Assembly: GCF_017355525.1 (NCBI RefSeq)
Contig: NZ_CP067395.1
Location: 558,001 to 622,000 of the forward strand
Length of the DNA stretch: 64,000 nucleotides
Source: Lysobacter enzymogenes
GTDB lineage: Bacteria > Pseudomonadota > Gammaproteobacteria > Xanthomonadales > Xanthomonadaceae
Direction of reading: 5' to 3'
Both the position numbers and the translations under genes were made by a program. Shown here piece after piece: positions 1 to 64,000 of the stretch (position 1 is its first letter; each line of letters starts with the position of its first letter). The notes under the pieces were generated by a model. That model worked only from the letters and a program-made list of their open reading frames with translations, made no database searches and was not told where the DNA came from.

Positions 1-1
1 G

Positions 2-1345
2 TTCGCCGCCAACCTGCAACAGTGGACGCAAGCCCTGGACGGCTGGGGCATCGCGCCCGGCGAACGCGTCGGCCTGGTGTCGGAGTACCACATCGATGCG
101 GTGGCTTTGCTGCAGGCCTTGCTCGAGCGCGGCTGCATCGTGGTGCCGCTGTCCGAGGACGACCGCGCGCTGTTCGGCGAGCGCCTGGCCACGACCAGCG
201 CGACCCGCCTGATCGAAGTGGCGTCGGAAGGCCCGGTGACGCCGCAGACCACGGTCTGCCGCGATCTCTCGGCCAGCGCGCCGCCGCCGCATGAACTCAT
301 GGCGCCGATGGTGGAGCAGGGCAGGCCGGGCTTCGTGATCTTCACCTCCGGCAGCACCGGCAAGGGCAAGGCGGTGCTGCTCGACCACGAGCGCATGGTG
401 AGCAAGTACCGCGAGCGCGTGCGCGACTCCTTCCGCACCCTGCTGTTCCTCAAGCTCGACCACATCGGCGGGCTCAACACCCTGTTCGCGGTGATCTTCA
501 ACGGCGGCACCATCGTCACCTGCCGCTCGCGCGCGGCGCGCGACATCTGCGCCTGCATCGAGCGCTACAAGGTCGAGCTGCTGCCGACCACGCCGTCGTT
601 CCTGACCATGCTGCTGATGTCGCGCGTGCACGGCGATTTCGATCTGTCCTCGCTGAAGATCGTCACCTACGGCACCGAAGTCATGCCGAACTCGACCTTG
701 ACCGGCATGCACCGCACGTTCCCGCAGATCCAGCTCAAGCAGACCTACGGCCTGTCCGAGCTCGGCATCCTCGCGACCCAGTCCAAGGACTCCTCGTCCA
801 AGTGGATGAAGATCGGCGGCCACGGCTTCGAACTCGACGTGCGCGAGGGCGTGCTGTGGATCCGCAGCCGGCAGGCGATGCTCGGCTACCTCAACGCGCC
901 GAGTCCGTTCGACAGCGAGGGTTGGTACAACACCGGCGACCGCGTCGAGACCGACGGCGAGTACTTCCAGATCCTCGGCCGCGAGTCGGAAATCATCAAC
1001 GTCGCCGGCGAGAAGGTGTTCCCGATCGAGGTCGAGAGCTTCCTGCTGACCCTGGACAACGTGCGCGACGTGCTGGTGCGCGAAAAGCGCAGCCCGGTGG
1101 TCGGGCAGATGGTCTGGGCCGAGTTCGTGCTCGAGCGCGAGGAAGACCCGGCCGCGTTCAAGCGCCGCATCGTCGCCGAGTGCCAGGGCCGGCTGAGCCC
1201 GTACAAGGTGCCCGGCCACATCACCATCGCGCGCGACGACAGCCTGGTCGGCACGCGCTTCAAGAAGATCCGCAAGGCGCCGGGCGCGGACCCGAGCGCA
1301 TCGGCGCCGCGCGGCGACACTCAACCGGAAGAGACGAGCGTATGA
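2..1345 (+). CDS. AMP-dependent acyl ligase (ANL family), 5' end cut by window
   Basis: Adenylate-forming enzyme, expected to activate a carboxylic acid with ATP and load it onto a carrier protein, most likely the small ACP two genes downstream. The reading frame is open to the window edge and the residues before the first in-window GTG (base 77) read as a normal ANL N-terminus (GWGIAPGERVGLVSEY), so the true start lies outside. Visible motifs are the P-loop TSGSTGKGKA (bases about 349-378), the aromatic hinge TYGLSELG, YNTGDRV, the C-terminal-domain hinge GRESEIINVAGEKVFPIEVE, and a late lysine in FKKIRK that could be the catalytic Lys. The stop overlaps the start of the reductase gene (ATGA), implying co-translation. 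The substrate cannot be read from the sequence. Context suggests a starter-unit supplier for the PKS. Confidence 0.9.
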   Translation, partial: FAANLQQWTQALDGWGIAPGERVGLVSEYHIDAVALLQALLERGCIVVPLSEDDRALFGERLATTSATRLIEVASEGPVTPQTTVCRDLSASAPPPHELMAPMVEQGRPGFVIFTSGSTGKGKAVLLDHERMVSKYRERVRDSFRTLLFLKLDHIGGLNTLFAVIFNGGTIVTCRSRAARDICACIERYKVELLPTTPSFLTMLLMSRVHGDFDLSSLKIVTYGTEVMPNSTLTGMHRTFPQIQLKQTYGLSELGILATQSKDSSSKWMKIGGHGFELDVREGVLWIRSRQAMLGYLNAPSPFDSEGWYNTGDRVETDGEYFQILGRESEIINVAGEKVFPIEVESFLLTLDNVRDVLVREKRSPVVGQMVWAEFVLEREEDPAAFKRRIVAECQGRLSPYKVPGHITIARDDSLVGTRFKKIRKAPGADPSASAPRGDTQPEETSV

Positions 1346-2112
1346 GCAGTGCGATTGGAATGGATCGAGTCGAGTCCGGGCAGGCGCCCGGCCGCGTCGT
1401 CGTCGTCAGCGGCGGCAGCAAGGGCCTGGGCCTGGCCATCTGCGTTTCTCTGCTGGCCGCCGGCTACCGCGTGGCGACCTTCAGCCGCAAGAGCACGCCG
1501 GAGCTGGAGCGCGCGATCGCCCACAGCGACGGCCGCCTGTACTGGGAATCGGTCGACATCGCCGACGACGAACAGCTGGCCGGGTTCCTGCGCAACGTGC
1601 GCACGCTGTTCGGCCGCGTCGGCTATCTGGTCAACAGCGCCGGCATGGCCAACGAAGGCCTGCTGACGATGATGAAGGGGCGCGACATCGCGCGCATGAT
1701 CGAGGTCAACCTCGGCGGCGCGATCAGCCTGTCGCAGGCCTGCGTCAAGCAGATGATGGTCGGCGGCGCCGGCGTCATCGTCAACGTGTCCTCGATCGTC
1801 GGCGTGCGCGGCTACAAGGGCGTCGGCGCCTACAGCGCGACCAAGGCCGCGCTCGACGGGCTCACCCGCAGCCTGTCCAAGGAACTGGGCTCGATGGGCA
1901 TCCGGGTCAATTCGGTCGCGCCCGGTTTCATGGAAACCGAGATGACCTCCGAGCTCACCGAGCAGCAGAAGAACCGCATCGTGCGGCAAACCCCGATGGG
2001 CCGGCTCGGCACGGTCGAGGACGTATCCTCGGTGGTGAAGTTCCTGCTTTCGGACGAATCCAGATTCATCACCGGCCAGACCTTCGTGGTCGACGGCGGC
2101 CTCACCGCCTGA
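1342..2112 (+). CDS. Short-chain dehydrogenase/reductase, FabG-like
   Basis: About 256-residue NAD(P)-dependent oxidoreductase of the classical SDR family, similar in build to 3-oxoacyl-ACP reductases. It has the Rossmann glycine motif GGSKGLG near residue 27, the NSAG structural motif, the catalytic Ser (VNVSS), the YSATK Tyr/Lys pair and a C-terminal VVDGG close. The start was set at ATG 1342 because it overlaps the ligase stop (ATGA) and gives a normal SDR length; the frame is open further upstream, but that part is shadow of the ligase gene. Lying between an acyl ligase and a free ACP, it probably reduces a beta-keto or other carbonyl acyl-ACP to make the starter unit. The exact substrate is unknown. 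Confidence 0.9.
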   Translation: MSSAIGMDRVESGQAPGRVVVVSGGSKGLGLAICVSLLAAGYRVATFSRKSTPELERAIAHSDGRLYWESVDIADDEQLAGFLRNVRTLFGRVGYLVNSAGMANEGLLTMMKGRDIARMIEVNLGGAISLSQACVKQMMVGGAGVIVNVSSIVGVRGYKGVGAYSATKAALDGLTRSLSKELGSMGIRVNSVAPGFMETEMTSELTEQQKNRIVRQTPMGRLGTVEDVSSVVKFLLSDESRFITGQTFVVDGGLTA

Positions 2113-2124
2113 CAGGGAAACGAC

Positions 2125-2391
2125 ATGAGCCAGGAAGTCAAGAACATCATCGAACGCGCGATCCGCGCCGTGGCCGAGCAGCGCGGCCTGAACCTGCCGG
2201 CCTTGCGCGACGACAGCGAGATCGTCGACGAGCTCGGCTTCACCTCGCTGGCGGTGGCGGCTTTGATCGCCAGCCTGGAGGAAGAACTCGGCGTCGATCC
2301 GTTCCAGGAGGAGGACGTGATGATCACCGACGTGCGCACGGTCGGCGACCTGCGCCGGGTCTACGCCGGCTGCCTGGAACGCAGCGTGTGA
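2125..2391 (+). CDS. Free-standing acyl carrier protein (starter-type)
   Basis: 88-residue acidic four-helix carrier. The motif ELGFTSLAVAALIASLEEEL places the phosphopantetheine serine in LGFTSLAVA, which lacks the more usual Asp-Ser pair but is common in ACPs that partner AMP-ligases. A possible ribosome-binding site (CAGGGA) sits upstream of the ATG, 12 bases after the reductase stop. Because PKS1 starts directly with a KS and has no loading ACP, this protein is the best candidate to present the primer to KS1. It differs clearly from the beta-branching donor ACP at 52224. It could also serve in trans elsewhere in the line, since the last module has no ACP. Confidence 0.9.
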   Translation: MSQEVKNIIERAIRAVAEQRGLNLPALRDDSEIVDELGFTSLAVAALIASLEEELGVDPFQEEDVMITDVRTVGDLRRVYAGCLERSV

Positions 2392-2482
2392 GCTGAGCGG
2401 GTTTCGCGGTCGCCGACAGGCGGCCGCTGGTGGTGGACGAGCACGCAGCGCCGGTCGAAGTCTTTCTAGAGATCCAAGACGC

Positions 2483-5400
2483 ATGAACATCAAGGGCGAT
2501 ATCGCGATCATCGGCATGTCCGGCAGGTTTCCGGGCGCCGACGACGTGTCCGGCTTCTGGGACAACCTGCGCGCCGGGCGCGACAGCATCCGCACGCTGT
2601 CCGACCAGGAACTGCGCGCGGCCGGCGTGAGCGAGGCCGAGCTGGCCGATCCGGACTACGTCAAGGCGGCGGCGACGTTGAACGGCGTGGACCGCTTCGA
2701 CCCGGCGTTCTTCCGCATCTCGCCGCGCGAAGCCGAGCTGATCGACCCGCAGATCCGGCTGCTGCTGCAATGCGCCTGGGAAACCCTGGAAGACGCCGGC
2801 CGCGCCGGCAAGGGCCCGCAGAACATCGGCGTGTTCGCCGGCGCCGGCGGCGTGGCGACCAGCTACTTCGCCCAGTACATCAACCTGCACGAGCGCTTCG
2901 ACAAGCTCACCGCCGGCGCGACCCACCTGGGCAACGACAAGGATTTCCTGTCGACCTATCTGTCGTACAAGCTCAACCTGACCGGCCCGAGCATGACCGT
3001 ACAGACGGCGTGCTCGACCTCGCTGGTCGCGTTGCACCAGGCGCGCCTGAGCCTGCTCAGCGGCGAATGCGACATGGCCCTGGCCGGCGGCGTCAGCGTG
3101 CGCGTGCCGCACGGCCACGGCTATCAGTACAAGGACGGCTACATCTTCTCGCGCGGCGGCCGCGTGCGCAGCTTCGACGCCGACGCCGACGGCGTGGTGT
3201 TCGGCAGCGGCCTCGGCCTGGTGCTGATCAAGCGCCTGGAGGACGCGCTGCGCGACGGCGATGCGATCCACGCCCTGGTCAAGGGCAGCGCGATCGGCAA
3301 CGACGGCAAGGGCAAGATGAGCTACGCCGCCAGCAGCGCGAAGGGGCAGATCGCCTGCATCCGCGCCGCGCTGGCGAATGCCGGCGTCGACGCGGCCAGC
3401 ATCGGGCTGGTCGAGACCCACGGCACCGGCACCGCGATGGGCGACCCGGAGGAGGTCAAGGCGCTGGCCGCGGCGTTCAAGGAACACACCGACGCCAAGG
3501 GGTATTGCGCGCTCGGCGCGGTCAAGGCCAACGTCGGCCATCTGGAAGCCGCCGCCGGCGTGGTCGGCCTGATCAAGGCCGCGCTTGCGGTCAAGCACGG
3601 CGCGATCGTGCCGATGGCGCATTACCGCGCGCCGAATCCGCGCATCAAGTTCGACAACAGCCCGTTCTACATCGACCCGGCCGGGCGCGAATGGCGTCAG
3701 GGCAAGGGCCCGCGCCGCGCCGCGGTCAACAGCCTCGGCGTCGGCGGCACCAACGCTTTCGCGATTCTCGAACAGCACGTGCCGGCGCGGCGCGCGCGCG
3801 GCAAGGGCCGGGCGCAGGCGGCGATCGTTCCGCTTTCGGCGCGTACCGACGAGAGCTTGCGCGCGTATGCGCTCAAGCTGGCCGATTTCCTCGACGGGGC
3901 GGGCAGCGGGTTGGAGTTGGGCGACGTCGCCTTCACCCTGCAGGAAGGGCGCGAGGCGATGGAATGCCGCGCTGCGTTCGCGGCTTCGTCGTTGACCGAA
4001 CTCAGCGCAGCGTTGCGCGCGTTCGGCGCCGGCGCGGAACCGCCGCAGGCGCAGGGCGCTGCAGCTTCGTGGTGCGCGCGCGAGGAACTGGACTGGAGCG
4101 CGCATCGCACCGGTCCTGCGCCGCGCCGCGTGCACCTGCCGACGTACGTCTTCGCCCGCGAGCGTTGCTGGATCGATCCCGCGCCCGCCGCGACGCCGGC
4201 CGCGGCGCAGCTGCATCCCTTGCTGCACACCAACACTTCCGACTTGCGCGAACACCGCTACAGCACCGCGCTGCGCGGCGACGAATTCTTCCTGCGCGAC
4301 CACCGGCTGCGCACCGCTCCGGGCGCGACCGACGCGCGCAAGGTGCTGCCGGGCGTGGCTTATCTGGAAATGGCGCGCGCCGCGATGCAGCGCGCGCTGC
4401 CGGCGCCGGCCGAGGGCGGCGGCTGGCGCTTGCGCGACCTGGTCTGGGTGCAGCCGGTGGTGGTCGATGCGCCGCGCGCGATCGACATCGCCTTGCTCGC
4501 CGACGAGGACGACGGCGACACCCTCGCGTTCGAAGTGTTCAGCGACGAGGACACGGTCCATTGCCAGGGCCGCGGCCGCTGGGAGGCGCAGCCGCTTCCG
4601 GCGCCGCTCGATCTCGCCGCCATCGGCGCGGGACTGAGCGAGGGCTGGCAGGCCGACGCGCTGTATCCGGCGTTCGCCGCGATGGGCTTGGACTACGGCC
4701 CGGCGCATCGTCCGATCGTGTCGACCCGGCAAGACCGCGACCGCCTGTTGGCGACGATGCGCCTGCCTTCCGCGGCGCAGGCCGGCGCCGACGCTTACGT
4801 GCTGCATCCGAGCCTGCTCGACGGCGCACTGCAGGCCGCGACCGCATTGATCGCCGATCTGCGCGAGCCGCCGGCGCAGCCGCTGGTGCCGTTCGCGCTC
4901 GACGAGCTGCGGGTGTGGGCGGCATGCGAAACCGACATGGTCGCCTGGGTGCGGCGCGCGCCGGGCGCGCAGCGGCTGGCCAAGTTCGATATCGATCTGT
5001 GCGATGCGCAGGGACGCGTCTGCGCGCAACTGCGCGGCTTCGTCGCGCGCGCGATGGGCAAGGACTCCACGGCCGCGTTGCTCGCGACTCAGGTGTGGGA
5101 AACCGCGCCGGTCGCGACCGGCGCGGCGCCGGCCGGCGACCGCCGCGCGGTGCTGTTCGGGTTCCCGGGCATCGATCCGCAGGCGCTGCCGGGCCGCGCG
5201 TCCGCGCAGCCGCTGCCGCAGGGCGACGCGGCCGGGCGCTACGCGCAACTGGCCGCGACCTGCTTCGAAACCTTGCGCGAGGTGCTGCGCGAACGCCCCA
5301 GCGCACCGGTGCTGGTGCAGTTCGTGTTGCCCGCGCACGCCGAAAACGACGTGTTCGCGGGCTGCTCCGGCCTGCTCAAGACCGCGAGTCTGGAAAACCC

Positions 5401-8400
5401 GCTGCTGCGCGCCCAGTTGTTGTTCGTCGCGCCGGACATCGACGCGGCCGGCCTGTCGCGGCTGTTGGACGCCGAAGGCGACGCGCCCGGCGACGTGCTG
5501 GTGCGCCACAGCGGCGGCGAGCGCAGCGCCGCACGCTGGCGTTTGCTGGACGACGACAGCGCCGATGCCGCCGATACCGGCGGCGCGTTCAAGGACGACG
5601 GGGTCTACCTGATCACCGGCGGCCTCGGCGGCCTCGGCGCATTGTTCGCGCGCGAGATCCTGTCCGCGACCACCCGCGCGACGGTGCTGCTGAGCGGCCG
5701 CGCCAGCGCGGACGAGATAGCGACGGCGCCGGAAAAGCAGGCGCTGCTGGCGTCGCTGCGCGCGGCCGGCGGCCGCGTCGAATACCGCCAGATCGACTTG
5801 AGCGATGCCGCGAAGGTGCAAGAGGCGATCGACGCCATCGTGCGCGAACACGGCCGCCTCAACGGCATCCTGCACAGCGCCGGCATGGTCGCCGACGAGT
5901 TCATCCTCAAGAAATCGCCCGAGACCTTCGCTGCGGTGCTGGCGCCCAAGGTCGCCGGCAGCGCGCATCTGGACGCGGCCACGCGCGAGCTGGACCTGGA
6001 TTTCATCGCCTTGTTCTCCTCGCTCGGTTCGGCCCTGGGCAACCTCGGTCAGGCCGATTACGCGGCCGCCAACGGCTTCCTCGACGAGTTCGCCGCGCAG
6101 CGCAACGCATTGGCCGCAGCCGGGCAGCGGCGCGGCCGCAGCGTGGCGATCCGCTGGCCGCTGTGGCGCGAAGGCGGCATGCAGCTGAGCGGCGACGATC
6201 TCGAACGTCTGCACGAGGCCACCGGCATCCGGCCGATGCGCACGCGCACCGGGCTGGCGATGTTCTATCGCAGCCTAGCGGGGCAGCACGATCAGACCGT
6301 GGTCATGGAAGGCGATCCGGCGCGCATGCGCATCGCCCTGGGGCTGGAGCGCGCGGCCGCCGCGCCGGCGCCGGCCGCGGCGACCGCGGCGAACCCCGTC
6401 GCCACGGGCGATCTGCGCGAACGCACCGAGGACTACCTGCGCCGGCAATTGTCGGCCCTGCTCAAGCTGCCGGCGGGAAAAGTCGATCCGGCCGCGCCGC
6501 TGGAGGACTACGGGATCGATTCGATCCTGGCGCTGGACCTGACCAAGGCGCTCGAACGCAGCTTCGGTCCGCTGGCCAAGACCCTGTTCTTCGAATACCT
6601 GAGCCTGCGCGAACTGGCCGGCTATTTCGTCGCCGCCCACGCGCCGCGCTTGCACGAGCTGTTCGCCGATACCGGCGCCGCCGTCGCCGCGCCCGCGCCA
6701 TCGCAGGCGGCCGCGGCCATCGACGACGGCGGCACCGGCCGCCGTCGCCTGCGCGCCGCCGCCGCGCGCCGCGCCGAACCCGCGCGCAGTTTCGCCGGCG
6801 AACCCATCGCCATCGTCGGCCTCAGCGGCCGCTATCCGCAGGCGCGCGACATCGACGCCTACTGGGAGGTGCTGCGCGAAGGCCGCGACTGCATCGTCGA
6901 AATCCCGCCGGAGCGCTGGGACTGGCGCGAGTACTACAGCGAAGACCGCAGCCAGCCCGGCCGCCACTACAGCAAGTGGGGCGGCTTCATCGAAGGCGTG
7001 GACGAGTTCGACGCGCGCTTCTTCAACATCTCGCCGCGCGAGGCCGACACCATCGACCCGCAGGAGCGGCTGTTCCTGCAGCAGGCGTGGATGGCGATCG
7101 AAGACGCCGGCTACACCCGCCAATCCCTGCAGACGCCGGGCCCCGGCGGCCTGCCGGCGCCGGTCGGCGTTTACGCCGGCGTGATGTACGGCGAGTATCA
7201 GTTGCTCGGCGCCGAAGCGAGTCTGCTCGGCCAGCCGATGGGCTTCGCCAGCAATCCGGCCAGCATCGCCAACCGCGTGTCGTACGCGCTGAACCTGCAC
7301 GGCCCGAGCATGGTGGTCGATACCATGTGCTCGTCGTCGCTGACCGCGATCCACGTCGCCTGCCAGGACCTCAAGCTCGGGCGCACCTCGCTGGCCATCG
7401 CCGGCGGCGTCAACGTCACCATTCACCCCAACAAGTACCTGATGCTCAGCGCCGGGCAGTTCATCTCCGGCGACGGCCATTGCCAGAGCTTCGGCGAAGG
7501 CGGCGACGGCTACATTCCGGGCGAGGGCGTCGGCGCGGTGGTGCTCAAGCGCCTGTCCGACGCGCAACGCGACGGCGACCGCATCTACGGCGTGATCCGC
7601 GGCAGCGCGCTGAGTCATGGCGGCAAGACCAACGGCTACACCGTGCCGAACCCGCAGGCGCAGGCTGGCGCGATCCGCCAGGCATTGATCGATGCGGGCG
7701 TCGACGCGCGCCAGGTCAGCTACCTGGAAGCGCACGGCACCGGCACCAAGCTCGGCGATCCGATCGAGATCGCCGCGCTGACCAAGGTGTTCCGCGAGCA
7801 CACCGACGCCAGCGGCTACTGCCTGATCGGCTCGGCCAAGTCCAACATCGGCCATTGCGAAGCCGCGGCCGGCATCGCCGGCCTGACCAAGGTGCTGTTG
7901 CAGCTCAAGCACCGCGCGATCGTGCCGTCGCTGCATTCGGCCCGGCTCAATCCGCATATCGACTTCGACGCCACGCCGTTCGTGGTCAACCAGCGCCTGC
8001 GCGCCTGGGACGCGCCGCGCGTGGACGGCCGCGAGCTGCCGCGCATCGCCGGCATTTCCTCGTTCGGCGCGGGCGGGTCCAACGCGCATCTGCTGATCGA
8101 GGAGTACGTGCCGGCGGCGGCGGTCGAACCGGCGGACGAAGCCTGGATCGTGCCGCTGTCGGCGCGCACCGCCGAGCAACTGCACGAGAAGGCGCGCGAT
8201 CTGCTCGCCTGGTTGCGCGCGGACGCGGGCGCGGCGTCGCTGGCTTCGATCGCGCAGACCTTGCAGGTCGGGCGCGAGGCGATGAACGAGCGCTTGGGCG
8301 TGCTGGCGGCGTCGACCGAGGCGTTGAGCGCAGCCTTGCAGGCTTTCGTCGAAGGCCGCGAGCAGGCCGATGTCCGCCGCGGACAAGCGCGCAGCGCGTC

Positions 8401-11400
8401 GCCGGCACCGTCTGCCGCGGACATGGAAGCCTGGACCGCCGCGCGCGATCTGGCTTCGCTGCTGGCCGCGTGGGTCGACGGGCAGGCGCTGGACTGGGCG
8501 CGTTTGTATCCGCAAGCGCAGCCGCGCCTGAGCCTGCCGGCGTATCCGTTCGCGCGCCAGCGGCATTGGATCGACGTGCGCGCCGGCGCGCGCGGCGCGG
8601 CCAAGCGCGCCGCGGCCTTGCATCCGCTGCTGCACCGCAACGGCAGCGATCTGCTGCAACACAGCTATACCGCCGACTTCGCCGGCGACGAGTGGTTCCT
8701 CGACGGCGAGCCCGGCGCGCGCAGCCTGTCCGCGGCGGCGTGCCTGGAAATGGCGCGCGCCGCGTTCGCCGCGGCGCTGCCGGAGCAGGGCGAGCCGGGC
8801 GTGCTGGAACTGCGCGAGATCGCCTGGGCGCGGCCCGGCGTCGCCGCCGCGGGCCAGACCCTGGCGATTTCGCTGTTCGACCGCCGCGGCGATGCATTGC
8901 GCTTCGAGATTCACGCGGCCGGAGCGGACGCGGCGGTGCATTGCCAAGGCTTGGTGGAACGCGTGCGTGCGGCGATCGCGCCGCGCGTGGATGTCCAGAC
9001 GATCCGCCGCGATGCGCCTGCGACGCTGATCCGCTTGCAGCTGGCGGCGGAGCAGGGCGACGAACGCGGCGCTTACGGCCTGCATCCGGCGCTGGCGCAG
9101 GCGGCCTTGTCTGCCGCCGGCGCAGGGCTGGCGCCGGTCGCCGTGGCCGTGGCGCGGATCGCGTCCGGCGTCGGCCAGCCGGTCTGGGCGTGGGTGCGGC
9201 CTGCGGTTGGCGGCGGTTTCGATATCGATCTGTGCGACGAAAGCGGCGCGGTGAGCGCGCAGTTGCACGGCGTACGTTTTGCGCTGGCCGCTGCGCCGGT
9301 GCGCAGCGCGCCGGCGACGCATTCGGATCCGGCCGCCGCGGCGACGCAGGCCGCGTTGCCGCCGGCGATCGCTGCCGGACCGCGGCGCGTGGCCTACGCA
9401 ATGGCGCGCAGCGCAGCGGGCGGGCCGGCTGCGTTCGCGCCGGCGGCGCTGAAGAAGCCCGATTCGGTCGCGCTGGTTGCGCAAGCCGCGGAACTCCCGG
9501 CGCGATCCGCCGCGCAGGCCAAGCCGACCGTGGCGCTGGCGCCGCGCACCGATGCGGACGTGCCGACCGCCGTCGCGCCGGGAGCCGAATCGGCCGACGA
9601 CGTGCAAGTGTTCGATCACGGGAATGGCGTGTTCGCGATCCGGATCGAATCGAACGAGGGCACCGAGACGTTGACGCCGCAGCGCATCGAGCGGCTGCTC
9701 GCGGCGCTGCGCGCGGTCGAAGCGCTGCCGGCCGCGCGCGCGCTGGTGTTGTGCGGCACCTCCGAGCGGTTCCTGGCCGGCGGCCGCGACGCGCACAACG
9801 CGGCGACCGCGCAGGGCTTGTACGGCGCCATCGCCGGGTTCGCCTATCCGGTGATCGCCGCGGTGCGCGGCGCGGCGCGCGGCGCCGGCTTCCTCGCCGC
9901 GGCGCTGTGCGACTTCATGCTGGTCGGCGAAACCGCGCAGTGCGGGTTCACCGACGCGGACGGCGGCCTGCTGCCGGCCGCGGCCGAATCGTTCCTGCGC
10001 CAGCGCTTCGGTACCGCCCGCGCCGACGATCTGCTGTATCTCGACCGCGTCGCCAGCGGCGCCGACTTGCGCGCCAAGGGCTGGCGCTGCCCGGTGGCGC
10101 CGTGCGATGAAATCGAAGCGCGCGCGTTCGCGCTGGCCGCCGAGCTGGCGGCCAAGCCGCAGGAGTCGTTGCGGCTGCTCAAGCGCCACCTCGCGCGCGA
10201 GTTGATCGACGCGGCTGCCGGCATCGCCGGATCGCCGCCGGCGGTTGCGGTCGCGGCGCCGGCGATGCCGCAGTTCGCGCTGGCTTCGCCGCATCTGGCG
10301 CTGCGCGCGGCTGCCCCGGGTGTCGCCATCGCGACCTTGCGCGCCGGCGACAACGGATTCGACCCAGACGCCACGCTCGCCGCGCTGCACGACCTGGCCG
10401 CGGAACTCGCCGCTTCGGCGCAGTGCCGCAGCCTGGTGTTGACCAGCGAACATCCCGGTTTCCTGCCTTTGGCCGCGGACCAGGGCGACCTCGCGCTGGC
10501 CTGGCGCCAGGCCGTGAGCGCGCTGCCGTGCGCGGTGACGACCGTGCTCGACGGCGACGCCTCCGCCCTCGGCTGGTTCGCCGCGTGGTGCGGCGAGGTC
10601 TGCGTGCATCGGGCCGATGCGCGTTATTCGGCGCTGGGTCTGTCCGGCGCAGGCGCGTTGGCCGAGGCGGCCGCGAATGCGCTGTCGCGTCATCTCGACG
10701 CCGATGAGGCCGCGCAGGTTCTGCTCGGCATCGACTGCGGCGGCGACGAACTGCGCAGCCGTTTCGGCGCGTTGCGCGTGGCCGAGGCCGGTCGGGAGCT
10801 GGACTCGGCATTGCGCGCGGCCGAGGCGCTGGCGGCGTTGCCCGCCGAGACGCTGGTCGAGTGGAAGCGCGTCGCGGCCGCCAGCGCGGATGCGCCTTCC
10901 GAAGCCGATGAGTTCCCCGCGGCGGCGACGGCGCTGGTGCCCGGTCCGGTGGCGCTGGATTCGGCCGTGGTTTCCGCGACCGCGCACGCCGACGGCGTGC
11001 TCGAACTGCGGCTCGCCGACCGCGACGCGCGCAACCTGTTCTCCGACGCGTTCTCGCACGGGCTGCGCGCGGCGTTCGCCCACGTCGAGGCCAGCGGCGC
11101 GTACAAGGCCGTGGTCGTGACCGGCTACGACAACTACTTCTCCACCGGCGGCACCCGCGACACGCTGCTGGCGATCCACCAGGGACGGGCGAAATTCACC
11201 GACAACCTGCTGTTCCGCCTGCCGCTGGACTGCGCGGTGCCGGTGGTCGCGGCGATCCAGGGCCACGCCATCGGCGCCGGCTGGGCGCTCGGCATGTTCG
11301 CCGATGTGGCGATCCTGGCCGAAGAAAGCCATTACGCCAGCCCGTACATGGGCTACGGCTTCACTCCGGGCGCGGGCGCCACGCTGGCGTTCCCGCACGC

Positions 11401-14400
11401 GGTCGGCCACGATCTGGCCCGCGAAACCCTGCTGAGCGCACGCGAGTACACCGGCGCCGATCTCGCCGCGCGCGGCTTGCGCCAGCAGGTGCTGCCGCGC
11501 GAACGCGTGTTCGCCGCGGCGCTGACGACGGCGCAGGCGATCGCGCGCAACCCGCGCGAGCGCCTGCTCGCGCTGAAGCGGCGGCGCATGCGCGCGTTGC
11601 AGCCGCGGCTCGAGGAGACGCTGGCACGCGAGCTGGCGATGCACGAGATCACCTTCGTCGGCCAGGCCGAAACCCTGGCGCGGATCGAAGGCCGGTTCGG
11701 CGCGGAATCGGCCGGCGCAGCGTCAGCCAGCGCCGCCGTCGCCGTCGCGGCGCGGATCGACTTGCCCGCGGTCAGCGCGCGCCTGCGCCAGATGCTGTCG
11801 CATGAGTTGCGTCTGGCCGAGCACGAAATCGGCGCGGACGAACTGTTCGTCGATCTCGGCCTGGATTCGATCACCGGCGTGACCTGGGTGCGGCGGATCA
11901 ACGAGGCCTACGGCACCGCGATCGAGGCGATCAAGGTCTACAGCTACCCGACCCTGGCCAAGCTCGCGCAGCATGTGCTCGACGAAGCCGGCGCACACGC
12001 GCCGGTGGCCGATGCGGCCTTCGCCGCGACTGCGGCCGCAGCGGCCGCGCCGGCCGCAGCCGCAACCGCAGCGCCCGCGCTCGACGGCGTCGTCGCGCGC
12101 CTGCGCGCCACGCTCGCGCACGAGCTGCGCCTGGGCGAGAACGAGATCGGCGCGGACGAGCTGTTCGTCGACCTGGGCCTGGATTCGATCACCGGCGTGA
12201 CCTGGGTGCGGCGGATCAACGAGGCCTACGGCACCGCGATCGAGGCGATCAAGGTCTACAGCTATCCGACTCTGGGCCAGCTCGCGCGCTACGTCGCGGA
12301 GGAAGCGGCTCAGGTCGCTGCGTCCGCGCCCGCAGCGCCGGCAGCTGAACTCGCCGTACCCGCTATCGCCACGGCGGCCGCGGACGACAGCGTCGTCGTG
12401 CTGCGCTCCTGGCGCAGCCGCGCCTCGACGCCATCCGCGGGCCGCGGGCAGTCCGCCGATCCGCGCATCGCCGTGATCGGCATGACCGGCCGTTTCGCCG
12501 GCGCCGACGATCTGCAGGCGTTCTGGCGCAACCTCGCCGAAGGTCGCGACAGCGTCGGCGAAATCCCGGCCGACCGCTGGGACGTGGACGCCTATTTCCA
12601 GGCCGGCGACATCGCGCCGGGCAAGAGCTACAGCAAGTGGATGGGCGCGCTCGACGGCTACGACCGTTTCGACGCGGCGTTCTTCAACATTTCGCCGCGC
12701 GAGGCGCGCAGCATGGATCCGCAGCAGCGCCTGTTCCTGCAGGCGTGCTGGCACGGCATCGAGCACGCCGGTTACGACCCGCGCGCGCTGGCCGGCAGCC
12801 GCTGCGGCGTGTTCGCCGGCTGCGCGGCCAACGACTACCACCAACTGTCGCAGCGCGAGCGGCTCAGCGGGCAGGGCTTCACCGGCGCGGCGCCGTCGAT
12901 CCTGGCCGCGCGCATCTCCTATTTCCTCGACCTGCACGGGCCCAGCCTGTCGATCGACACCGCCTGTTCGTCCTCGCTGGTCGCCATCGCCAACGCCTGC
13001 GACAGTCTGAGCTCAGGTGCCTGCGATCTGGCCCTGGCCGGCGGCGTCAACGTCATGGCCGGCCCGTCGATGCACATCATGACCGCGCAGGTCGGCATGC
13101 TGTCGCCGCGCGGCCGCTGCTTCGCTTTCGACGAACGCGCCGACGGCATCGCCCCGGGCGAGGGTGTCGGCGTGGTCGTGCTCAAGCGCCTGGCCGATGC
13201 CGAGCGCGACGGCGACTGCATCTATGGCGTGGTCGAAGGCTGGGGCGCGAACCAGGACGGCAAGACCAACGGCATCACCGCGCCCAACGCCGATTCGCAG
13301 GCGCGCTTGCAGCGCGAGGTCTACCGGCGCTTCGGCATCGATCCGGCCGGCATCGGCCTAATCGAAGCGCACGGCACCGGCACCGCGCTGGGCGACCCGA
13401 TCGAGGTCGCCGGGCTCAAGGCCTCGTTCGCCGATTTCACCCAGCGCCGCGATTACTGCGCGCTGGGTTCGGTCAAGAGCAACATCGGTCACTGCCTGGC
13501 CGCGGCCGGCGTGTCCGGCTTCATCAAGGCGCTGCTGGCGCTGCGCCACGCGCAGCTGCCGCCGGCGGCGCAGTTCGAGCGGCTCAATCCGCACATCGCG
13601 CTGCAGGGTTCGCCGTTCTACGTCAACCAGCGCTTGCGCGATTGGCCGAGCGAGGGCGGGGCGCCGCGCCGCGCGGCGATCAACTCGTTCGGATTCAGCG
13701 GCACCAACGCGCATGCGGTGGTGGCCGAGTATGTAGAAGCCGCGGCAGCCGCGGCAGCCGCCGGCGAGGTGTTGCTGCCGTTGTCGGCGCGCACTGCGGC
13801 GCAGTTGCAGCAGCGCGTGCGCGACCTGCTCGCGTTCGTCGCAGCCGATCCGGCGGTCGACCTGCGCCGCGTCGCCCACACCCTGCAGACCGGCCGCGAA
13901 GCGATGAGCGAGCGGCTGGCGGTGGTCGCGGGTTCGGTCGCCGAGTTGCGCGAACGCCTGCACGCCTGGCTGGACCGCAGCGACTCGGGCGCGGCGATCG
14001 CCGGCGTCTGGCGCGGCGATGCGCTGGCCGACAAGAGCACGCTGACCGCGCTGGCGGCCGAGGCCGACTTCCAGGCGATGATCGACAAATGGTTCGCCCA
14101 GCAGGCCTTGCCGCGTCTGGCCGACCTGTGGGCCAAGGGGCTGGCGCTGGATTGGCGGCGTCTGTACCCGGCCGGCGGCGCGCCGCGGCGCATCGGCTTG
14201 CCGGTGTATCCGTTCGCGCGCGAACGTTTCTGGATCGACGCCGAGGCCGACGGGGCCGAGGCGGCGCCGGTTGCGAGCGCCGAGCTGCATCCGCTGCTGC
14301 ACGTCAATATTTCCGACCTGCGCCGTCAGGCCTACCGCACCGTGGTGCGCGGCAACGAGCGCCGCCTGGCCGGCGCGCAGGCGACGCGCCTGCCGGAGCA

Positions 14401-17400
14401 GACCTATCTGGACATGGCCCGCGCCGCGGTCGCCGACGCGCTGCCGGAACTGCGCGGCGACGGCGGCGCTGCGCTGCGCCTGAGCGCGATCGAATGGTCG
14501 CTGCCGGATGGTTTCGCCGATCTGGTCACCACCGTGGCGCCGCTGCGCGGCGGCGCGGTTGCCTTCGAGATCGCCGAGGACGGCGACGACGGACGCGTGC
14601 ATTGCCGCGGCGTAGCCGACGCCGGCGCCGAGATGGCGATGCCGATAGCCGATCCGGCGACGCCGGAACCCATCGGCGCGGCGCAACCGCCGGCTGCCAC
14701 CGCTGCGCCCGCGTCTTCGGCCCTGCCGCTGGAACGCCTGCAACGCGAACTGCGCGAGAGCCTGGCCGAAGCGCTGTTGATGCAGGCGTCCGACGTCAAC
14801 CTCGACAAGTCCTTCACCGAACTCGGCCTGGACTCGATCCTCGGGGTCGAATGGGTCAAGCAGATCAACCGCAGCTACGGCACTGAGCTGGCGGCGACGC
14901 GGGTCTACGACTACCCGAGCGTGCGCGCGCTGGCGGCGTACCTGCACACGCAGGTGCGCGGCGACGAGACCACGGTTGCGGCCGCGCCGGTCGCGGCGGC
15001 GCCCTTCGCGGCGGCGCAAGCGCCGGCGCCGAGCGGTTCGGTCTCGCGCGAAGCCGTACAGGCCGAACTGCGCGCCAGCCTCGCCGAAGCGCTGCTGATG
15101 CAGGTGTCCGACGTCAATATCGACAAGTCGTTCACCGAACTCGGCCTGGATTCGATCCTCGGTGTCGAGTGGGTCAAGCAGATCAACCGCAGCTTTGGCA
15201 CCGAGCTGGCGGCGACGCGGGTCTACGACTACCCGAGCGTGCGCGCGCTGGCGGCGTATCTGCATCCGCAGGTGCGCGGGGACGAGGCGGAGGTCGCGGC
15301 GCCGCAGGCGGCGGCCGTTGCGGCCGCACCGGCCGCGCCGACTGCGGCTGCGCGCGTGTCGGTATCGCGCGAGGCCATCCAGGCCGAACTGCGCGCCAGC
15401 CTCGCCGAAGCGCTGCTGATGCAGGTGTCGGACGTCAATCTCGACAAGTCCTTCACCGAACTCGGCCTGGATTCGATCCTCGGGGTCGAATGGGTCAAGC
15501 AGATCAACCGTCGCTACGGCACCGAATTGGCGGCGACGCGGGTCTACGACTACCCGAGCGTGCGCGCGCTGGCGGCGTACCTGCATCCGCAGGTGCACGC
15601 CGACGCCGAGGCGGTCGCTCCTGCCGTCGTCGCGGCTCCGGTTCTTGTACCGGCGCAACCCGCCCCGATGCCCGCGCCGCGCGCGGCGGCCGCCCGCGCC
15701 ACGAGCAGCCACCGCTTCGCTCCGCGCGGCGGCTTCGCCTTCGCGCCCAAGTACGACGCGCGCTCCCGCCAGCTGTACTTCTACAGCCCGCACGCCGAAG
15801 GCGATTTCGACGCCGACGGCGAGTTCGCCGTGGTCTACCGCCTGAGCCCCGACGACAACGTCTGCCTGCGCGAGCACGTCGTGTTCGGCGAACACCTGCT
15901 GCCGACCGACGCCTACATCGACCTGGTGCTCAGCGCCTGCCGCAGCTATTTCGACGCGCCGTCGCCGAGCCTGCGCCAGATCGCCATCGCCAACCCCTTG
16001 CTCGGCCGGCCCGGCGAGCAGCGCCCGGTGCGGGTGGTGTTCCGCCGCAGCGGCGAGGAACTGCAGTTCTTCGTCAAGTCGCGCAGCGGCGCCGACGGCG
16101 ACGACGAAACCTTGCACATGCAGGGCTTCCTGACCGCCGCCGCCGCGCCCGCCGCGCCGCGCTTCGATACGGTCGACGCCGACGCCGGCCTGGAACGCGC
16201 GCAGATCCCGACCAACGCCGGCCGCTATTACGCGCCGCTGGAACGTTTGCAGTTCGGCGCGTCCGCGGCGGTCGGCACGGTCCGGCCGCGCGCGCACGAG
16301 TTCGCCTTCGCCGCCGATCCGTTCGCGCTCTACGGCGGGCTGTGCACCGTCATCAACTACGCCGCGCATCTGGCCGCGCGCCATTACGGCGCCAGCGACG
16401 ACCAGTTCCTGCCGCACCGGATCGGCCGGATCGACCTCGTCGGCGAACTCGGCGGCCGCGACTATCGCTGCCTGGCCGAGCTGACCGCGATGCAGCCGGA
16501 CGCGTTCGAGTTCCGCTTCAGCCTCGTCGACGGCGACGGCCATACCGCGCTGACGGTCGAGGACATCGTGCTGCGCCGGGTCGCCGCCGCCGGCCTGCGC
16601 CGGAACGCGCAAGCCGCGCCGCGCGCAATATCGGTCGTCAAGCCGCGCGCAACGGGCGGCGAGGGCGACCAGGTCGCGATCATCGGCATGTCCTGCCGCT
16701 ATCCGATGAGCGAGAACCTCGACGCGTTCTGGGACAACCTGCTGCACGGCCGCGACTGCGTCGGCGAAGTGCCGCCGGGCCGCTGGTTCGGCGACGCCGA
16801 CTGGTTCCACAGCGATCCGCGCCACCCGCACACCTCGTACTCGAAGTGGGCCGGCCTGCTCGACCGCATCGACGCCTTCGACCCGCTGTTCTTCGGCATC
16901 TCGCCGGCCGAGGCCGAGCTGATCGATCCGCAGCAGCGGATCTTCCTCGAGGAATGCTGGAAGGCGATCGAACACGCCGGCTACGCGCCCGGCGCGCTGT
17001 CCGGCGAGGCCTGCGGCGTCTACGTCGGCTGCGCCGCCGGCGACTACGCCCGGGTGTTGAACGGCGCGGGCCAGGACACCGCCGGCGCGGCGTTCATGGG
17101 CACCTCCAGCGCGATCCTCGCCGCGCGCATCGCGTACTACCTCAACCTCAAGGGCCCGGCGCTGGCGATCGACACCGCCTGTTCGTCTTCGCTGGTGGCG
17201 GTGCATCTGGCCTGCGACAGCATCCGCAACGGCGAGAACCGCATGGCCCTGGTCGGCGGCATCAATCTGCTGACCACGCCGATCGGCCACATCCTGACCT
17301 CGCAGGTCGGCATGCCGTCGCGCGACGGCCGCTGCGCCGCGTTCGACGCCTCCGCCAACGGCATCGTGTTCTCCGAAGGCTGCGGCGTGCTGCTGCTGAA

Positions 17401-19447
17401 GTCGCTGGCGCAGGCGCAGCGCGACGGCGACGACATCCTCGGCGTGATCGAAGGCTCGGGCATCAACCAGGACGGCAAGACCAACGGCATCACCGCGCCG
17501 AGTTCGAACGCGCAGGAGCGGCTGCTGCGCCAGGTCTACGACCGCTTCGGCATCGATCCGCGCCGGATTGGCTACGTCGAAGCCCACGGCACCGCGACCG
17601 CGCTCGGCGACCCGATCGAAGTCAACGCGCTGAGCGCGGTGTTCGGCGCCGCCGGCGCGCAAAACCGCGCCTGCGTGCTCGGCTCGGTCAAGAGCAACAT
17701 CGGCCACACCGGCTTCGCCGCCGGCGTCGCCGGCATGATCAAGGCGCTGCTGTGCCTGCGCCAGCGCACCCTGGTGCCGTCGATCCATTACGCCACGCCG
17801 AATCCGCATATCGATTTCGTCGCGTCGCCGTTCTACGTCGGCACCGAACGGCGCGACTGGGACAGCGCGCAGCCGCGCGTGGCGACGGTGAGTTCGTTCG
17901 GTTTCAGCGGCACCAACGCGCATGTGGTGGTCGCCGAGTATCCCGCGGCCGCCGCGGCCGCGCCGTCGGCGCCGCCGCCGCGGATCGCGGTGCCACTGTC
18001 GGCGCGCGCCGCGCCGCAGCTGCGCCAGCGCGCGGTCGATCTGCTCGCGTTCGTGCGCGCGGCTGGGCCGGAGCTGGACCTGGCCCGGCTGGCCGGCACC
18101 TTGCAGCTAGGCCGCGATGCGATGGAGCACCGCGCCGGCTTCGTCGCCGTCTCGGCCGAGGATCTCGCCGCCAAGCTGCAGGATTACCTCGACGGCGAGC
18201 GCCGCAGCGACGGCGTGTACCGCGGCCCCGCGGTGCGCGACGAGGACGCGCTGGCGATGTTCGCCGGCGACGACGACATGGGCGCGGTGATCGCGCAATG
18301 GTTCGCGCGCGGCAACCTCGGCAAGCTGATGGACTTGTGGGTGCGCGGGCTGGACCTGGACTGGAGCGCGCTGTACCCGGGTTCGCGGCCGAAGCCGATG
18401 GCGTTGCCGACCTATCCGTTCGCGCGCGAACGCTGCTGGCCCGATGCCGTCGCGCCGGCGCGCACGGCGGCGGCCGCGGCTTCGCTGCACCCGCTGCTGC
18501 ACCGCAACGCCTCCGATCTTGAACAGCAGCGCTATCTGAGCCGCTTCGACGGCAGCGAGTTCTTCCTCGCCGATCATCGGGTGCAGGGCGTGCCGGTGTT
18601 GCCGGCGGTGGCCTATCTGGAAATGGCGCGCGCCGCGATCCTCGATGCGGTGCCCGGCGCGGCCGATCCGAGCCAGCTGCATCTGCGCCATATCGCCTGG
18701 CAGCAGCCGATCGCGGTCGCGGGCGAACGCGAGGTCGAACTGGCGCTGTCCGCCGACGACAGCGGAAAGATCCAGTTCGAAGTCCTCAGCGCCGACGGCG
18801 AAGGCGAGCGCCTGCATTGCCTCGGCCATGCCGCATGGGAGCCGGCGGCGCCGCCGGCCGCGCTGGATCTGGCCGAGCTGCGCCGGCGCATGACCCGCGG
18901 CCGGCTCGACGCGGCCGCGCTGTATCCGCGCTTCGCCGCGATGGGCCTGGGCTACGGGCCGGCGCTGCAAGGCATCCTCGCGGTCGAACACGGCGACGGC
19001 GAAGCGCTGCTGGAACTGCGCTTGCCCGACGCCGCCGGCGATCACGGCGCCTACGTGCTGCATCCCAGCGCGATGGACAGCGCCTTGCAGGGCTCCATCG
19101 GCCTGATCGCCGATGCGGTCGGCCACGATGCGCCGGCGCTGCCGTTCGCGCTGGAATCGCTGCGCGTGCTGGCGCCGTGCGCGCCGCGCATGCAGGCCTG
19201 GGTGCGCTACGCGCCCGGCGGAGTGTCGCCGCAATTGGTCAAGGTCGATATCGACCTGTGCGGCGACGACGGCCGGGTCTGCGTGCAGATGCGCGGATTC
19301 TCCTCGCGCCCGATCGACGCCGGCGGCCGCGCCGCCGCGGCGCCGGTCGCGGCCGTGCCCGACGAAAACGAAAACCGCTACCTGTCGATCATCCAGCGCG
19401 TGCTCGACCGCGAGCTGTCCATCGACGAAGCCGTGGAGCTGGGTTGA
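2483..19447 (+). CDS. trans-AT polyketide synthase PKS1 (modules 1 to 4a)
   Basis: 5654-residue modular PKS with no AT domain, so malonyl units must be supplied in trans. Approximate domains by residue: KS1 6-433 (Cys177); DH1 574-860 (His607, Asp780); KR1 about 868-1286; ACP1 1310-1388 (Ser1347); KS2 1440-1875 (Cys1616); inactive DH2 2044-2265, lacking the catalytic His and Asp; three crotonase-fold domains 2372-3077; ACP2a and ACP2b (Ser3129, Ser3235); KS3 3326-3750 (Cys3495); N-terminal DH remnant 3934-4060; three ACPs (Ser4118, Ser4224, Ser4331); hot-dog domain 4410-4706; KS4 4729-5152 (Cys4900); DH4 5334-5610 (His5365); short helical docking tail from about 5628. The module 4 KR and ACP are on the next protein. 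All four KS keep Cys and both His motifs. It starts with a KS, so priming comes from the free ACP. The next gene begins 3 bases after the stop. Confidence 0.97.
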   Translation: MNIKGDIAIIGMSGRFPGADDVSGFWDNLRAGRDSIRTLSDQELRAAGVSEAELADPDYVKAAATLNGVDRFDPAFFRISPREAELIDPQIRLLLQCAWETLEDAGRAGKGPQNIGVFAGAGGVATSYFAQYINLHERFDKLTAGATHLGNDKDFLSTYLSYKLNLTGPSMTVQTACSTSLVALHQARLSLLSGECDMALAGGVSVRVPHGHGYQYKDGYIFSRGGRVRSFDADADGVVFGSGLGLVLIKRLEDALRDGDAIHALVKGSAIGNDGKGKMSYAASSAKGQIACIRAALANAGVDAASIGLVETHGTGTAMGDPEEVKALAAAFKEHTDAKGYCALGAVKANVGHLEAAAGVVGLIKAALAVKHGAIVPMAHYRAPNPRIKFDNSPFYIDPAGREWRQGKGPRRAAVNSLGVGGTNAFAILEQHVPARRARGKGRAQAAIVPLSARTDESLRAYALKLADFLDGAGSGLELGDVAFTLQEGREAMECRAAFAASSLTELSAALRAFGAGAEPPQAQGAAASWCAREELDWSAHRTGPAPRRVHLPTYVFARERCWIDPAPAATPAAAQLHPLLHTNTSDLREHRYSTALRGDEFFLRDHRLRTAPGATDARKVLPGVAYLEMARAAMQRALPAPAEGGGWRLRDLVWVQPVVVDAPRAIDIALLADEDDGDTLAFEVFSDEDTVHCQGRGRWEAQPLPAPLDLAAIGAGLSEGWQADALYPAFAAMGLDYGPAHRPIVSTRQDRDRLLATMRLPSAAQAGADAYVLHPSLLDGALQAATALIADLREPPAQPLVPFALDELRVWAACETDMVAWVRRAPGAQRLAKFDIDLCDAQGRVCAQLRGFVARAMGKDSTAALLATQVWETAPVATGAAPAGDRRAVLFGFPGIDPQALPGRASAQPLPQGDAAGRYAQLAATCFETLREVLRERPSAPVLVQFVLPAHAENDVFAGCSGLLKTASLENPLLRAQLLFVAPDIDAAGLSRLLDAEGDAPGDVLVRHSGGERSAARWRLLDDDSADAADTGGAFKDDGVYLITGGLGGLGALFAREILSATTRATVLLSGRASADEIATAPEKQALLASLRAAGGRVEYRQIDLSDAAKVQEAIDAIVREHGRLNGILHSAGMVADEFILKKSPETFAAVLAPKVAGSAHLDAATRELDLDFIALFSSLGSALGNLGQADYAAANGFLDEFAAQRNALAAAGQRRGRSVAIRWPLWREGGMQLSGDDLERLHEATGIRPMRTRTGLAMFYRSLAGQHDQTVVMEGDPARMRIALGLERAAAAPAPAAATAANPVATGDLRERTEDYLRRQLSALLKLPAGKVDPAAPLEDYGIDSILALDLTKALERSFGPLAKTLFFEYLSLRELAGYFVAAHAPRLHELFADTGAAVAAPAPSQAAAAIDDGGTGRRRLRAAAARRAEPARSFAGEPIAIVGLSGRYPQARDIDAYWEVLREGRDCIVEIPPERWDWREYYSEDRSQPGRHYSKWGGFIEGVDEFDARFFNISPREADTIDPQERLFLQQAWMAIEDAGYTRQSLQTPGPGGLPAPVGVYAGVMYGEYQLLGAEASLLGQPMGFASNPASIANRVSYALNLHGPSMVVDTMCSSSLTAIHVACQDLKLGRTSLAIAGGVNVTIHPNKYLMLSAGQFISGDGHCQSFGEGGDGYIPGEGVGAVVLKRLSDAQRDGDRIYGVIRGSALSHGGKTNGYTVPNPQAQAGAIRQALIDAGVDARQVSYLEAHGTGTKLGDPIEIAALTKVFREHTDASGYCLIGSAKSNIGHCEAAAGIAGLTKVLLQLKHRAIVPSLHSARLNPHIDFDATPFVVNQRLRAWDAPRVDGRELPRIAGISSFGAGGSNAHLLIEEYVPAAAVEPADEAWIVPLSARTAEQLHEKARDLLAWLRADAGAASLASIAQTLQVGREAMNERLGVLAASTEALSAALQAFVEGREQADVRRGQARSASPAPSAADMEAWTAARDLASLLAAWVDGQALDWARLYPQAQPRLSLPAYPFARQRHWIDVRAGARGAAKRAAALHPLLHRNGSDLLQHSYTADFAGDEWFLDGEPGARSLSAAACLEMARAAFAAALPEQGEPGVLELREIAWARPGVAAAGQTLAISLFDRRGDALRFEIHAAGADAAVHCQGLVERVRAAIAPRVDVQTIRRDAPATLIRLQLAAEQGDERGAYGLHPALAQAALSAAGAGLAPVAVAVARIASGVGQPVWAWVRPAVGGGFDIDLCDESGAVSAQLHGVRFALAAAPVRSAPATHSDPAAAATQAALPPAIAAGPRRVAYAMARSAAGGPAAFAPAALKKPDSVALVAQAAELPARSAAQAKPTVALAPRTDADVPTAVAPGAESADDVQVFDHGNGVFAIRIESNEGTETLTPQRIERLLAALRAVEALPAARALVLCGTSERFLAGGRDAHNAATAQGLYGAIAGFAYPVIAAVRGAARGAGFLAAALCDFMLVGETAQCGFTDADGGLLPAAAESFLRQRFGTARADDLLYLDRVASGADLRAKGWRCPVAPCDEIEARAFALAAELAAKPQESLRLLKRHLARELIDAAAGIAGSPPAVAVAAPAMPQFALASPHLALRAAAPGVAIATLRAGDNGFDPDATLAALHDLAAELAASAQCRSLVLTSEHPGFLPLAADQGDLALAWRQAVSALPCAVTTVLDGDASALGWFAAWCGEVCVHRADARYSALGLSGAGALAEAAANALSRHLDADEAAQVLLGIDCGGDELRSRFGALRVAEAGRELDSALRAAEALAALPAETLVEWKRVAAASADAPSEADEFPAAATALVPGPVALDSAVVSATAHADGVLELRLADRDARNLFSDAFSHGLRAAFAHVEASGAYKAVVVTGYDNYFSTGGTRDTLLAIHQGRAKFTDNLLFRLPLDCAVPVVAAIQGHAIGAGWALGMFADVAILAEESHYASPYMGYGFTPGAGATLAFPHAVGHDLARETLLSAREYTGADLAARGLRQQVLPRERVFAAALTTAQAIARNPRERLLALKRRRMRALQPRLEETLARELAMHEITFVGQAETLARIEGRFGAESAGAASASAAVAVAARIDLPAVSARLRQMLSHELRLAEHEIGADELFVDLGLDSITGVTWVRRINEAYGTAIEAIKVYSYPTLAKLAQHVLDEAGAHAPVADAAFAATAAAAAAPAAAATAAPALDGVVARLRATLAHELRLGENEIGADELFVDLGLDSITGVTWVRRINEAYGTAIEAIKVYSYPTLGQLARYVAEEAAQVAASAPAAPAAELAVPAIATAAADDSVVVLRSWRSRASTPSAGRGQSADPRIAVIGMTGRFAGADDLQAFWRNLAEGRDSVGEIPADRWDVDAYFQAGDIAPGKSYSKWMGALDGYDRFDAAFFNISPREARSMDPQQRLFLQACWHGIEHAGYDPRALAGSRCGVFAGCAANDYHQLSQRERLSGQGFTGAAPSILAARISYFLDLHGPSLSIDTACSSSLVAIANACDSLSSGACDLALAGGVNVMAGPSMHIMTAQVGMLSPRGRCFAFDERADGIAPGEGVGVVVLKRLADAERDGDCIYGVVEGWGANQDGKTNGITAPNADSQARLQREVYRRFGIDPAGIGLIEAHGTGTALGDPIEVAGLKASFADFTQRRDYCALGSVKSNIGHCLAAAGVSGFIKALLALRHAQLPPAAQFERLNPHIALQGSPFYVNQRLRDWPSEGGAPRRAAINSFGFSGTNAHAVVAEYVEAAAAAAAAGEVLLPLSARTAAQLQQRVRDLLAFVAADPAVDLRRVAHTLQTGREAMSERLAVVAGSVAELRERLHAWLDRSDSGAAIAGVWRGDALADKSTLTALAAEADFQAMIDKWFAQQALPRLADLWAKGLALDWRRLYPAGGAPRRIGLPVYPFARERFWIDAEADGAEAAPVASAELHPLLHVNISDLRRQAYRTVVRGNERRLAGAQATRLPEQTYLDMARAAVADALPELRGDGGAALRLSAIEWSLPDGFADLVTTVAPLRGGAVAFEIAEDGDDGRVHCRGVADAGAEMAMPIADPATPEPIGAAQPPAATAAPASSALPLERLQRELRESLAEALLMQASDVNLDKSFTELGLDSILGVEWVKQINRSYGTELAATRVYDYPSVRALAAYLHTQVRGDETTVAAAPVAAAPFAAAQAPAPSGSVSREAVQAELRASLAEALLMQVSDVNIDKSFTELGLDSILGVEWVKQINRSFGTELAATRVYDYPSVRALAAYLHPQVRGDEAEVAAPQAAAVAAAPAAPTAAARVSVSREAIQAELRASLAEALLMQVSDVNLDKSFTELGLDSILGVEWVKQINRRYGTELAATRVYDYPSVRALAAYLHPQVHADAEAVAPAVVAAPVLVPAQPAPMPAPRAAAARATSSHRFAPRGGFAFAPKYDARSRQLYFYSPHAEGDFDADGEFAVVYRLSPDDNVCLREHVVFGEHLLPTDAYIDLVLSACRSYFDAPSPSLRQIAIANPLLGRPGEQRPVRVVFRRSGEELQFFVKSRSGADGDDETLHMQGFLTAAAAPAAPRFDTVDADAGLERAQIPTNAGRYYAPLERLQFGASAAVGTVRPRAHEFAFAADPFALYGGLCTVINYAAHLAARHYGASDDQFLPHRIGRIDLVGELGGRDYRCLAELTAMQPDAFEFRFSLVDGDGHTALTVEDIVLRRVAAAGLRRNAQAAPRAISVVKPRATGGEGDQVAIIGMSCRYPMSENLDAFWDNLLHGRDCVGEVPPGRWFGDADWFHSDPRHPHTSYSKWAGLLDRIDAFDPLFFGISPAEAELIDPQQRIFLEECWKAIEHAGYAPGALSGEACGVYVGCAAGDYARVLNGAGQDTAGAAFMGTSSAILAARIAYYLNLKGPALAIDTACSSSLVAVHLACDSIRNGENRMALVGGINLLTTPIGHILTSQVGMPSRDGRCAAFDASANGIVFSEGCGVLLLKSLAQAQRDGDDILGVIEGSGINQDGKTNGITAPSSNAQERLLRQVYDRFGIDPRRIGYVEAHGTATALGDPIEVNALSAVFGAAGAQNRACVLGSVKSNIGHTGFAAGVAGMIKALLCLRQRTLVPSIHYATPNPHIDFVASPFYVGTERRDWDSAQPRVATVSSFGFSGTNAHVVVAEYPAAAAAAPSAPPPRIAVPLSARAAPQLRQRAVDLLAFVRAAGPELDLARLAGTLQLGRDAMEHRAGFVAVSAEDLAAKLQDYLDGERRSDGVYRGPAVRDEDALAMFAGDDDMGAVIAQWFARGNLGKLMDLWVRGLDLDWSALYPGSRPKPMALPTYPFARERCWPDAVAPARTAAAAASLHPLLHRNASDLEQQRYLSRFDGSEFFLADHRVQGVPVLPAVAYLEMARAAILDAVPGAADPSQLHLRHIAWQQPIAVAGEREVELALSADDSGKIQFEVLSADGEGERLHCLGHAAWEPAAPPAALDLAELRRRMTRGRLDAAALYPRFAAMGLGYGPALQGILAVEHGDGEALLELRLPDAAGDHGAYVLHPSAMDSALQGSIGLIADAVGHDAPALPFALESLRVLAPCAPRMQAWVRYAPGGVSPQLVKVDIDLCGDDGRVCVQMRGFSSRPIDAGGRAAAAPVAAVPDENENRYLSIIQRVLDRELSIDEAVELG
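9596..11710 (+). other. Triple crotonase (ECH) domain cassette in module 2 of PKS1
   Basis: Three consecutive crotonase-fold segments sit between a dead DH and two beta-branching ACPs. ECH-a (residues about 2372-2590) keeps a recognisable core (PVIAAVRGAARGAGFLAA). ECH-b (about 2597-2815) is strongly diverged, with the oxyanion-hole region altered. ECH-c (about 2820-3077) closely matches the free ECH2 of this cluster: GYDNYFSTGGTRDTLL against GYDSYFSSGGTQDGLR, and YGFTPGAGATLAFP against YGFTPGMGSTFILP. ECH-c is therefore probably the working decarboxylase or modifying domain acting on the beta-branched chain in cis. Known crotonases are trimers or dimers of trimers, so a fused triplet could form a one-chain pseudo-trimer. 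That last point is inference. Confidence 0.85.
11758..12310 (+). repeat. Tandem beta-branching ACP doublet, near-identical DNA copies
   Basis: Two ACP-coding copies about 318 bases apart with long identical stretches around GLDSITGVTWVRRINEAYG. Each has the tryptophan six residues after the modified serine (Ser3129, Ser3235) that marks carriers recognised by HMG-synthase beta-branching cassettes. They are joined by an Ala/Pro-rich linker. Confidence 0.9.
14728..15600 (+). repeat. Tandem beta-branching ACP triplet (module 3), 3-copy DNA repeat of about 320 bases
   Basis: Three nearly identical ACPs with serines at PKS1 residues 4118, 4224 and 4331 (codon spacing 318 and 321 bases). All share GLDSILGVEWVKQIN, with the beta-branching tryptophan at serine+6, and the tail RVYDYPSVRALAAYL. 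The high DNA identity suggests recent duplication or ongoing gene conversion. Module 3 has no in-line ECH domain, so it should depend on the free ECH1/ECH2 enzymes. Confidence 0.92.
15712..16600 (+). other. Double hot-dog (DH/pyran-synthase-like) domain after the ACP triplet
   Basis: About 295 residues (PKS1 4410-4706) between the ACP triplet and KS4. A full HxxxGxxxxP motif is present as EHVVFGEHLLP, with His4465. The second half should carry the Asp of the DxxxQ/H motif, but reads DPFALYGGLCTVINYAAH, without that Asp in place. This combination is not an ordinary dehydratase, and the position, downstream of carriers rather than directly after the KS linker, is also abnormal. Pyran-synthase-like cyclase, enoyl isomerase or vinylogous dehydratase are all possible. 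The fold assignment is good and the function open. Confidence 0.65.
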
Positions 19448-19450
19448 GCT

Positions 19451-34861
<15,411 letters not shown>

Positions 34862-34902
34862 CGCACCTGGTATAGCGCACGCGACTCCTCCCAACGAACA
34901 CC

Positions 34903-34929
34903 CGGCGCCGCCGCCCAGCGACGGCGCCG
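34903..34929 (+). other. GC-rich hairpin in the PKS2-PKS3 spacer
   Basis: The 88-base spacer between PKS2 and PKS3 holds two copies of CGGCGCCG separated by 11 bases, able to form a stable stem-loop 20 bases before the PKS3 ATG. No run of T follows, so it is not a standard terminator. It could be a pause site, an RNA-stability element or chance in GC-rich DNA. Confidence 0.35.
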
Positions 34930-34949
34930 CAACGAACGAGCCGGACCCC

Positions 34950-37900
34950 ATGGATTTCATCGAATTCGTCGTCGACCAACTCAAGCTCGGGCGGCTCTCG
35001 CGCGAGGACGTGCTGGACCTGATCCGGCAGTTCTCCACGCGTCCGGCCGGCGCGTCGCCGCGGCTGCATCCGCTGCTGCACCGCAATGCTTCGGATCTGC
35101 ACCGGCAGTGCTACGGCAGCTCGTTCGACGGCAGCGAGCCGTTCCTGGCCGATCATCAGGTCGTCGCCGACGGCGTCGCCGCCAAGGTGCTGCCCGGCGT
35201 GGCCTACCTGGAGATGGCGCGCGCCGCGGTCGCCGATGCGCTGCCGGAGCTGGAAGGCGCGCAGCGCGTGCGTCTGCGCGATGTGGTCTGGCTCAAGCCG
35301 ATCGAAGTGGCGCAGCGCCGCGACGTGTTCGTGGTGCTGTGGGCGGGCGAAGGCGAGGGCGAACAGGGCGCGCTGGCCGGCTTCGAGATCATCAGCGTCG
35401 CCGACGGCGACGGCGACGACGGCGCGGCGCAGGAAACCGTGCATTGCCGCGGCGAGGCCTGCCTGGCCGACGACGCGCCGCAGGCGCTCGATCTGGCGGC
35501 GCTGCGCGCGCGCATGGCCGGCGGCCGGCTCGATGCCGCAGCGATCTATCCGGCGTACCGCCGCATGGGCATGGCCTTCGGGCCGGCTCACCAAGCGGTC
35601 GCGCAGGTGCTGCAAGGCGAGCGCGAACTGCTCGCGACCCTGGTCCTGCCCGAGAGCGTGCGCGCGAGCCTGTCCGACTATCGCCTGCACCCGAGTCTGC
35701 TCGACGGCGCCTTGCAGGCGGCGATCGGTCTGCTCGGCGATCTGGACGAGTTGCCGCAGCGTCCGTCGCTGCCGTTCGCGCTGGATTCGCTGACGGTGTG
35801 GGCGCCGTGCGCGGCGCGCATGCAGGCCTGGATCCGTCCTTCGCAGGGCAGCGCCGCGGGCGATAAAGTCAGCCGCCTGGACATCGACCTGTGCGACGAA
35901 GACGGGCGGTTGTGCGCGCAGTTGCGCGGCTTCGCCTCGCGCACCTTCCACGGCGCGGTGGGCGCGAGCGCACCCGCGGGCGAAATGGTGGTGGCGACGC
36001 CGGTGTGGCGGGCCAGCGCGCTGCCGGCGCAGGCGGCCGCGTTCGCGGGCGAACATCAGGTGTGGTCGTGCGGGCTCGACGAGGCGGCCGTGCAGGCGCT
36101 GCAAGCGCAGTTGCCGACGGCGGTGTGCCGGGCCTTGCCGATGGACGCGGACGACGCGGCGACGGACTACGCGGCATGCGCACAGGCCGTTCTGGAACGG
36201 CTCAAGTCGATGCTCGCCGGTCTGGCCGGCAAGCAGGCGTTCGTCCATCTGGTGCTGGCCGACTCCGAGGCCGCGCGCATGCAGGCCGGCCTGTCTGGCC
36301 TGCTCAAGTCCGCCGCGCTGGAGCACCCGGGACTGCATGCGCAGGTGCTGTGGCTTGCGCACGAAGCGTCCGCGCAAGCGTTGTCGGCGCAACTGAGCGC
36401 GGAAGTCCGCGCCAACCCCGAGCCGAACGTGCGTTACCGCGACGGCGTGCGCGAAGCCTTGGCCTGGGAAGAATTGGCCGCCAGCGCGGCCGCGCCGCAG
36501 GCGTTCCGCGACAACGGCGTCTACCTCATCAGCGGCGGCCTCGGCGGCCTCGGCGGCCTGTTCGCGCGCGAGATCCTCGCCCAGACCGCGCAGGCGCGGG
36601 TGGTGCTGTCGGGCCGCGCCGAAGCCTCGTCCGAGATCGACGGCCGGCTGGATGCGCTGGCGGACGATGCCGCGGCGCGCGCGCGGCTGTCGTACCTGCG
36701 CCTGGATCTCGCCGACGCCGCGCACGTCGAGGCCGGCATCGCTGCGATCCTCGCCGCGCACGGCCGCCTCGACGGCATCGTGCACAGCGCCGGCCTGGTC
36801 CGCGACGGCCTGATCGCGCACAAGCGCAGCGAAGATCTCGCCGAGGTGCTGGCGCCGAAGGTCGCCGGCAGCGTGCATCTGGACCGCGCCAGCCGCGCGC
36901 TGGACCTGGATTTCTTCGCCCTGTTCTCGTCCGGCGCGGCGGCGATCGGCAACGTCGGGCAAGGCGACTACGCCGCCGCCAACGGTTTCCTCGACCGCTA
37001 CGCCGCGCACCGGCAGGCCTTGGTCGCGGTCGGGCAGCGCCGCGGCCGCAGCCTGGCGATCGACTGGCCGCTGTGGCGCGACGGCGGCATGCGCATGCCG
37101 GCGGCCGCGCAGGCGGCGATGCAGGCCGGCACCGGCATGCGGCCGATGGCGACCGCCAACGGCATGGCCGCGTTCCAGCGCAGCCTCGCCGGCGGCGCGG
37201 CGCAGACGCTGGTGATCGAAGGCGAGCCGGCCAGGATCCGCGCCGCCGTGTTCGGCGCCGATGCGCAGGACGACGCCGAGGTTGCGGACGAGCCGTCCGC
37301 CGCCGTTGCGGTCGTCGCGCCCGCCGCTGCGGACGCGCCCGCCGACCGCGCCGCGCGCCTCGCCGATTTCCTGCGCAAGCAGTTCGCCGAGCACTTCAAG
37401 CTGCCGTACCGCAAGATCGACCCGCGCGCGCCGTTCGACAAGTACGGCATGGACTCGATCCTGGCGATGGACCTGACCCGGCAGCTGGAAAAGAGCTTCG
37501 GCGCCTTGTCGAAGACGCTGTTCTTCGAACATCAGACCCTGCAGGAACTGACCGAGCACCTGCTCGTCGCGCATGCGGCAACCGTCGCCAAGCTGTTCGC
37601 AGAGTCCGCACCGTCGCCCGCGCCGCCCGTCGCCGTCGCGGTCCAAGCGCGTACCGCCGTTCCCGCCGCGCGCTCGCGCGGCCCGCGTTCGCCTTCGCCT
37701 TCGCTGCCGGCGCGCGCACGCGCCCAAACCGGCGGCGCGCAGGCGCCGACCGCCGAACCCATCGCCATCGTCGGCCTCAGCGGCCGCTACCCGCAGTCGC
37801 CCGACCTCGACGCGTTCTGGCGCAACCTCAGCGGCGGCGTGGACTGCGTCACCGAGGTCCCGCCCGAGCGCTGGGACTGGCGCGAGTACTACAGCGCCGA

Positions 37901-40900
37901 CCGCAGCGTCGACGGCGCGCACTACAGCAAGTGGGGCGGCTTCATCGAAGGCGTGGACGAGTTCGATCCGCTGTTCTTCAACATCCCGCCGGTCGACGCC
38001 GAGTTCATCGACCCGCAGGAACGCCTGTTCCTGCAACACGCGTGGATGGCGGTCGAGGACGCCGGCTACACCCGCGCCGCGCTGCAGATTCCGTCCGACA
38101 CCGGCCTGCCCGGCGAAGTCGGCGTCTACGTCGGCGTGATGTACGGCGAGTACCAGCTGTTCGGCGCCGAAGCCAGCCTGCAAGGGCCGCGCGTCGGCGT
38201 GCCGGTCAGCTACGCCAGCATCGCCAACCGGGTCTCGTACCTGCTGAACCTGCACGGCCCGAGCATGACCCTGGACAGCATGTGCTCGTCCTCGCTGACC
38301 GCGATCCATCTGGCCTGCCAGGATCTGCGCTCCGGCCGCACCGCGCTGGCCATCGCCGGCGGCGTCAACGTCAGCATCCACCCGAACAAGTACCTGATCC
38401 TCAGCGCCGGCCAGTACATTTCCGGCGACGGCCATTGCCAGAGCTTCGGCGAAGGCGGCGACGGCTATATTCCGGGCGAGGGCGTCGGTGCGGTGGTGCT
38501 CAAGCGCCTGTCCGAAGCGCAGCGCGACGGCAATCCGATCTACGGTCTGCTGCGCGGCAGCGCGCTGAACCACGGCGGCCGCACCCACGGCTATTCGGTG
38601 CCCAACCCCAAGGCCCAGGCCAGCGTGATCCGCCGCGCCCTGCGCGAATGCGGCACCGATGCGCGCCACGTCAGCTATGTGGAAGCGCACGGCACCGGCA
38701 CCAAGCTCGGCGACCCGATCGAGATCGCGGCGCTGACCGACGTGTTCCGCCAGTACACCCAGGACCGGCAGTACTGCGCGATCGGTTCGGCCAAGTCGAA
38801 CATCGGCCACTGCGAATCGGCGGCCGGCATCGCCGGGCTGACCAAGGTGCTGCTGCAGATGAAGCACGCGCAGATCGCGCCGTCGCTGCATTCGGCGGCG
38901 TTGAACCCGCATATCGATTTCGCCTCGTCGCCGTTCGAGGTCAACCAGCGCCTGCGGCCGTGGGACGCGCCGACGCTCGACGGGCGGCGGCTGCCGCGCA
39001 TCGCCGGCATTTCCTCGTTCGGCGCGGGCGGCTCCAATGCGCACCTGATCGTCGAGGAATACCTCGCGCCGGCGCAGACCGAGCCCGCGCCGCACGCAAC
39101 CTGCGTGGTGCCGCTGTCGGCGCGCACAGTGCGGCAGCTGCGGCAGAAGGTCGCCGACCTGGCGGCGGTCGTCGAACGCGCGATCGACGCGGACGCGGCG
39201 CCGCTGGATCTGGCCGCGCTCGCCTACACCTGCCAGCTCGGCCGCGAGCCGATGGACGCGCGGGTCGCGTTCCTGGCCGATTCGCCGGCGGCGCTGGCGG
39301 CGAAGCTCGGCGCTTATCTGCGCGACGAGACGGGCATCGAAGATTGCTACAGCGGCCCGGCCGAAGCCGGGCTCGACAGTCTCGGCGCGCTGGCCGACGA
39401 CGAGGAAATGCAGGCCACGGTCGAGCGCTGGATCGCGCGCGGCGCGCTCGCGCGGGTCGCCGAGCTGTGGGCGCGCGGGCTGGCGGTGGACTGGAGCAAG
39501 CTGCACGGCGGGCGCGCGCCGCGGCTGATGTCGCTGCCGGCGTATCCGTTCGCTCGCGACCGCTACTGGATCGCCCAGCCGGACCGCAGCCGCGGCCAGG
39601 CTGCGACGCGGCTGCATCCGCTGCTGCACGCCAACACCTCGGATATCTACCAGCAGCGTTACGCCAGCCGCTTCGACGGCAGCGAGTTCTTCCTCGCCGA
39701 TCACCGCATCGACAGCGGCGACGGCGTCCGCCGCAAGCTGCTGCCGGCCGCCGCGTACCTGGAAATGCTGCGCGCCGCGGCCGAACTGGCGGTGCCCGCC
39801 GAGGCCGCGCCGCGCAAGCTGAGCGTGCACGATCTGATCTGGGAACGGCCGCTGATCGTGGACGGCGCGAACGCAGTGTCGACGTCGCTGCAGGTCGGCG
39901 ACGACGGCGCCATCGAGATGGAAATCGCCAGCGACGCTGCGGACGGCGCTGAGGACGAGCCCGTCGTGCATTGCCGCGCCCGCGCGCAGTGGGCGCCGGC
40001 GCAGGCGGTCGAGGCGCTGCACCTCGCCGAGCTGCGGGCGCGCATGGGCGGCGGCCGGCTCGAGCCGGCGCATATCTACGCCGCGTTCGAAGGCATGGGC
40101 ATCCACTACGGCGGCAGCTTCCGCGGCATCGCCGCGATCGCGCGCGGCGAAGCGGAATTGTTGGCCGAACTGCACGTTCCCGCGGCCGGACAAGGCGGCT
40201 ATGCGCTGCATCCGGCGCTGCTGGACTGCGCGCTGCAAGCCTGCGTCGGCCTGCTCGGCGATCCCGCCGCGCTCGCTGCGCCGGCGGTGCCGTTCGCGCT
40301 GGACGCCGCGGAGATCCACGGCGCCTGCGCGGCGCGCATGTTCGCCTGGGTGCGCCGCGGCGAAGGCGAGGGGATCGACATCGATCTGTGCGACGGCGCC
40401 GGCGCGGTCTGCCTGCGCCTGCGCGGCCTGATGCTGCGCGAGCTGCGCGGCGACGAGCGCAACGGCGCGTTGATCGCGCAGCCGGTCTGGGAAGCCGCGG
40501 CGGCCGATGCCGCGGCGGATGCGGCGCCGGGCGAGACCTGGGTGACCTTGTGCAATCCCGACTCGATCGCGCCGGCGCAACTGGCTGCGGCGATGCCGGC
40601 GGCGCGGATCGCGGCCTGGAACTTGCCGACCGGCAACGGCGAACCGGCCGCGCTGGCCGACCGCTATCGCGCGGCCGCGCTGGCCTGCTTCGCGCAGGCG
40701 CAGGAACTTTCTGCGCGGGCGGGCGGCGAGCCCGTCGACTGCCAGTGGGTGGTCGCGCACGATGGCGACGATGCGATCCTCGCGGGCCTCGCGGGCCTGC
40801 TCGACACGCTGCGGCAGGAACAGCCGCAGGTGCGCGCGCAGCTGCTGCTGACCGAGCCCGGGCTCGACGCCGAAACGCTGGCCGCGCAACTGCGCGCTGC

Positions 40901-43900
40901 GCGCGGCCTCGGCGATACGCTGCTCAAGGTCGAAGCCGGCCGTCTGCTGGCGCGCGCCTGGAACAGCGCGGCGCTGACGCAGGCCGCGTCGCCGGAGTCG
41001 CCGTTCAAGGACGAGGGCGTGTACCTGATCAGCGGCGGCCTCGGCGGGCTCGGCAAACTGTTCGCGCGCGAAATCCTCGCCGCGACCGCCGCCGCGACCG
41101 TCGTGCTGACCGGCCGCGCCGAAGCCGGCGCCGCGCAACACTCCGAATTGCAGGGCTTGAGCGAAGCCTGGGCGATCGCGCCGCAGCGCCTCGCGTACCG
41201 CCGGCTGGATCTGGCGGACCGCGCCGCCGCGACCGCCGCGGTCGCGGCCATCGCCGTCGAATTCGGCGGCTTGAACGGCGTGATCCACAGCGCCGGCATG
41301 CTCGACGACGGCCTGATCCGCAGCAAGAGCGCCGAGCGCTTCGCGCGCGTGCTCGAACCCAAGGTCGCCGGCAGCGTCCATCTCGATCTGGCCACCGCTG
41401 GGCACGAGCTCGATTTCTTCGTCCTGTGTTCCTCGCTGGCCGGTGCGCTCGGCAATGCCGGCCAGGCCGACTATGCGGCGGCCAACGCGTTCATGGACCG
41501 CTACGCCGCGCAGCGCAACGCGTGGGCGCGCGCGGGACTGCGCCGCGGCCATAGCCTGTCGGTCGGCTGGCCGCTGTGGCGTGACGGCGGCATGCACATG
41601 GACGAACAGGCGCTGGCCGCGCTGACCCGCGCCTCGGGCATGACCGCGATGGGCACCGACACCGGCCTGCGCGCGTTGGCGCAGCTGCTGTCGCTGCGCG
41701 CCGATCATGCGCTGGTGCTGGAAGGCGAGACCGCGCGTCTTCGCCGTTCGCTGCAGCGCCGCGCGGCCGCGCCTGCGGCGCCGCTCGAAGCGCCCGCGCC
41801 AGCGCCGGCCGGCGCCGACGGCGAACGGCTGCTGGCGGCTGCGCAGCGCTGGGTCGCCGGCGAATTCGCCAGCCTGCTCAAGCTGCCGGCGCACGAAGTC
41901 GACCCCAAGGCGCCGCTGGAGAAGTACGGCATCGACTCGGTGCTGACGATGAAGCTGACCCAGCAGCTGGAGCGCAGCTTCGGCCCGCTGTCGAAGACGC
42001 TGCTGTTCGAATACCAGACCGTCGCGAGCCTGGCCGCCTACCTGGCCGGCGCCTTCGCCGCGGCGATGCGCGAAAAGACCGGCCTCGGCGCCGCCGCCCC
42101 GGCGCCCGCTGCGGCGATGGCGCCGGTGGCCGCCGCGCCCGCGCGCAGCCGCGTCGCCGCACGCATGCAGCGCGCCGGCGCGTTCGCGCGCGAAGCCGGC
42201 GAGGACGACATCGCCATCGTCGGCGTCGCCGGCCGCTATCCGCAGGCCGCCGACCTGGAGCAGTTCTGGGACAACCTGCGCAGCGGCCGCGACAGCGTCA
42301 CCGAGGTGCCGGCCGAGCGCTGGGACCACGCGCGCCTGTTCGACCCGCAGCGCAACCGCGCCGGCAAGACCTACAGCAAGTGGGGCGGCTTCCTCGACGG
42401 CGTCGACCGCTTCGATCCCTTGTTCTTCAGCATCTCGCCGCGCGAAGCGGAACTGATGGATCCGCAGGAGCGGCTGTTCATCGAGACCGTGTGGGAGACC
42501 CTGGAAGACGCGGGTTACGCCAAGGACGGACTGGCGCAGCGCCGCGTCGGCGTCTACGTCGGCGCGATGTGGGGCCAGTACGAGCTGTACGGCGTCGGCG
42601 CCGAACACGCCGGCGTGCCGAGCTCCTCGTTCGCCTCGATCGCCAACCGGGTGTCGTATTTCTTCGATTTCCACGGCCCCAGCCTGGCCCTGGATACGAT
42701 GTGCTCGTCCTCGCTGACCGCGATCCACCTGGCCTGCGAGGACTTGCGCAAGGGCACGGTCGAGGCCGCCATCGCCGGCGGCGTCAATCTGTCCCTGCAT
42801 CCGAGCAAGTACCTGAGCCTGAGCCAGGGCAACTTCGCCTCCAGCGACGGCCGCTGCCGCAGCTTCGGCGCCGACGGCGACGGCTACGTGCCGGGCGAGG
42901 GCGTCGGCGCGGTGCTGCTCAAGCCGCTGCGCCGCGCGCTCGCCGACGGCGACCGCATCCATGCGACGATCAAGGCCAGCGCGATCAATCACGGCGGCAA
43001 GACCAACGGCTACACCGTGCCCAATCCGGTCGCGCAGGGGCAGTTGATCCGCGAAACCCTGCAGCGCGGCGGCATCGACGCGGCCAGCATCGGCTACATC
43101 GAAACCCACGGCACCGGCACCTCGCTCGGCGATCCGATCGAGATCGCCGGTTTGAGCCGCGCGTTCGCCGGCGACGGCGGCGCGCCGGGCTCGTGTCCGA
43201 TCGGTTCGGTCAAGTCCAATATCGGCCACCTTGAAGCGGCCGCCGGCATCGCCGCGGTCAGCAAGGTGCTGCTGCAGTTCCGCCACGGCGAGCTGGCGCC
43301 GTCGCTGCATGCGCAACCGCGCAACCCGCATATCGACTTCGACGCCACCCCGTTCCGGGTGCAGACCGAGCTGCAGGCCTGGGCGCGCCGCGGCGACGCC
43401 GCGCACCGCGCCTGCGTGAGCTCGTTCGGCGCCGGCGGCTCCAACGCGCATCTGGTGCTGGAAGAATTCCGCGAGCGCCGCATCGAGGCCGCGCCGCGGC
43501 CGGAGCTGTTCCTGCTCTCGGCCAAGAGCCGCGAGGCCTTGCGCACCTATGCGGCGAAGACGGTTGCGGAACTGGAGCGCAGCGACGCGGCCTGGGCCGA
43601 TATCGCCTTCACTTCGCAGGTCGGCCGCACGCCGATGAGCGAGCGGCTGGCGGTCGTCGCCGGCGATCTCGCCGGCCTGCGCCAGCGCCTGCGCGACTGG
43701 CTCGATGCCGACGGCGCCGCCGCCGGCGCCGATATCCAGCAGGGCAGCACCCGCGACGCGGCGGCGGGCGCGGCGGCGTTGATCGAAGGCGAGGCCGGTG
43801 CGGCGTTCCTGCAACTGGTGCTGGAACGGCGCGATCTGGAGCGCCTGGCCAAGCTGTGGATCGCCGGGGTCGAGATCGACTGGGCGCAGTTGCATCGCGG

Positions 43901-46900
43901 CGCGCAGGTACGGCGCGTGCGGCTGCCGACGTATCCGTTCTCGCGCGAACGCTACTGGATCCGCGCGGCGGCGCCGATCGACGCGGTCGCGACGCAGCCC
44001 GCCGCGGCGGCGCCGCAGCCGGCCGCATCGCAGCCGGCCGCGCCGGCGCAACGGCTGCATTACCGCAGCGCATGGCGCGCCGCACCGATGCCGTCGGCGC
44101 AAGCCGACGCGCCCATCGCCGGTCCGCTGTTGCTGCTCGACGCGGGCGAGGCGCTGTCCGCCGAGTTGGGCGGGCGCTGCGACGGCGAAACGATCGCGGT
44201 CGAGTTCGGCGCCGGGTTCGCCGAATCCAGCCGCAACCGCTTCACAGTCGATCCGTCCTGCGATGCCGACTTCGACCGCTTGGCCGAGGCGCTGGAAGCC
44301 GCCGGCGCCTTGCCGCGTGCGCTGGTGCATCGCGTCGCCGGCGACGGCGCCACCGAGGCGCAGCTCGAGCGCGGCGTGTTCGCCCTGCATGCGCTGTGCC
44401 GCGCGCTGATGCGGCGCAAGCCCGGTCACGCCCTGCGCATCGTCGCGCTGCGCGCCGGCGCCGAAGCGGCGCCGGCGCATCTGGCGCTGGGCGCGTACCT
44501 CGGCAGCCTCGCGCTGGAACACGCCAAGTTCTCCGGCAAGACGCTCGCGCTCGGCGCCGATGCCGGCGACGCCGAAATCGCCGCGCGCGTTGGCGCCGAA
44601 CTGACCGAGCCGGAATGGCGCGGCGCCGACGTGCGCTACACCGCGGCCGGACGCGAAATCCGCCGGATCGAGCGCCACGCCGCGCAGGCGGCGACGGCTT
44701 CGATGAGCAAGCAGGACGGCGTCTATCTGATTACCGGCGGCCTCGGCGGCCTCGGCTATCTGTTCGCCGAGCACCTGGCCCGCAGCTGCCGCGCGCGCCT
44801 GGCGCTGAGCGGCCGCTCGCCGCTCGACGCGGCGCTGGAACAGCGCCTGCAGCGACTGCGCGCGCACGGCGGCGAAGCGATCTACGTGCAGGCCGACGTC
44901 GCCGACCCGGCCCAGGCCGAAGCGCTCGCCGCCGCCGCGCGGTCGCGGTTCGGCCGCATCGACGGGGTGATCCACAGCGCCGGCGTGCACCGCGACGCGT
45001 TCGCGCTGAACAAGGACCGCGCGGCGATGCGCGAGGTGTTCGCGGCCAAGATCCACGGCAGCGAGAACCTCGACCGCGCGACCCGCGCCGACGCGCTCGA
45101 TGCGTTCGTGCTGTTCTCGTCGGTGGCCGGCATCGCCGGCAACGCCGGGCAGTGCGATTACGCCTACGCCAACCGCTTCCTCGACGGTTTCGCCGAACAG
45201 CGCCAGGCGCTGGCGGCGGCGGGCGAACGCAGCGGCCGCAGCGTGTCGATCGCCTGGCCGTTCTGGCAGGACGGCGGCATGCGCATGGCCGAGGCCGATC
45301 TGGCGCTGTTGCGCGCGCGCGCCGGCATCCAGCCGCTGCCGACCGAGGCCGGGCTGCGCTATTGGGACGAGTTCCTGGCCACCGACCTGAGCCATGCCGT
45401 CGCGATGTACGGCGCGGCACCGCTGATCGACGCGCACTTGATGCCGTCGGCCGCGGCCCGGCCGGCCGCTGCGTCGCCTGCGCCCGCCATCGACGGCGCG
45501 GATCTGCGTGAAGCCTCCGAGCAGTACCTCAAGGGCTTGCTCAGCGAGGAGATCCGCCTGCCGGTGGAGCGCATCGACGCGCAGGAGCGGTTCGAAGCCT
45601 ACGGCGTGGATTCGATGATGATCGGCCGCCTCAATCTGGCGCTGGAGCGCGATCTCGGCGAGCTGCCGAAGACGCTGTTCTACCAGTACGCGAGCATCGA
45701 GGAGCTGGCCGCGTACCTGCGCCAGGACGCCGCGGCCGCGCTGGGCCGGTTGCTGATGCCGGCCGCCGCCGCGGCGCCCGCGCAATCCGCAGCGCCCGCC
45801 GCGGCGCCGGCGCCTGCGATAACGATGCCCGCACCGGCATTCGCGAACGCCGCCGCGGACGAACGCATCGCGATCATCGGCCTGCACGGCCAGTTCCCCG
45901 GATCGCCGGACCTCGACGCGTTCTGGGATCGGCTCAGCCAAGGCCGCGACCTGCTCGGCGAGGTCCCGGCCGAACGCTGGGACGCGCAGGCCTGGTTCGA
46001 CGCCGATCCGGACAAGGCCCGCGACGGCAAGATCTATTGCAAACGCGGCGGCTTCCTCGACGACTTCGACAAGTTCGACGCCGCGTTCTTCGGCATCGCC
46101 GCCGAAGACGCGCGCAGCATCGATCCGCAGGAGCGCCTGTTCCTGCAATCGGCATGGTCGGCGCTGGAAGACGCCGGCTACACCCGCGAGCGGATCAAGC
46201 GCCGGTTCCCGAAGGCGCGCAGCGCAGACGTGGGCGTGTTCGCCGGCGTGACCACCAACTCCTACCACCTGCTCGCACCGGAGCAGGCGCTGCGCGGCAA
46301 CAGCGTGGCGCCGGCGGCGATGCCGTGGTCGATCGCCAACCGGGTCTCGTACTTCTTCGACCTGCAAGGCCCGAGCCTGCCGGTCGACACCGCCTGCTCG
46401 TCGTCGCTGGTGGCGCTGCACCAGGCCTGCGAAAGCCTGCGCCGCGGCGAATGCCAGTTGGCCATCGCCGGCGGCGTCAACCTCTACCTGCACCCGTCCA
46501 AATACCAGTCGCTGTGCCGCCGGCGCATGCTCGCCACCGGCGAAGCCTGCCGCAGCTACGGCGCCGGCGACGACGGCTTCATCCCCAGCGAAGCGGTCGG
46601 CAGCGCGGTGCTCAAGCCGCTGAGCCGCGCGATCGCCGACGACGACCGCATCCTCGGCGTGATCGCCGCCAGCGCCTGCGAACACGGCGGCCGCGCCAAC
46701 GGTTACGCGGCGCCGAACCCGAACTCGCAGGCGGCGCTGATCGCGCAGACCCTGCGCAAGGCGGGCCTGCGCGCGGATGCTATCGGCTATGTCGAAGGCC
46801 ACGGCACCGGCACCCAGCTCGGCGACAGCCTCGAAGTCGCGGCGCTGAGCCAGGCGTTCCAGGCCGACGGCGTGGGCGTCCAGTCGTGCGCGCTCGGCTC

Positions 46901-48599
46901 GGTCAAGTCCAACCTCGGCCATTCCGAATCGGCCGCCGGCATCACCGGCGTGGCCAAGGTGCTGTTGCAGTTCCGCCACCGCCGGATCGCGCCGAGCCTG
47001 CATGCGCGCGAGGCCAATCCGAACATCGATTTCGCCGCGACGCCGTTCCGCGTGCAGCACGAACTCGGCGACTGGAGCGCGGCCGACGGACAGCCGCGCC
47101 GGGCCCTGATCAATTCGTTCGGCGCGGGCGGCGTCAACGCCTGTCTGGTGCTGGAGGAGTATCAGGCGCCGCTGGCGGCGGTCGCCGATGCGCGGCCGCG
47201 GCTGTTCCTGCTGTCGGCCAGGGACGATTCGCGCCTGCGCGAGAGCGCGGCGCGGCTGCATAAGCGCATCGCCGGCGACAGCGCGATCGATCCGGCTGCG
47301 CTGGCCTACACCTTGCAGACCGGTCGGGAAGCGATGGAGTCGCGTCTGGCCATCGTCGCCGCCGACGCGGATGGCTTGTTGCGCGAACTCGAACTGTACG
47401 CCCGCGGCGAAGCCTCGGCCGCGGCCCTGCGCGGCCGCGTCGAAGCGCACCAGCGCCAGCGCTCGCTGAAGCCGGAGCAGCGCGAGCGCCTGTTGGCCGC
47501 GCGAGCGCAAGACGACTGGGCGGCGCTGGCGCAGGCCTGGATCGAAGGGCAGGCGCTGGACTGGGACGAACTGCAGGACCCGCAGCCGCCGCGTCCGCTG
47601 TCGTTGCCCGCGTATCCGTTCGCGCGCGAACGCCATTGGGTCGCCGACGATGCGCCCGCTTCGCCGGTCGTCGCGCAAGCCGCCCAGGCGCAGCCGGCCG
47701 CGCTGCATCCCTTGGTCGCGACCAACGCGTCCACGCTCAAGGAAGTCTGCTTCGCCTCGTGGCTGTCGGGCGAGGCCTACTACGCCCGCGACCACCGCGT
47801 CGACGGCGCGATGTTCTTCCCGGGCGCGGGCATGCTCGAAATCGCCTGCGTCGCCGGCAGCCTCGCCGGCGAGCACAGCGTAATCGCGCTGGAGGACGTG
47901 GTCTGGAACCAGCCGCTGCGGCTCGCGCCGGGTCGGCGCCTGGTCAAGACCTTGCTCAAGGCCGGCCAGGACGGCGCCGATTACCTGATCGTGTCGCTGG
48001 ACGAAGACAACGAGCGGGTCGTGCACAGCGAAGGCCGGATCGGCTACGGCCATCCGCGCGCGCACGGGCGTTCGGCGCCGGCGCCGGTCGCGCTCGCGCC
48101 GCTGGTCGCGGGCGCGCGCCGCACGCTGCAAGGCGCCGACTGCTACCGCGAACTCGAACGCGCCGGTTTCCAGTACGGCCCGAGCTTCCGCACCATCCGC
48201 CAGCTGCACATCGGCGACGGCTATGCGCTGTCGGCGCTGAAGCTCGACGACGCGCTGCTCGGCGAATTCGATCAGTACCTGCTGCATCCCAGCCTGATCG
48301 ACGGCGCCTTGCAGACCGTGCTCGGCGTGGTCGGCGACGGCGAGGCCGCGGCGCCGCACCTGCCGTTCGCGCTCGGCAGCCTGCGCCGCCTGCGTCCGCT
48401 GACGCCGTCGTGCTACGCGCTGGCGCGGCCGTCGGCGACGGCCGCCGGCGGTCCGGCGGACGTCAAGCAGTTCGACATCCAGTTGCTCAGCGAGTCGGGC
48501 GAAGTGCTGGCGGCGTTGAACAAGTTCTACGTGCGCGCCTTGCGCGGCGCCGCGGCCGATGCCGACGGCAGTGCCGGGCGCGTGGCGGTGGCCGAATGA
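34950..48599 (+). CDS. trans-AT polyketide synthase PKS3 (modules 7b to 10)
   Basis: 4549 residues. It begins with a docking helix (1-30, MDFIEFVVDQLKLGRLSRED) followed at once by a DH, completing the module whose KS ends PKS2. Domains: DH7 38-330 (His69, Asp252); KR7 340-755; ACP7 798-880 (Ser836); KS8 935-1370 (Cys1112); DH8 1554-1830 (His1585, LHPALLDCALQ); KR8 about 1840-2265 with GMLDDGL, B-type; ACP8 2291-2370 (Ser2330); KS9 2419-2840 (Cys2585); KR9 about 3030-3495, no DH; ACP9 3517-3600 (Ser3555); KS10 3637-4075 (Cys3816); DH10 4251-4535 (His4282, Asp4451). It ends about 14 residues after the DH with no ACP, thioesterase, reductase or obvious docking helix. The only upstream spacer is 88 bases. 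The stop overlaps the start of the hydrolase gene (ATGA). Confidence 0.97.
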   Translation: MDFIEFVVDQLKLGRLSREDVLDLIRQFSTRPAGASPRLHPLLHRNASDLHRQCYGSSFDGSEPFLADHQVVADGVAAKVLPGVAYLEMARAAVADALPELEGAQRVRLRDVVWLKPIEVAQRRDVFVVLWAGEGEGEQGALAGFEIISVADGDGDDGAAQETVHCRGEACLADDAPQALDLAALRARMAGGRLDAAAIYPAYRRMGMAFGPAHQAVAQVLQGERELLATLVLPESVRASLSDYRLHPSLLDGALQAAIGLLGDLDELPQRPSLPFALDSLTVWAPCAARMQAWIRPSQGSAAGDKVSRLDIDLCDEDGRLCAQLRGFASRTFHGAVGASAPAGEMVVATPVWRASALPAQAAAFAGEHQVWSCGLDEAAVQALQAQLPTAVCRALPMDADDAATDYAACAQAVLERLKSMLAGLAGKQAFVHLVLADSEAARMQAGLSGLLKSAALEHPGLHAQVLWLAHEASAQALSAQLSAEVRANPEPNVRYRDGVREALAWEELAASAAAPQAFRDNGVYLISGGLGGLGGLFAREILAQTAQARVVLSGRAEASSEIDGRLDALADDAAARARLSYLRLDLADAAHVEAGIAAILAAHGRLDGIVHSAGLVRDGLIAHKRSEDLAEVLAPKVAGSVHLDRASRALDLDFFALFSSGAAAIGNVGQGDYAAANGFLDRYAAHRQALVAVGQRRGRSLAIDWPLWRDGGMRMPAAAQAAMQAGTGMRPMATANGMAAFQRSLAGGAAQTLVIEGEPARIRAAVFGADAQDDAEVADEPSAAVAVVAPAAADAPADRAARLADFLRKQFAEHFKLPYRKIDPRAPFDKYGMDSILAMDLTRQLEKSFGALSKTLFFEHQTLQELTEHLLVAHAATVAKLFAESAPSPAPPVAVAVQARTAVPAARSRGPRSPSPSLPARARAQTGGAQAPTAEPIAIVGLSGRYPQSPDLDAFWRNLSGGVDCVTEVPPERWDWREYYSADRSVDGAHYSKWGGFIEGVDEFDPLFFNIPPVDAEFIDPQERLFLQHAWMAVEDAGYTRAALQIPSDTGLPGEVGVYVGVMYGEYQLFGAEASLQGPRVGVPVSYASIANRVSYLLNLHGPSMTLDSMCSSSLTAIHLACQDLRSGRTALAIAGGVNVSIHPNKYLILSAGQYISGDGHCQSFGEGGDGYIPGEGVGAVVLKRLSEAQRDGNPIYGLLRGSALNHGGRTHGYSVPNPKAQASVIRRALRECGTDARHVSYVEAHGTGTKLGDPIEIAALTDVFRQYTQDRQYCAIGSAKSNIGHCESAAGIAGLTKVLLQMKHAQIAPSLHSAALNPHIDFASSPFEVNQRLRPWDAPTLDGRRLPRIAGISSFGAGGSNAHLIVEEYLAPAQTEPAPHATCVVPLSARTVRQLRQKVADLAAVVERAIDADAAPLDLAALAYTCQLGREPMDARVAFLADSPAALAAKLGAYLRDETGIEDCYSGPAEAGLDSLGALADDEEMQATVERWIARGALARVAELWARGLAVDWSKLHGGRAPRLMSLPAYPFARDRYWIAQPDRSRGQAATRLHPLLHANTSDIYQQRYASRFDGSEFFLADHRIDSGDGVRRKLLPAAAYLEMLRAAAELAVPAEAAPRKLSVHDLIWERPLIVDGANAVSTSLQVGDDGAIEMEIASDAADGAEDEPVVHCRARAQWAPAQAVEALHLAELRARMGGGRLEPAHIYAAFEGMGIHYGGSFRGIAAIARGEAELLAELHVPAAGQGGYALHPALLDCALQACVGLLGDPAALAAPAVPFALDAAEIHGACAARMFAWVRRGEGEGIDIDLCDGAGAVCLRLRGLMLRELRGDERNGALIAQPVWEAAAADAAADAAPGETWVTLCNPDSIAPAQLAAAMPAARIAAWNLPTGNGEPAALADRYRAAALACFAQAQELSARAGGEPVDCQWVVAHDGDDAILAGLAGLLDTLRQEQPQVRAQLLLTEPGLDAETLAAQLRAARGLGDTLLKVEAGRLLARAWNSAALTQAASPESPFKDEGVYLISGGLGGLGKLFAREILAATAAATVVLTGRAEAGAAQHSELQGLSEAWAIAPQRLAYRRLDLADRAAATAAVAAIAVEFGGLNGVIHSAGMLDDGLIRSKSAERFARVLEPKVAGSVHLDLATAGHELDFFVLCSSLAGALGNAGQADYAAANAFMDRYAAQRNAWARAGLRRGHSLSVGWPLWRDGGMHMDEQALAALTRASGMTAMGTDTGLRALAQLLSLRADHALVLEGETARLRRSLQRRAAAPAAPLEAPAPAPAGADGERLLAAAQRWVAGEFASLLKLPAHEVDPKAPLEKYGIDSVLTMKLTQQLERSFGPLSKTLLFEYQTVASLAAYLAGAFAAAMREKTGLGAAAPAPAAAMAPVAAAPARSRVAARMQRAGAFAREAGEDDIAIVGVAGRYPQAADLEQFWDNLRSGRDSVTEVPAERWDHARLFDPQRNRAGKTYSKWGGFLDGVDRFDPLFFSISPREAELMDPQERLFIETVWETLEDAGYAKDGLAQRRVGVYVGAMWGQYELYGVGAEHAGVPSSSFASIANRVSYFFDFHGPSLALDTMCSSSLTAIHLACEDLRKGTVEAAIAGGVNLSLHPSKYLSLSQGNFASSDGRCRSFGADGDGYVPGEGVGAVLLKPLRRALADGDRIHATIKASAINHGGKTNGYTVPNPVAQGQLIRETLQRGGIDAASIGYIETHGTGTSLGDPIEIAGLSRAFAGDGGAPGSCPIGSVKSNIGHLEAAAGIAAVSKVLLQFRHGELAPSLHAQPRNPHIDFDATPFRVQTELQAWARRGDAAHRACVSSFGAGGSNAHLVLEEFRERRIEAAPRPELFLLSAKSREALRTYAAKTVAELERSDAAWADIAFTSQVGRTPMSERLAVVAGDLAGLRQRLRDWLDADGAAAGADIQQGSTRDAAAGAAALIEGEAGAAFLQLVLERRDLERLAKLWIAGVEIDWAQLHRGAQVRRVRLPTYPFSRERYWIRAAAPIDAVATQPAAAAPQPAASQPAAPAQRLHYRSAWRAAPMPSAQADAPIAGPLLLLDAGEALSAELGGRCDGETIAVEFGAGFAESSRNRFTVDPSCDADFDRLAEALEAAGALPRALVHRVAGDGATEAQLERGVFALHALCRALMRRKPGHALRIVALRAGAEAAPAHLALGAYLGSLALEHAKFSGKTLALGADAGDAEIAARVGAELTEPEWRGADVRYTAAGREIRRIERHAAQAATASMSKQDGVYLITGGLGGLGYLFAEHLARSCRARLALSGRSPLDAALEQRLQRLRAHGGEAIYVQADVADPAQAEALAAAARSRFGRIDGVIHSAGVHRDAFALNKDRAAMREVFAAKIHGSENLDRATRADALDAFVLFSSVAGIAGNAGQCDYAYANRFLDGFAEQRQALAAAGERSGRSVSIAWPFWQDGGMRMAEADLALLRARAGIQPLPTEAGLRYWDEFLATDLSHAVAMYGAAPLIDAHLMPSAAARPAAASPAPAIDGADLREASEQYLKGLLSEEIRLPVERIDAQERFEAYGVDSMMIGRLNLALERDLGELPKTLFYQYASIEELAAYLRQDAAAALGRLLMPAAAAAPAQSAAPAAAPAPAITMPAPAFANAAADERIAIIGLHGQFPGSPDLDAFWDRLSQGRDLLGEVPAERWDAQAWFDADPDKARDGKIYCKRGGFLDDFDKFDAAFFGIAAEDARSIDPQERLFLQSAWSALEDAGYTRERIKRRFPKARSADVGVFAGVTTNSYHLLAPEQALRGNSVAPAAMPWSIANRVSYFFDLQGPSLPVDTACSSSLVALHQACESLRRGECQLAIAGGVNLYLHPSKYQSLCRRRMLATGEACRSYGAGDDGFIPSEAVGSAVLKPLSRAIADDDRILGVIAASACEHGGRANGYAAPNPNSQAALIAQTLRKAGLRADAIGYVEGHGTGTQLGDSLEVAALSQAFQADGVGVQSCALGSVKSNLGHSESAAGITGVAKVLLQFRHRRIAPSLHAREANPNIDFAATPFRVQHELGDWSAADGQPRRALINSFGAGGVNACLVLEEYQAPLAAVADARPRLFLLSARDDSRLRESAARLHKRIAGDSAIDPAALAYTLQTGREAMESRLAIVAADADGLLRELELYARGEASAAALRGRVEAHQRQRSLKPEQRERLLAARAQDDWAALAQAWIEGQALDWDELQDPQPPRPLSLPAYPFARERHWVADDAPASPVVAQAAQAQPAALHPLVATNASTLKEVCFASWLSGEAYYARDHRVDGAMFFPGAGMLEIACVAGSLAGEHSVIALEDVVWNQPLRLAPGRRLVKTLLKAGQDGADYLIVSLDEDNERVVHSEGRIGYGHPRAHGRSAPAPVALAPLVAGARRTLQGADCYRELERAGFQYGPSFRTIRQLHIGDGYALSALKLDDALLGEFDQYLLHPSLIDGALQTVLGVVGDGEAAAPHLPFALGSLRRLRPLTPSCYALARPSATAAGGPADVKQFDIQLLSESGEVLAALNKFYVRALRGAAADADGSAGRVAVAE
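45858..48560 (+). other. Terminal KS10-DH didomain without ACP or release domain
   Basis: KS10 keeps Cys3816 (DTACSSSL), the first His in EGHGTGTQLGDS (Gly replaces the usual Ala) and NLGHSES. DH10 has DHRVDGAMFFPG and LHPSLIDGALQ, so both look catalytically intact. Module 9 supplies a KR but no DH, which matches the split 'dehydrating bimodule' logic known in trans-AT PKSs, where the DH after the next KS dehydrates the previous hydroxyl. What is odd is that the second half of the bimodule has no carrier. Confidence 0.8.
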
Positions 48600-49333
48600 C
48601 CGCGGGACAGGCCGCCGGAAAGATTCCGCCGCCGCCGTTCGCGTCGGCCGCATCCGCCGTCGCCCAGCCGGAAGTCGTCGTGCTGCACGTCGCCCGCGGC
48701 TTCATGAAGAACAACAACTACCTGGTGATCGACCCGGCGACGCGCCAGGCGGTGCTGGTCGACCCGGCCTGGGAAATCGAGGTCGTCGAAGCCGCGCTGG
48801 CCGAACACCGCGCGCAACTGCGCGGCATCCTGCTGACCCACGCGCATTTCGACCACATCGATCTGGCCCGGCCGCTGTCGCAGAAGTACGCCTGCCCGGT
48901 GTGGATGTCGTGGCGCGAGATCGCCGCGTCGGGCTTCCAGGCCGAACGTTTGATCGGCATCGACGAGACGCCGTGGTCGCTGGGGCGGCTGACGATCGAG
49001 CCGATCTCCACGCCGGGCCATACCCCGGGCTGCGTGTGCTACCTGATCGGCGATCACCTGTTCTGCGGCGACGTTCTGTTCGCCGAAGGCTGCGGCATCT
49101 GCAAGGACGTCGACGCCGCGCACGCGATGTACGACAGCCTGTGCCTGCTCAAGCGGCGCCTGTCCGCGCACACCCGCATCTATCCCGGCCACACCTATGT
49201 GCGGCCGCCGGGCCGCAGTTTCGCCGAAGTGCTCGGCTGCAACCTGTACCTGCAGTTCCGCGATCGCGACAGCTTCGCCGCTTACCGCCTGCGCAAGGGC
49301 CAGAGCGAACGCAAGCTGTTGGATTTCAAATGA
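48596..49333 (+). CDS. Metallo-beta-lactamase-fold hydrolase (PksB/BaeB-like)
   Basis: 245-residue glyoxalase II-type hydrolase. The metal motif HAHFDH is at residues 82-87, followed by TPGHTPGCVCYL, the FCGDVLF aspartate and the late histidine of YPGHTY. The start is ATG 48596, which overlaps the PKS3 stop and gives normal family length; the frame extends upstream only as a shadow of PKS3. Homologues are frequent in trans-AT PKS clusters, and BaeB-type proteins act as thioester hydrolases on acyl carriers. With no thioesterase anywhere in the cluster, translational coupling to PKS3 makes it a candidate for chain release or for clearing stalled chains. It appears to be cytosolic, with no signal peptide. 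Confidence 0.9.
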   Translation: MTAGQAAGKIPPPPFASAASAVAQPEVVVLHVARGFMKNNNYLVIDPATRQAVLVDPAWEIEVVEAALAEHRAQLRGILLTHAHFDHIDLARPLSQKYACPVWMSWREIAASGFQAERLIGIDETPWSLGRLTIEPISTPGHTPGCVCYLIGDHLFCGDVLFAEGCGICKDVDAAHAMYDSLCLLKRRLSAHTRIYPGHTYVRPPGRSFAEVLGCNLYLQFRDRDSFAAYRLRKGQSERKLLDFK

Positions 49334-49393
49334 CCCATCCGGCCGCGCCGGCCCGCGCCGTCGCCGCCGCTCCTTGAACGTGAGAGGTAGAAC

Positions 49394-50653
49394 GTGAGCA
49401 TTGTGGGAATCGAAGCGATGAACGTCTTCGCCGGCACCGCCTGCCTGGACGTGACCAAACTGGCCCAGCACCGCGGCCTGGACATGAGCCGGTTCGAGAA
49501 CCTGCTGATGAAGCAGAAGACCGTGGCCATGCCGTACGAAGACCCGGTGACCTTCGCCGTCAACGCGGCCAAGCCGCTGATCGATGCGCTGACGCCGGAG
49601 GAGAAGGACCGCATCGAGATGGTCATCACCTGCACCGAGTCGGCGTTCGACTTCGGCAAGTCGATGAGCACCTACTGCCACGACCTGCTCGGGCTGAACC
49701 GCAACTGCCGTCTGTTCGAGCTCAAGAACGCCTGCTACTCGGGCGTGGCGGGTCTGCAGATGGCGGTCAACTTCGTGCTCTCGCAGACCTCGCCGGGCGG
49801 CAAGGTGCTGGTGCTGGCGACCGACGTGTCGCGCTTCATGGTCGAGGAGGGCGGCGAAGCGCTGTCGGCGGACTGGTCGTTCGCCGAACCCAGCGGCGGC
49901 TCGGGCGCGGTGGCGATGCTGATCAGCGACCGCCCGCACGTATTCCAGATCGACGTCGGCGCCAACGGCTACTACGGCTACGAAGTGATGGACACCTGCC
50001 GGCCGTCGCCGGACACCGACGCCGGCGACACCGACCTGTCGCTGCTGTCGTATCTGAACTGCTGCGAGAACGCGTATCTGGAATACCAGAAGCGAGTGAC
50101 CGGCGCCGACTTCGGCGCGACCTTCGACTATCTGTCGTACCACACCCCGTTCGGCGGCATGGTCAAGGGCGCGCACCGCAACATGATGCGCAAGCTGGTC
50201 AAGGCCAAGCCGGCCGACATCGAGAACGACTTCCAGCGCCGGGTCACGCCGGGCCTGATCCACTGCCAGCGGGTCGGCAACATCATGGGCGCGACCGCCG
50301 CGCTGTCGCTGGCCAGCACCATCGACCACGGCGACTTCGTCGTGCCGCAGCGCATCGGCGTGTTCTCGTACGGCTCGGGTTGCTGCTCGGAATTCTTCAG
50401 CGGCATGGCCCGCCAGGAAGGCCAGCAGCGGTTGCGCGAGATGAAGATCGGCGAGCGCCTGGACAAGCGCTACGAGCTGAGCATGGAGCAGTACGACCGC
50501 CTGCTCGAACGCAGCCGCGAGATGAAGTTCGGCACCCGCAACCTGCAGGCCGACGCCGAGTTCATCCCGCAGGCGCGCGCCGCGCTCGGCGCGCCGACCC
50601 TGTTCCTGAAGCAGATCAAGGAATTCCACCGGGAATACGAATGGGTATCCTGA
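49394..50653 (+). CDS. HMG-CoA synthase homologue for beta-branching
   Basis: 419-residue 3-hydroxy-3-methylglutaryl synthase family enzyme that adds the acetate-derived carbanion from a donor ACP to the beta-keto group of the chain on an acceptor ACP. The catalytic Cys is residue 114 in LKNACYSGVAG, and the His motif is SYHTPFGGM. GTG start at 49394 with a GAGAGG ribosome-binding site; the protein opens MSIVGIEAMNVFAGTACLD, typical of the PKS-associated clade. It lies in the standard cassette HMGS, ECH1, ECH2, ACP, KS0. The natural acceptors are the seven Trp-flagged ACPs of modules 2, 3 and 5. The next gene overlaps its 3' end by 13 bases. Confidence 0.96.
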   Translation: MSIVGIEAMNVFAGTACLDVTKLAQHRGLDMSRFENLLMKQKTVAMPYEDPVTFAVNAAKPLIDALTPEEKDRIEMVITCTESAFDFGKSMSTYCHDLLGLNRNCRLFELKNACYSGVAGLQMAVNFVLSQTSPGGKVLVLATDVSRFMVEEGGEALSADWSFAEPSGGSGAVAMLISDRPHVFQIDVGANGYYGYEVMDTCRPSPDTDAGDTDLSLLSYLNCCENAYLEYQKRVTGADFGATFDYLSYHTPFGGMVKGAHRNMMRKLVKAKPADIENDFQRRVTPGLIHCQRVGNIMGATAALSLASTIDHGDFVVPQRIGVFSYGSGCCSEFFSGMARQEGQQRLREMKIGERLDKRYELSMEQYDRLLERSREMKFGTRNLQADAEFIPQARAALGAPTLFLKQIKEFHREYEWVS

Positions 50654-51423
50654 GCGAGCCTTACCGGACCGTGCAGGTCCGCTTCGACGAGGACCTCTGC
50701 TTCGCGCAGATCCATCGTCCGCAGGCCAACAACGCGATCGACGATACGCTGATCGCCGAGCTGACCCAGGTGTTGGCGCGCTGCGAGGACGCGGCCAAGA
50801 TCGTGGTGCTGGAAGGGCTGCCGGAGGTGTTCTGCTCCGGCGCCGATTTCCAGCAGATCCAGGCGCGCCACGCCAGCGGCGCGGCGCAGGAGCAGGACCC
50901 CGGTCCGCTCTACGATCTGTGGCACCAGCTCGCCGCCGGTCCGTACCTGACGATCGCCCATGTACGCGGGCGCGCGAATGCCGGCGGCATCGGCTTCGTC
51001 GCCGCCTGCGATATGGTGCTCAGCGACGAGAAGGCGACCTACAGCCTGTCGGAACTGCTGTTCGGGCTGATGCCGGCCTGCGTGATGCCGTTCCTGATCC
51101 GGCGCATGGGCTACGCCAAGGCCAACTACCTGACCTTGCTGACCCAGCCGATTGCGGCGCGGCAGGCGCTGGAATGGGGGCTGGTCGACGCGGTCGAGGA
51201 CAACAGCGAGAACCTGCTGCGCAAGCACCTGCTGCGCCTGCGCCGGCTCAACAAGCAGGCGCTGGTGCGCTACAAGCGCTACGCGCTGTCGCTCGACGAC
51301 AGCCTCAGCGCGGCGCGGCCGCTGGCGCTGGCGGCCAATCGCGAGGTGTTCGCCGATCCGCAGAACGTCGAGAAGATCGCGCGCTACGTCAGCACCGGCC
51401 GATTTCCGTGGGAGGCGGCGTGA
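50641..51423 (+). CDS. ECH1 enoyl-CoA hydratase-like dehydratase of the beta-branching cassette
   Basis: 260-residue crotonase-fold protein that should dehydrate the HMG-ACP intermediate to a 3-methylglutaconyl-ACP. It shows CSGADFQQIQ and the oxyanion-hole region RANAGGIGFVAACDMVLSDE. The start at ATG 50641, inside the end of the HMGS gene, gives family length and an N-terminus reading MGILSEPYRTVQVRF; the frame is open further upstream but that portion is shadow of HMGS. The sequence belongs with PksH-type ECH1 rather than ECH2, which follows. Translational coupling to both neighbours is likely. Confidence 0.93.
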   Translation: MGILSEPYRTVQVRFDEDLCFAQIHRPQANNAIDDTLIAELTQVLARCEDAAKIVVLEGLPEVFCSGADFQQIQARHASGAAQEQDPGPLYDLWHQLAAGPYLTIAHVRGRANAGGIGFVAACDMVLSDEKATYSLSELLFGLMPACVMPFLIRRMGYAKANYLTLLTQPIAARQALEWGLVDAVEDNSENLLRKHLLRLRRLNKQALVRYKRYALSLDDSLSAARPLALAANREVFADPQNVEKIARYVSTGRFPWEAA

Positions 51424-52172
51424 TGAGCGAGCCCATCGTCGCGGTCGAGCATCCCGCGCCCGGCGTCGCCCTGGTGCGCATGCAGGACCGCGCGCACAAG
51501 AACACCTTCACCAACGAACTGATCGCCGCGCTGTCGGCCGCGTTCGCCGCCGTCGCCGCCAACCGCGACTGCCGGGTCGTGGTGCTGACCGGCTACGACA
51601 GCTATTTCTCCAGCGGCGGCACCCAGGACGGTTTGCGCGACCTGTTCGACGGCAAGTTCAAGTTCACCGACCGCGATCTGTACAGCCTGTCGTTGAACTG
51701 CCCGGTGCCGGTGATCGCGGCGATGCAGGGCCACGGCATCGGCGGCGGCTTCGTCATGGGCCTGTTCGCCGACATCGTGGTGCTGGCGCGCGAAGCGGTC
51801 TACACGGCGAATTTCATGAAGTACGGATTCACCCCGGGCATGGGCTCGACCTTCATCCTGCCCAAGAAGCTCGGCCTGGCCCTGGCCGAGGAAATGATGC
51901 TGACCGCCGCGACCTACCGCGGCGAGGAACTGCAGCGGCGCGGCGCGCCGTTCGCGGTGCTGCCGCGCGAGCAGGTGCTGGCGCACGCGCTGCAGGTCGC
52001 CGCCGAGCTGGCCGACAAGCCGCGCGCTTCGCTGGTCACGCTCAAGGATCACCTGGTCGGCCCGCTGCGCGAAGCGCTGCCGCGGTTCATCGACCAGGAA
52101 GTGGCGATGCACGAACTGACCTTCCACCAACCGGAAGTCAAGGACCGCATCGAAGCGTTTTTCGGACAGTGA
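51423..52172 (+). CDS. ECH2 crotonase-fold decarboxylase of the beta-branching cassette
   Basis: 249-residue enzyme expected to decarboxylate the 3-methylglutaconyl-ACP to the branched enoyl chain. Diagnostic segments are GYDSYFSSGGTQDGL, MQGHGIGGGFVMGLFAD and YGFTPGMGSTFILP, typical of PksI-type ECH2. The start overlaps the ECH1 stop (TGATG). The third crotonase domain of each PKS cassette is a close homologue, so the cluster holds three ECH2-type active sites, one free and two in line. A simple division would be free ECH2 for module 3 and in-line domains for modules 2 and 5; this is inference. Confidence 0.94.
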   Translation: MSEPIVAVEHPAPGVALVRMQDRAHKNTFTNELIAALSAAFAAVAANRDCRVVVLTGYDSYFSSGGTQDGLRDLFDGKFKFTDRDLYSLSLNCPVPVIAAMQGHGIGGGFVMGLFADIVVLAREAVYTANFMKYGFTPGMGSTFILPKKLGLALAEEMMLTAATYRGEELQRRGAPFAVLPREQVLAHALQVAAELADKPRASLVTLKDHLVGPLREALPRFIDQEVAMHELTFHQPEVKDRIEAFFGQ

Positions 52173-52223
52173 ACCACCCGCGGCCGCAAAGGGCCGCACT
52201 CAAACAAACCGGAGAGAGAAGCC

Positions 52224-52463
52224 ATGAACCAGGACCAAGTGTTCGAAATCATCGTCGGCCACACCAAGGAAGTGCTGCCGAACCTGGAGAAGCACCCGTT
52301 CCAGCAGGACGACTCGCTGCGCGCGCTCGGCGCCAACTCGATCGACCGCGCCGACATCATCATCATGACCCTGGAGTCGCTGTCGTTGAACGTGTCGCTG
52401 ACCGAGATGGCCAAGGCGGAGAACATCGGCCAGCTGGCGGGCATCATCCATGCCAAGATCTGA
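52224..52463 (+). CDS. Donor acyl carrier protein of the beta-branching cassette (AcpK-type)
   Basis: 79 residues with the phosphopantetheine serine in LRALGANSIDRADIIIMTLE. Asn replaces the usual Asp before Ser, as is common in donor ACPs of these cassettes. A strong GGAGAGA ribosome-binding site precedes the ATG. It should carry malonyl, then acetyl after decarboxylation by the neighbouring Ser-KS, and deliver it to the HMG synthase. Its stop lies inside the following KS gene (14-base overlap). Confidence 0.94.
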   Translation: MNQDQVFEIIVGHTKEVLPNLEKHPFQQDDSLRALGANSIDRADIIIMTLESLSLNVSLTEMAKAENIGQLAGIIHAKI

Positions 52464-53691
52464 GCCGCCGGCCGTTCTGGCCACCGGCGTCGGCGTGGTG
52501 TCGGCCATCGGCCAGGGGCGCGCGGCGTTCGCCGACGCCCTGCTCGAAGGCAGGCACCGCTTCGACGCGATGCGCCGGCCCGGACGGCAGCGGCCGCAGG
52601 ACGACGGCGCGCCGGCGTTCCTCGGCGCCGAGATCGAACAGCTGAACGTGCCCGAGGCGATTCCGCGCGCGTTGTTGCGCACCGCGTCGCTGTCGGGGCA
52701 GGCCGCGCTGACCGCGTTGCACGAAGCCTGGCACGACGCGCGCCTGGACGAGGTCGCGCCCGAACGCATCGGCCTGGTCATCGGCGGCTCCAACGTGCAG
52801 CAGCGCGAGCTGACCCAGGTCCACGACGCGTACCGCGAGCGGGTCGCGTTCCTGCGCCCGACCTATGCGATGTCGTTCATGGACAGCGATCTGTGCGGGC
52901 TGTGCACCGAAGCCTTTCCGATCCGCGGCTTCGCCCAGACCTTGGGCGGCGCGTCGGCGAGCGGGCAGGCGGCGACGATCCAGGCGATCGAATCGGTGGC
53001 GTCCGGCCGGGTCGACGTGTGCATCGCGATCGGCGCGCTGATGGACCTGTCGTACTGGGAATGCCAGGGGTTCCGCTCGCTCGGCGCGATGGGCTCGGAC
53101 CGCTACGGCGACGATCCCGCGCGCGCCTGCCGCCCGTTCGACCGCGACCGCGACGGTTTCATCTACGGCGAGTCCTGCGCGGCGATCGTGATCGAGCGCG
53201 CCGACGCCTGCGGCCGCGCCGGCGTCGCGCCGTACGCGCGCATCGCCGGCTGGGCGATGGCGATGGACGGCAACCGTAATCCGAATCCTTCCTTGCAGGG
53301 CGAGACCGCCGCGATCCGCGGCGCGCTCGACCGCGCCGGCTGGTCGGCGCGCGAGATCGACTACGTGAATCCGCACGGCACCGGCTCGGCGATCGGCGAC
53401 GTCACCGAACTGCAGGCGCTGCGCGACTGCGGGCTCGACCATGCCTGGATCAACGCGACCAAGTCGGTGGTCGGCCACGGCCTCAGCGCCGCCGGCGCGA
53501 CCGAGCTGGCGGCGATCCTGTTGCAGATGCGCGCCGGCCGCCTGCATCCGACCCGCAACCTCGACGACCCGATCGAACCCGGCTTCAACTGGGTGCGCGA
53601 ACGCGCGGTGCCGCACGCCATCGCCAACGCGATCAACCTCAGCATGGGCTTCGGCGGCATCAACACCGCGATCTGCTTGAGCAAGTGCTAA
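52450..53691 (+). CDS. Decarboxylating ketosynthase homologue (active Cys replaced by Ser)
   Basis: 413-residue FabF-like KS. At the nucleophile position the sequence reads GGASASGQAA, with Ser169 in place of Cys, while the two histidine motifs NPHGTGS and VGHGLSAAG are kept. This is the hallmark of the KS in HMG-synthase cassettes that converts malonyl-ACP to acetyl-ACP without condensing. The start overlaps the donor ACP gene, which supports physical partnership. Confidence 0.95.
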   Translation: MPRSEPPAVLATGVGVVSAIGQGRAAFADALLEGRHRFDAMRRPGRQRPQDDGAPAFLGAEIEQLNVPEAIPRALLRTASLSGQAALTALHEAWHDARLDEVAPERIGLVIGGSNVQQRELTQVHDAYRERVAFLRPTYAMSFMDSDLCGLCTEAFPIRGFAQTLGGASASGQAATIQAIESVASGRVDVCIAIGALMDLSYWECQGFRSLGAMGSDRYGDDPARACRPFDRDRDGFIYGESCAAIVIERADACGRAGVAPYARIAGWAMAMDGNRNPNPSLQGETAAIRGALDRAGWSAREIDYVNPHGTGSAIGDVTELQALRDCGLDHAWINATKSVVGHGLSAAGATELAAILLQMRAGRLHPTRNLDDPIEPGFNWVRERAVPHAIANAINLSMGFGGINTAICLSKC

Positions 53692-53720
53692 TCAACGAAC
53701 GAATCAGTGGAGGCACGACC

Positions 53721-54863
53721 ATGAAGACCTACATGTTCCCCGGGCAAGGCTCGCAATCCAAGGGCATGGGCGAGGCCCTGTTCGAACGCTTCAAAGAGCG
53801 CACCGCGCAGGCCGACGAGGTGCTCGGCTATTCGATCCGCGAGCTGTGCGTGGACGACCCGCGCGGCGAACTCGGCAATACCCGCTTCACCCAGCCGGCG
53901 CTGTACGTGGTCAACGCGCTGAGTTACTACGCCCGGGTCGAAGACAGCGGCGAAACCCCGGACTTCGTCGCCGGCCACAGCCTCGGCGAGTTCGACGCGC
54001 TGCTGGCGGCGGGCTGCTTCGATTTCCAGACCGGCCTGAAGCTGGTCAAGAAGCGCGGCGAGCTGATGAGCCAGGTTTCCGGCGGCGCGATGGCGGCGGT
54101 GATGAACGCCAGCCGCGAGGAGATCGAGCGCATCCTCGCCGACAATGGTCTGGGCAATATCGATCTGGCCAACTACAACACTCCGTCGCAGATCGTGATC
54201 TCCGGCGACGCCGACGAGATCGCCAAGGCCGAACCGCTGCTGCGTCAGGGCCGGGTGCGATTCTATCCGCTGGCCACCAGCGGCGCCTTCCATTCGCGCT
54301 TCATGCGCGGCTCGAAGGACAAGTTCGCTAAGTTCCTCAAGGGCTTCAAGTTCGACGAACCGAAGGTACCGGTGATCGCCAACGTCACCGCGCGCGAGTA
54401 CGAAGGCAAGAAGATCGCCGAGACTCTTGCCAACCAGATCGCCAGCACCGTGCGCTGGTCCGACAGCGTGCAGTACCTGCTGGCGCTGGCGGCCGAGCGC
54501 GGCCAGGAGATGGAGTTCGTCGAGCTCGGCCACGGCGACGTGCTGACCCGCCTGGTGCACACCATCAAGCTGCAGACCCAGCCCGCCGCCGAGGCGCCGG
54601 CGGCCGCGCCGGCGCAGCCCGTTGCCGCATCTGCGCCCGCGCCGGCCGCGCAAAGCGCCGCGCCCGCCAGCGGCAGCGCCGCGGACAAGGTCGCGGCCTG
54701 GAACCGCCGCCATCCGGTCGGCACCAAGGTCAAGTCGACCGTCAGCGACTACCCGGACCTGGAGACCCGCACCGAAGCGGTGGTGCTGTTCGGCCATCGC
54801 GCCGCGGTCTACATGAAGGGCTACAACGGCTACTTCGATCTGGAAGAGCTGGAAGCGGCCTGA
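53721..54863 (+). CDS. trans-acting malonyl acyltransferase with C-terminal extension
   Basis: 380 residues. AT domain 1 to about 285: FPGQGSQSKGMG, nucleophile Ser87 in GHSLGEF, an Arg in KKRGELM, and SGAFHSRFM, consistent with a malonyl-specific AT that loads the AT-less modules and probably the donor ACP. An Ala/Pro linker (about 290-320) leads to a compact final segment of some 55 residues (WNRRHPVGTKVKSTVSDYP to the end, including VYMKGYNGYFDLEEL) that I cannot assign and that is not part of the AT fold. ATG 53721 was chosen because it has GGAGG upstream and gives the exact AT N-terminus MKTYMFPGQGSQ; the frame is open 36 bases further 5'. Confidence 0.94.
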   Translation: MKTYMFPGQGSQSKGMGEALFERFKERTAQADEVLGYSIRELCVDDPRGELGNTRFTQPALYVVNALSYYARVEDSGETPDFVAGHSLGEFDALLAAGCFDFQTGLKLVKKRGELMSQVSGGAMAAVMNASREEIERILADNGLGNIDLANYNTPSQIVISGDADEIAKAEPLLRQGRVRFYPLATSGAFHSRFMRGSKDKFAKFLKGFKFDEPKVPVIANVTAREYEGKKIAETLANQIASTVRWSDSVQYLLALAAERGQEMEFVELGHGDVLTRLVHTIKLQTQPAAEAPAAAPAQPVAASAPAPAAQSAAPASGSAADKVAAWNRRHPVGTKVKSTVSDYPDLETRTEAVVLFGHRAAVYMKGYNGYFDLEELEAA

Positions 54864-54867
54864 GCGC

Positions 54868-55629
54868 ATGCGCGTTTTCGCCCTGTCCGACCTGCACGTC
54901 GACTATCCGGACAACGCGCGCTGGCTGCGCGCGCTGTCCGCGCAGGACTATCGCGAGGATCTGCTGATCCTGGCCGGCGATCTGACCCATCGCCGGCCGC
55001 TGCTGGCGTGGTGCCTCGGCGAATTCGTGCGGCGCTTCGCCACCGTGCTGTTCGTCCCGGGCAACCACGATGTCTGGGTGGCCGGCGAGGCGGCGCCGAA
55101 GACCTCGCTGGACAAGTTCGCCGAAGTCGCTTCGACTGCGTTCGAGTGCGGGGTGTCGATGAAGCCGCATCTCGCCGGACGCACCCTGTTCGCGCCGCTG
55201 CTGGGCTGGTACGACTATTCCTTCGGCGAGCCGGGCGAGGAGCTGCGGCGCAGCTGGAGCGATTTCGTCGCCTGCCGCTGGCCGCCGGGCTACGGCCCGG
55301 CGCAGGTGTGCGCGCATTTCCTGTCGATGAACGCGCTCGAGGTTCCGCGCGGGGTCGAACGGGTCATCAGCTTCTCGCACTTCCTGCCGCGGATCGATCT
55401 GGTGCCGCCGTACGTGCCGGCGCGCCACCGCATGCTCGATCCGGTGCTCGGCAGCGCCGGGCTCGACGCCCAGCTGCGCCGGCTCGGTTCCAGCCTGCAC
55501 GTGTACGGGCACAGCCACATCAACCGCAGCGTGCGCATCGACGGCGTCGACTACGTCAACAACGCCTTCGGCTATCCGAACGAAGACGCGATCGCGGCCA
55601 AGCGGCTGCTGTGCATCGGGGAGGTGTGA
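54868..55629 (+). CDS. Calcineurin-like metallophosphoesterase, possible PptH-type phosphopantetheinyl hydrolase
   Basis: 253 residues with the complete metallophosphoesterase motif series: SDLHVDYP (residues 7-14), LAGDLTH, PGNHDVW, SFSHFLP and YGHSHINR, so two metal ions should be bound. No signal peptide or membrane segment. It starts 4 bases after the AT and ends 1 base before the phosphopantetheinyl transferase, so it is firmly part of the operon. In Mycobacterium a calcineurin-like enzyme, PptH, encoded next to the transferase PptT, removes phosphopantetheine from carrier proteins. The same gene pairing here suggests a similar opposing activity, or hydrolysis of the 3',5'-ADP by-product. 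The fold is certain and the substrate inferred. Confidence 0.88.
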   Translation: MRVFALSDLHVDYPDNARWLRALSAQDYREDLLILAGDLTHRRPLLAWCLGEFVRRFATVLFVPGNHDVWVAGEAAPKTSLDKFAEVASTAFECGVSMKPHLAGRTLFAPLLGWYDYSFGEPGEELRRSWSDFVACRWPPGYGPAQVCAHFLSMNALEVPRGVERVISFSHFLPRIDLVPPYVPARHRMLDPVLGSAGLDAQLRRLGSSLHVYGHSHINRSVRIDGVDYVNNAFGYPNEDAIAAKRLLCIGEV

Positions 55630-55630
55630 G

Positions 55631-56509
55631 ATGAATTACGTGCATGCGGCGCAGGCGGCAGCCGGGCCGGCGCTGGCGGAGCCGGAGCGGATCGAAGCCG
55701 GGCGCGGCGCCATCACACGCGCCGTGCCGGCGCGCGCCGGCGACGAGGTCGAGCTGTGGCTGGCGTTCTATCACGACCCGGTCTACGCGACCCTGCTGCC
55801 GCGCCTGCGCGGCCTGCTCAGCGCCGACGAGCGCCAGCGCGAAACGCGCTTCCATTTCAGCGACGACCGCAAGCGCTACCTGGTGACCCGCGCGCTGGTG
55901 CGCAGCGTGCTGTCGCGCTACGCGGCGATGGCGCCGGAGCGGTGGCGCTTCGCCGCCAACGCCTACGGCCGCCCCGAAATCGACGGCGCGCCCGCGGACG
56001 CGGCCGATCTGCGCTTCAACGTCTCGCACACGCGCGGGCTGATCGCGATGGCGGTCGGGCGCGGCCGCGAGCTCGGCGTCGACGTGGAGCACCTGTCGCT
56101 GCGCGAAGTCTCGCAGGCCGTCGCCGAGCGCTGCTTCGCCGGCGAGGAACTGGCCGACCTGGCGCGGATCGAACCGTGCCGGCGCCAGGACCGCTTCTTC
56201 GAGTACTGGACCTTCAAGGAGGCCTACATCAAGGCGCGCGGCATGGGTTTGTCGCTGCCGCTGGAGCAGTTCAGTTTCCACTACCCGCAGGCGGACGCGG
56301 TGCGCCTGGCGATCCGGCCCGAACTCGGCGACGACGCGCAGCGCTGGAGCCTATGGCAGTACCGGCCGACCCCCGACTACCTGCTCGCGCTGTGCGCCGA
56401 GCGCGGGCACGGCGCGGCCGCGCCGCGCATCCGCAGCATCGTGCCGACCCTGCACGAGCGCGAGCTGCACCTGCCGCTGCTGAAGTCGTCCGAGCGCGCC
56501 GCGGCCTGA
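55631..56509 (+). CDS. Sfp-type 4'-phosphopantetheinyl transferase
   Basis: 292 residues. It converts apo to holo carrier proteins using coenzyme A, here at least 13 ACP domains in the PKSs plus two free ACPs. Sfp-family motifs are present: NVSHTRGLIAMAV, LGVDVEH and EYWTFKEAYIKARGMGLSLPL, the last two holding the Mg-binding Asp/Glu and catalytic Lys. The length is a little over that of typical Sfp because of an N-terminal extension of about 35 residues and a basic C-terminal tail. It is the last + strand gene of the main operon; an AT-like gene converges on it with only 18 bases between. Confidence 0.96.
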   Translation: MNYVHAAQAAAGPALAEPERIEAGRGAITRAVPARAGDEVELWLAFYHDPVYATLLPRLRGLLSADERQRETRFHFSDDRKRYLVTRALVRSVLSRYAAMAPERWRFAANAYGRPEIDGAPADAADLRFNVSHTRGLIAMAVGRGRELGVDVEHLSLREVSQAVAERCFAGEELADLARIEPCRRQDRFFEYWTFKEAYIKARGMGLSLPLEQFSFHYPQADAVRLAIRPELGDDAQRWSLWQYRPTPDYLLALCAERGHGAAAPRIRSIVPTLHERELHLPLLKSSERAAA

Positions 56510-56527
56510 GCGCCGCGGCGGCGGCCG

Positions 56528-57469
56528 CTACGCCGCGCGCAGCGCGGCGAGGTGTTTCGAATCCTGGCCGTACGGCGTCAGCACCGCATGCGCGGTCGAG
56601 CGGCTGTCCGCGGGCAGCGCGTACTTGGCGAAGGTGGCCATCGTGCCGGATGCGCCGACGTCGATGTAGCGGTGCGGCCCGAGCCGTTCCAGCGCCGCCA
56701 GGGTGTCGCGCAGCAGGATCGGCCGGCGCACCACCCGCCAGAAGAAATCGGCCGGCAGCTCGGTCAGCACCGCGGCCTGTTCGCAGCACGCCAGCGGCAC
56801 GGCGCCGCGGCCGAGCGGAATGCCGCGCATGAAGGTTTCGAACGGCGCCTGCGCCGGATCGATCCAGCGCGAATGGAACGCGAACGACACCGCCAGCCGC
56901 TGATGGGCGATGCCGCGTTCGCGCAGCTGCGCTTCGATCGCGTCGAGCCGGGCCTGCGGCGCGGCGACGGCGAAGTGCTGGGCGAAGTTGTCGGCGGCCA
57001 GTTCGGCGTATTCGCCGAGCCAGCCCGCGTCGACCAGTTCGCGCCCGGCCAGCACCGCGATCATGCCGCCGCGCTCGCAGGTGTCTTCGAACGCGGCGGC
57101 CTGGCGGATCGTCGCGTCGAGCGCGTCCTCGACGTCGAGATGCCCGGCGACCGCGGCGGCGACGAACGAGCCCAGGCTTGCGCCGAGCACCCGATCGGGG
57201 CGGATGCCTTCTTCGATCAGGCACTGGGCCAGGGAATACCCGAGGATGAATATCGCCGGATGGGTGATCGCGGTGCGGTCGAAGGTTTCTCCGCGGCCGT
57301 AGCCGTATACCGTATCGATAATCCGCAGGCCGGAGTTTTCCTGGACGAATCTGTCCAGACGCGTCATCCAGTGACGGAACACGTCATGCGATTCGAACAG
57401 CTGTTTTCCCATTTGAAAGTATTGGGAACCCTGGCCGGAAAACATGAATACGGTTTTTGCGGGGGTCAC
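56528..57469 (-). CDS. Second acyltransferase-like protein (acyl hydrolase or AT), minus strand
   Basis: 313 residues. Malonyl-transferase fold: VFMFSGQGSQYFQMGKQL at the start, nucleophile Ser98 in GASLGSFVAAA (not the usual GHSLGE), and SFAFHSRWIDPA. The GASLG variant is seen in the acyl-hydrolase/PedC-like branch of AT homologues that clear stalled acyl units in trans-AT systems, so proofreading is a good alternative to transferase. I chose the GTG at 57469, with GAGG 7 bases upstream, because it places the first residues exactly at the AT fold. A longer frame to 57628 adds a non-homologous Arg-rich tail. It is oppositely oriented to the operon, and the promoter must lie in the AT-rich region to its right. 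Confidence 0.85.
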   Translation of the reverse strand: MTPAKTVFMFSGQGSQYFQMGKQLFESHDVFRHWMTRLDRFVQENSGLRIIDTVYGYGRGETFDRTAITHPAIFILGYSLAQCLIEEGIRPDRVLGASLGSFVAAAVAGHLDVEDALDATIRQAAAFEDTCERGGMIAVLAGRELVDAGWLGEYAELAADNFAQHFAVAAPQARLDAIEAQLRERGIAHQRLAVSFAFHSRWIDPAQAPFETFMRGIPLGRGAVPLACCEQAAVLTELPADFFWRVVRRPILLRDTLAALERLGPHRYIDVGASGTMATFAKYALPADSRSTAHAVLTPYGQDSKHLAALRAA

Positions 57470-57588
57470 GGGATAGCCTCGCGAACGGGGCGCGCAGCGG
57501 CCCGTGTATCGAATCGGAAACATGCGGCGAACGCATTCGCGCGGCAGGCGTAGTCGTAAAATAGAAACATGTGATTTATGTGCGATCC

Positions 57589-57600
57589 AACACTTGTGTT
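57589..57600. promoter_or_regulatory. Perfect 12-base palindrome AACAC-TT-GTGTT
   Basis: Inverted repeat of 5 bases around a 2-base centre, about 120 bases upstream of the AT-like gene start. Size and symmetry fit an operator for a dimeric regulator. No regulator is identified. Confidence 0.4.
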
Positions 57601-57643
57601 CAGTGCCAATTGTGACGAAGTGGCCCAACCGGATTCGTGATTC

Positions 57644-57659
57644 TGATTAACTTTAATCA
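57644..57659. promoter_or_regulatory. Perfect 16-base palindrome TGATTAA-CT-TTAATCA
   Basis: Inverted repeat of 7 bases around a 2-base centre, entirely AT-rich in a genome of about 70 percent GC, so unlikely by chance. It lies about 175 bases upstream of the AT-like gene start and 240 bases upstream of the NusG-like gene. Candidate operator. Confidence 0.5.
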
Positions 57660-57898
57660 AGCCGCATGCGATATCGAATCGGCGATTGGTTTCACGGTTT
57701 TTTTGCAACTCCGCTACTGAGTGAACAGGGGGCAGCCTCGCTTCGCGATGCGCCGGCATGCGTTCGATTCGCGCCGGCGGGCGTGTTGGCGCCTGCTCGA
57801 AGGGGCTCAACGCACTTACGACCGAACGCCGGCGCACGCCGCGCGGGCGGCGGGGCATTGCGTGGGCAAAGGCATCGGTTATCGGTAAGGGCCGTTGA

Positions 57899-58402
57899 AT
57901 GATCGAGCAGCGAGTTCGTCCGTGGTATGTACTGCGTACCAGAAGCCGTCATGAGAAAGTCGTCGTGGATTGCTTGCGCGAACGCAGCATCAATGCGTAT
58001 CTGCCCAAGCGCTCGGTGGTGAGGCGCCGCGACGACCGCCGCAGCGTCGTCGAGCTGCCGGTGTTTCCGGGCTATGTGTTCGTCCAGCCCGATGAGGAGC
58101 AACACGCGCACATCCGCTACATCCGCGGTTCCTGCGGCCTGGTCATGACCGGCGCGACGCCGGCGGTGATGCCGCAAAGCGAACTGGAAGCGGTCAAGGC
58201 GCTGGTCGACAGCAGCGCGGAGCTGCAGTCCAGCGCGAGCCTGATGCCGGGACAGCGGGTCAAGGTCACCGGCGGGCCGTTCGCCGGGATCCACGGAGAG
58301 CTGGTCCGGGCCAAGGGTCAGGAGCATCTGGTCATCAACGTGCAGCTGCTGTGCAGCAGCATCAGCGTGGTGGTCGATTCCGACATGGTGTCCGCGCTCT
58401 AG
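57899..58402 (+). CDS. NusG/RfaH/LoaP-type specialised transcription antiterminator
   Basis: 167 residues. N-terminal NGN domain (WYVLRTRSRHEKVVVDCL to about residue 105, with LPVFPGYVFVQ) and C-terminal KOW domain (about 115-165, PGQRVKVTGGPFAGIHGELV). Paralogues of this type (LoaP in Bacillus trans-AT clusters, TaA in the myxovirescin cluster) let RNA polymerase read through terminators in very long biosynthetic operons. A 56-kb operon next door is the natural target. It is transcribed in the same direction as the operon but located after its 3' end, preceded by the AT-rich region, so it needs its own promoter. A strong hairpin lies 68 bases after the stop. Confidence 0.9.
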   Translation: MIEQRVRPWYVLRTRSRHEKVVVDCLRERSINAYLPKRSVVRRRDDRRSVVELPVFPGYVFVQPDEEQHAHIRYIRGSCGLVMTGATPAVMPQSELEAVKALVDSSAELQSSASLMPGQRVKVTGGPFAGIHGELVRAKGQEHLVINVQLLCSSISVVVDSDMVSAL

Positions 58403-58470
58403 CCCGCGCATCGGCGCGGCGCTTCGCCGCCGCGCGCGGCGCCGTTTCTCGCGATGCCCGACCGCGCTCC

Positions 58471-58504
58471 TGCGCCGTACCGCTGCACGCAGCGGTACGG
58501 CGCA
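58471..58504. terminator. Very strong hairpin between convergent genes
   Basis: Perfect 15-base-pair stem (58471-58485 with 58490-58504) and a 4-base CACG loop, located between the NusG-like gene stop and the convergent START-like gene. On the + strand a short TTTT follows 13 bases later. It probably acts as a terminator in one or both directions. Confidence 0.7.
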
Positions 58505-58519
58505 GCGCCAGCGCGGTTT

Positions 58520-59323
58520 TCAGCTGCCTGTGGCCGGCGCAGCCTGCGCGCCCTCGGCGCGGCTCAGCCGGCTCCAGTAGTCGACTTCCTGGATGTCGTC
58601 GACGTGGGCGTTGCGGTAGATGTCCTTCTTCAGCAGGCCCGGCAGTTCGTACATGTACTGATAGGTGATCTTGGTCAGCAGCAGGTTCGCCAACGGGTAG
58701 GGCAGCTCGCCCATGTCGGTGTCCTGGGTCAGCTCGACGTAGAGATCGCCGTTGGCCTTGGGATCGAAGCGCCAGGTGTTGTGCAGATGGCTGACCCGCA
58801 CGCAGCACGGATCGCGCGGCAGGCGGTTCGGCGCGGCGTTGAGGTCGACCACCGCGACTTTGCTGGCCGGGTCCTGCCAATGCTGCTGCAGCAGCACGTA
58901 CTGGCGGGTCATCGCGCCCGGGATGTCGTACTTGAACTTGAAATAGGCGGCGTAGTGGCCGGGCACCGAGGGCATCTTGTCGATCACGTCGGCGTCGTAG
59001 CAGTAGGCGTCCTTGCAGCCGACGCTGACCGATTCGAGCATCCAGATCATGCTGGCGATGCGGGTCTTCTCGACCTGCACGCCGCCGCGCACGAGCAGGC
59101 GCGCCTGGCCCGGCGCCTTCAGCGACCACACCTTGACGCCGTTCTCGTCGCGCACGAGCTGCCACTCGCCCGAGCCCGAGCGCACCCACAGCACGTGCGC
59201 GGCCAGCGCCACCGCGAGCGAGCCGAGCGCGGCGTATCCGAGGTATTTGAGCAGTTTCTTGCGCCGCTTCGGCTTGACCGCCGGCGCGGCGGCGACGCTG
59301 TCGTCGTGGGGAATGCTTGCCAT
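58520..59323 (-). CDS. START/SRPBCC-like lipid-binding domain protein, membrane-anchored
   Basis: About 267 residues. A Lys/Arg-rich cytoplasmic start (KPKRRKK) is followed by one hydrophobic segment (LGYAALGSLAVALAAHVLW, about residues 28-46), then a soluble domain of some 210 residues with the layout of bacterial START proteins (GEWQLVRDENGVKVWS near its start; two Cys in CKDAYCYD and two in DPCC). It is expected to face the periplasm and bind a hydrophobic ligand. ATG 59323 has GGAG 9 bases upstream; an in-frame ATG at 59338 is the alternative. It lies downstream of the TetR gene on the same strand, 199 bases away, and may be its target. Not obviously part of the polyketide pathway. Confidence 0.75.
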   Translation of the reverse strand: MASIPHDDSVAAAPAVKPKRRKKLLKYLGYAALGSLAVALAAHVLWVRSGSGEWQLVRDENGVKVWSLKAPGQARLLVRGGVQVEKTRIASMIWMLESVSVGCKDAYCYDADVIDKMPSVPGHYAAYFKFKYDIPGAMTRQYVLLQQHWQDPASKVAVVDLNAAPNRLPRDPCCVRVSHLHNTWRFDPKANGDLYVELTQDTDMGELPYPLANLLLTKITYQYMYELPGLLKKDIYRNAHVDDIQEVDYWSRLSRAEGAQAAPATGS

Positions 59324-59423
59324 GTAGGGTTTCTCCATGAAGGCGGCGCGCGCCCGGTGTCGCCGGTGGCGCCGTTGAGAGTGAAACCGCGCGTCGCGCT
59401 TGCGCCGGGCGCAGGCGTGCCCG

Positions 59424-59447
59424 CACCGCGGCGTCGCCGCCGCGGTG
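59424..59447 (-). other. Hairpin in the TetR-START gene spacer
   Basis: Perfect 10-base-pair stem CACCGCGGCG / CGCCGCGGTG with loop TCGC in the 199-base spacer. No T tract. It could attenuate transcription from the TetR gene into the START gene, or be an operator. Nothing else is evident in this spacer. Confidence 0.35.
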
Positions 59448-59522
59448 GAAGGGGAAAGCGCAGAGAGGCCGCGCGCGGCTAAGAGGCGGCGGCGGGCGGC
59501 GCGCGGGCGCGCGCGGCGAAGG

Positions 59523-60128
59523 TCAGGCCGGCTGCTTTTCCAGGCGGCACAGCAGGAATTCGCAGGCGCGGTCGATGACTTCGCGCTGCACGGCCGCGTC
59601 CGGCGGCGGCGCCCACAGGATGATCGAGACCCAGTAGTGCGGGGTCTTGAGCATGCCGGTGAAGGTGTCGGCGGCGACGTTCGGCGCCAGATCGCCGAGC
59701 TGGCCGTCGGCGGCGGCGTCGACGAACCAGCGCTGGATGCTGCCTTCCTTGTCGGCGAAGCGCATCAGCAGTTCCATGCCGCGGCCCGGCGCGCGCATCG
59801 CTTCGCCCTGCACGATGCGGCTCAGCGGGATCTTCTTCGGATCGAAGATCAGTTCCATCTCCAGTTCCGCCAGTTCGCGCAACTGCTGGGCGAACGGACG
59901 CGCCGGGTCGTAGCGCAGCTGCGCCATCGGCGAAACGCTTTCGACCATCCAGCCCACCACTTCGTCGAGCAGCGCCTGCTTGTTCGGCAGGTAGGCGTCG
60001 ACGGCGTCTTGCGGCACCGTGGCGCGGGTCGCGATCGAGGCCATGCTGGCGCCGTCGAGGCCGTGTTCGGAGATTTCGGCGATGCCGGCTTCGAGTATCG
60101 CGCTGCGGTCGTGTTCGAGCTGGTCCAT
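59523..60128 (-). CDS. TetR-family transcriptional regulator
   Basis: 201 residues. N-terminal helix-turn-helix region about 8-50 (ILEAGIAEISEHGLDGASMASIATRA, then VPQDAVDAYLPNKQALLDEVV), followed by an all-helical ligand-binding part. ATG 60128 was chosen because AGGG lies 8 bases upstream and the protein then starts at the HTH; a longer frame to 60338 adds only Pro/Arg-rich non-homologous sequence. The target could be its own promoter, the START gene downstream, or the polyketide locus. Nothing in the sequence decides this. Confidence 0.9.
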   Translation of the reverse strand: MDQLEHDRSAILEAGIAEISEHGLDGASMASIATRATVPQDAVDAYLPNKQALLDEVVGWMVESVSPMAQLRYDPARPFAQQLRELAELEMELIFDPKKIPLSRIVQGEAMRAPGRGMELLMRFADKEGSIQRWFVDAAADGQLGDLAPNVAADTFTGMLKTPHYWVSIILWAPPPDAAVQREVIDRACEFLLCRLEKQPA

Positions 60129-60673
60129 GAGTAAGCCCTGTGGCGAAAGTGTCGAGGGAAAGCGCGCCCGCGGCGCGGGCGTCGCGTCGTTGCTGTTGCG
60201 GTGCGGTTGCGCAGGAACTCGCGCTGCCGGCGGCGCGGGCCGCGGCGGCGGTTCGTGTCGAGTGGGTCGCGCAGCCGCTGGCCCGCCCTGTACGGCTTGC
60301 GGGTCGGATCGCGCTGGGTGACCGGGCGGCGCGGCCACCAGAGCCGGCGCCTCCGCTCAGGAAGCGAGCGGGGTCGGTGCGGACGCAACGCGTGCAGATC
60401 GAGCCGGCACGCAGGTGTTCCGCCGTCGGTCCGGCCGCGGAAGGCGAACGCCGCTCCGCGCTCGGAACCGAGCCGGATCTTGGCCCATCGCGATGACGAA
60501 ATGACTTCTCGTCGTCTCAGTCTGGCGCTCGTGCGCGGCCGTATTTCCGGTTTGTTGACCGGATTCGCCAAGATTTTCCGCCGCGGGTCGCACAAAGCGC
60601 GGACCGCGCGCGACCGGTTTCCGCACCGGTGCGTTCGCGCTCGCATGCGGCCGCCGCGACGCGCGGCGGCGGC
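60129..60673. promoter_or_regulatory. Intergenic region upstream of the TetR gene
   Basis: 545 bases with no gene I can support; open frames here are Arg/Pro-rich shadows. It should hold the TetR-gene promoter and the 3' end of the YdcF-gene transcript. Two small inverted repeats are visible: CCGGT-N6-ACCGG (60547-60562) and ACCGGT-N6-ACCGGT (60613-60630). Either could be a TetR operator, but both are short and unconfirmed. Confidence 0.4.
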
Positions 60674-61414
60674 TCAGCCGAAGGTGGCGAGCAACAGCCC
60701 GGCGTATTCGCGCAGCGCCTGCGCGCTGTCGTCGAGCGCCTGTTGCGACGGCGACCAGGGTTCGCCGGCCGCCGCGGCCGGCGCCTGCGGCGCCAGCGGC
60801 AGCGCCGGCAGTCCGGCGCGCTGGAACCATTGCAGCGCGCGCGGCATGTGCAGCGCCGAAGTCACCAGGATCGCGCGCCGCCAGCCGCGTTCAACCGCGA
60901 TGCGCGCGCTGAGTTCGGCGTTGCCGCGGGTGTCGCGGCTGGCTTCTTCCAGGGTCAGCGCATCGCGCGGCACGCCGAGCCGAACCAGGGCGTCGGCCAT
61001 GATCCGCGCTTCGCTGACGCCGCGGGTGCTGGCGCTGGGCCCGCCGCTGAGCAGGATCGCAGGCGCGCGGCCGGCGTGCCACGCGCGCGCGGCCGCGGCG
61101 ACGCGGTTGCCGGCCAGTTCCGGCGCGTCGGCGTCGCCGCCGTCGAAGCCGCTGACCCGGCCGATGCCGCCGCCGAGCACTACGATGACGTCGGCCTGCG
61201 GCAAGCCTTCGGCGCTTTGGCCCAGATAAGCGCCTTGCAGCGAATCGCGCAGCGCCGCCGCGGCGGCCGGCATCGACCACAGCAACGACCACGCCAGCGC
61301 CAGCGCGGCCAGCGCGAACGCGCTGCGGCGCCAGCGCAGCAGCCACACCAGCGCGGCCAGCGCCAGCGCGACGGCGCTGGCGTGCACGGGTTCGGTCAAC
61401 CAGGCCGCGGACAC
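60674..61414 (-). CDS. YdcF/SanA/ElyC-family protein (DUF218), membrane-anchored
   Basis: 246 residues. Two hydrophobic stretches in the first 55 residues (VALALAALVWLL and FALAALALAWSLLW) anchor the domain, followed by the family core: ADVIVVLGGG, ILLSGGPS, EEASRDTRGNA and VTSALHMPRAL. Family members are linked to envelope or peptidoglycan precursor metabolism, but the biochemical activity is poorly defined. It starts 7 bases after the glycosyltransferase gene ends and is probably in one operon with it and the heparinase-family gene, pointing to cell-surface polysaccharide work. Confidence 0.88.
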   Translation of the reverse strand: MSAAWLTEPVHASAVALALAALVWLLRWRRSAFALAALALAWSLLWSMPAAAAALRDSLQGAYLGQSAEGLPQADVIVVLGGGIGRVSGFDGGDADAPELAGNRVAAAARAWHAGRAPAILLSGGPSASTRGVSEARIMADALVRLGVPRDALTLEEASRDTRGNAELSARIAVERGWRRAILVTSALHMPRALQWFQRAGLPALPLAPQAPAAAAGEPWSPSQQALDDSAQALREYAGLLLATFG

Positions 61415-61421
61415 GGCGGCC

Positions 61422-62678
61422 TCACTCCGACGAGCGCAGCAGGCCGCGCGCGCCGTCGTCGCCGGTCAGCCGCGCCAGCGCGTCGCTCATCAACCGCGCC
61501 TGGCGGTCGCGCGAGTACGCCGGCGCCGCGGCCAGGCTGGCTTCGCGCAGGCGCCGCATGCGCTCGGGATCGCCGGCCAGGGCGGCGATTTCGGCGGCCA
61601 TCGCGGCCGCGTCCTCGGGCGCTACGCAGACGCCGCAGCCGGTGGTTTCGACGATCCGCACCGCCTCGCCGCGCGGCAGCGACATCAGCGCCGGAATGCC
61701 CATGCCCATGCCTTCGAACAACTTGGACGGGATCACCGAGGCGAACACCGGCGTGTCGCGCAGCGGGATCAGCGACAGATCGCACAGGCCCCACAGCTTG
61801 GGCATCATCTCCTTGGGCTGGCGCGGGATCATGCGCACGTTCGGCAGCGCGCGTTCGGCCGCCATCCGCTCGACCTGCGCGCGCTGCGCGCCGCTGCCGG
61901 CGAAGAAGAACACGATGCGCGGGTCGTCGCGCAGCAGCTCGGCCGCGGCGATCACGTTCTCCAGCCCGTGCGCCATGCCGTGGGTGCCCAGATAACCGAC
62001 CACGAAACGGCCGTCGAGGTCGTACTGGCGCGCCATCACCGGGTCGCGCGCGGCCGGCTTGTAGCGCTGCAGGTCGACGCCGTTGAGCACGACGTGGATC
62101 TTGCCGGGGTCGACGCCGCGGTGGATCAGCTCCTCGCGGAACGACTGGGTCACCGGCACGATCGCGTCGGCGCTGCGATAGAGGAACATCTCGAGCTTTT
62201 CCAGCGCCCGGATCGCCGCGCTGCGCTGCATCGCGCCGACCGCGGTGATCGAGGCCGGCCACAGGTCGCGCAGTTCGAACACGAACGGCCGGCGCTTGAG
62301 CCGCGCCAGCGCCCAGCCGCCGAGCGCGCAGAAGAACTGCGGCGAGGTCGCCACGACCACGTCGGGGCGGCGCTCGAACAGGCCGGCGATGCCGCCGGCG
62401 GCCATGAAACTGAGGTAGTCGAGGGTGCGCTTGAGAAAGCCTTCGTTCGCGGTGATGTAGGTCTTGACCCGGACCACGCGGATGCCGTCGAGGGTCTCGA
62501 CGCTGCGCCACGCGTTGCGGTAGCCGGGGAACAGCTTGCCCTCGGGGAAGTTCGGCGCGCAGGTGACCACGGTGACCTCGTGGCCGGCGCGCACCCAGCG
62601 CACCGCGTGCTCGTAGGTGCGGGTCGCCGGGGCGTTGCCTTCGGGCGGGAAATTGTCGGTCAGAAACAGAATACGCAT
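61422..62678 (-). CDS. GT4-family glycosyltransferase, WbuB-like
   Basis: 418 residues with GT-B fold features: N-terminal MRILFLTDNFPPEGNAPATR and the segment FELRDLWPASI seen in WbuB-type enzymes, then in the C-terminal half VLNGVDLQRY, VGYLGTHGMAHGLE and SKLFEGMGMGIPALMS with the nucleotide-sugar-binding Glu region. It transfers a sugar from a nucleotide donor to a lipid-linked or polysaccharide acceptor at the inner face of the membrane. Overlap-level spacing with both neighbours (4 and 7 bases) suggests one operon. Donor and acceptor are unknown. Confidence 0.92.
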   Translation of the reverse strand: MRILFLTDNFPPEGNAPATRTYEHAVRWVRAGHEVTVVTCAPNFPEGKLFPGYRNAWRSVETLDGIRVVRVKTYITANEGFLKRTLDYLSFMAAGGIAGLFERRPDVVVATSPQFFCALGGWALARLKRRPFVFELRDLWPASITAVGAMQRSAAIRALEKLEMFLYRSADAIVPVTQSFREELIHRGVDPGKIHVVLNGVDLQRYKPAARDPVMARQYDLDGRFVVGYLGTHGMAHGLENVIAAAELLRDDPRIVFFFAGSGAQRAQVERMAAERALPNVRMIPRQPKEMMPKLWGLCDLSLIPLRDTPVFASVIPSKLFEGMGMGIPALMSLPRGEAVRIVETTGCGVCVAPEDAAAMAAEIAALAGDPERMRRLREASLAAAPAYSRDRQARLMSDALARLTGDDGARGLLRSSE

Positions 62679-62682
62679 GGCT

Positions 62683-64000
62683 TCAGCGTCCCCAGTCCAG
62701 CGCCAGCGTGGCGGTGCCCACGCGCGGGTCGAGCGCGGTTTCGATCACGCTGCACGGCCGGCTCAGGCCGAAGCCCGGGTAATAGCGGCTCAGCGCGAGG
62801 GTGTCGCCGGCGGCTTCGCTGCGCCAGCGCAGGCGCACGTCGCCGCTTTCGCAGGCGCCGGGCTCGCAGCGTATTTCGTGGCCGTCGACGGCGAAATCCG
62901 GATGCACGCGCAGGCGCGCGACCGCGTCGCCGAAGCGGCCTTCGATGCGGTCTTCGATGCGCAGGCCGCGCGGGGTCAGCACCCAGCGCCGGCGGTGCAG
63001 CGGCCGGCCCTTGAGCCGGCGGTAGCCGTCGTGCGCGGCGCTGAGCCACAGCGACTCGCCCTCGCGGCCGTGGGCGACCGCGCGCGGGCGGGCGCGGCGG
63101 GCGACGCGGAAGCTGCTCCACACTTCGGAGGAATCCTCGCCGTCGATCTCGACCGTGTTGTGCGCGGCGGTGCCGCGCTGCCACAGGCGTTCGGGGTCGA
63201 TGTCGTAGCGCGAGATGCCGGCGTTGACCAGCACCCGCTTGCCGCGCAGCGACAGTTCGAAGCTCAGCGTGTCGGCGTGGGCGTGGCCGGGCAGGTAGTC
63301 CGGGCCGATTTCGCCGACGTCGCAGATCAGCACCGCCTCGCCGCATTGCAGCCGCGCATAGCCCGACTGCGGCAGCATCTGCAGCGGTTCGCGCGAGGCC
63401 GGCGGCGGTTCGACGCCGAGCGCGCGCGCATAGGCCTGCAACTGCGCCAGGGTCGCGGCGATGCCGTGGGCGGCGTCGTTGAAGAAGGCGATGTCGCCGT
63501 CGGGGTGGGTCATCACCGCCAGCCACGACAGCATCGCCCGCGCCTTGTCGCGCCAGCTCTGCACGTCGCGCTCGGGGAACGCGCCGGGGTAGACCAGGGC
63601 CAGCTGGACCAGATCGAGCAGATCCTCGAGCAGGATCGCGTGGTACATCGGGCTGCGTTCGAAATGGCCGCCGTCGGCGAGGATCTGCTCGGCGATTTCG
63701 CCGCGCAGGCCGGACAGGCCGAGTTCGCGCCAGCGCTGCGCCTCGACGCCTTCGAAGAACGCGCCGGCGAACAGCAGCGCCTTGTAGTTGGCCCACAGGT
63801 GGTTGCCGAGCAGATGCCGCTCCAGCCGTCCGCGCAGGAACCGCACCTGCACGGCGAGGCTGTCGAGCGCGGCGCGCGCGCGGGTCGCGTCGCCGAACAA
63901 CTGGCCGCCGCAGCGCCACTTGATCCAGTTGACGATGCGCAGCGACAGGCAGTACGGCTCCCAGCCGTTGCCGGCCGGCGGCGGGTTGTCGGCGATCCAG
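62683..64000 (-). CDS. Heparinase II/III-family protein, N-terminus beyond the window edge
   Basis: At least 438 residues in the window. The frame is open to base 63999 and the outermost residues WIADNPPPAGNGWEPYCLS match the conserved start of the catalytic alpha-barrel of this family, so the gene continues to the right; the TTG at 63900 is not the start. The C-terminal beta domain has PGHAHADTLSFELSLRG and AAHNTVEIDGEDSSEVW. Family members are polysaccharide lyases or act in capsule and exopolysaccharide loci. With the GT4 and YdcF genes downstream this looks like a surface-polysaccharide operon unrelated to the polyketide. Confidence 0.88.
   Translation of the reverse strand, partial: WIADNPPPAGNGWEPYCLSLRIVNWIKWRCGGQLFGDATRARAALDSLAVQVRFLRGRLERHLLGNHLWANYKALLFAGAFFEGVEAQRWRELGLSGLRGEIAEQILADGGHFERSPMYHAILLEDLLDLVQLALVYPGAFPERDVQSWRDKARAMLSWLAVMTHPDGDIAFFNDAAHGIAATLAQLQAYARALGVEPPPASREPLQMLPQSGYARLQCGEAVLICDVGEIGPDYLPGHAHADTLSFELSLRGKRVLVNAGISRYDIDPERLWQRGTAAHNTVEIDGEDSSEVWSSFRVARRARPRAVAHGREGESLWLSAAHDGYRRLKGRPLHRRRWVLTPRGLRIEDRIEGRFGDAVARLRVHPDFAVDGHEIRCEPGACESGDVRLRWRSEAAGDTLALSRYYPGFGLSRPCSVIETALDPRVGTATLALDWGR

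Follow-up and report, generated by a model that had tools for sequence, protein, structure and literature searches.

PKS modules are homodimers and the free ECH2 enzyme is a trimer, so that an in-line ECH2 domain poses the question of how a trimeric enzyme is placed in a dimeric megasynthase. PksI (bacillaene) and the ECH2 of CurF (curacin) are trimers (PMC7501309), with three identical protomers, three active sites and no fused dead copies; PksH, the ECH1 dehydratase of the same cassette type, is likewise a crotonase trimer and forms no heterotrimers with PksI. Among the in-line forms, a truncated, dead ECH followed by an ECH2 (ECHa-ECHb) has been published for LasH/LasO of lasonolide (PMC9600693), and a dead or truncated crotonase also directly precedes a live ECH2 in OnnB of onnamide (PMC6855096). 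In the passages of these papers available to us, the first domain is termed truncated, inactive or ECH1, and a pseudo-trimer reading does not appear. The mECH of kalimantacin is a single domain as described in the available part of its source, in which an in-cis ECH2 competes with the trans ECH2 and an exo-beta-methylene product results (PMC12560621); a trimer of it would presumably need other chains.

The window, a stretch of 64,000 nucleotides of Lysobacter enzymogenes DNA, shares with these passages on lasonolide and onnamide the dead crotonase placed directly before a live ECH2, and with lasonolide the Trp-bearing ACPs and the free branching enzymes. However, those doubles have two domains and no ECH-b, whereas the arrays of the window have two dead domains, ECH-a and ECH-b, ahead of ECH-c. 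They also differ from PksI and CurF in having fused dead copies, and from CurF, a cis-AT PKS enzyme, in belonging to a trans-AT PKS. The role proposed for them below resembles that of the kalimantacin mECH. The best reading of the window array is a triple variant of the known in-line ECH modules.

Two crotonase arrays and their occurrence elsewhere

Residues ~2372-3072 of PKS1 comprise three consecutive crotonase-fold domains, flanked by a degenerate DH, which has no HxxxGxxxxP motif and carries LHPALAQAAL in place of the D-motif region, and by two Trp-flagged ACPs (Table 1). The module after the array module has three Trp-flagged ACPs and no in-line ECH. The initial annotation had proposed three fused crotonase domains in a row at 9596-11710; both the range and the triple arrangement hold, all three domains being assigned to the crotonase fold. 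A second complete array, absent from that annotation, lies in PKS2 (24122-26161) and is 44% identical to that of PKS1. Both arrays have the features of in-line ECH modules of trans-AT PKS, namely an ECH before Trp-flagged tandem ACPs, a free HMGS cassette and a trans-acting AT.

Table 1. Positions in the window of the two arrays, their neighbouring domains and the beta-branching cassette
Feature	Position	Strand	Basis or remark
PKS1 ORF	2483-19447		5654 aa; single ORF, contains the whole crotonase block
KS, first array module, PKS1 residues 1440-1818	6800..7936	+	Pfam ketoacyl-synt/Ketoacyl-synt_C, active-site motifs
Degenerate DH, PKS1	8618..9127	+	Two Pfam PKS_DH_N matches in this region of PKS1; motif check
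ECH-a, PKS1	9596..10213	+	Crotonase domain without C-terminal arm and its His
ECH-b, PKS1	~10295..10897	+	Most degenerate of the crotonase domains
ECH-c, PKS1	10952..11698	+	Putative ECH2/PksI-type decarboxylase domain, catalytic residues present
Catalytic His codon, ECH-c, PKS1 His3054 in MHEITF	11642..11644	+	Aligned with PksI MHE/KTF His
ACP 1 after PKS1 array, Trp flag DSITGVTW	11780..11977	+	Pfam, motif
ACP 2 after PKS1 array, Trp flag	12098..12295 (bounds approximate)	+	Repeat family D5, motif
Three Trp-flagged ACPs, next PKS1 module	14670..15608	+	Motif, repeat family D6
Degenerate DH start, PKS2 array module	23114..23254	+	Pfam, motif check
ECH-a, PKS2	24122..24721	+	
ECH-b, PKS2	~24773..25354	+	
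ECH-c, PKS2	25412..26161	+	Catalytic residues present, MHERTF at 26102
Tandem Trp-flagged ACPs after PKS2 array	26228..26764	+	Pfam, motif, repeat family D5
HMGS, HMG-CoA-synthase-like enzyme	49394..50653	+	Beta-branching cassette
Free ECH1, PksH type	50641..51423	+	NF005498, 260 aa
Free ECH2, PksI type	51423..52172	+	NF005496, 249 aa
Donor ACP	52224..52463	+	NF005502
Cassette ketosynthase	52450..53691	+	NF005490
Trans-acting acyltransferase	53685..54863	+	

A homologue search of the protein databases, in which 964 candidates sharing most words with the query were scored, gave 103 homologues, among whose arrays 94 are triples, 18 are doubles and one is a single; including both arrays of the window, the total is 115 arrays (96 triples, 18 doubles and 1 single). 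In a genome scan, triples were found at 40 of 49 loci. The implication of the initial annotation that the arrangement is unique can thus be ruled out, the triple being common in databases and occurring twice in the window. A chance origin is excluded as well, because 94 triples stand in other database records. In the open-access papers searched, neither a description of a triple in-line ECH nor biochemical work on one was found, and the literature search returned no paper on a crotonase domain swap.

Fold, family and catalytic residues of the domains

ECH-c matches PksI at E 9e-66, and its homology to PksI and the ECH2 of CurF is full-length, the His included. Scored as whole blocks, the arrays of PKS1 and PKS2 reach 373.6 and 411.8 bits with NF005496 (PksI type; cut-off 215), the best stretch falling on c. 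By its sequence, ECH-c is an ECH2-type beta-branching decarboxylase domain. The profile of a best matches CurF (97 bits) and PksI (91 bits), with the next entry at 72.5 bits. Searched alone, ECH-b of PKS1 gives no ECH_1 match and no PDB match at E <= 0.01, and Pfam therefore shows just two ECH_1 stretches in PKS1, compared to three in PKS2. An ECH_1 match is present in 18 of 20 aligned b domains, and over positions 18-223 of 228 the b profile matches both CurF (E 1.4e-26) and PksI (E 3.4e-24). By these matches the b domains, taken as a family, clearly belong to the crotonases. Since b can fall below Pfam detection, as in PKS1, triples are likely annotated as doubles. The profiles of a and b are thus nearest to ECH2 entries, unlike PksH. 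Because the profiles of a, b and c converge on one another after iteration, the domains are named by position.

The catalytic residues were compared across all 115 arrays, the glycines counted being Gly65 and Gly107 of the free ECH2, which sit next to Gly66 and Gly108, the oxyanion residues of PksI. The His and both oxyanion-loop glycines are all kept in 114 of 115 c domains and in none of the 96 a or 96 b domains. The His itself (PksI His230 column, for which H230A data exist; PMC7501309) is likewise present in 114 of 115 c domains, whereas an H occupies this column in no a and in three b domains. In a, the first glycine is retained in 89/96 and the second in 93/96; from b, the first is missing in 81/96. 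The position next to a counted glycine in c is Ala in 91 of the 115 arrays, which may be tolerable for a backbone amide. The a and b domains would accordingly be homologues, not active members, of the ECH2-type decarboxylases, and the earlier description of the third domain as ECH2-like and live and of the first two as degenerate agrees with the residue counts, the NF005496 score and the PksI match.

Predicted structure and a probable covalent pseudo-trimer

In an AlphaFold2 model of the whole block, the structure prediction that the initial annotation had called for, a, b and c are all ordered crotonase folds within one compact body (pTM 0.91), which implies a fixed placement of b in the model; the b-c linker is less certain, with block means of 64 and 78. 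If a and c shared a trimer interface, single crotonase chains would be expected to superpose from the a core to the c arm. Among the 50 matches listed in a structure search, 17 run from a to c; 11 solved crotonases span the a core and the C-terminal arm of c at 2.3-3.1 A, and six further ones fit poorly (3.5-8.0 A), each superposition being recorded by its first and last aligned residues only. With a double as query, all 50 matches listed fall on c, and none of them bears on a-c docking. Among the matches listed (50 each), none is longer than one crotonase chain, which excludes nothing as to a PDB counterpart of the whole array.

The ECH block is probably an ECH2-type beta-branching decarboxylase built as a covalent pseudo-trimer, whose single ECH2 site would act in cis. 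One PKS chain would furnish the whole ECH2 disc, which is homotrimeric in free ECH2 enzymes such as PksI. The a and b domains could be pseudo-enzymes that stand in for the two neighbouring protomers, with the sole active site in c; the three domains may pack as a ring, and a would dock the C-terminal arm of c, the bearer of the catalytic His. The free HMGS, together with the donor ACP and the cassette KS, would build the branch on a Trp-flagged tandem ACP; the free ECH1 would dehydrate the intermediate, and c, preferred over the free ECH2, would decarboxylate it in cis. The idea of a pseudo-trimer had already been raised in the initial annotation; the compact predicted body and the superpositions from a core to c arm (11 of 50 listed) speak for it, whereas the 18 two-domain arrays among the 115 and the apparent loss of b in at least two lineages speak against a strict need for three domains.

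An alternative, which we consider unlikely, is that a and b are docking or gating platforms, with a binding the ACP arm, ECH1 or HMGS or shielding the intermediate from the free ECH2, and with trimer mimicry secondary or absent. The retention of both loop glycines in most a domains without the catalytic His would fit such a role, as would the survival of lineages without b and, in the available part of the source, the report that ECH2 exclusion in bongkrekic acid is not set by ACP specificity, with in-cis control discussed for kalimantacin (PMC12560621). However, b is kept in 96 arrays although its first loop glycine is mostly gone, and the predicted packing is rigid, with several solved chains linking the a core to the c arm.

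With somewhat less assurance than for the covalent pseudo-trimer itself, we favour the view that a whole crotonase disc on the PKS chain frees the homodimeric line from a third chain and so solves the conflict between two-fold and three-fold symmetry of an in-line ECH2; two ECH2 copies would have died one after the other, the partner of the catalytic arm before the ring filler, and would have persisted in different phyla as pseudo-enzyme subunits. If true, this trimer, naturally fused and with a single live site, would offer a direct single-chain system for the symmetry question, account for the 'truncated ECH' ahead of ECH2 in published assembly lines, and supply PKS engineering with a beta-branching cassette ready for use in cis.

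Selection on a and b and proposed growth of the arrays

The a and b domains are under relaxed yet purifying selection. Their dN/dS is 0.16-0.43 in 16 of 17 pairs and 0.62 in one (dS 0.03-0.04), about three times that of c; these 17 pairs, which are not independent, are those at 85-98.5% among 81 pairs above 72% c identity. It is very improbable that a and b are duplication relics, passive spacers heading for loss: they are more degenerate than c, b was apparently lost at least twice and dN/dS is raised, but it stays purifying in nearly all pairs, both domains are folded in the model with high predicted confidence, and domain order and small gaps are conserved in 96 triples from distant taxa. 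Decay or artefact is likewise not favoured, given the 94 database triples and the purifying dN/dS.

The a, b and c domains form separate lineages. A tree of 56 of 116 rows, in which every one of the 18 doubles is represented along with 36 of the 96 triples, the single and free ECH2, suggests that a-c doubles preceded triples and that b was lost later in at least two lineages. The order of growth depends on the root, which a single long branch, that of free ECH2, determines. The arrays could thus have grown stepwise from ECH2 to a-c and then to a-b-c. In the lineages without b, 46-55 residues separate a and c.

It is scarcely probable that a represents an ECH1 (dehydratase) partner joined to ECH2, the label given to the first in-line domain in PKSs of the onnamide/pederin type: the labrenzin paper, in its available part, aligns putative in-line ECH1 domains with motifs stated to be kept in OnnB, NspA, CusA and PedI (PMC6855096), a domain tree of 116 of 327 rows places the free ECH1 on the side of a (93/91, on a branch of 3.07 flagged as unsure), and identity to ECH1 is higher for a (22.0%) than for c (18.7%) and b (17.1%), but the a profile is best on the ECH2 entries CurF and PksI with a 20-bit lead, a is on average closer to the ECH2 of the window (25.2% versus 22.0% for ECH1), and a separate free ECH1 is encoded there.

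The Trp-flag pattern was without a match in nine triples (raw count). In P0023, P0031 and P0078, the ACP pattern matches are apparently false, with a Trp ACP directly after, and in P0087 the Trp lies on the second ACP.

Crotonase fold and catalytic residues of the array domains

The three consecutive in-line segments of PKS1 (a, b and c by position), which the initial annotation had read as crotonase domains, are all crotonases, as judged from PDB and profile matches. Domain c matches PksI at E 9e-66, and a alone matches PDB crotonases, PksI and CurF among them, which are also the best matches of the a family profile. PKS1 b alone, the window's own copy, gave no convincing match to PDB or Pfam, which is why Pfam shows two ECH domains in PKS1, not three. 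The b family profile matches CurF (E 1.4e-26) and PksI (3.4e-24), and 18/20 b domains match ECH_1.

The His and both oxyanion-loop glycines occur together in 114/115 c domains vs 0/96 a and 0/96 b, in keeping with the earlier reading of a live-looking third domain and two degenerate ones, and in 0/18 first domains of doubles (a-c arrays). The first glycine is kept in 89/96 a and 15/96 b, and the second in 93/96 and 86/96, respectively. An H occupies the His column in no a and in three b, for which the alignment is weak there; both domains end upstream of the C-terminal arm bearing the catalytic His. For PksI, the accessible text of PMC7501309 describes H230A as crippled and two candidate lysines as dispensable. 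By dN/dS, all three domains are under purifying selection: 16/17 pairs gave 0.16-0.43 for a, 0.17-0.39 for b, and 0.04-0.15 for c. The outlier pair of loci, L014/L033, gave 0.62, 0.62, and 0.16, with a and b dS of only 0.03-0.04.

Distribution and descent of the arrays

A protein search with the PKS1 array block, which scored 964 candidates only, found ECH-ECH-ECH elsewhere. Iterated domain profiles counted 113 arrays in the 103 homologues (94 triples, 18 doubles, and 1 single), with at least one triple in 85/103; with the window's two, the totals are 96 triples among 115 arrays. In these triples, 12-70 residues (median 30) separate a from b, and 24-50 separate b from c. A genome scan gave 49 loci, several of which share a genome, with at least one triple in 40. 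All 44 three-domain arrays, including one with a cut first domain (L027), carry the His motif. Among eight two-domain entries, L039, L042, L043, and L046 look like doubles, L005, L014, and L015 are truncated at the locus boundary, and L027 is ambiguous. Titles of triple loci include Lysobacter, Massilia, Caballeronia, Chromobacterium, Steroidobacter, Aquimarina, Chitinophaga, Fulvivirga, and Acidobacteriota and Chitinivibrionales MAGs. Within the taxonomic family to which the window belongs, 14/395 genomes, from 3/54 genera, have an a-domain match at E <= 1e-25, with two strong matches in each of the 14, the window's genome included. Array-bearing ORFs are 5513 and 4834 aa long in a same-genus genome (G263), and likewise in L032 and L037 (L. 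enzymogenes).

The initial annotation knew of no PKS with a triple. No description was found in the open literature searched, but the arrays are common in databases, and the accessible text of PMC9600693 and PMC6855096 already contains doubles. In PMC9323603, as far as accessible, Aquimarina sp. Aq78 is reported as a cuniculene producer and A. muelleri as having the cuniculene cluster; the former carries a triple (L003) and the latter arrays (L027). Cuniculene may be a known compound made by a PKS with a triple array.

In a domain tree of 116 rows, b lies on one side of a branch (100/100), as does c (98/92), while a requires two changes, one change sufficing in 39% of bootstrap trees. In doubles, the first domains group with a, and free ECH2 groups with c; free ECH1 is placed on the a side by a long branch marked as uncertain. 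A c-only tree unites all 36 sampled triples with four doubles (100/99) and leaves the remaining 14 doubles outside this group. Rooted on free ECH2, which also has a long branch, the c-only tree suggests that a-c preceded a-b-c. The four inner doubles occupy two separate places, with just 46-55 residues from a to c, which makes at least two losses of b probable.

Gene layout and predicted function

Features of the window
Feature	Position	Remark
PKS1	2483-19447	giant PKS gene, first of three in a row
KS, first array module	6793-8106	
PKS1 array	9596-11710	residues ~2372-3072
Trp-flagged ACPs	14670-15608	three; module without in-line ECH
PKS2	19451-34861	giant PKS gene, second of three in a row
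KS, second array module	21307-22590	
PKS2 array	24122-26161	same plan as PKS1
PKS3	34950-48599	giant PKS gene, third of three in a row
ORF, 272 aa	48559-49377	no Pfam/NCBIfam match
ORF, 333 aa	56552-57553	no Pfam/NCBIfam match
NusG-like antiterminator	57899-58402	UpxY-type

In PKS1, a KS is followed by a degenerate DH (no HxxxGxxxxP in a motif check), the three crotonase domains, and two ACPs with the Trp flag of beta-branching. The initial annotation listed this array and missed that of PKS2, whose block is 44% identical. Between the two array modules, the KS domains share 84-91% DNA identity over the repeat families listed, and the c domains share 78% and fall in separate subclades of the c-only tree; it is as if the KS parts had been homogenised and the arrays were old paralogues.

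The window also encodes a complete trans cassette (HMGS, ECH1, ECH2, donor ACP, and KS) and a trans AT. By motif, the first ACP after the array is Trp-flagged in 87/96 triples and 14/18 doubles, and 108/501 other ACPs of the same proteins carry the flag. Of the window's seven flagged ACPs, four belong to the array modules and three to the module that follows the first of these. Those three share 80-86% DNA identity, and a further protein stretch lies between their module and the next KS.

In the accessible parts of the reports, exomethylene formation in sesbanimide is taken to require an in-line ECH domain together with tandem ACPs and a cassette. The lasonolide authors find a truncated ECH before ECH2 to be common with exo-beta-methylene and predict endo-beta-methyl for one such module (PMC9600693), and the palmerolide authors state that in-line ECH does not predict olefin type. 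From these statements and the Trp flags, we therefore predict decarboxylation in cis in the two array modules, with either olefin as a possible outcome. The third flagged module is predicted to form its branch with free ECH2.

The two ORFs without a match lie in or beside the cluster, and the antiterminator gene lies downstream of it. Three further ECH_1 matches, two of them short, cluster elsewhere in the genome (G000:C1:4634455-4635854).
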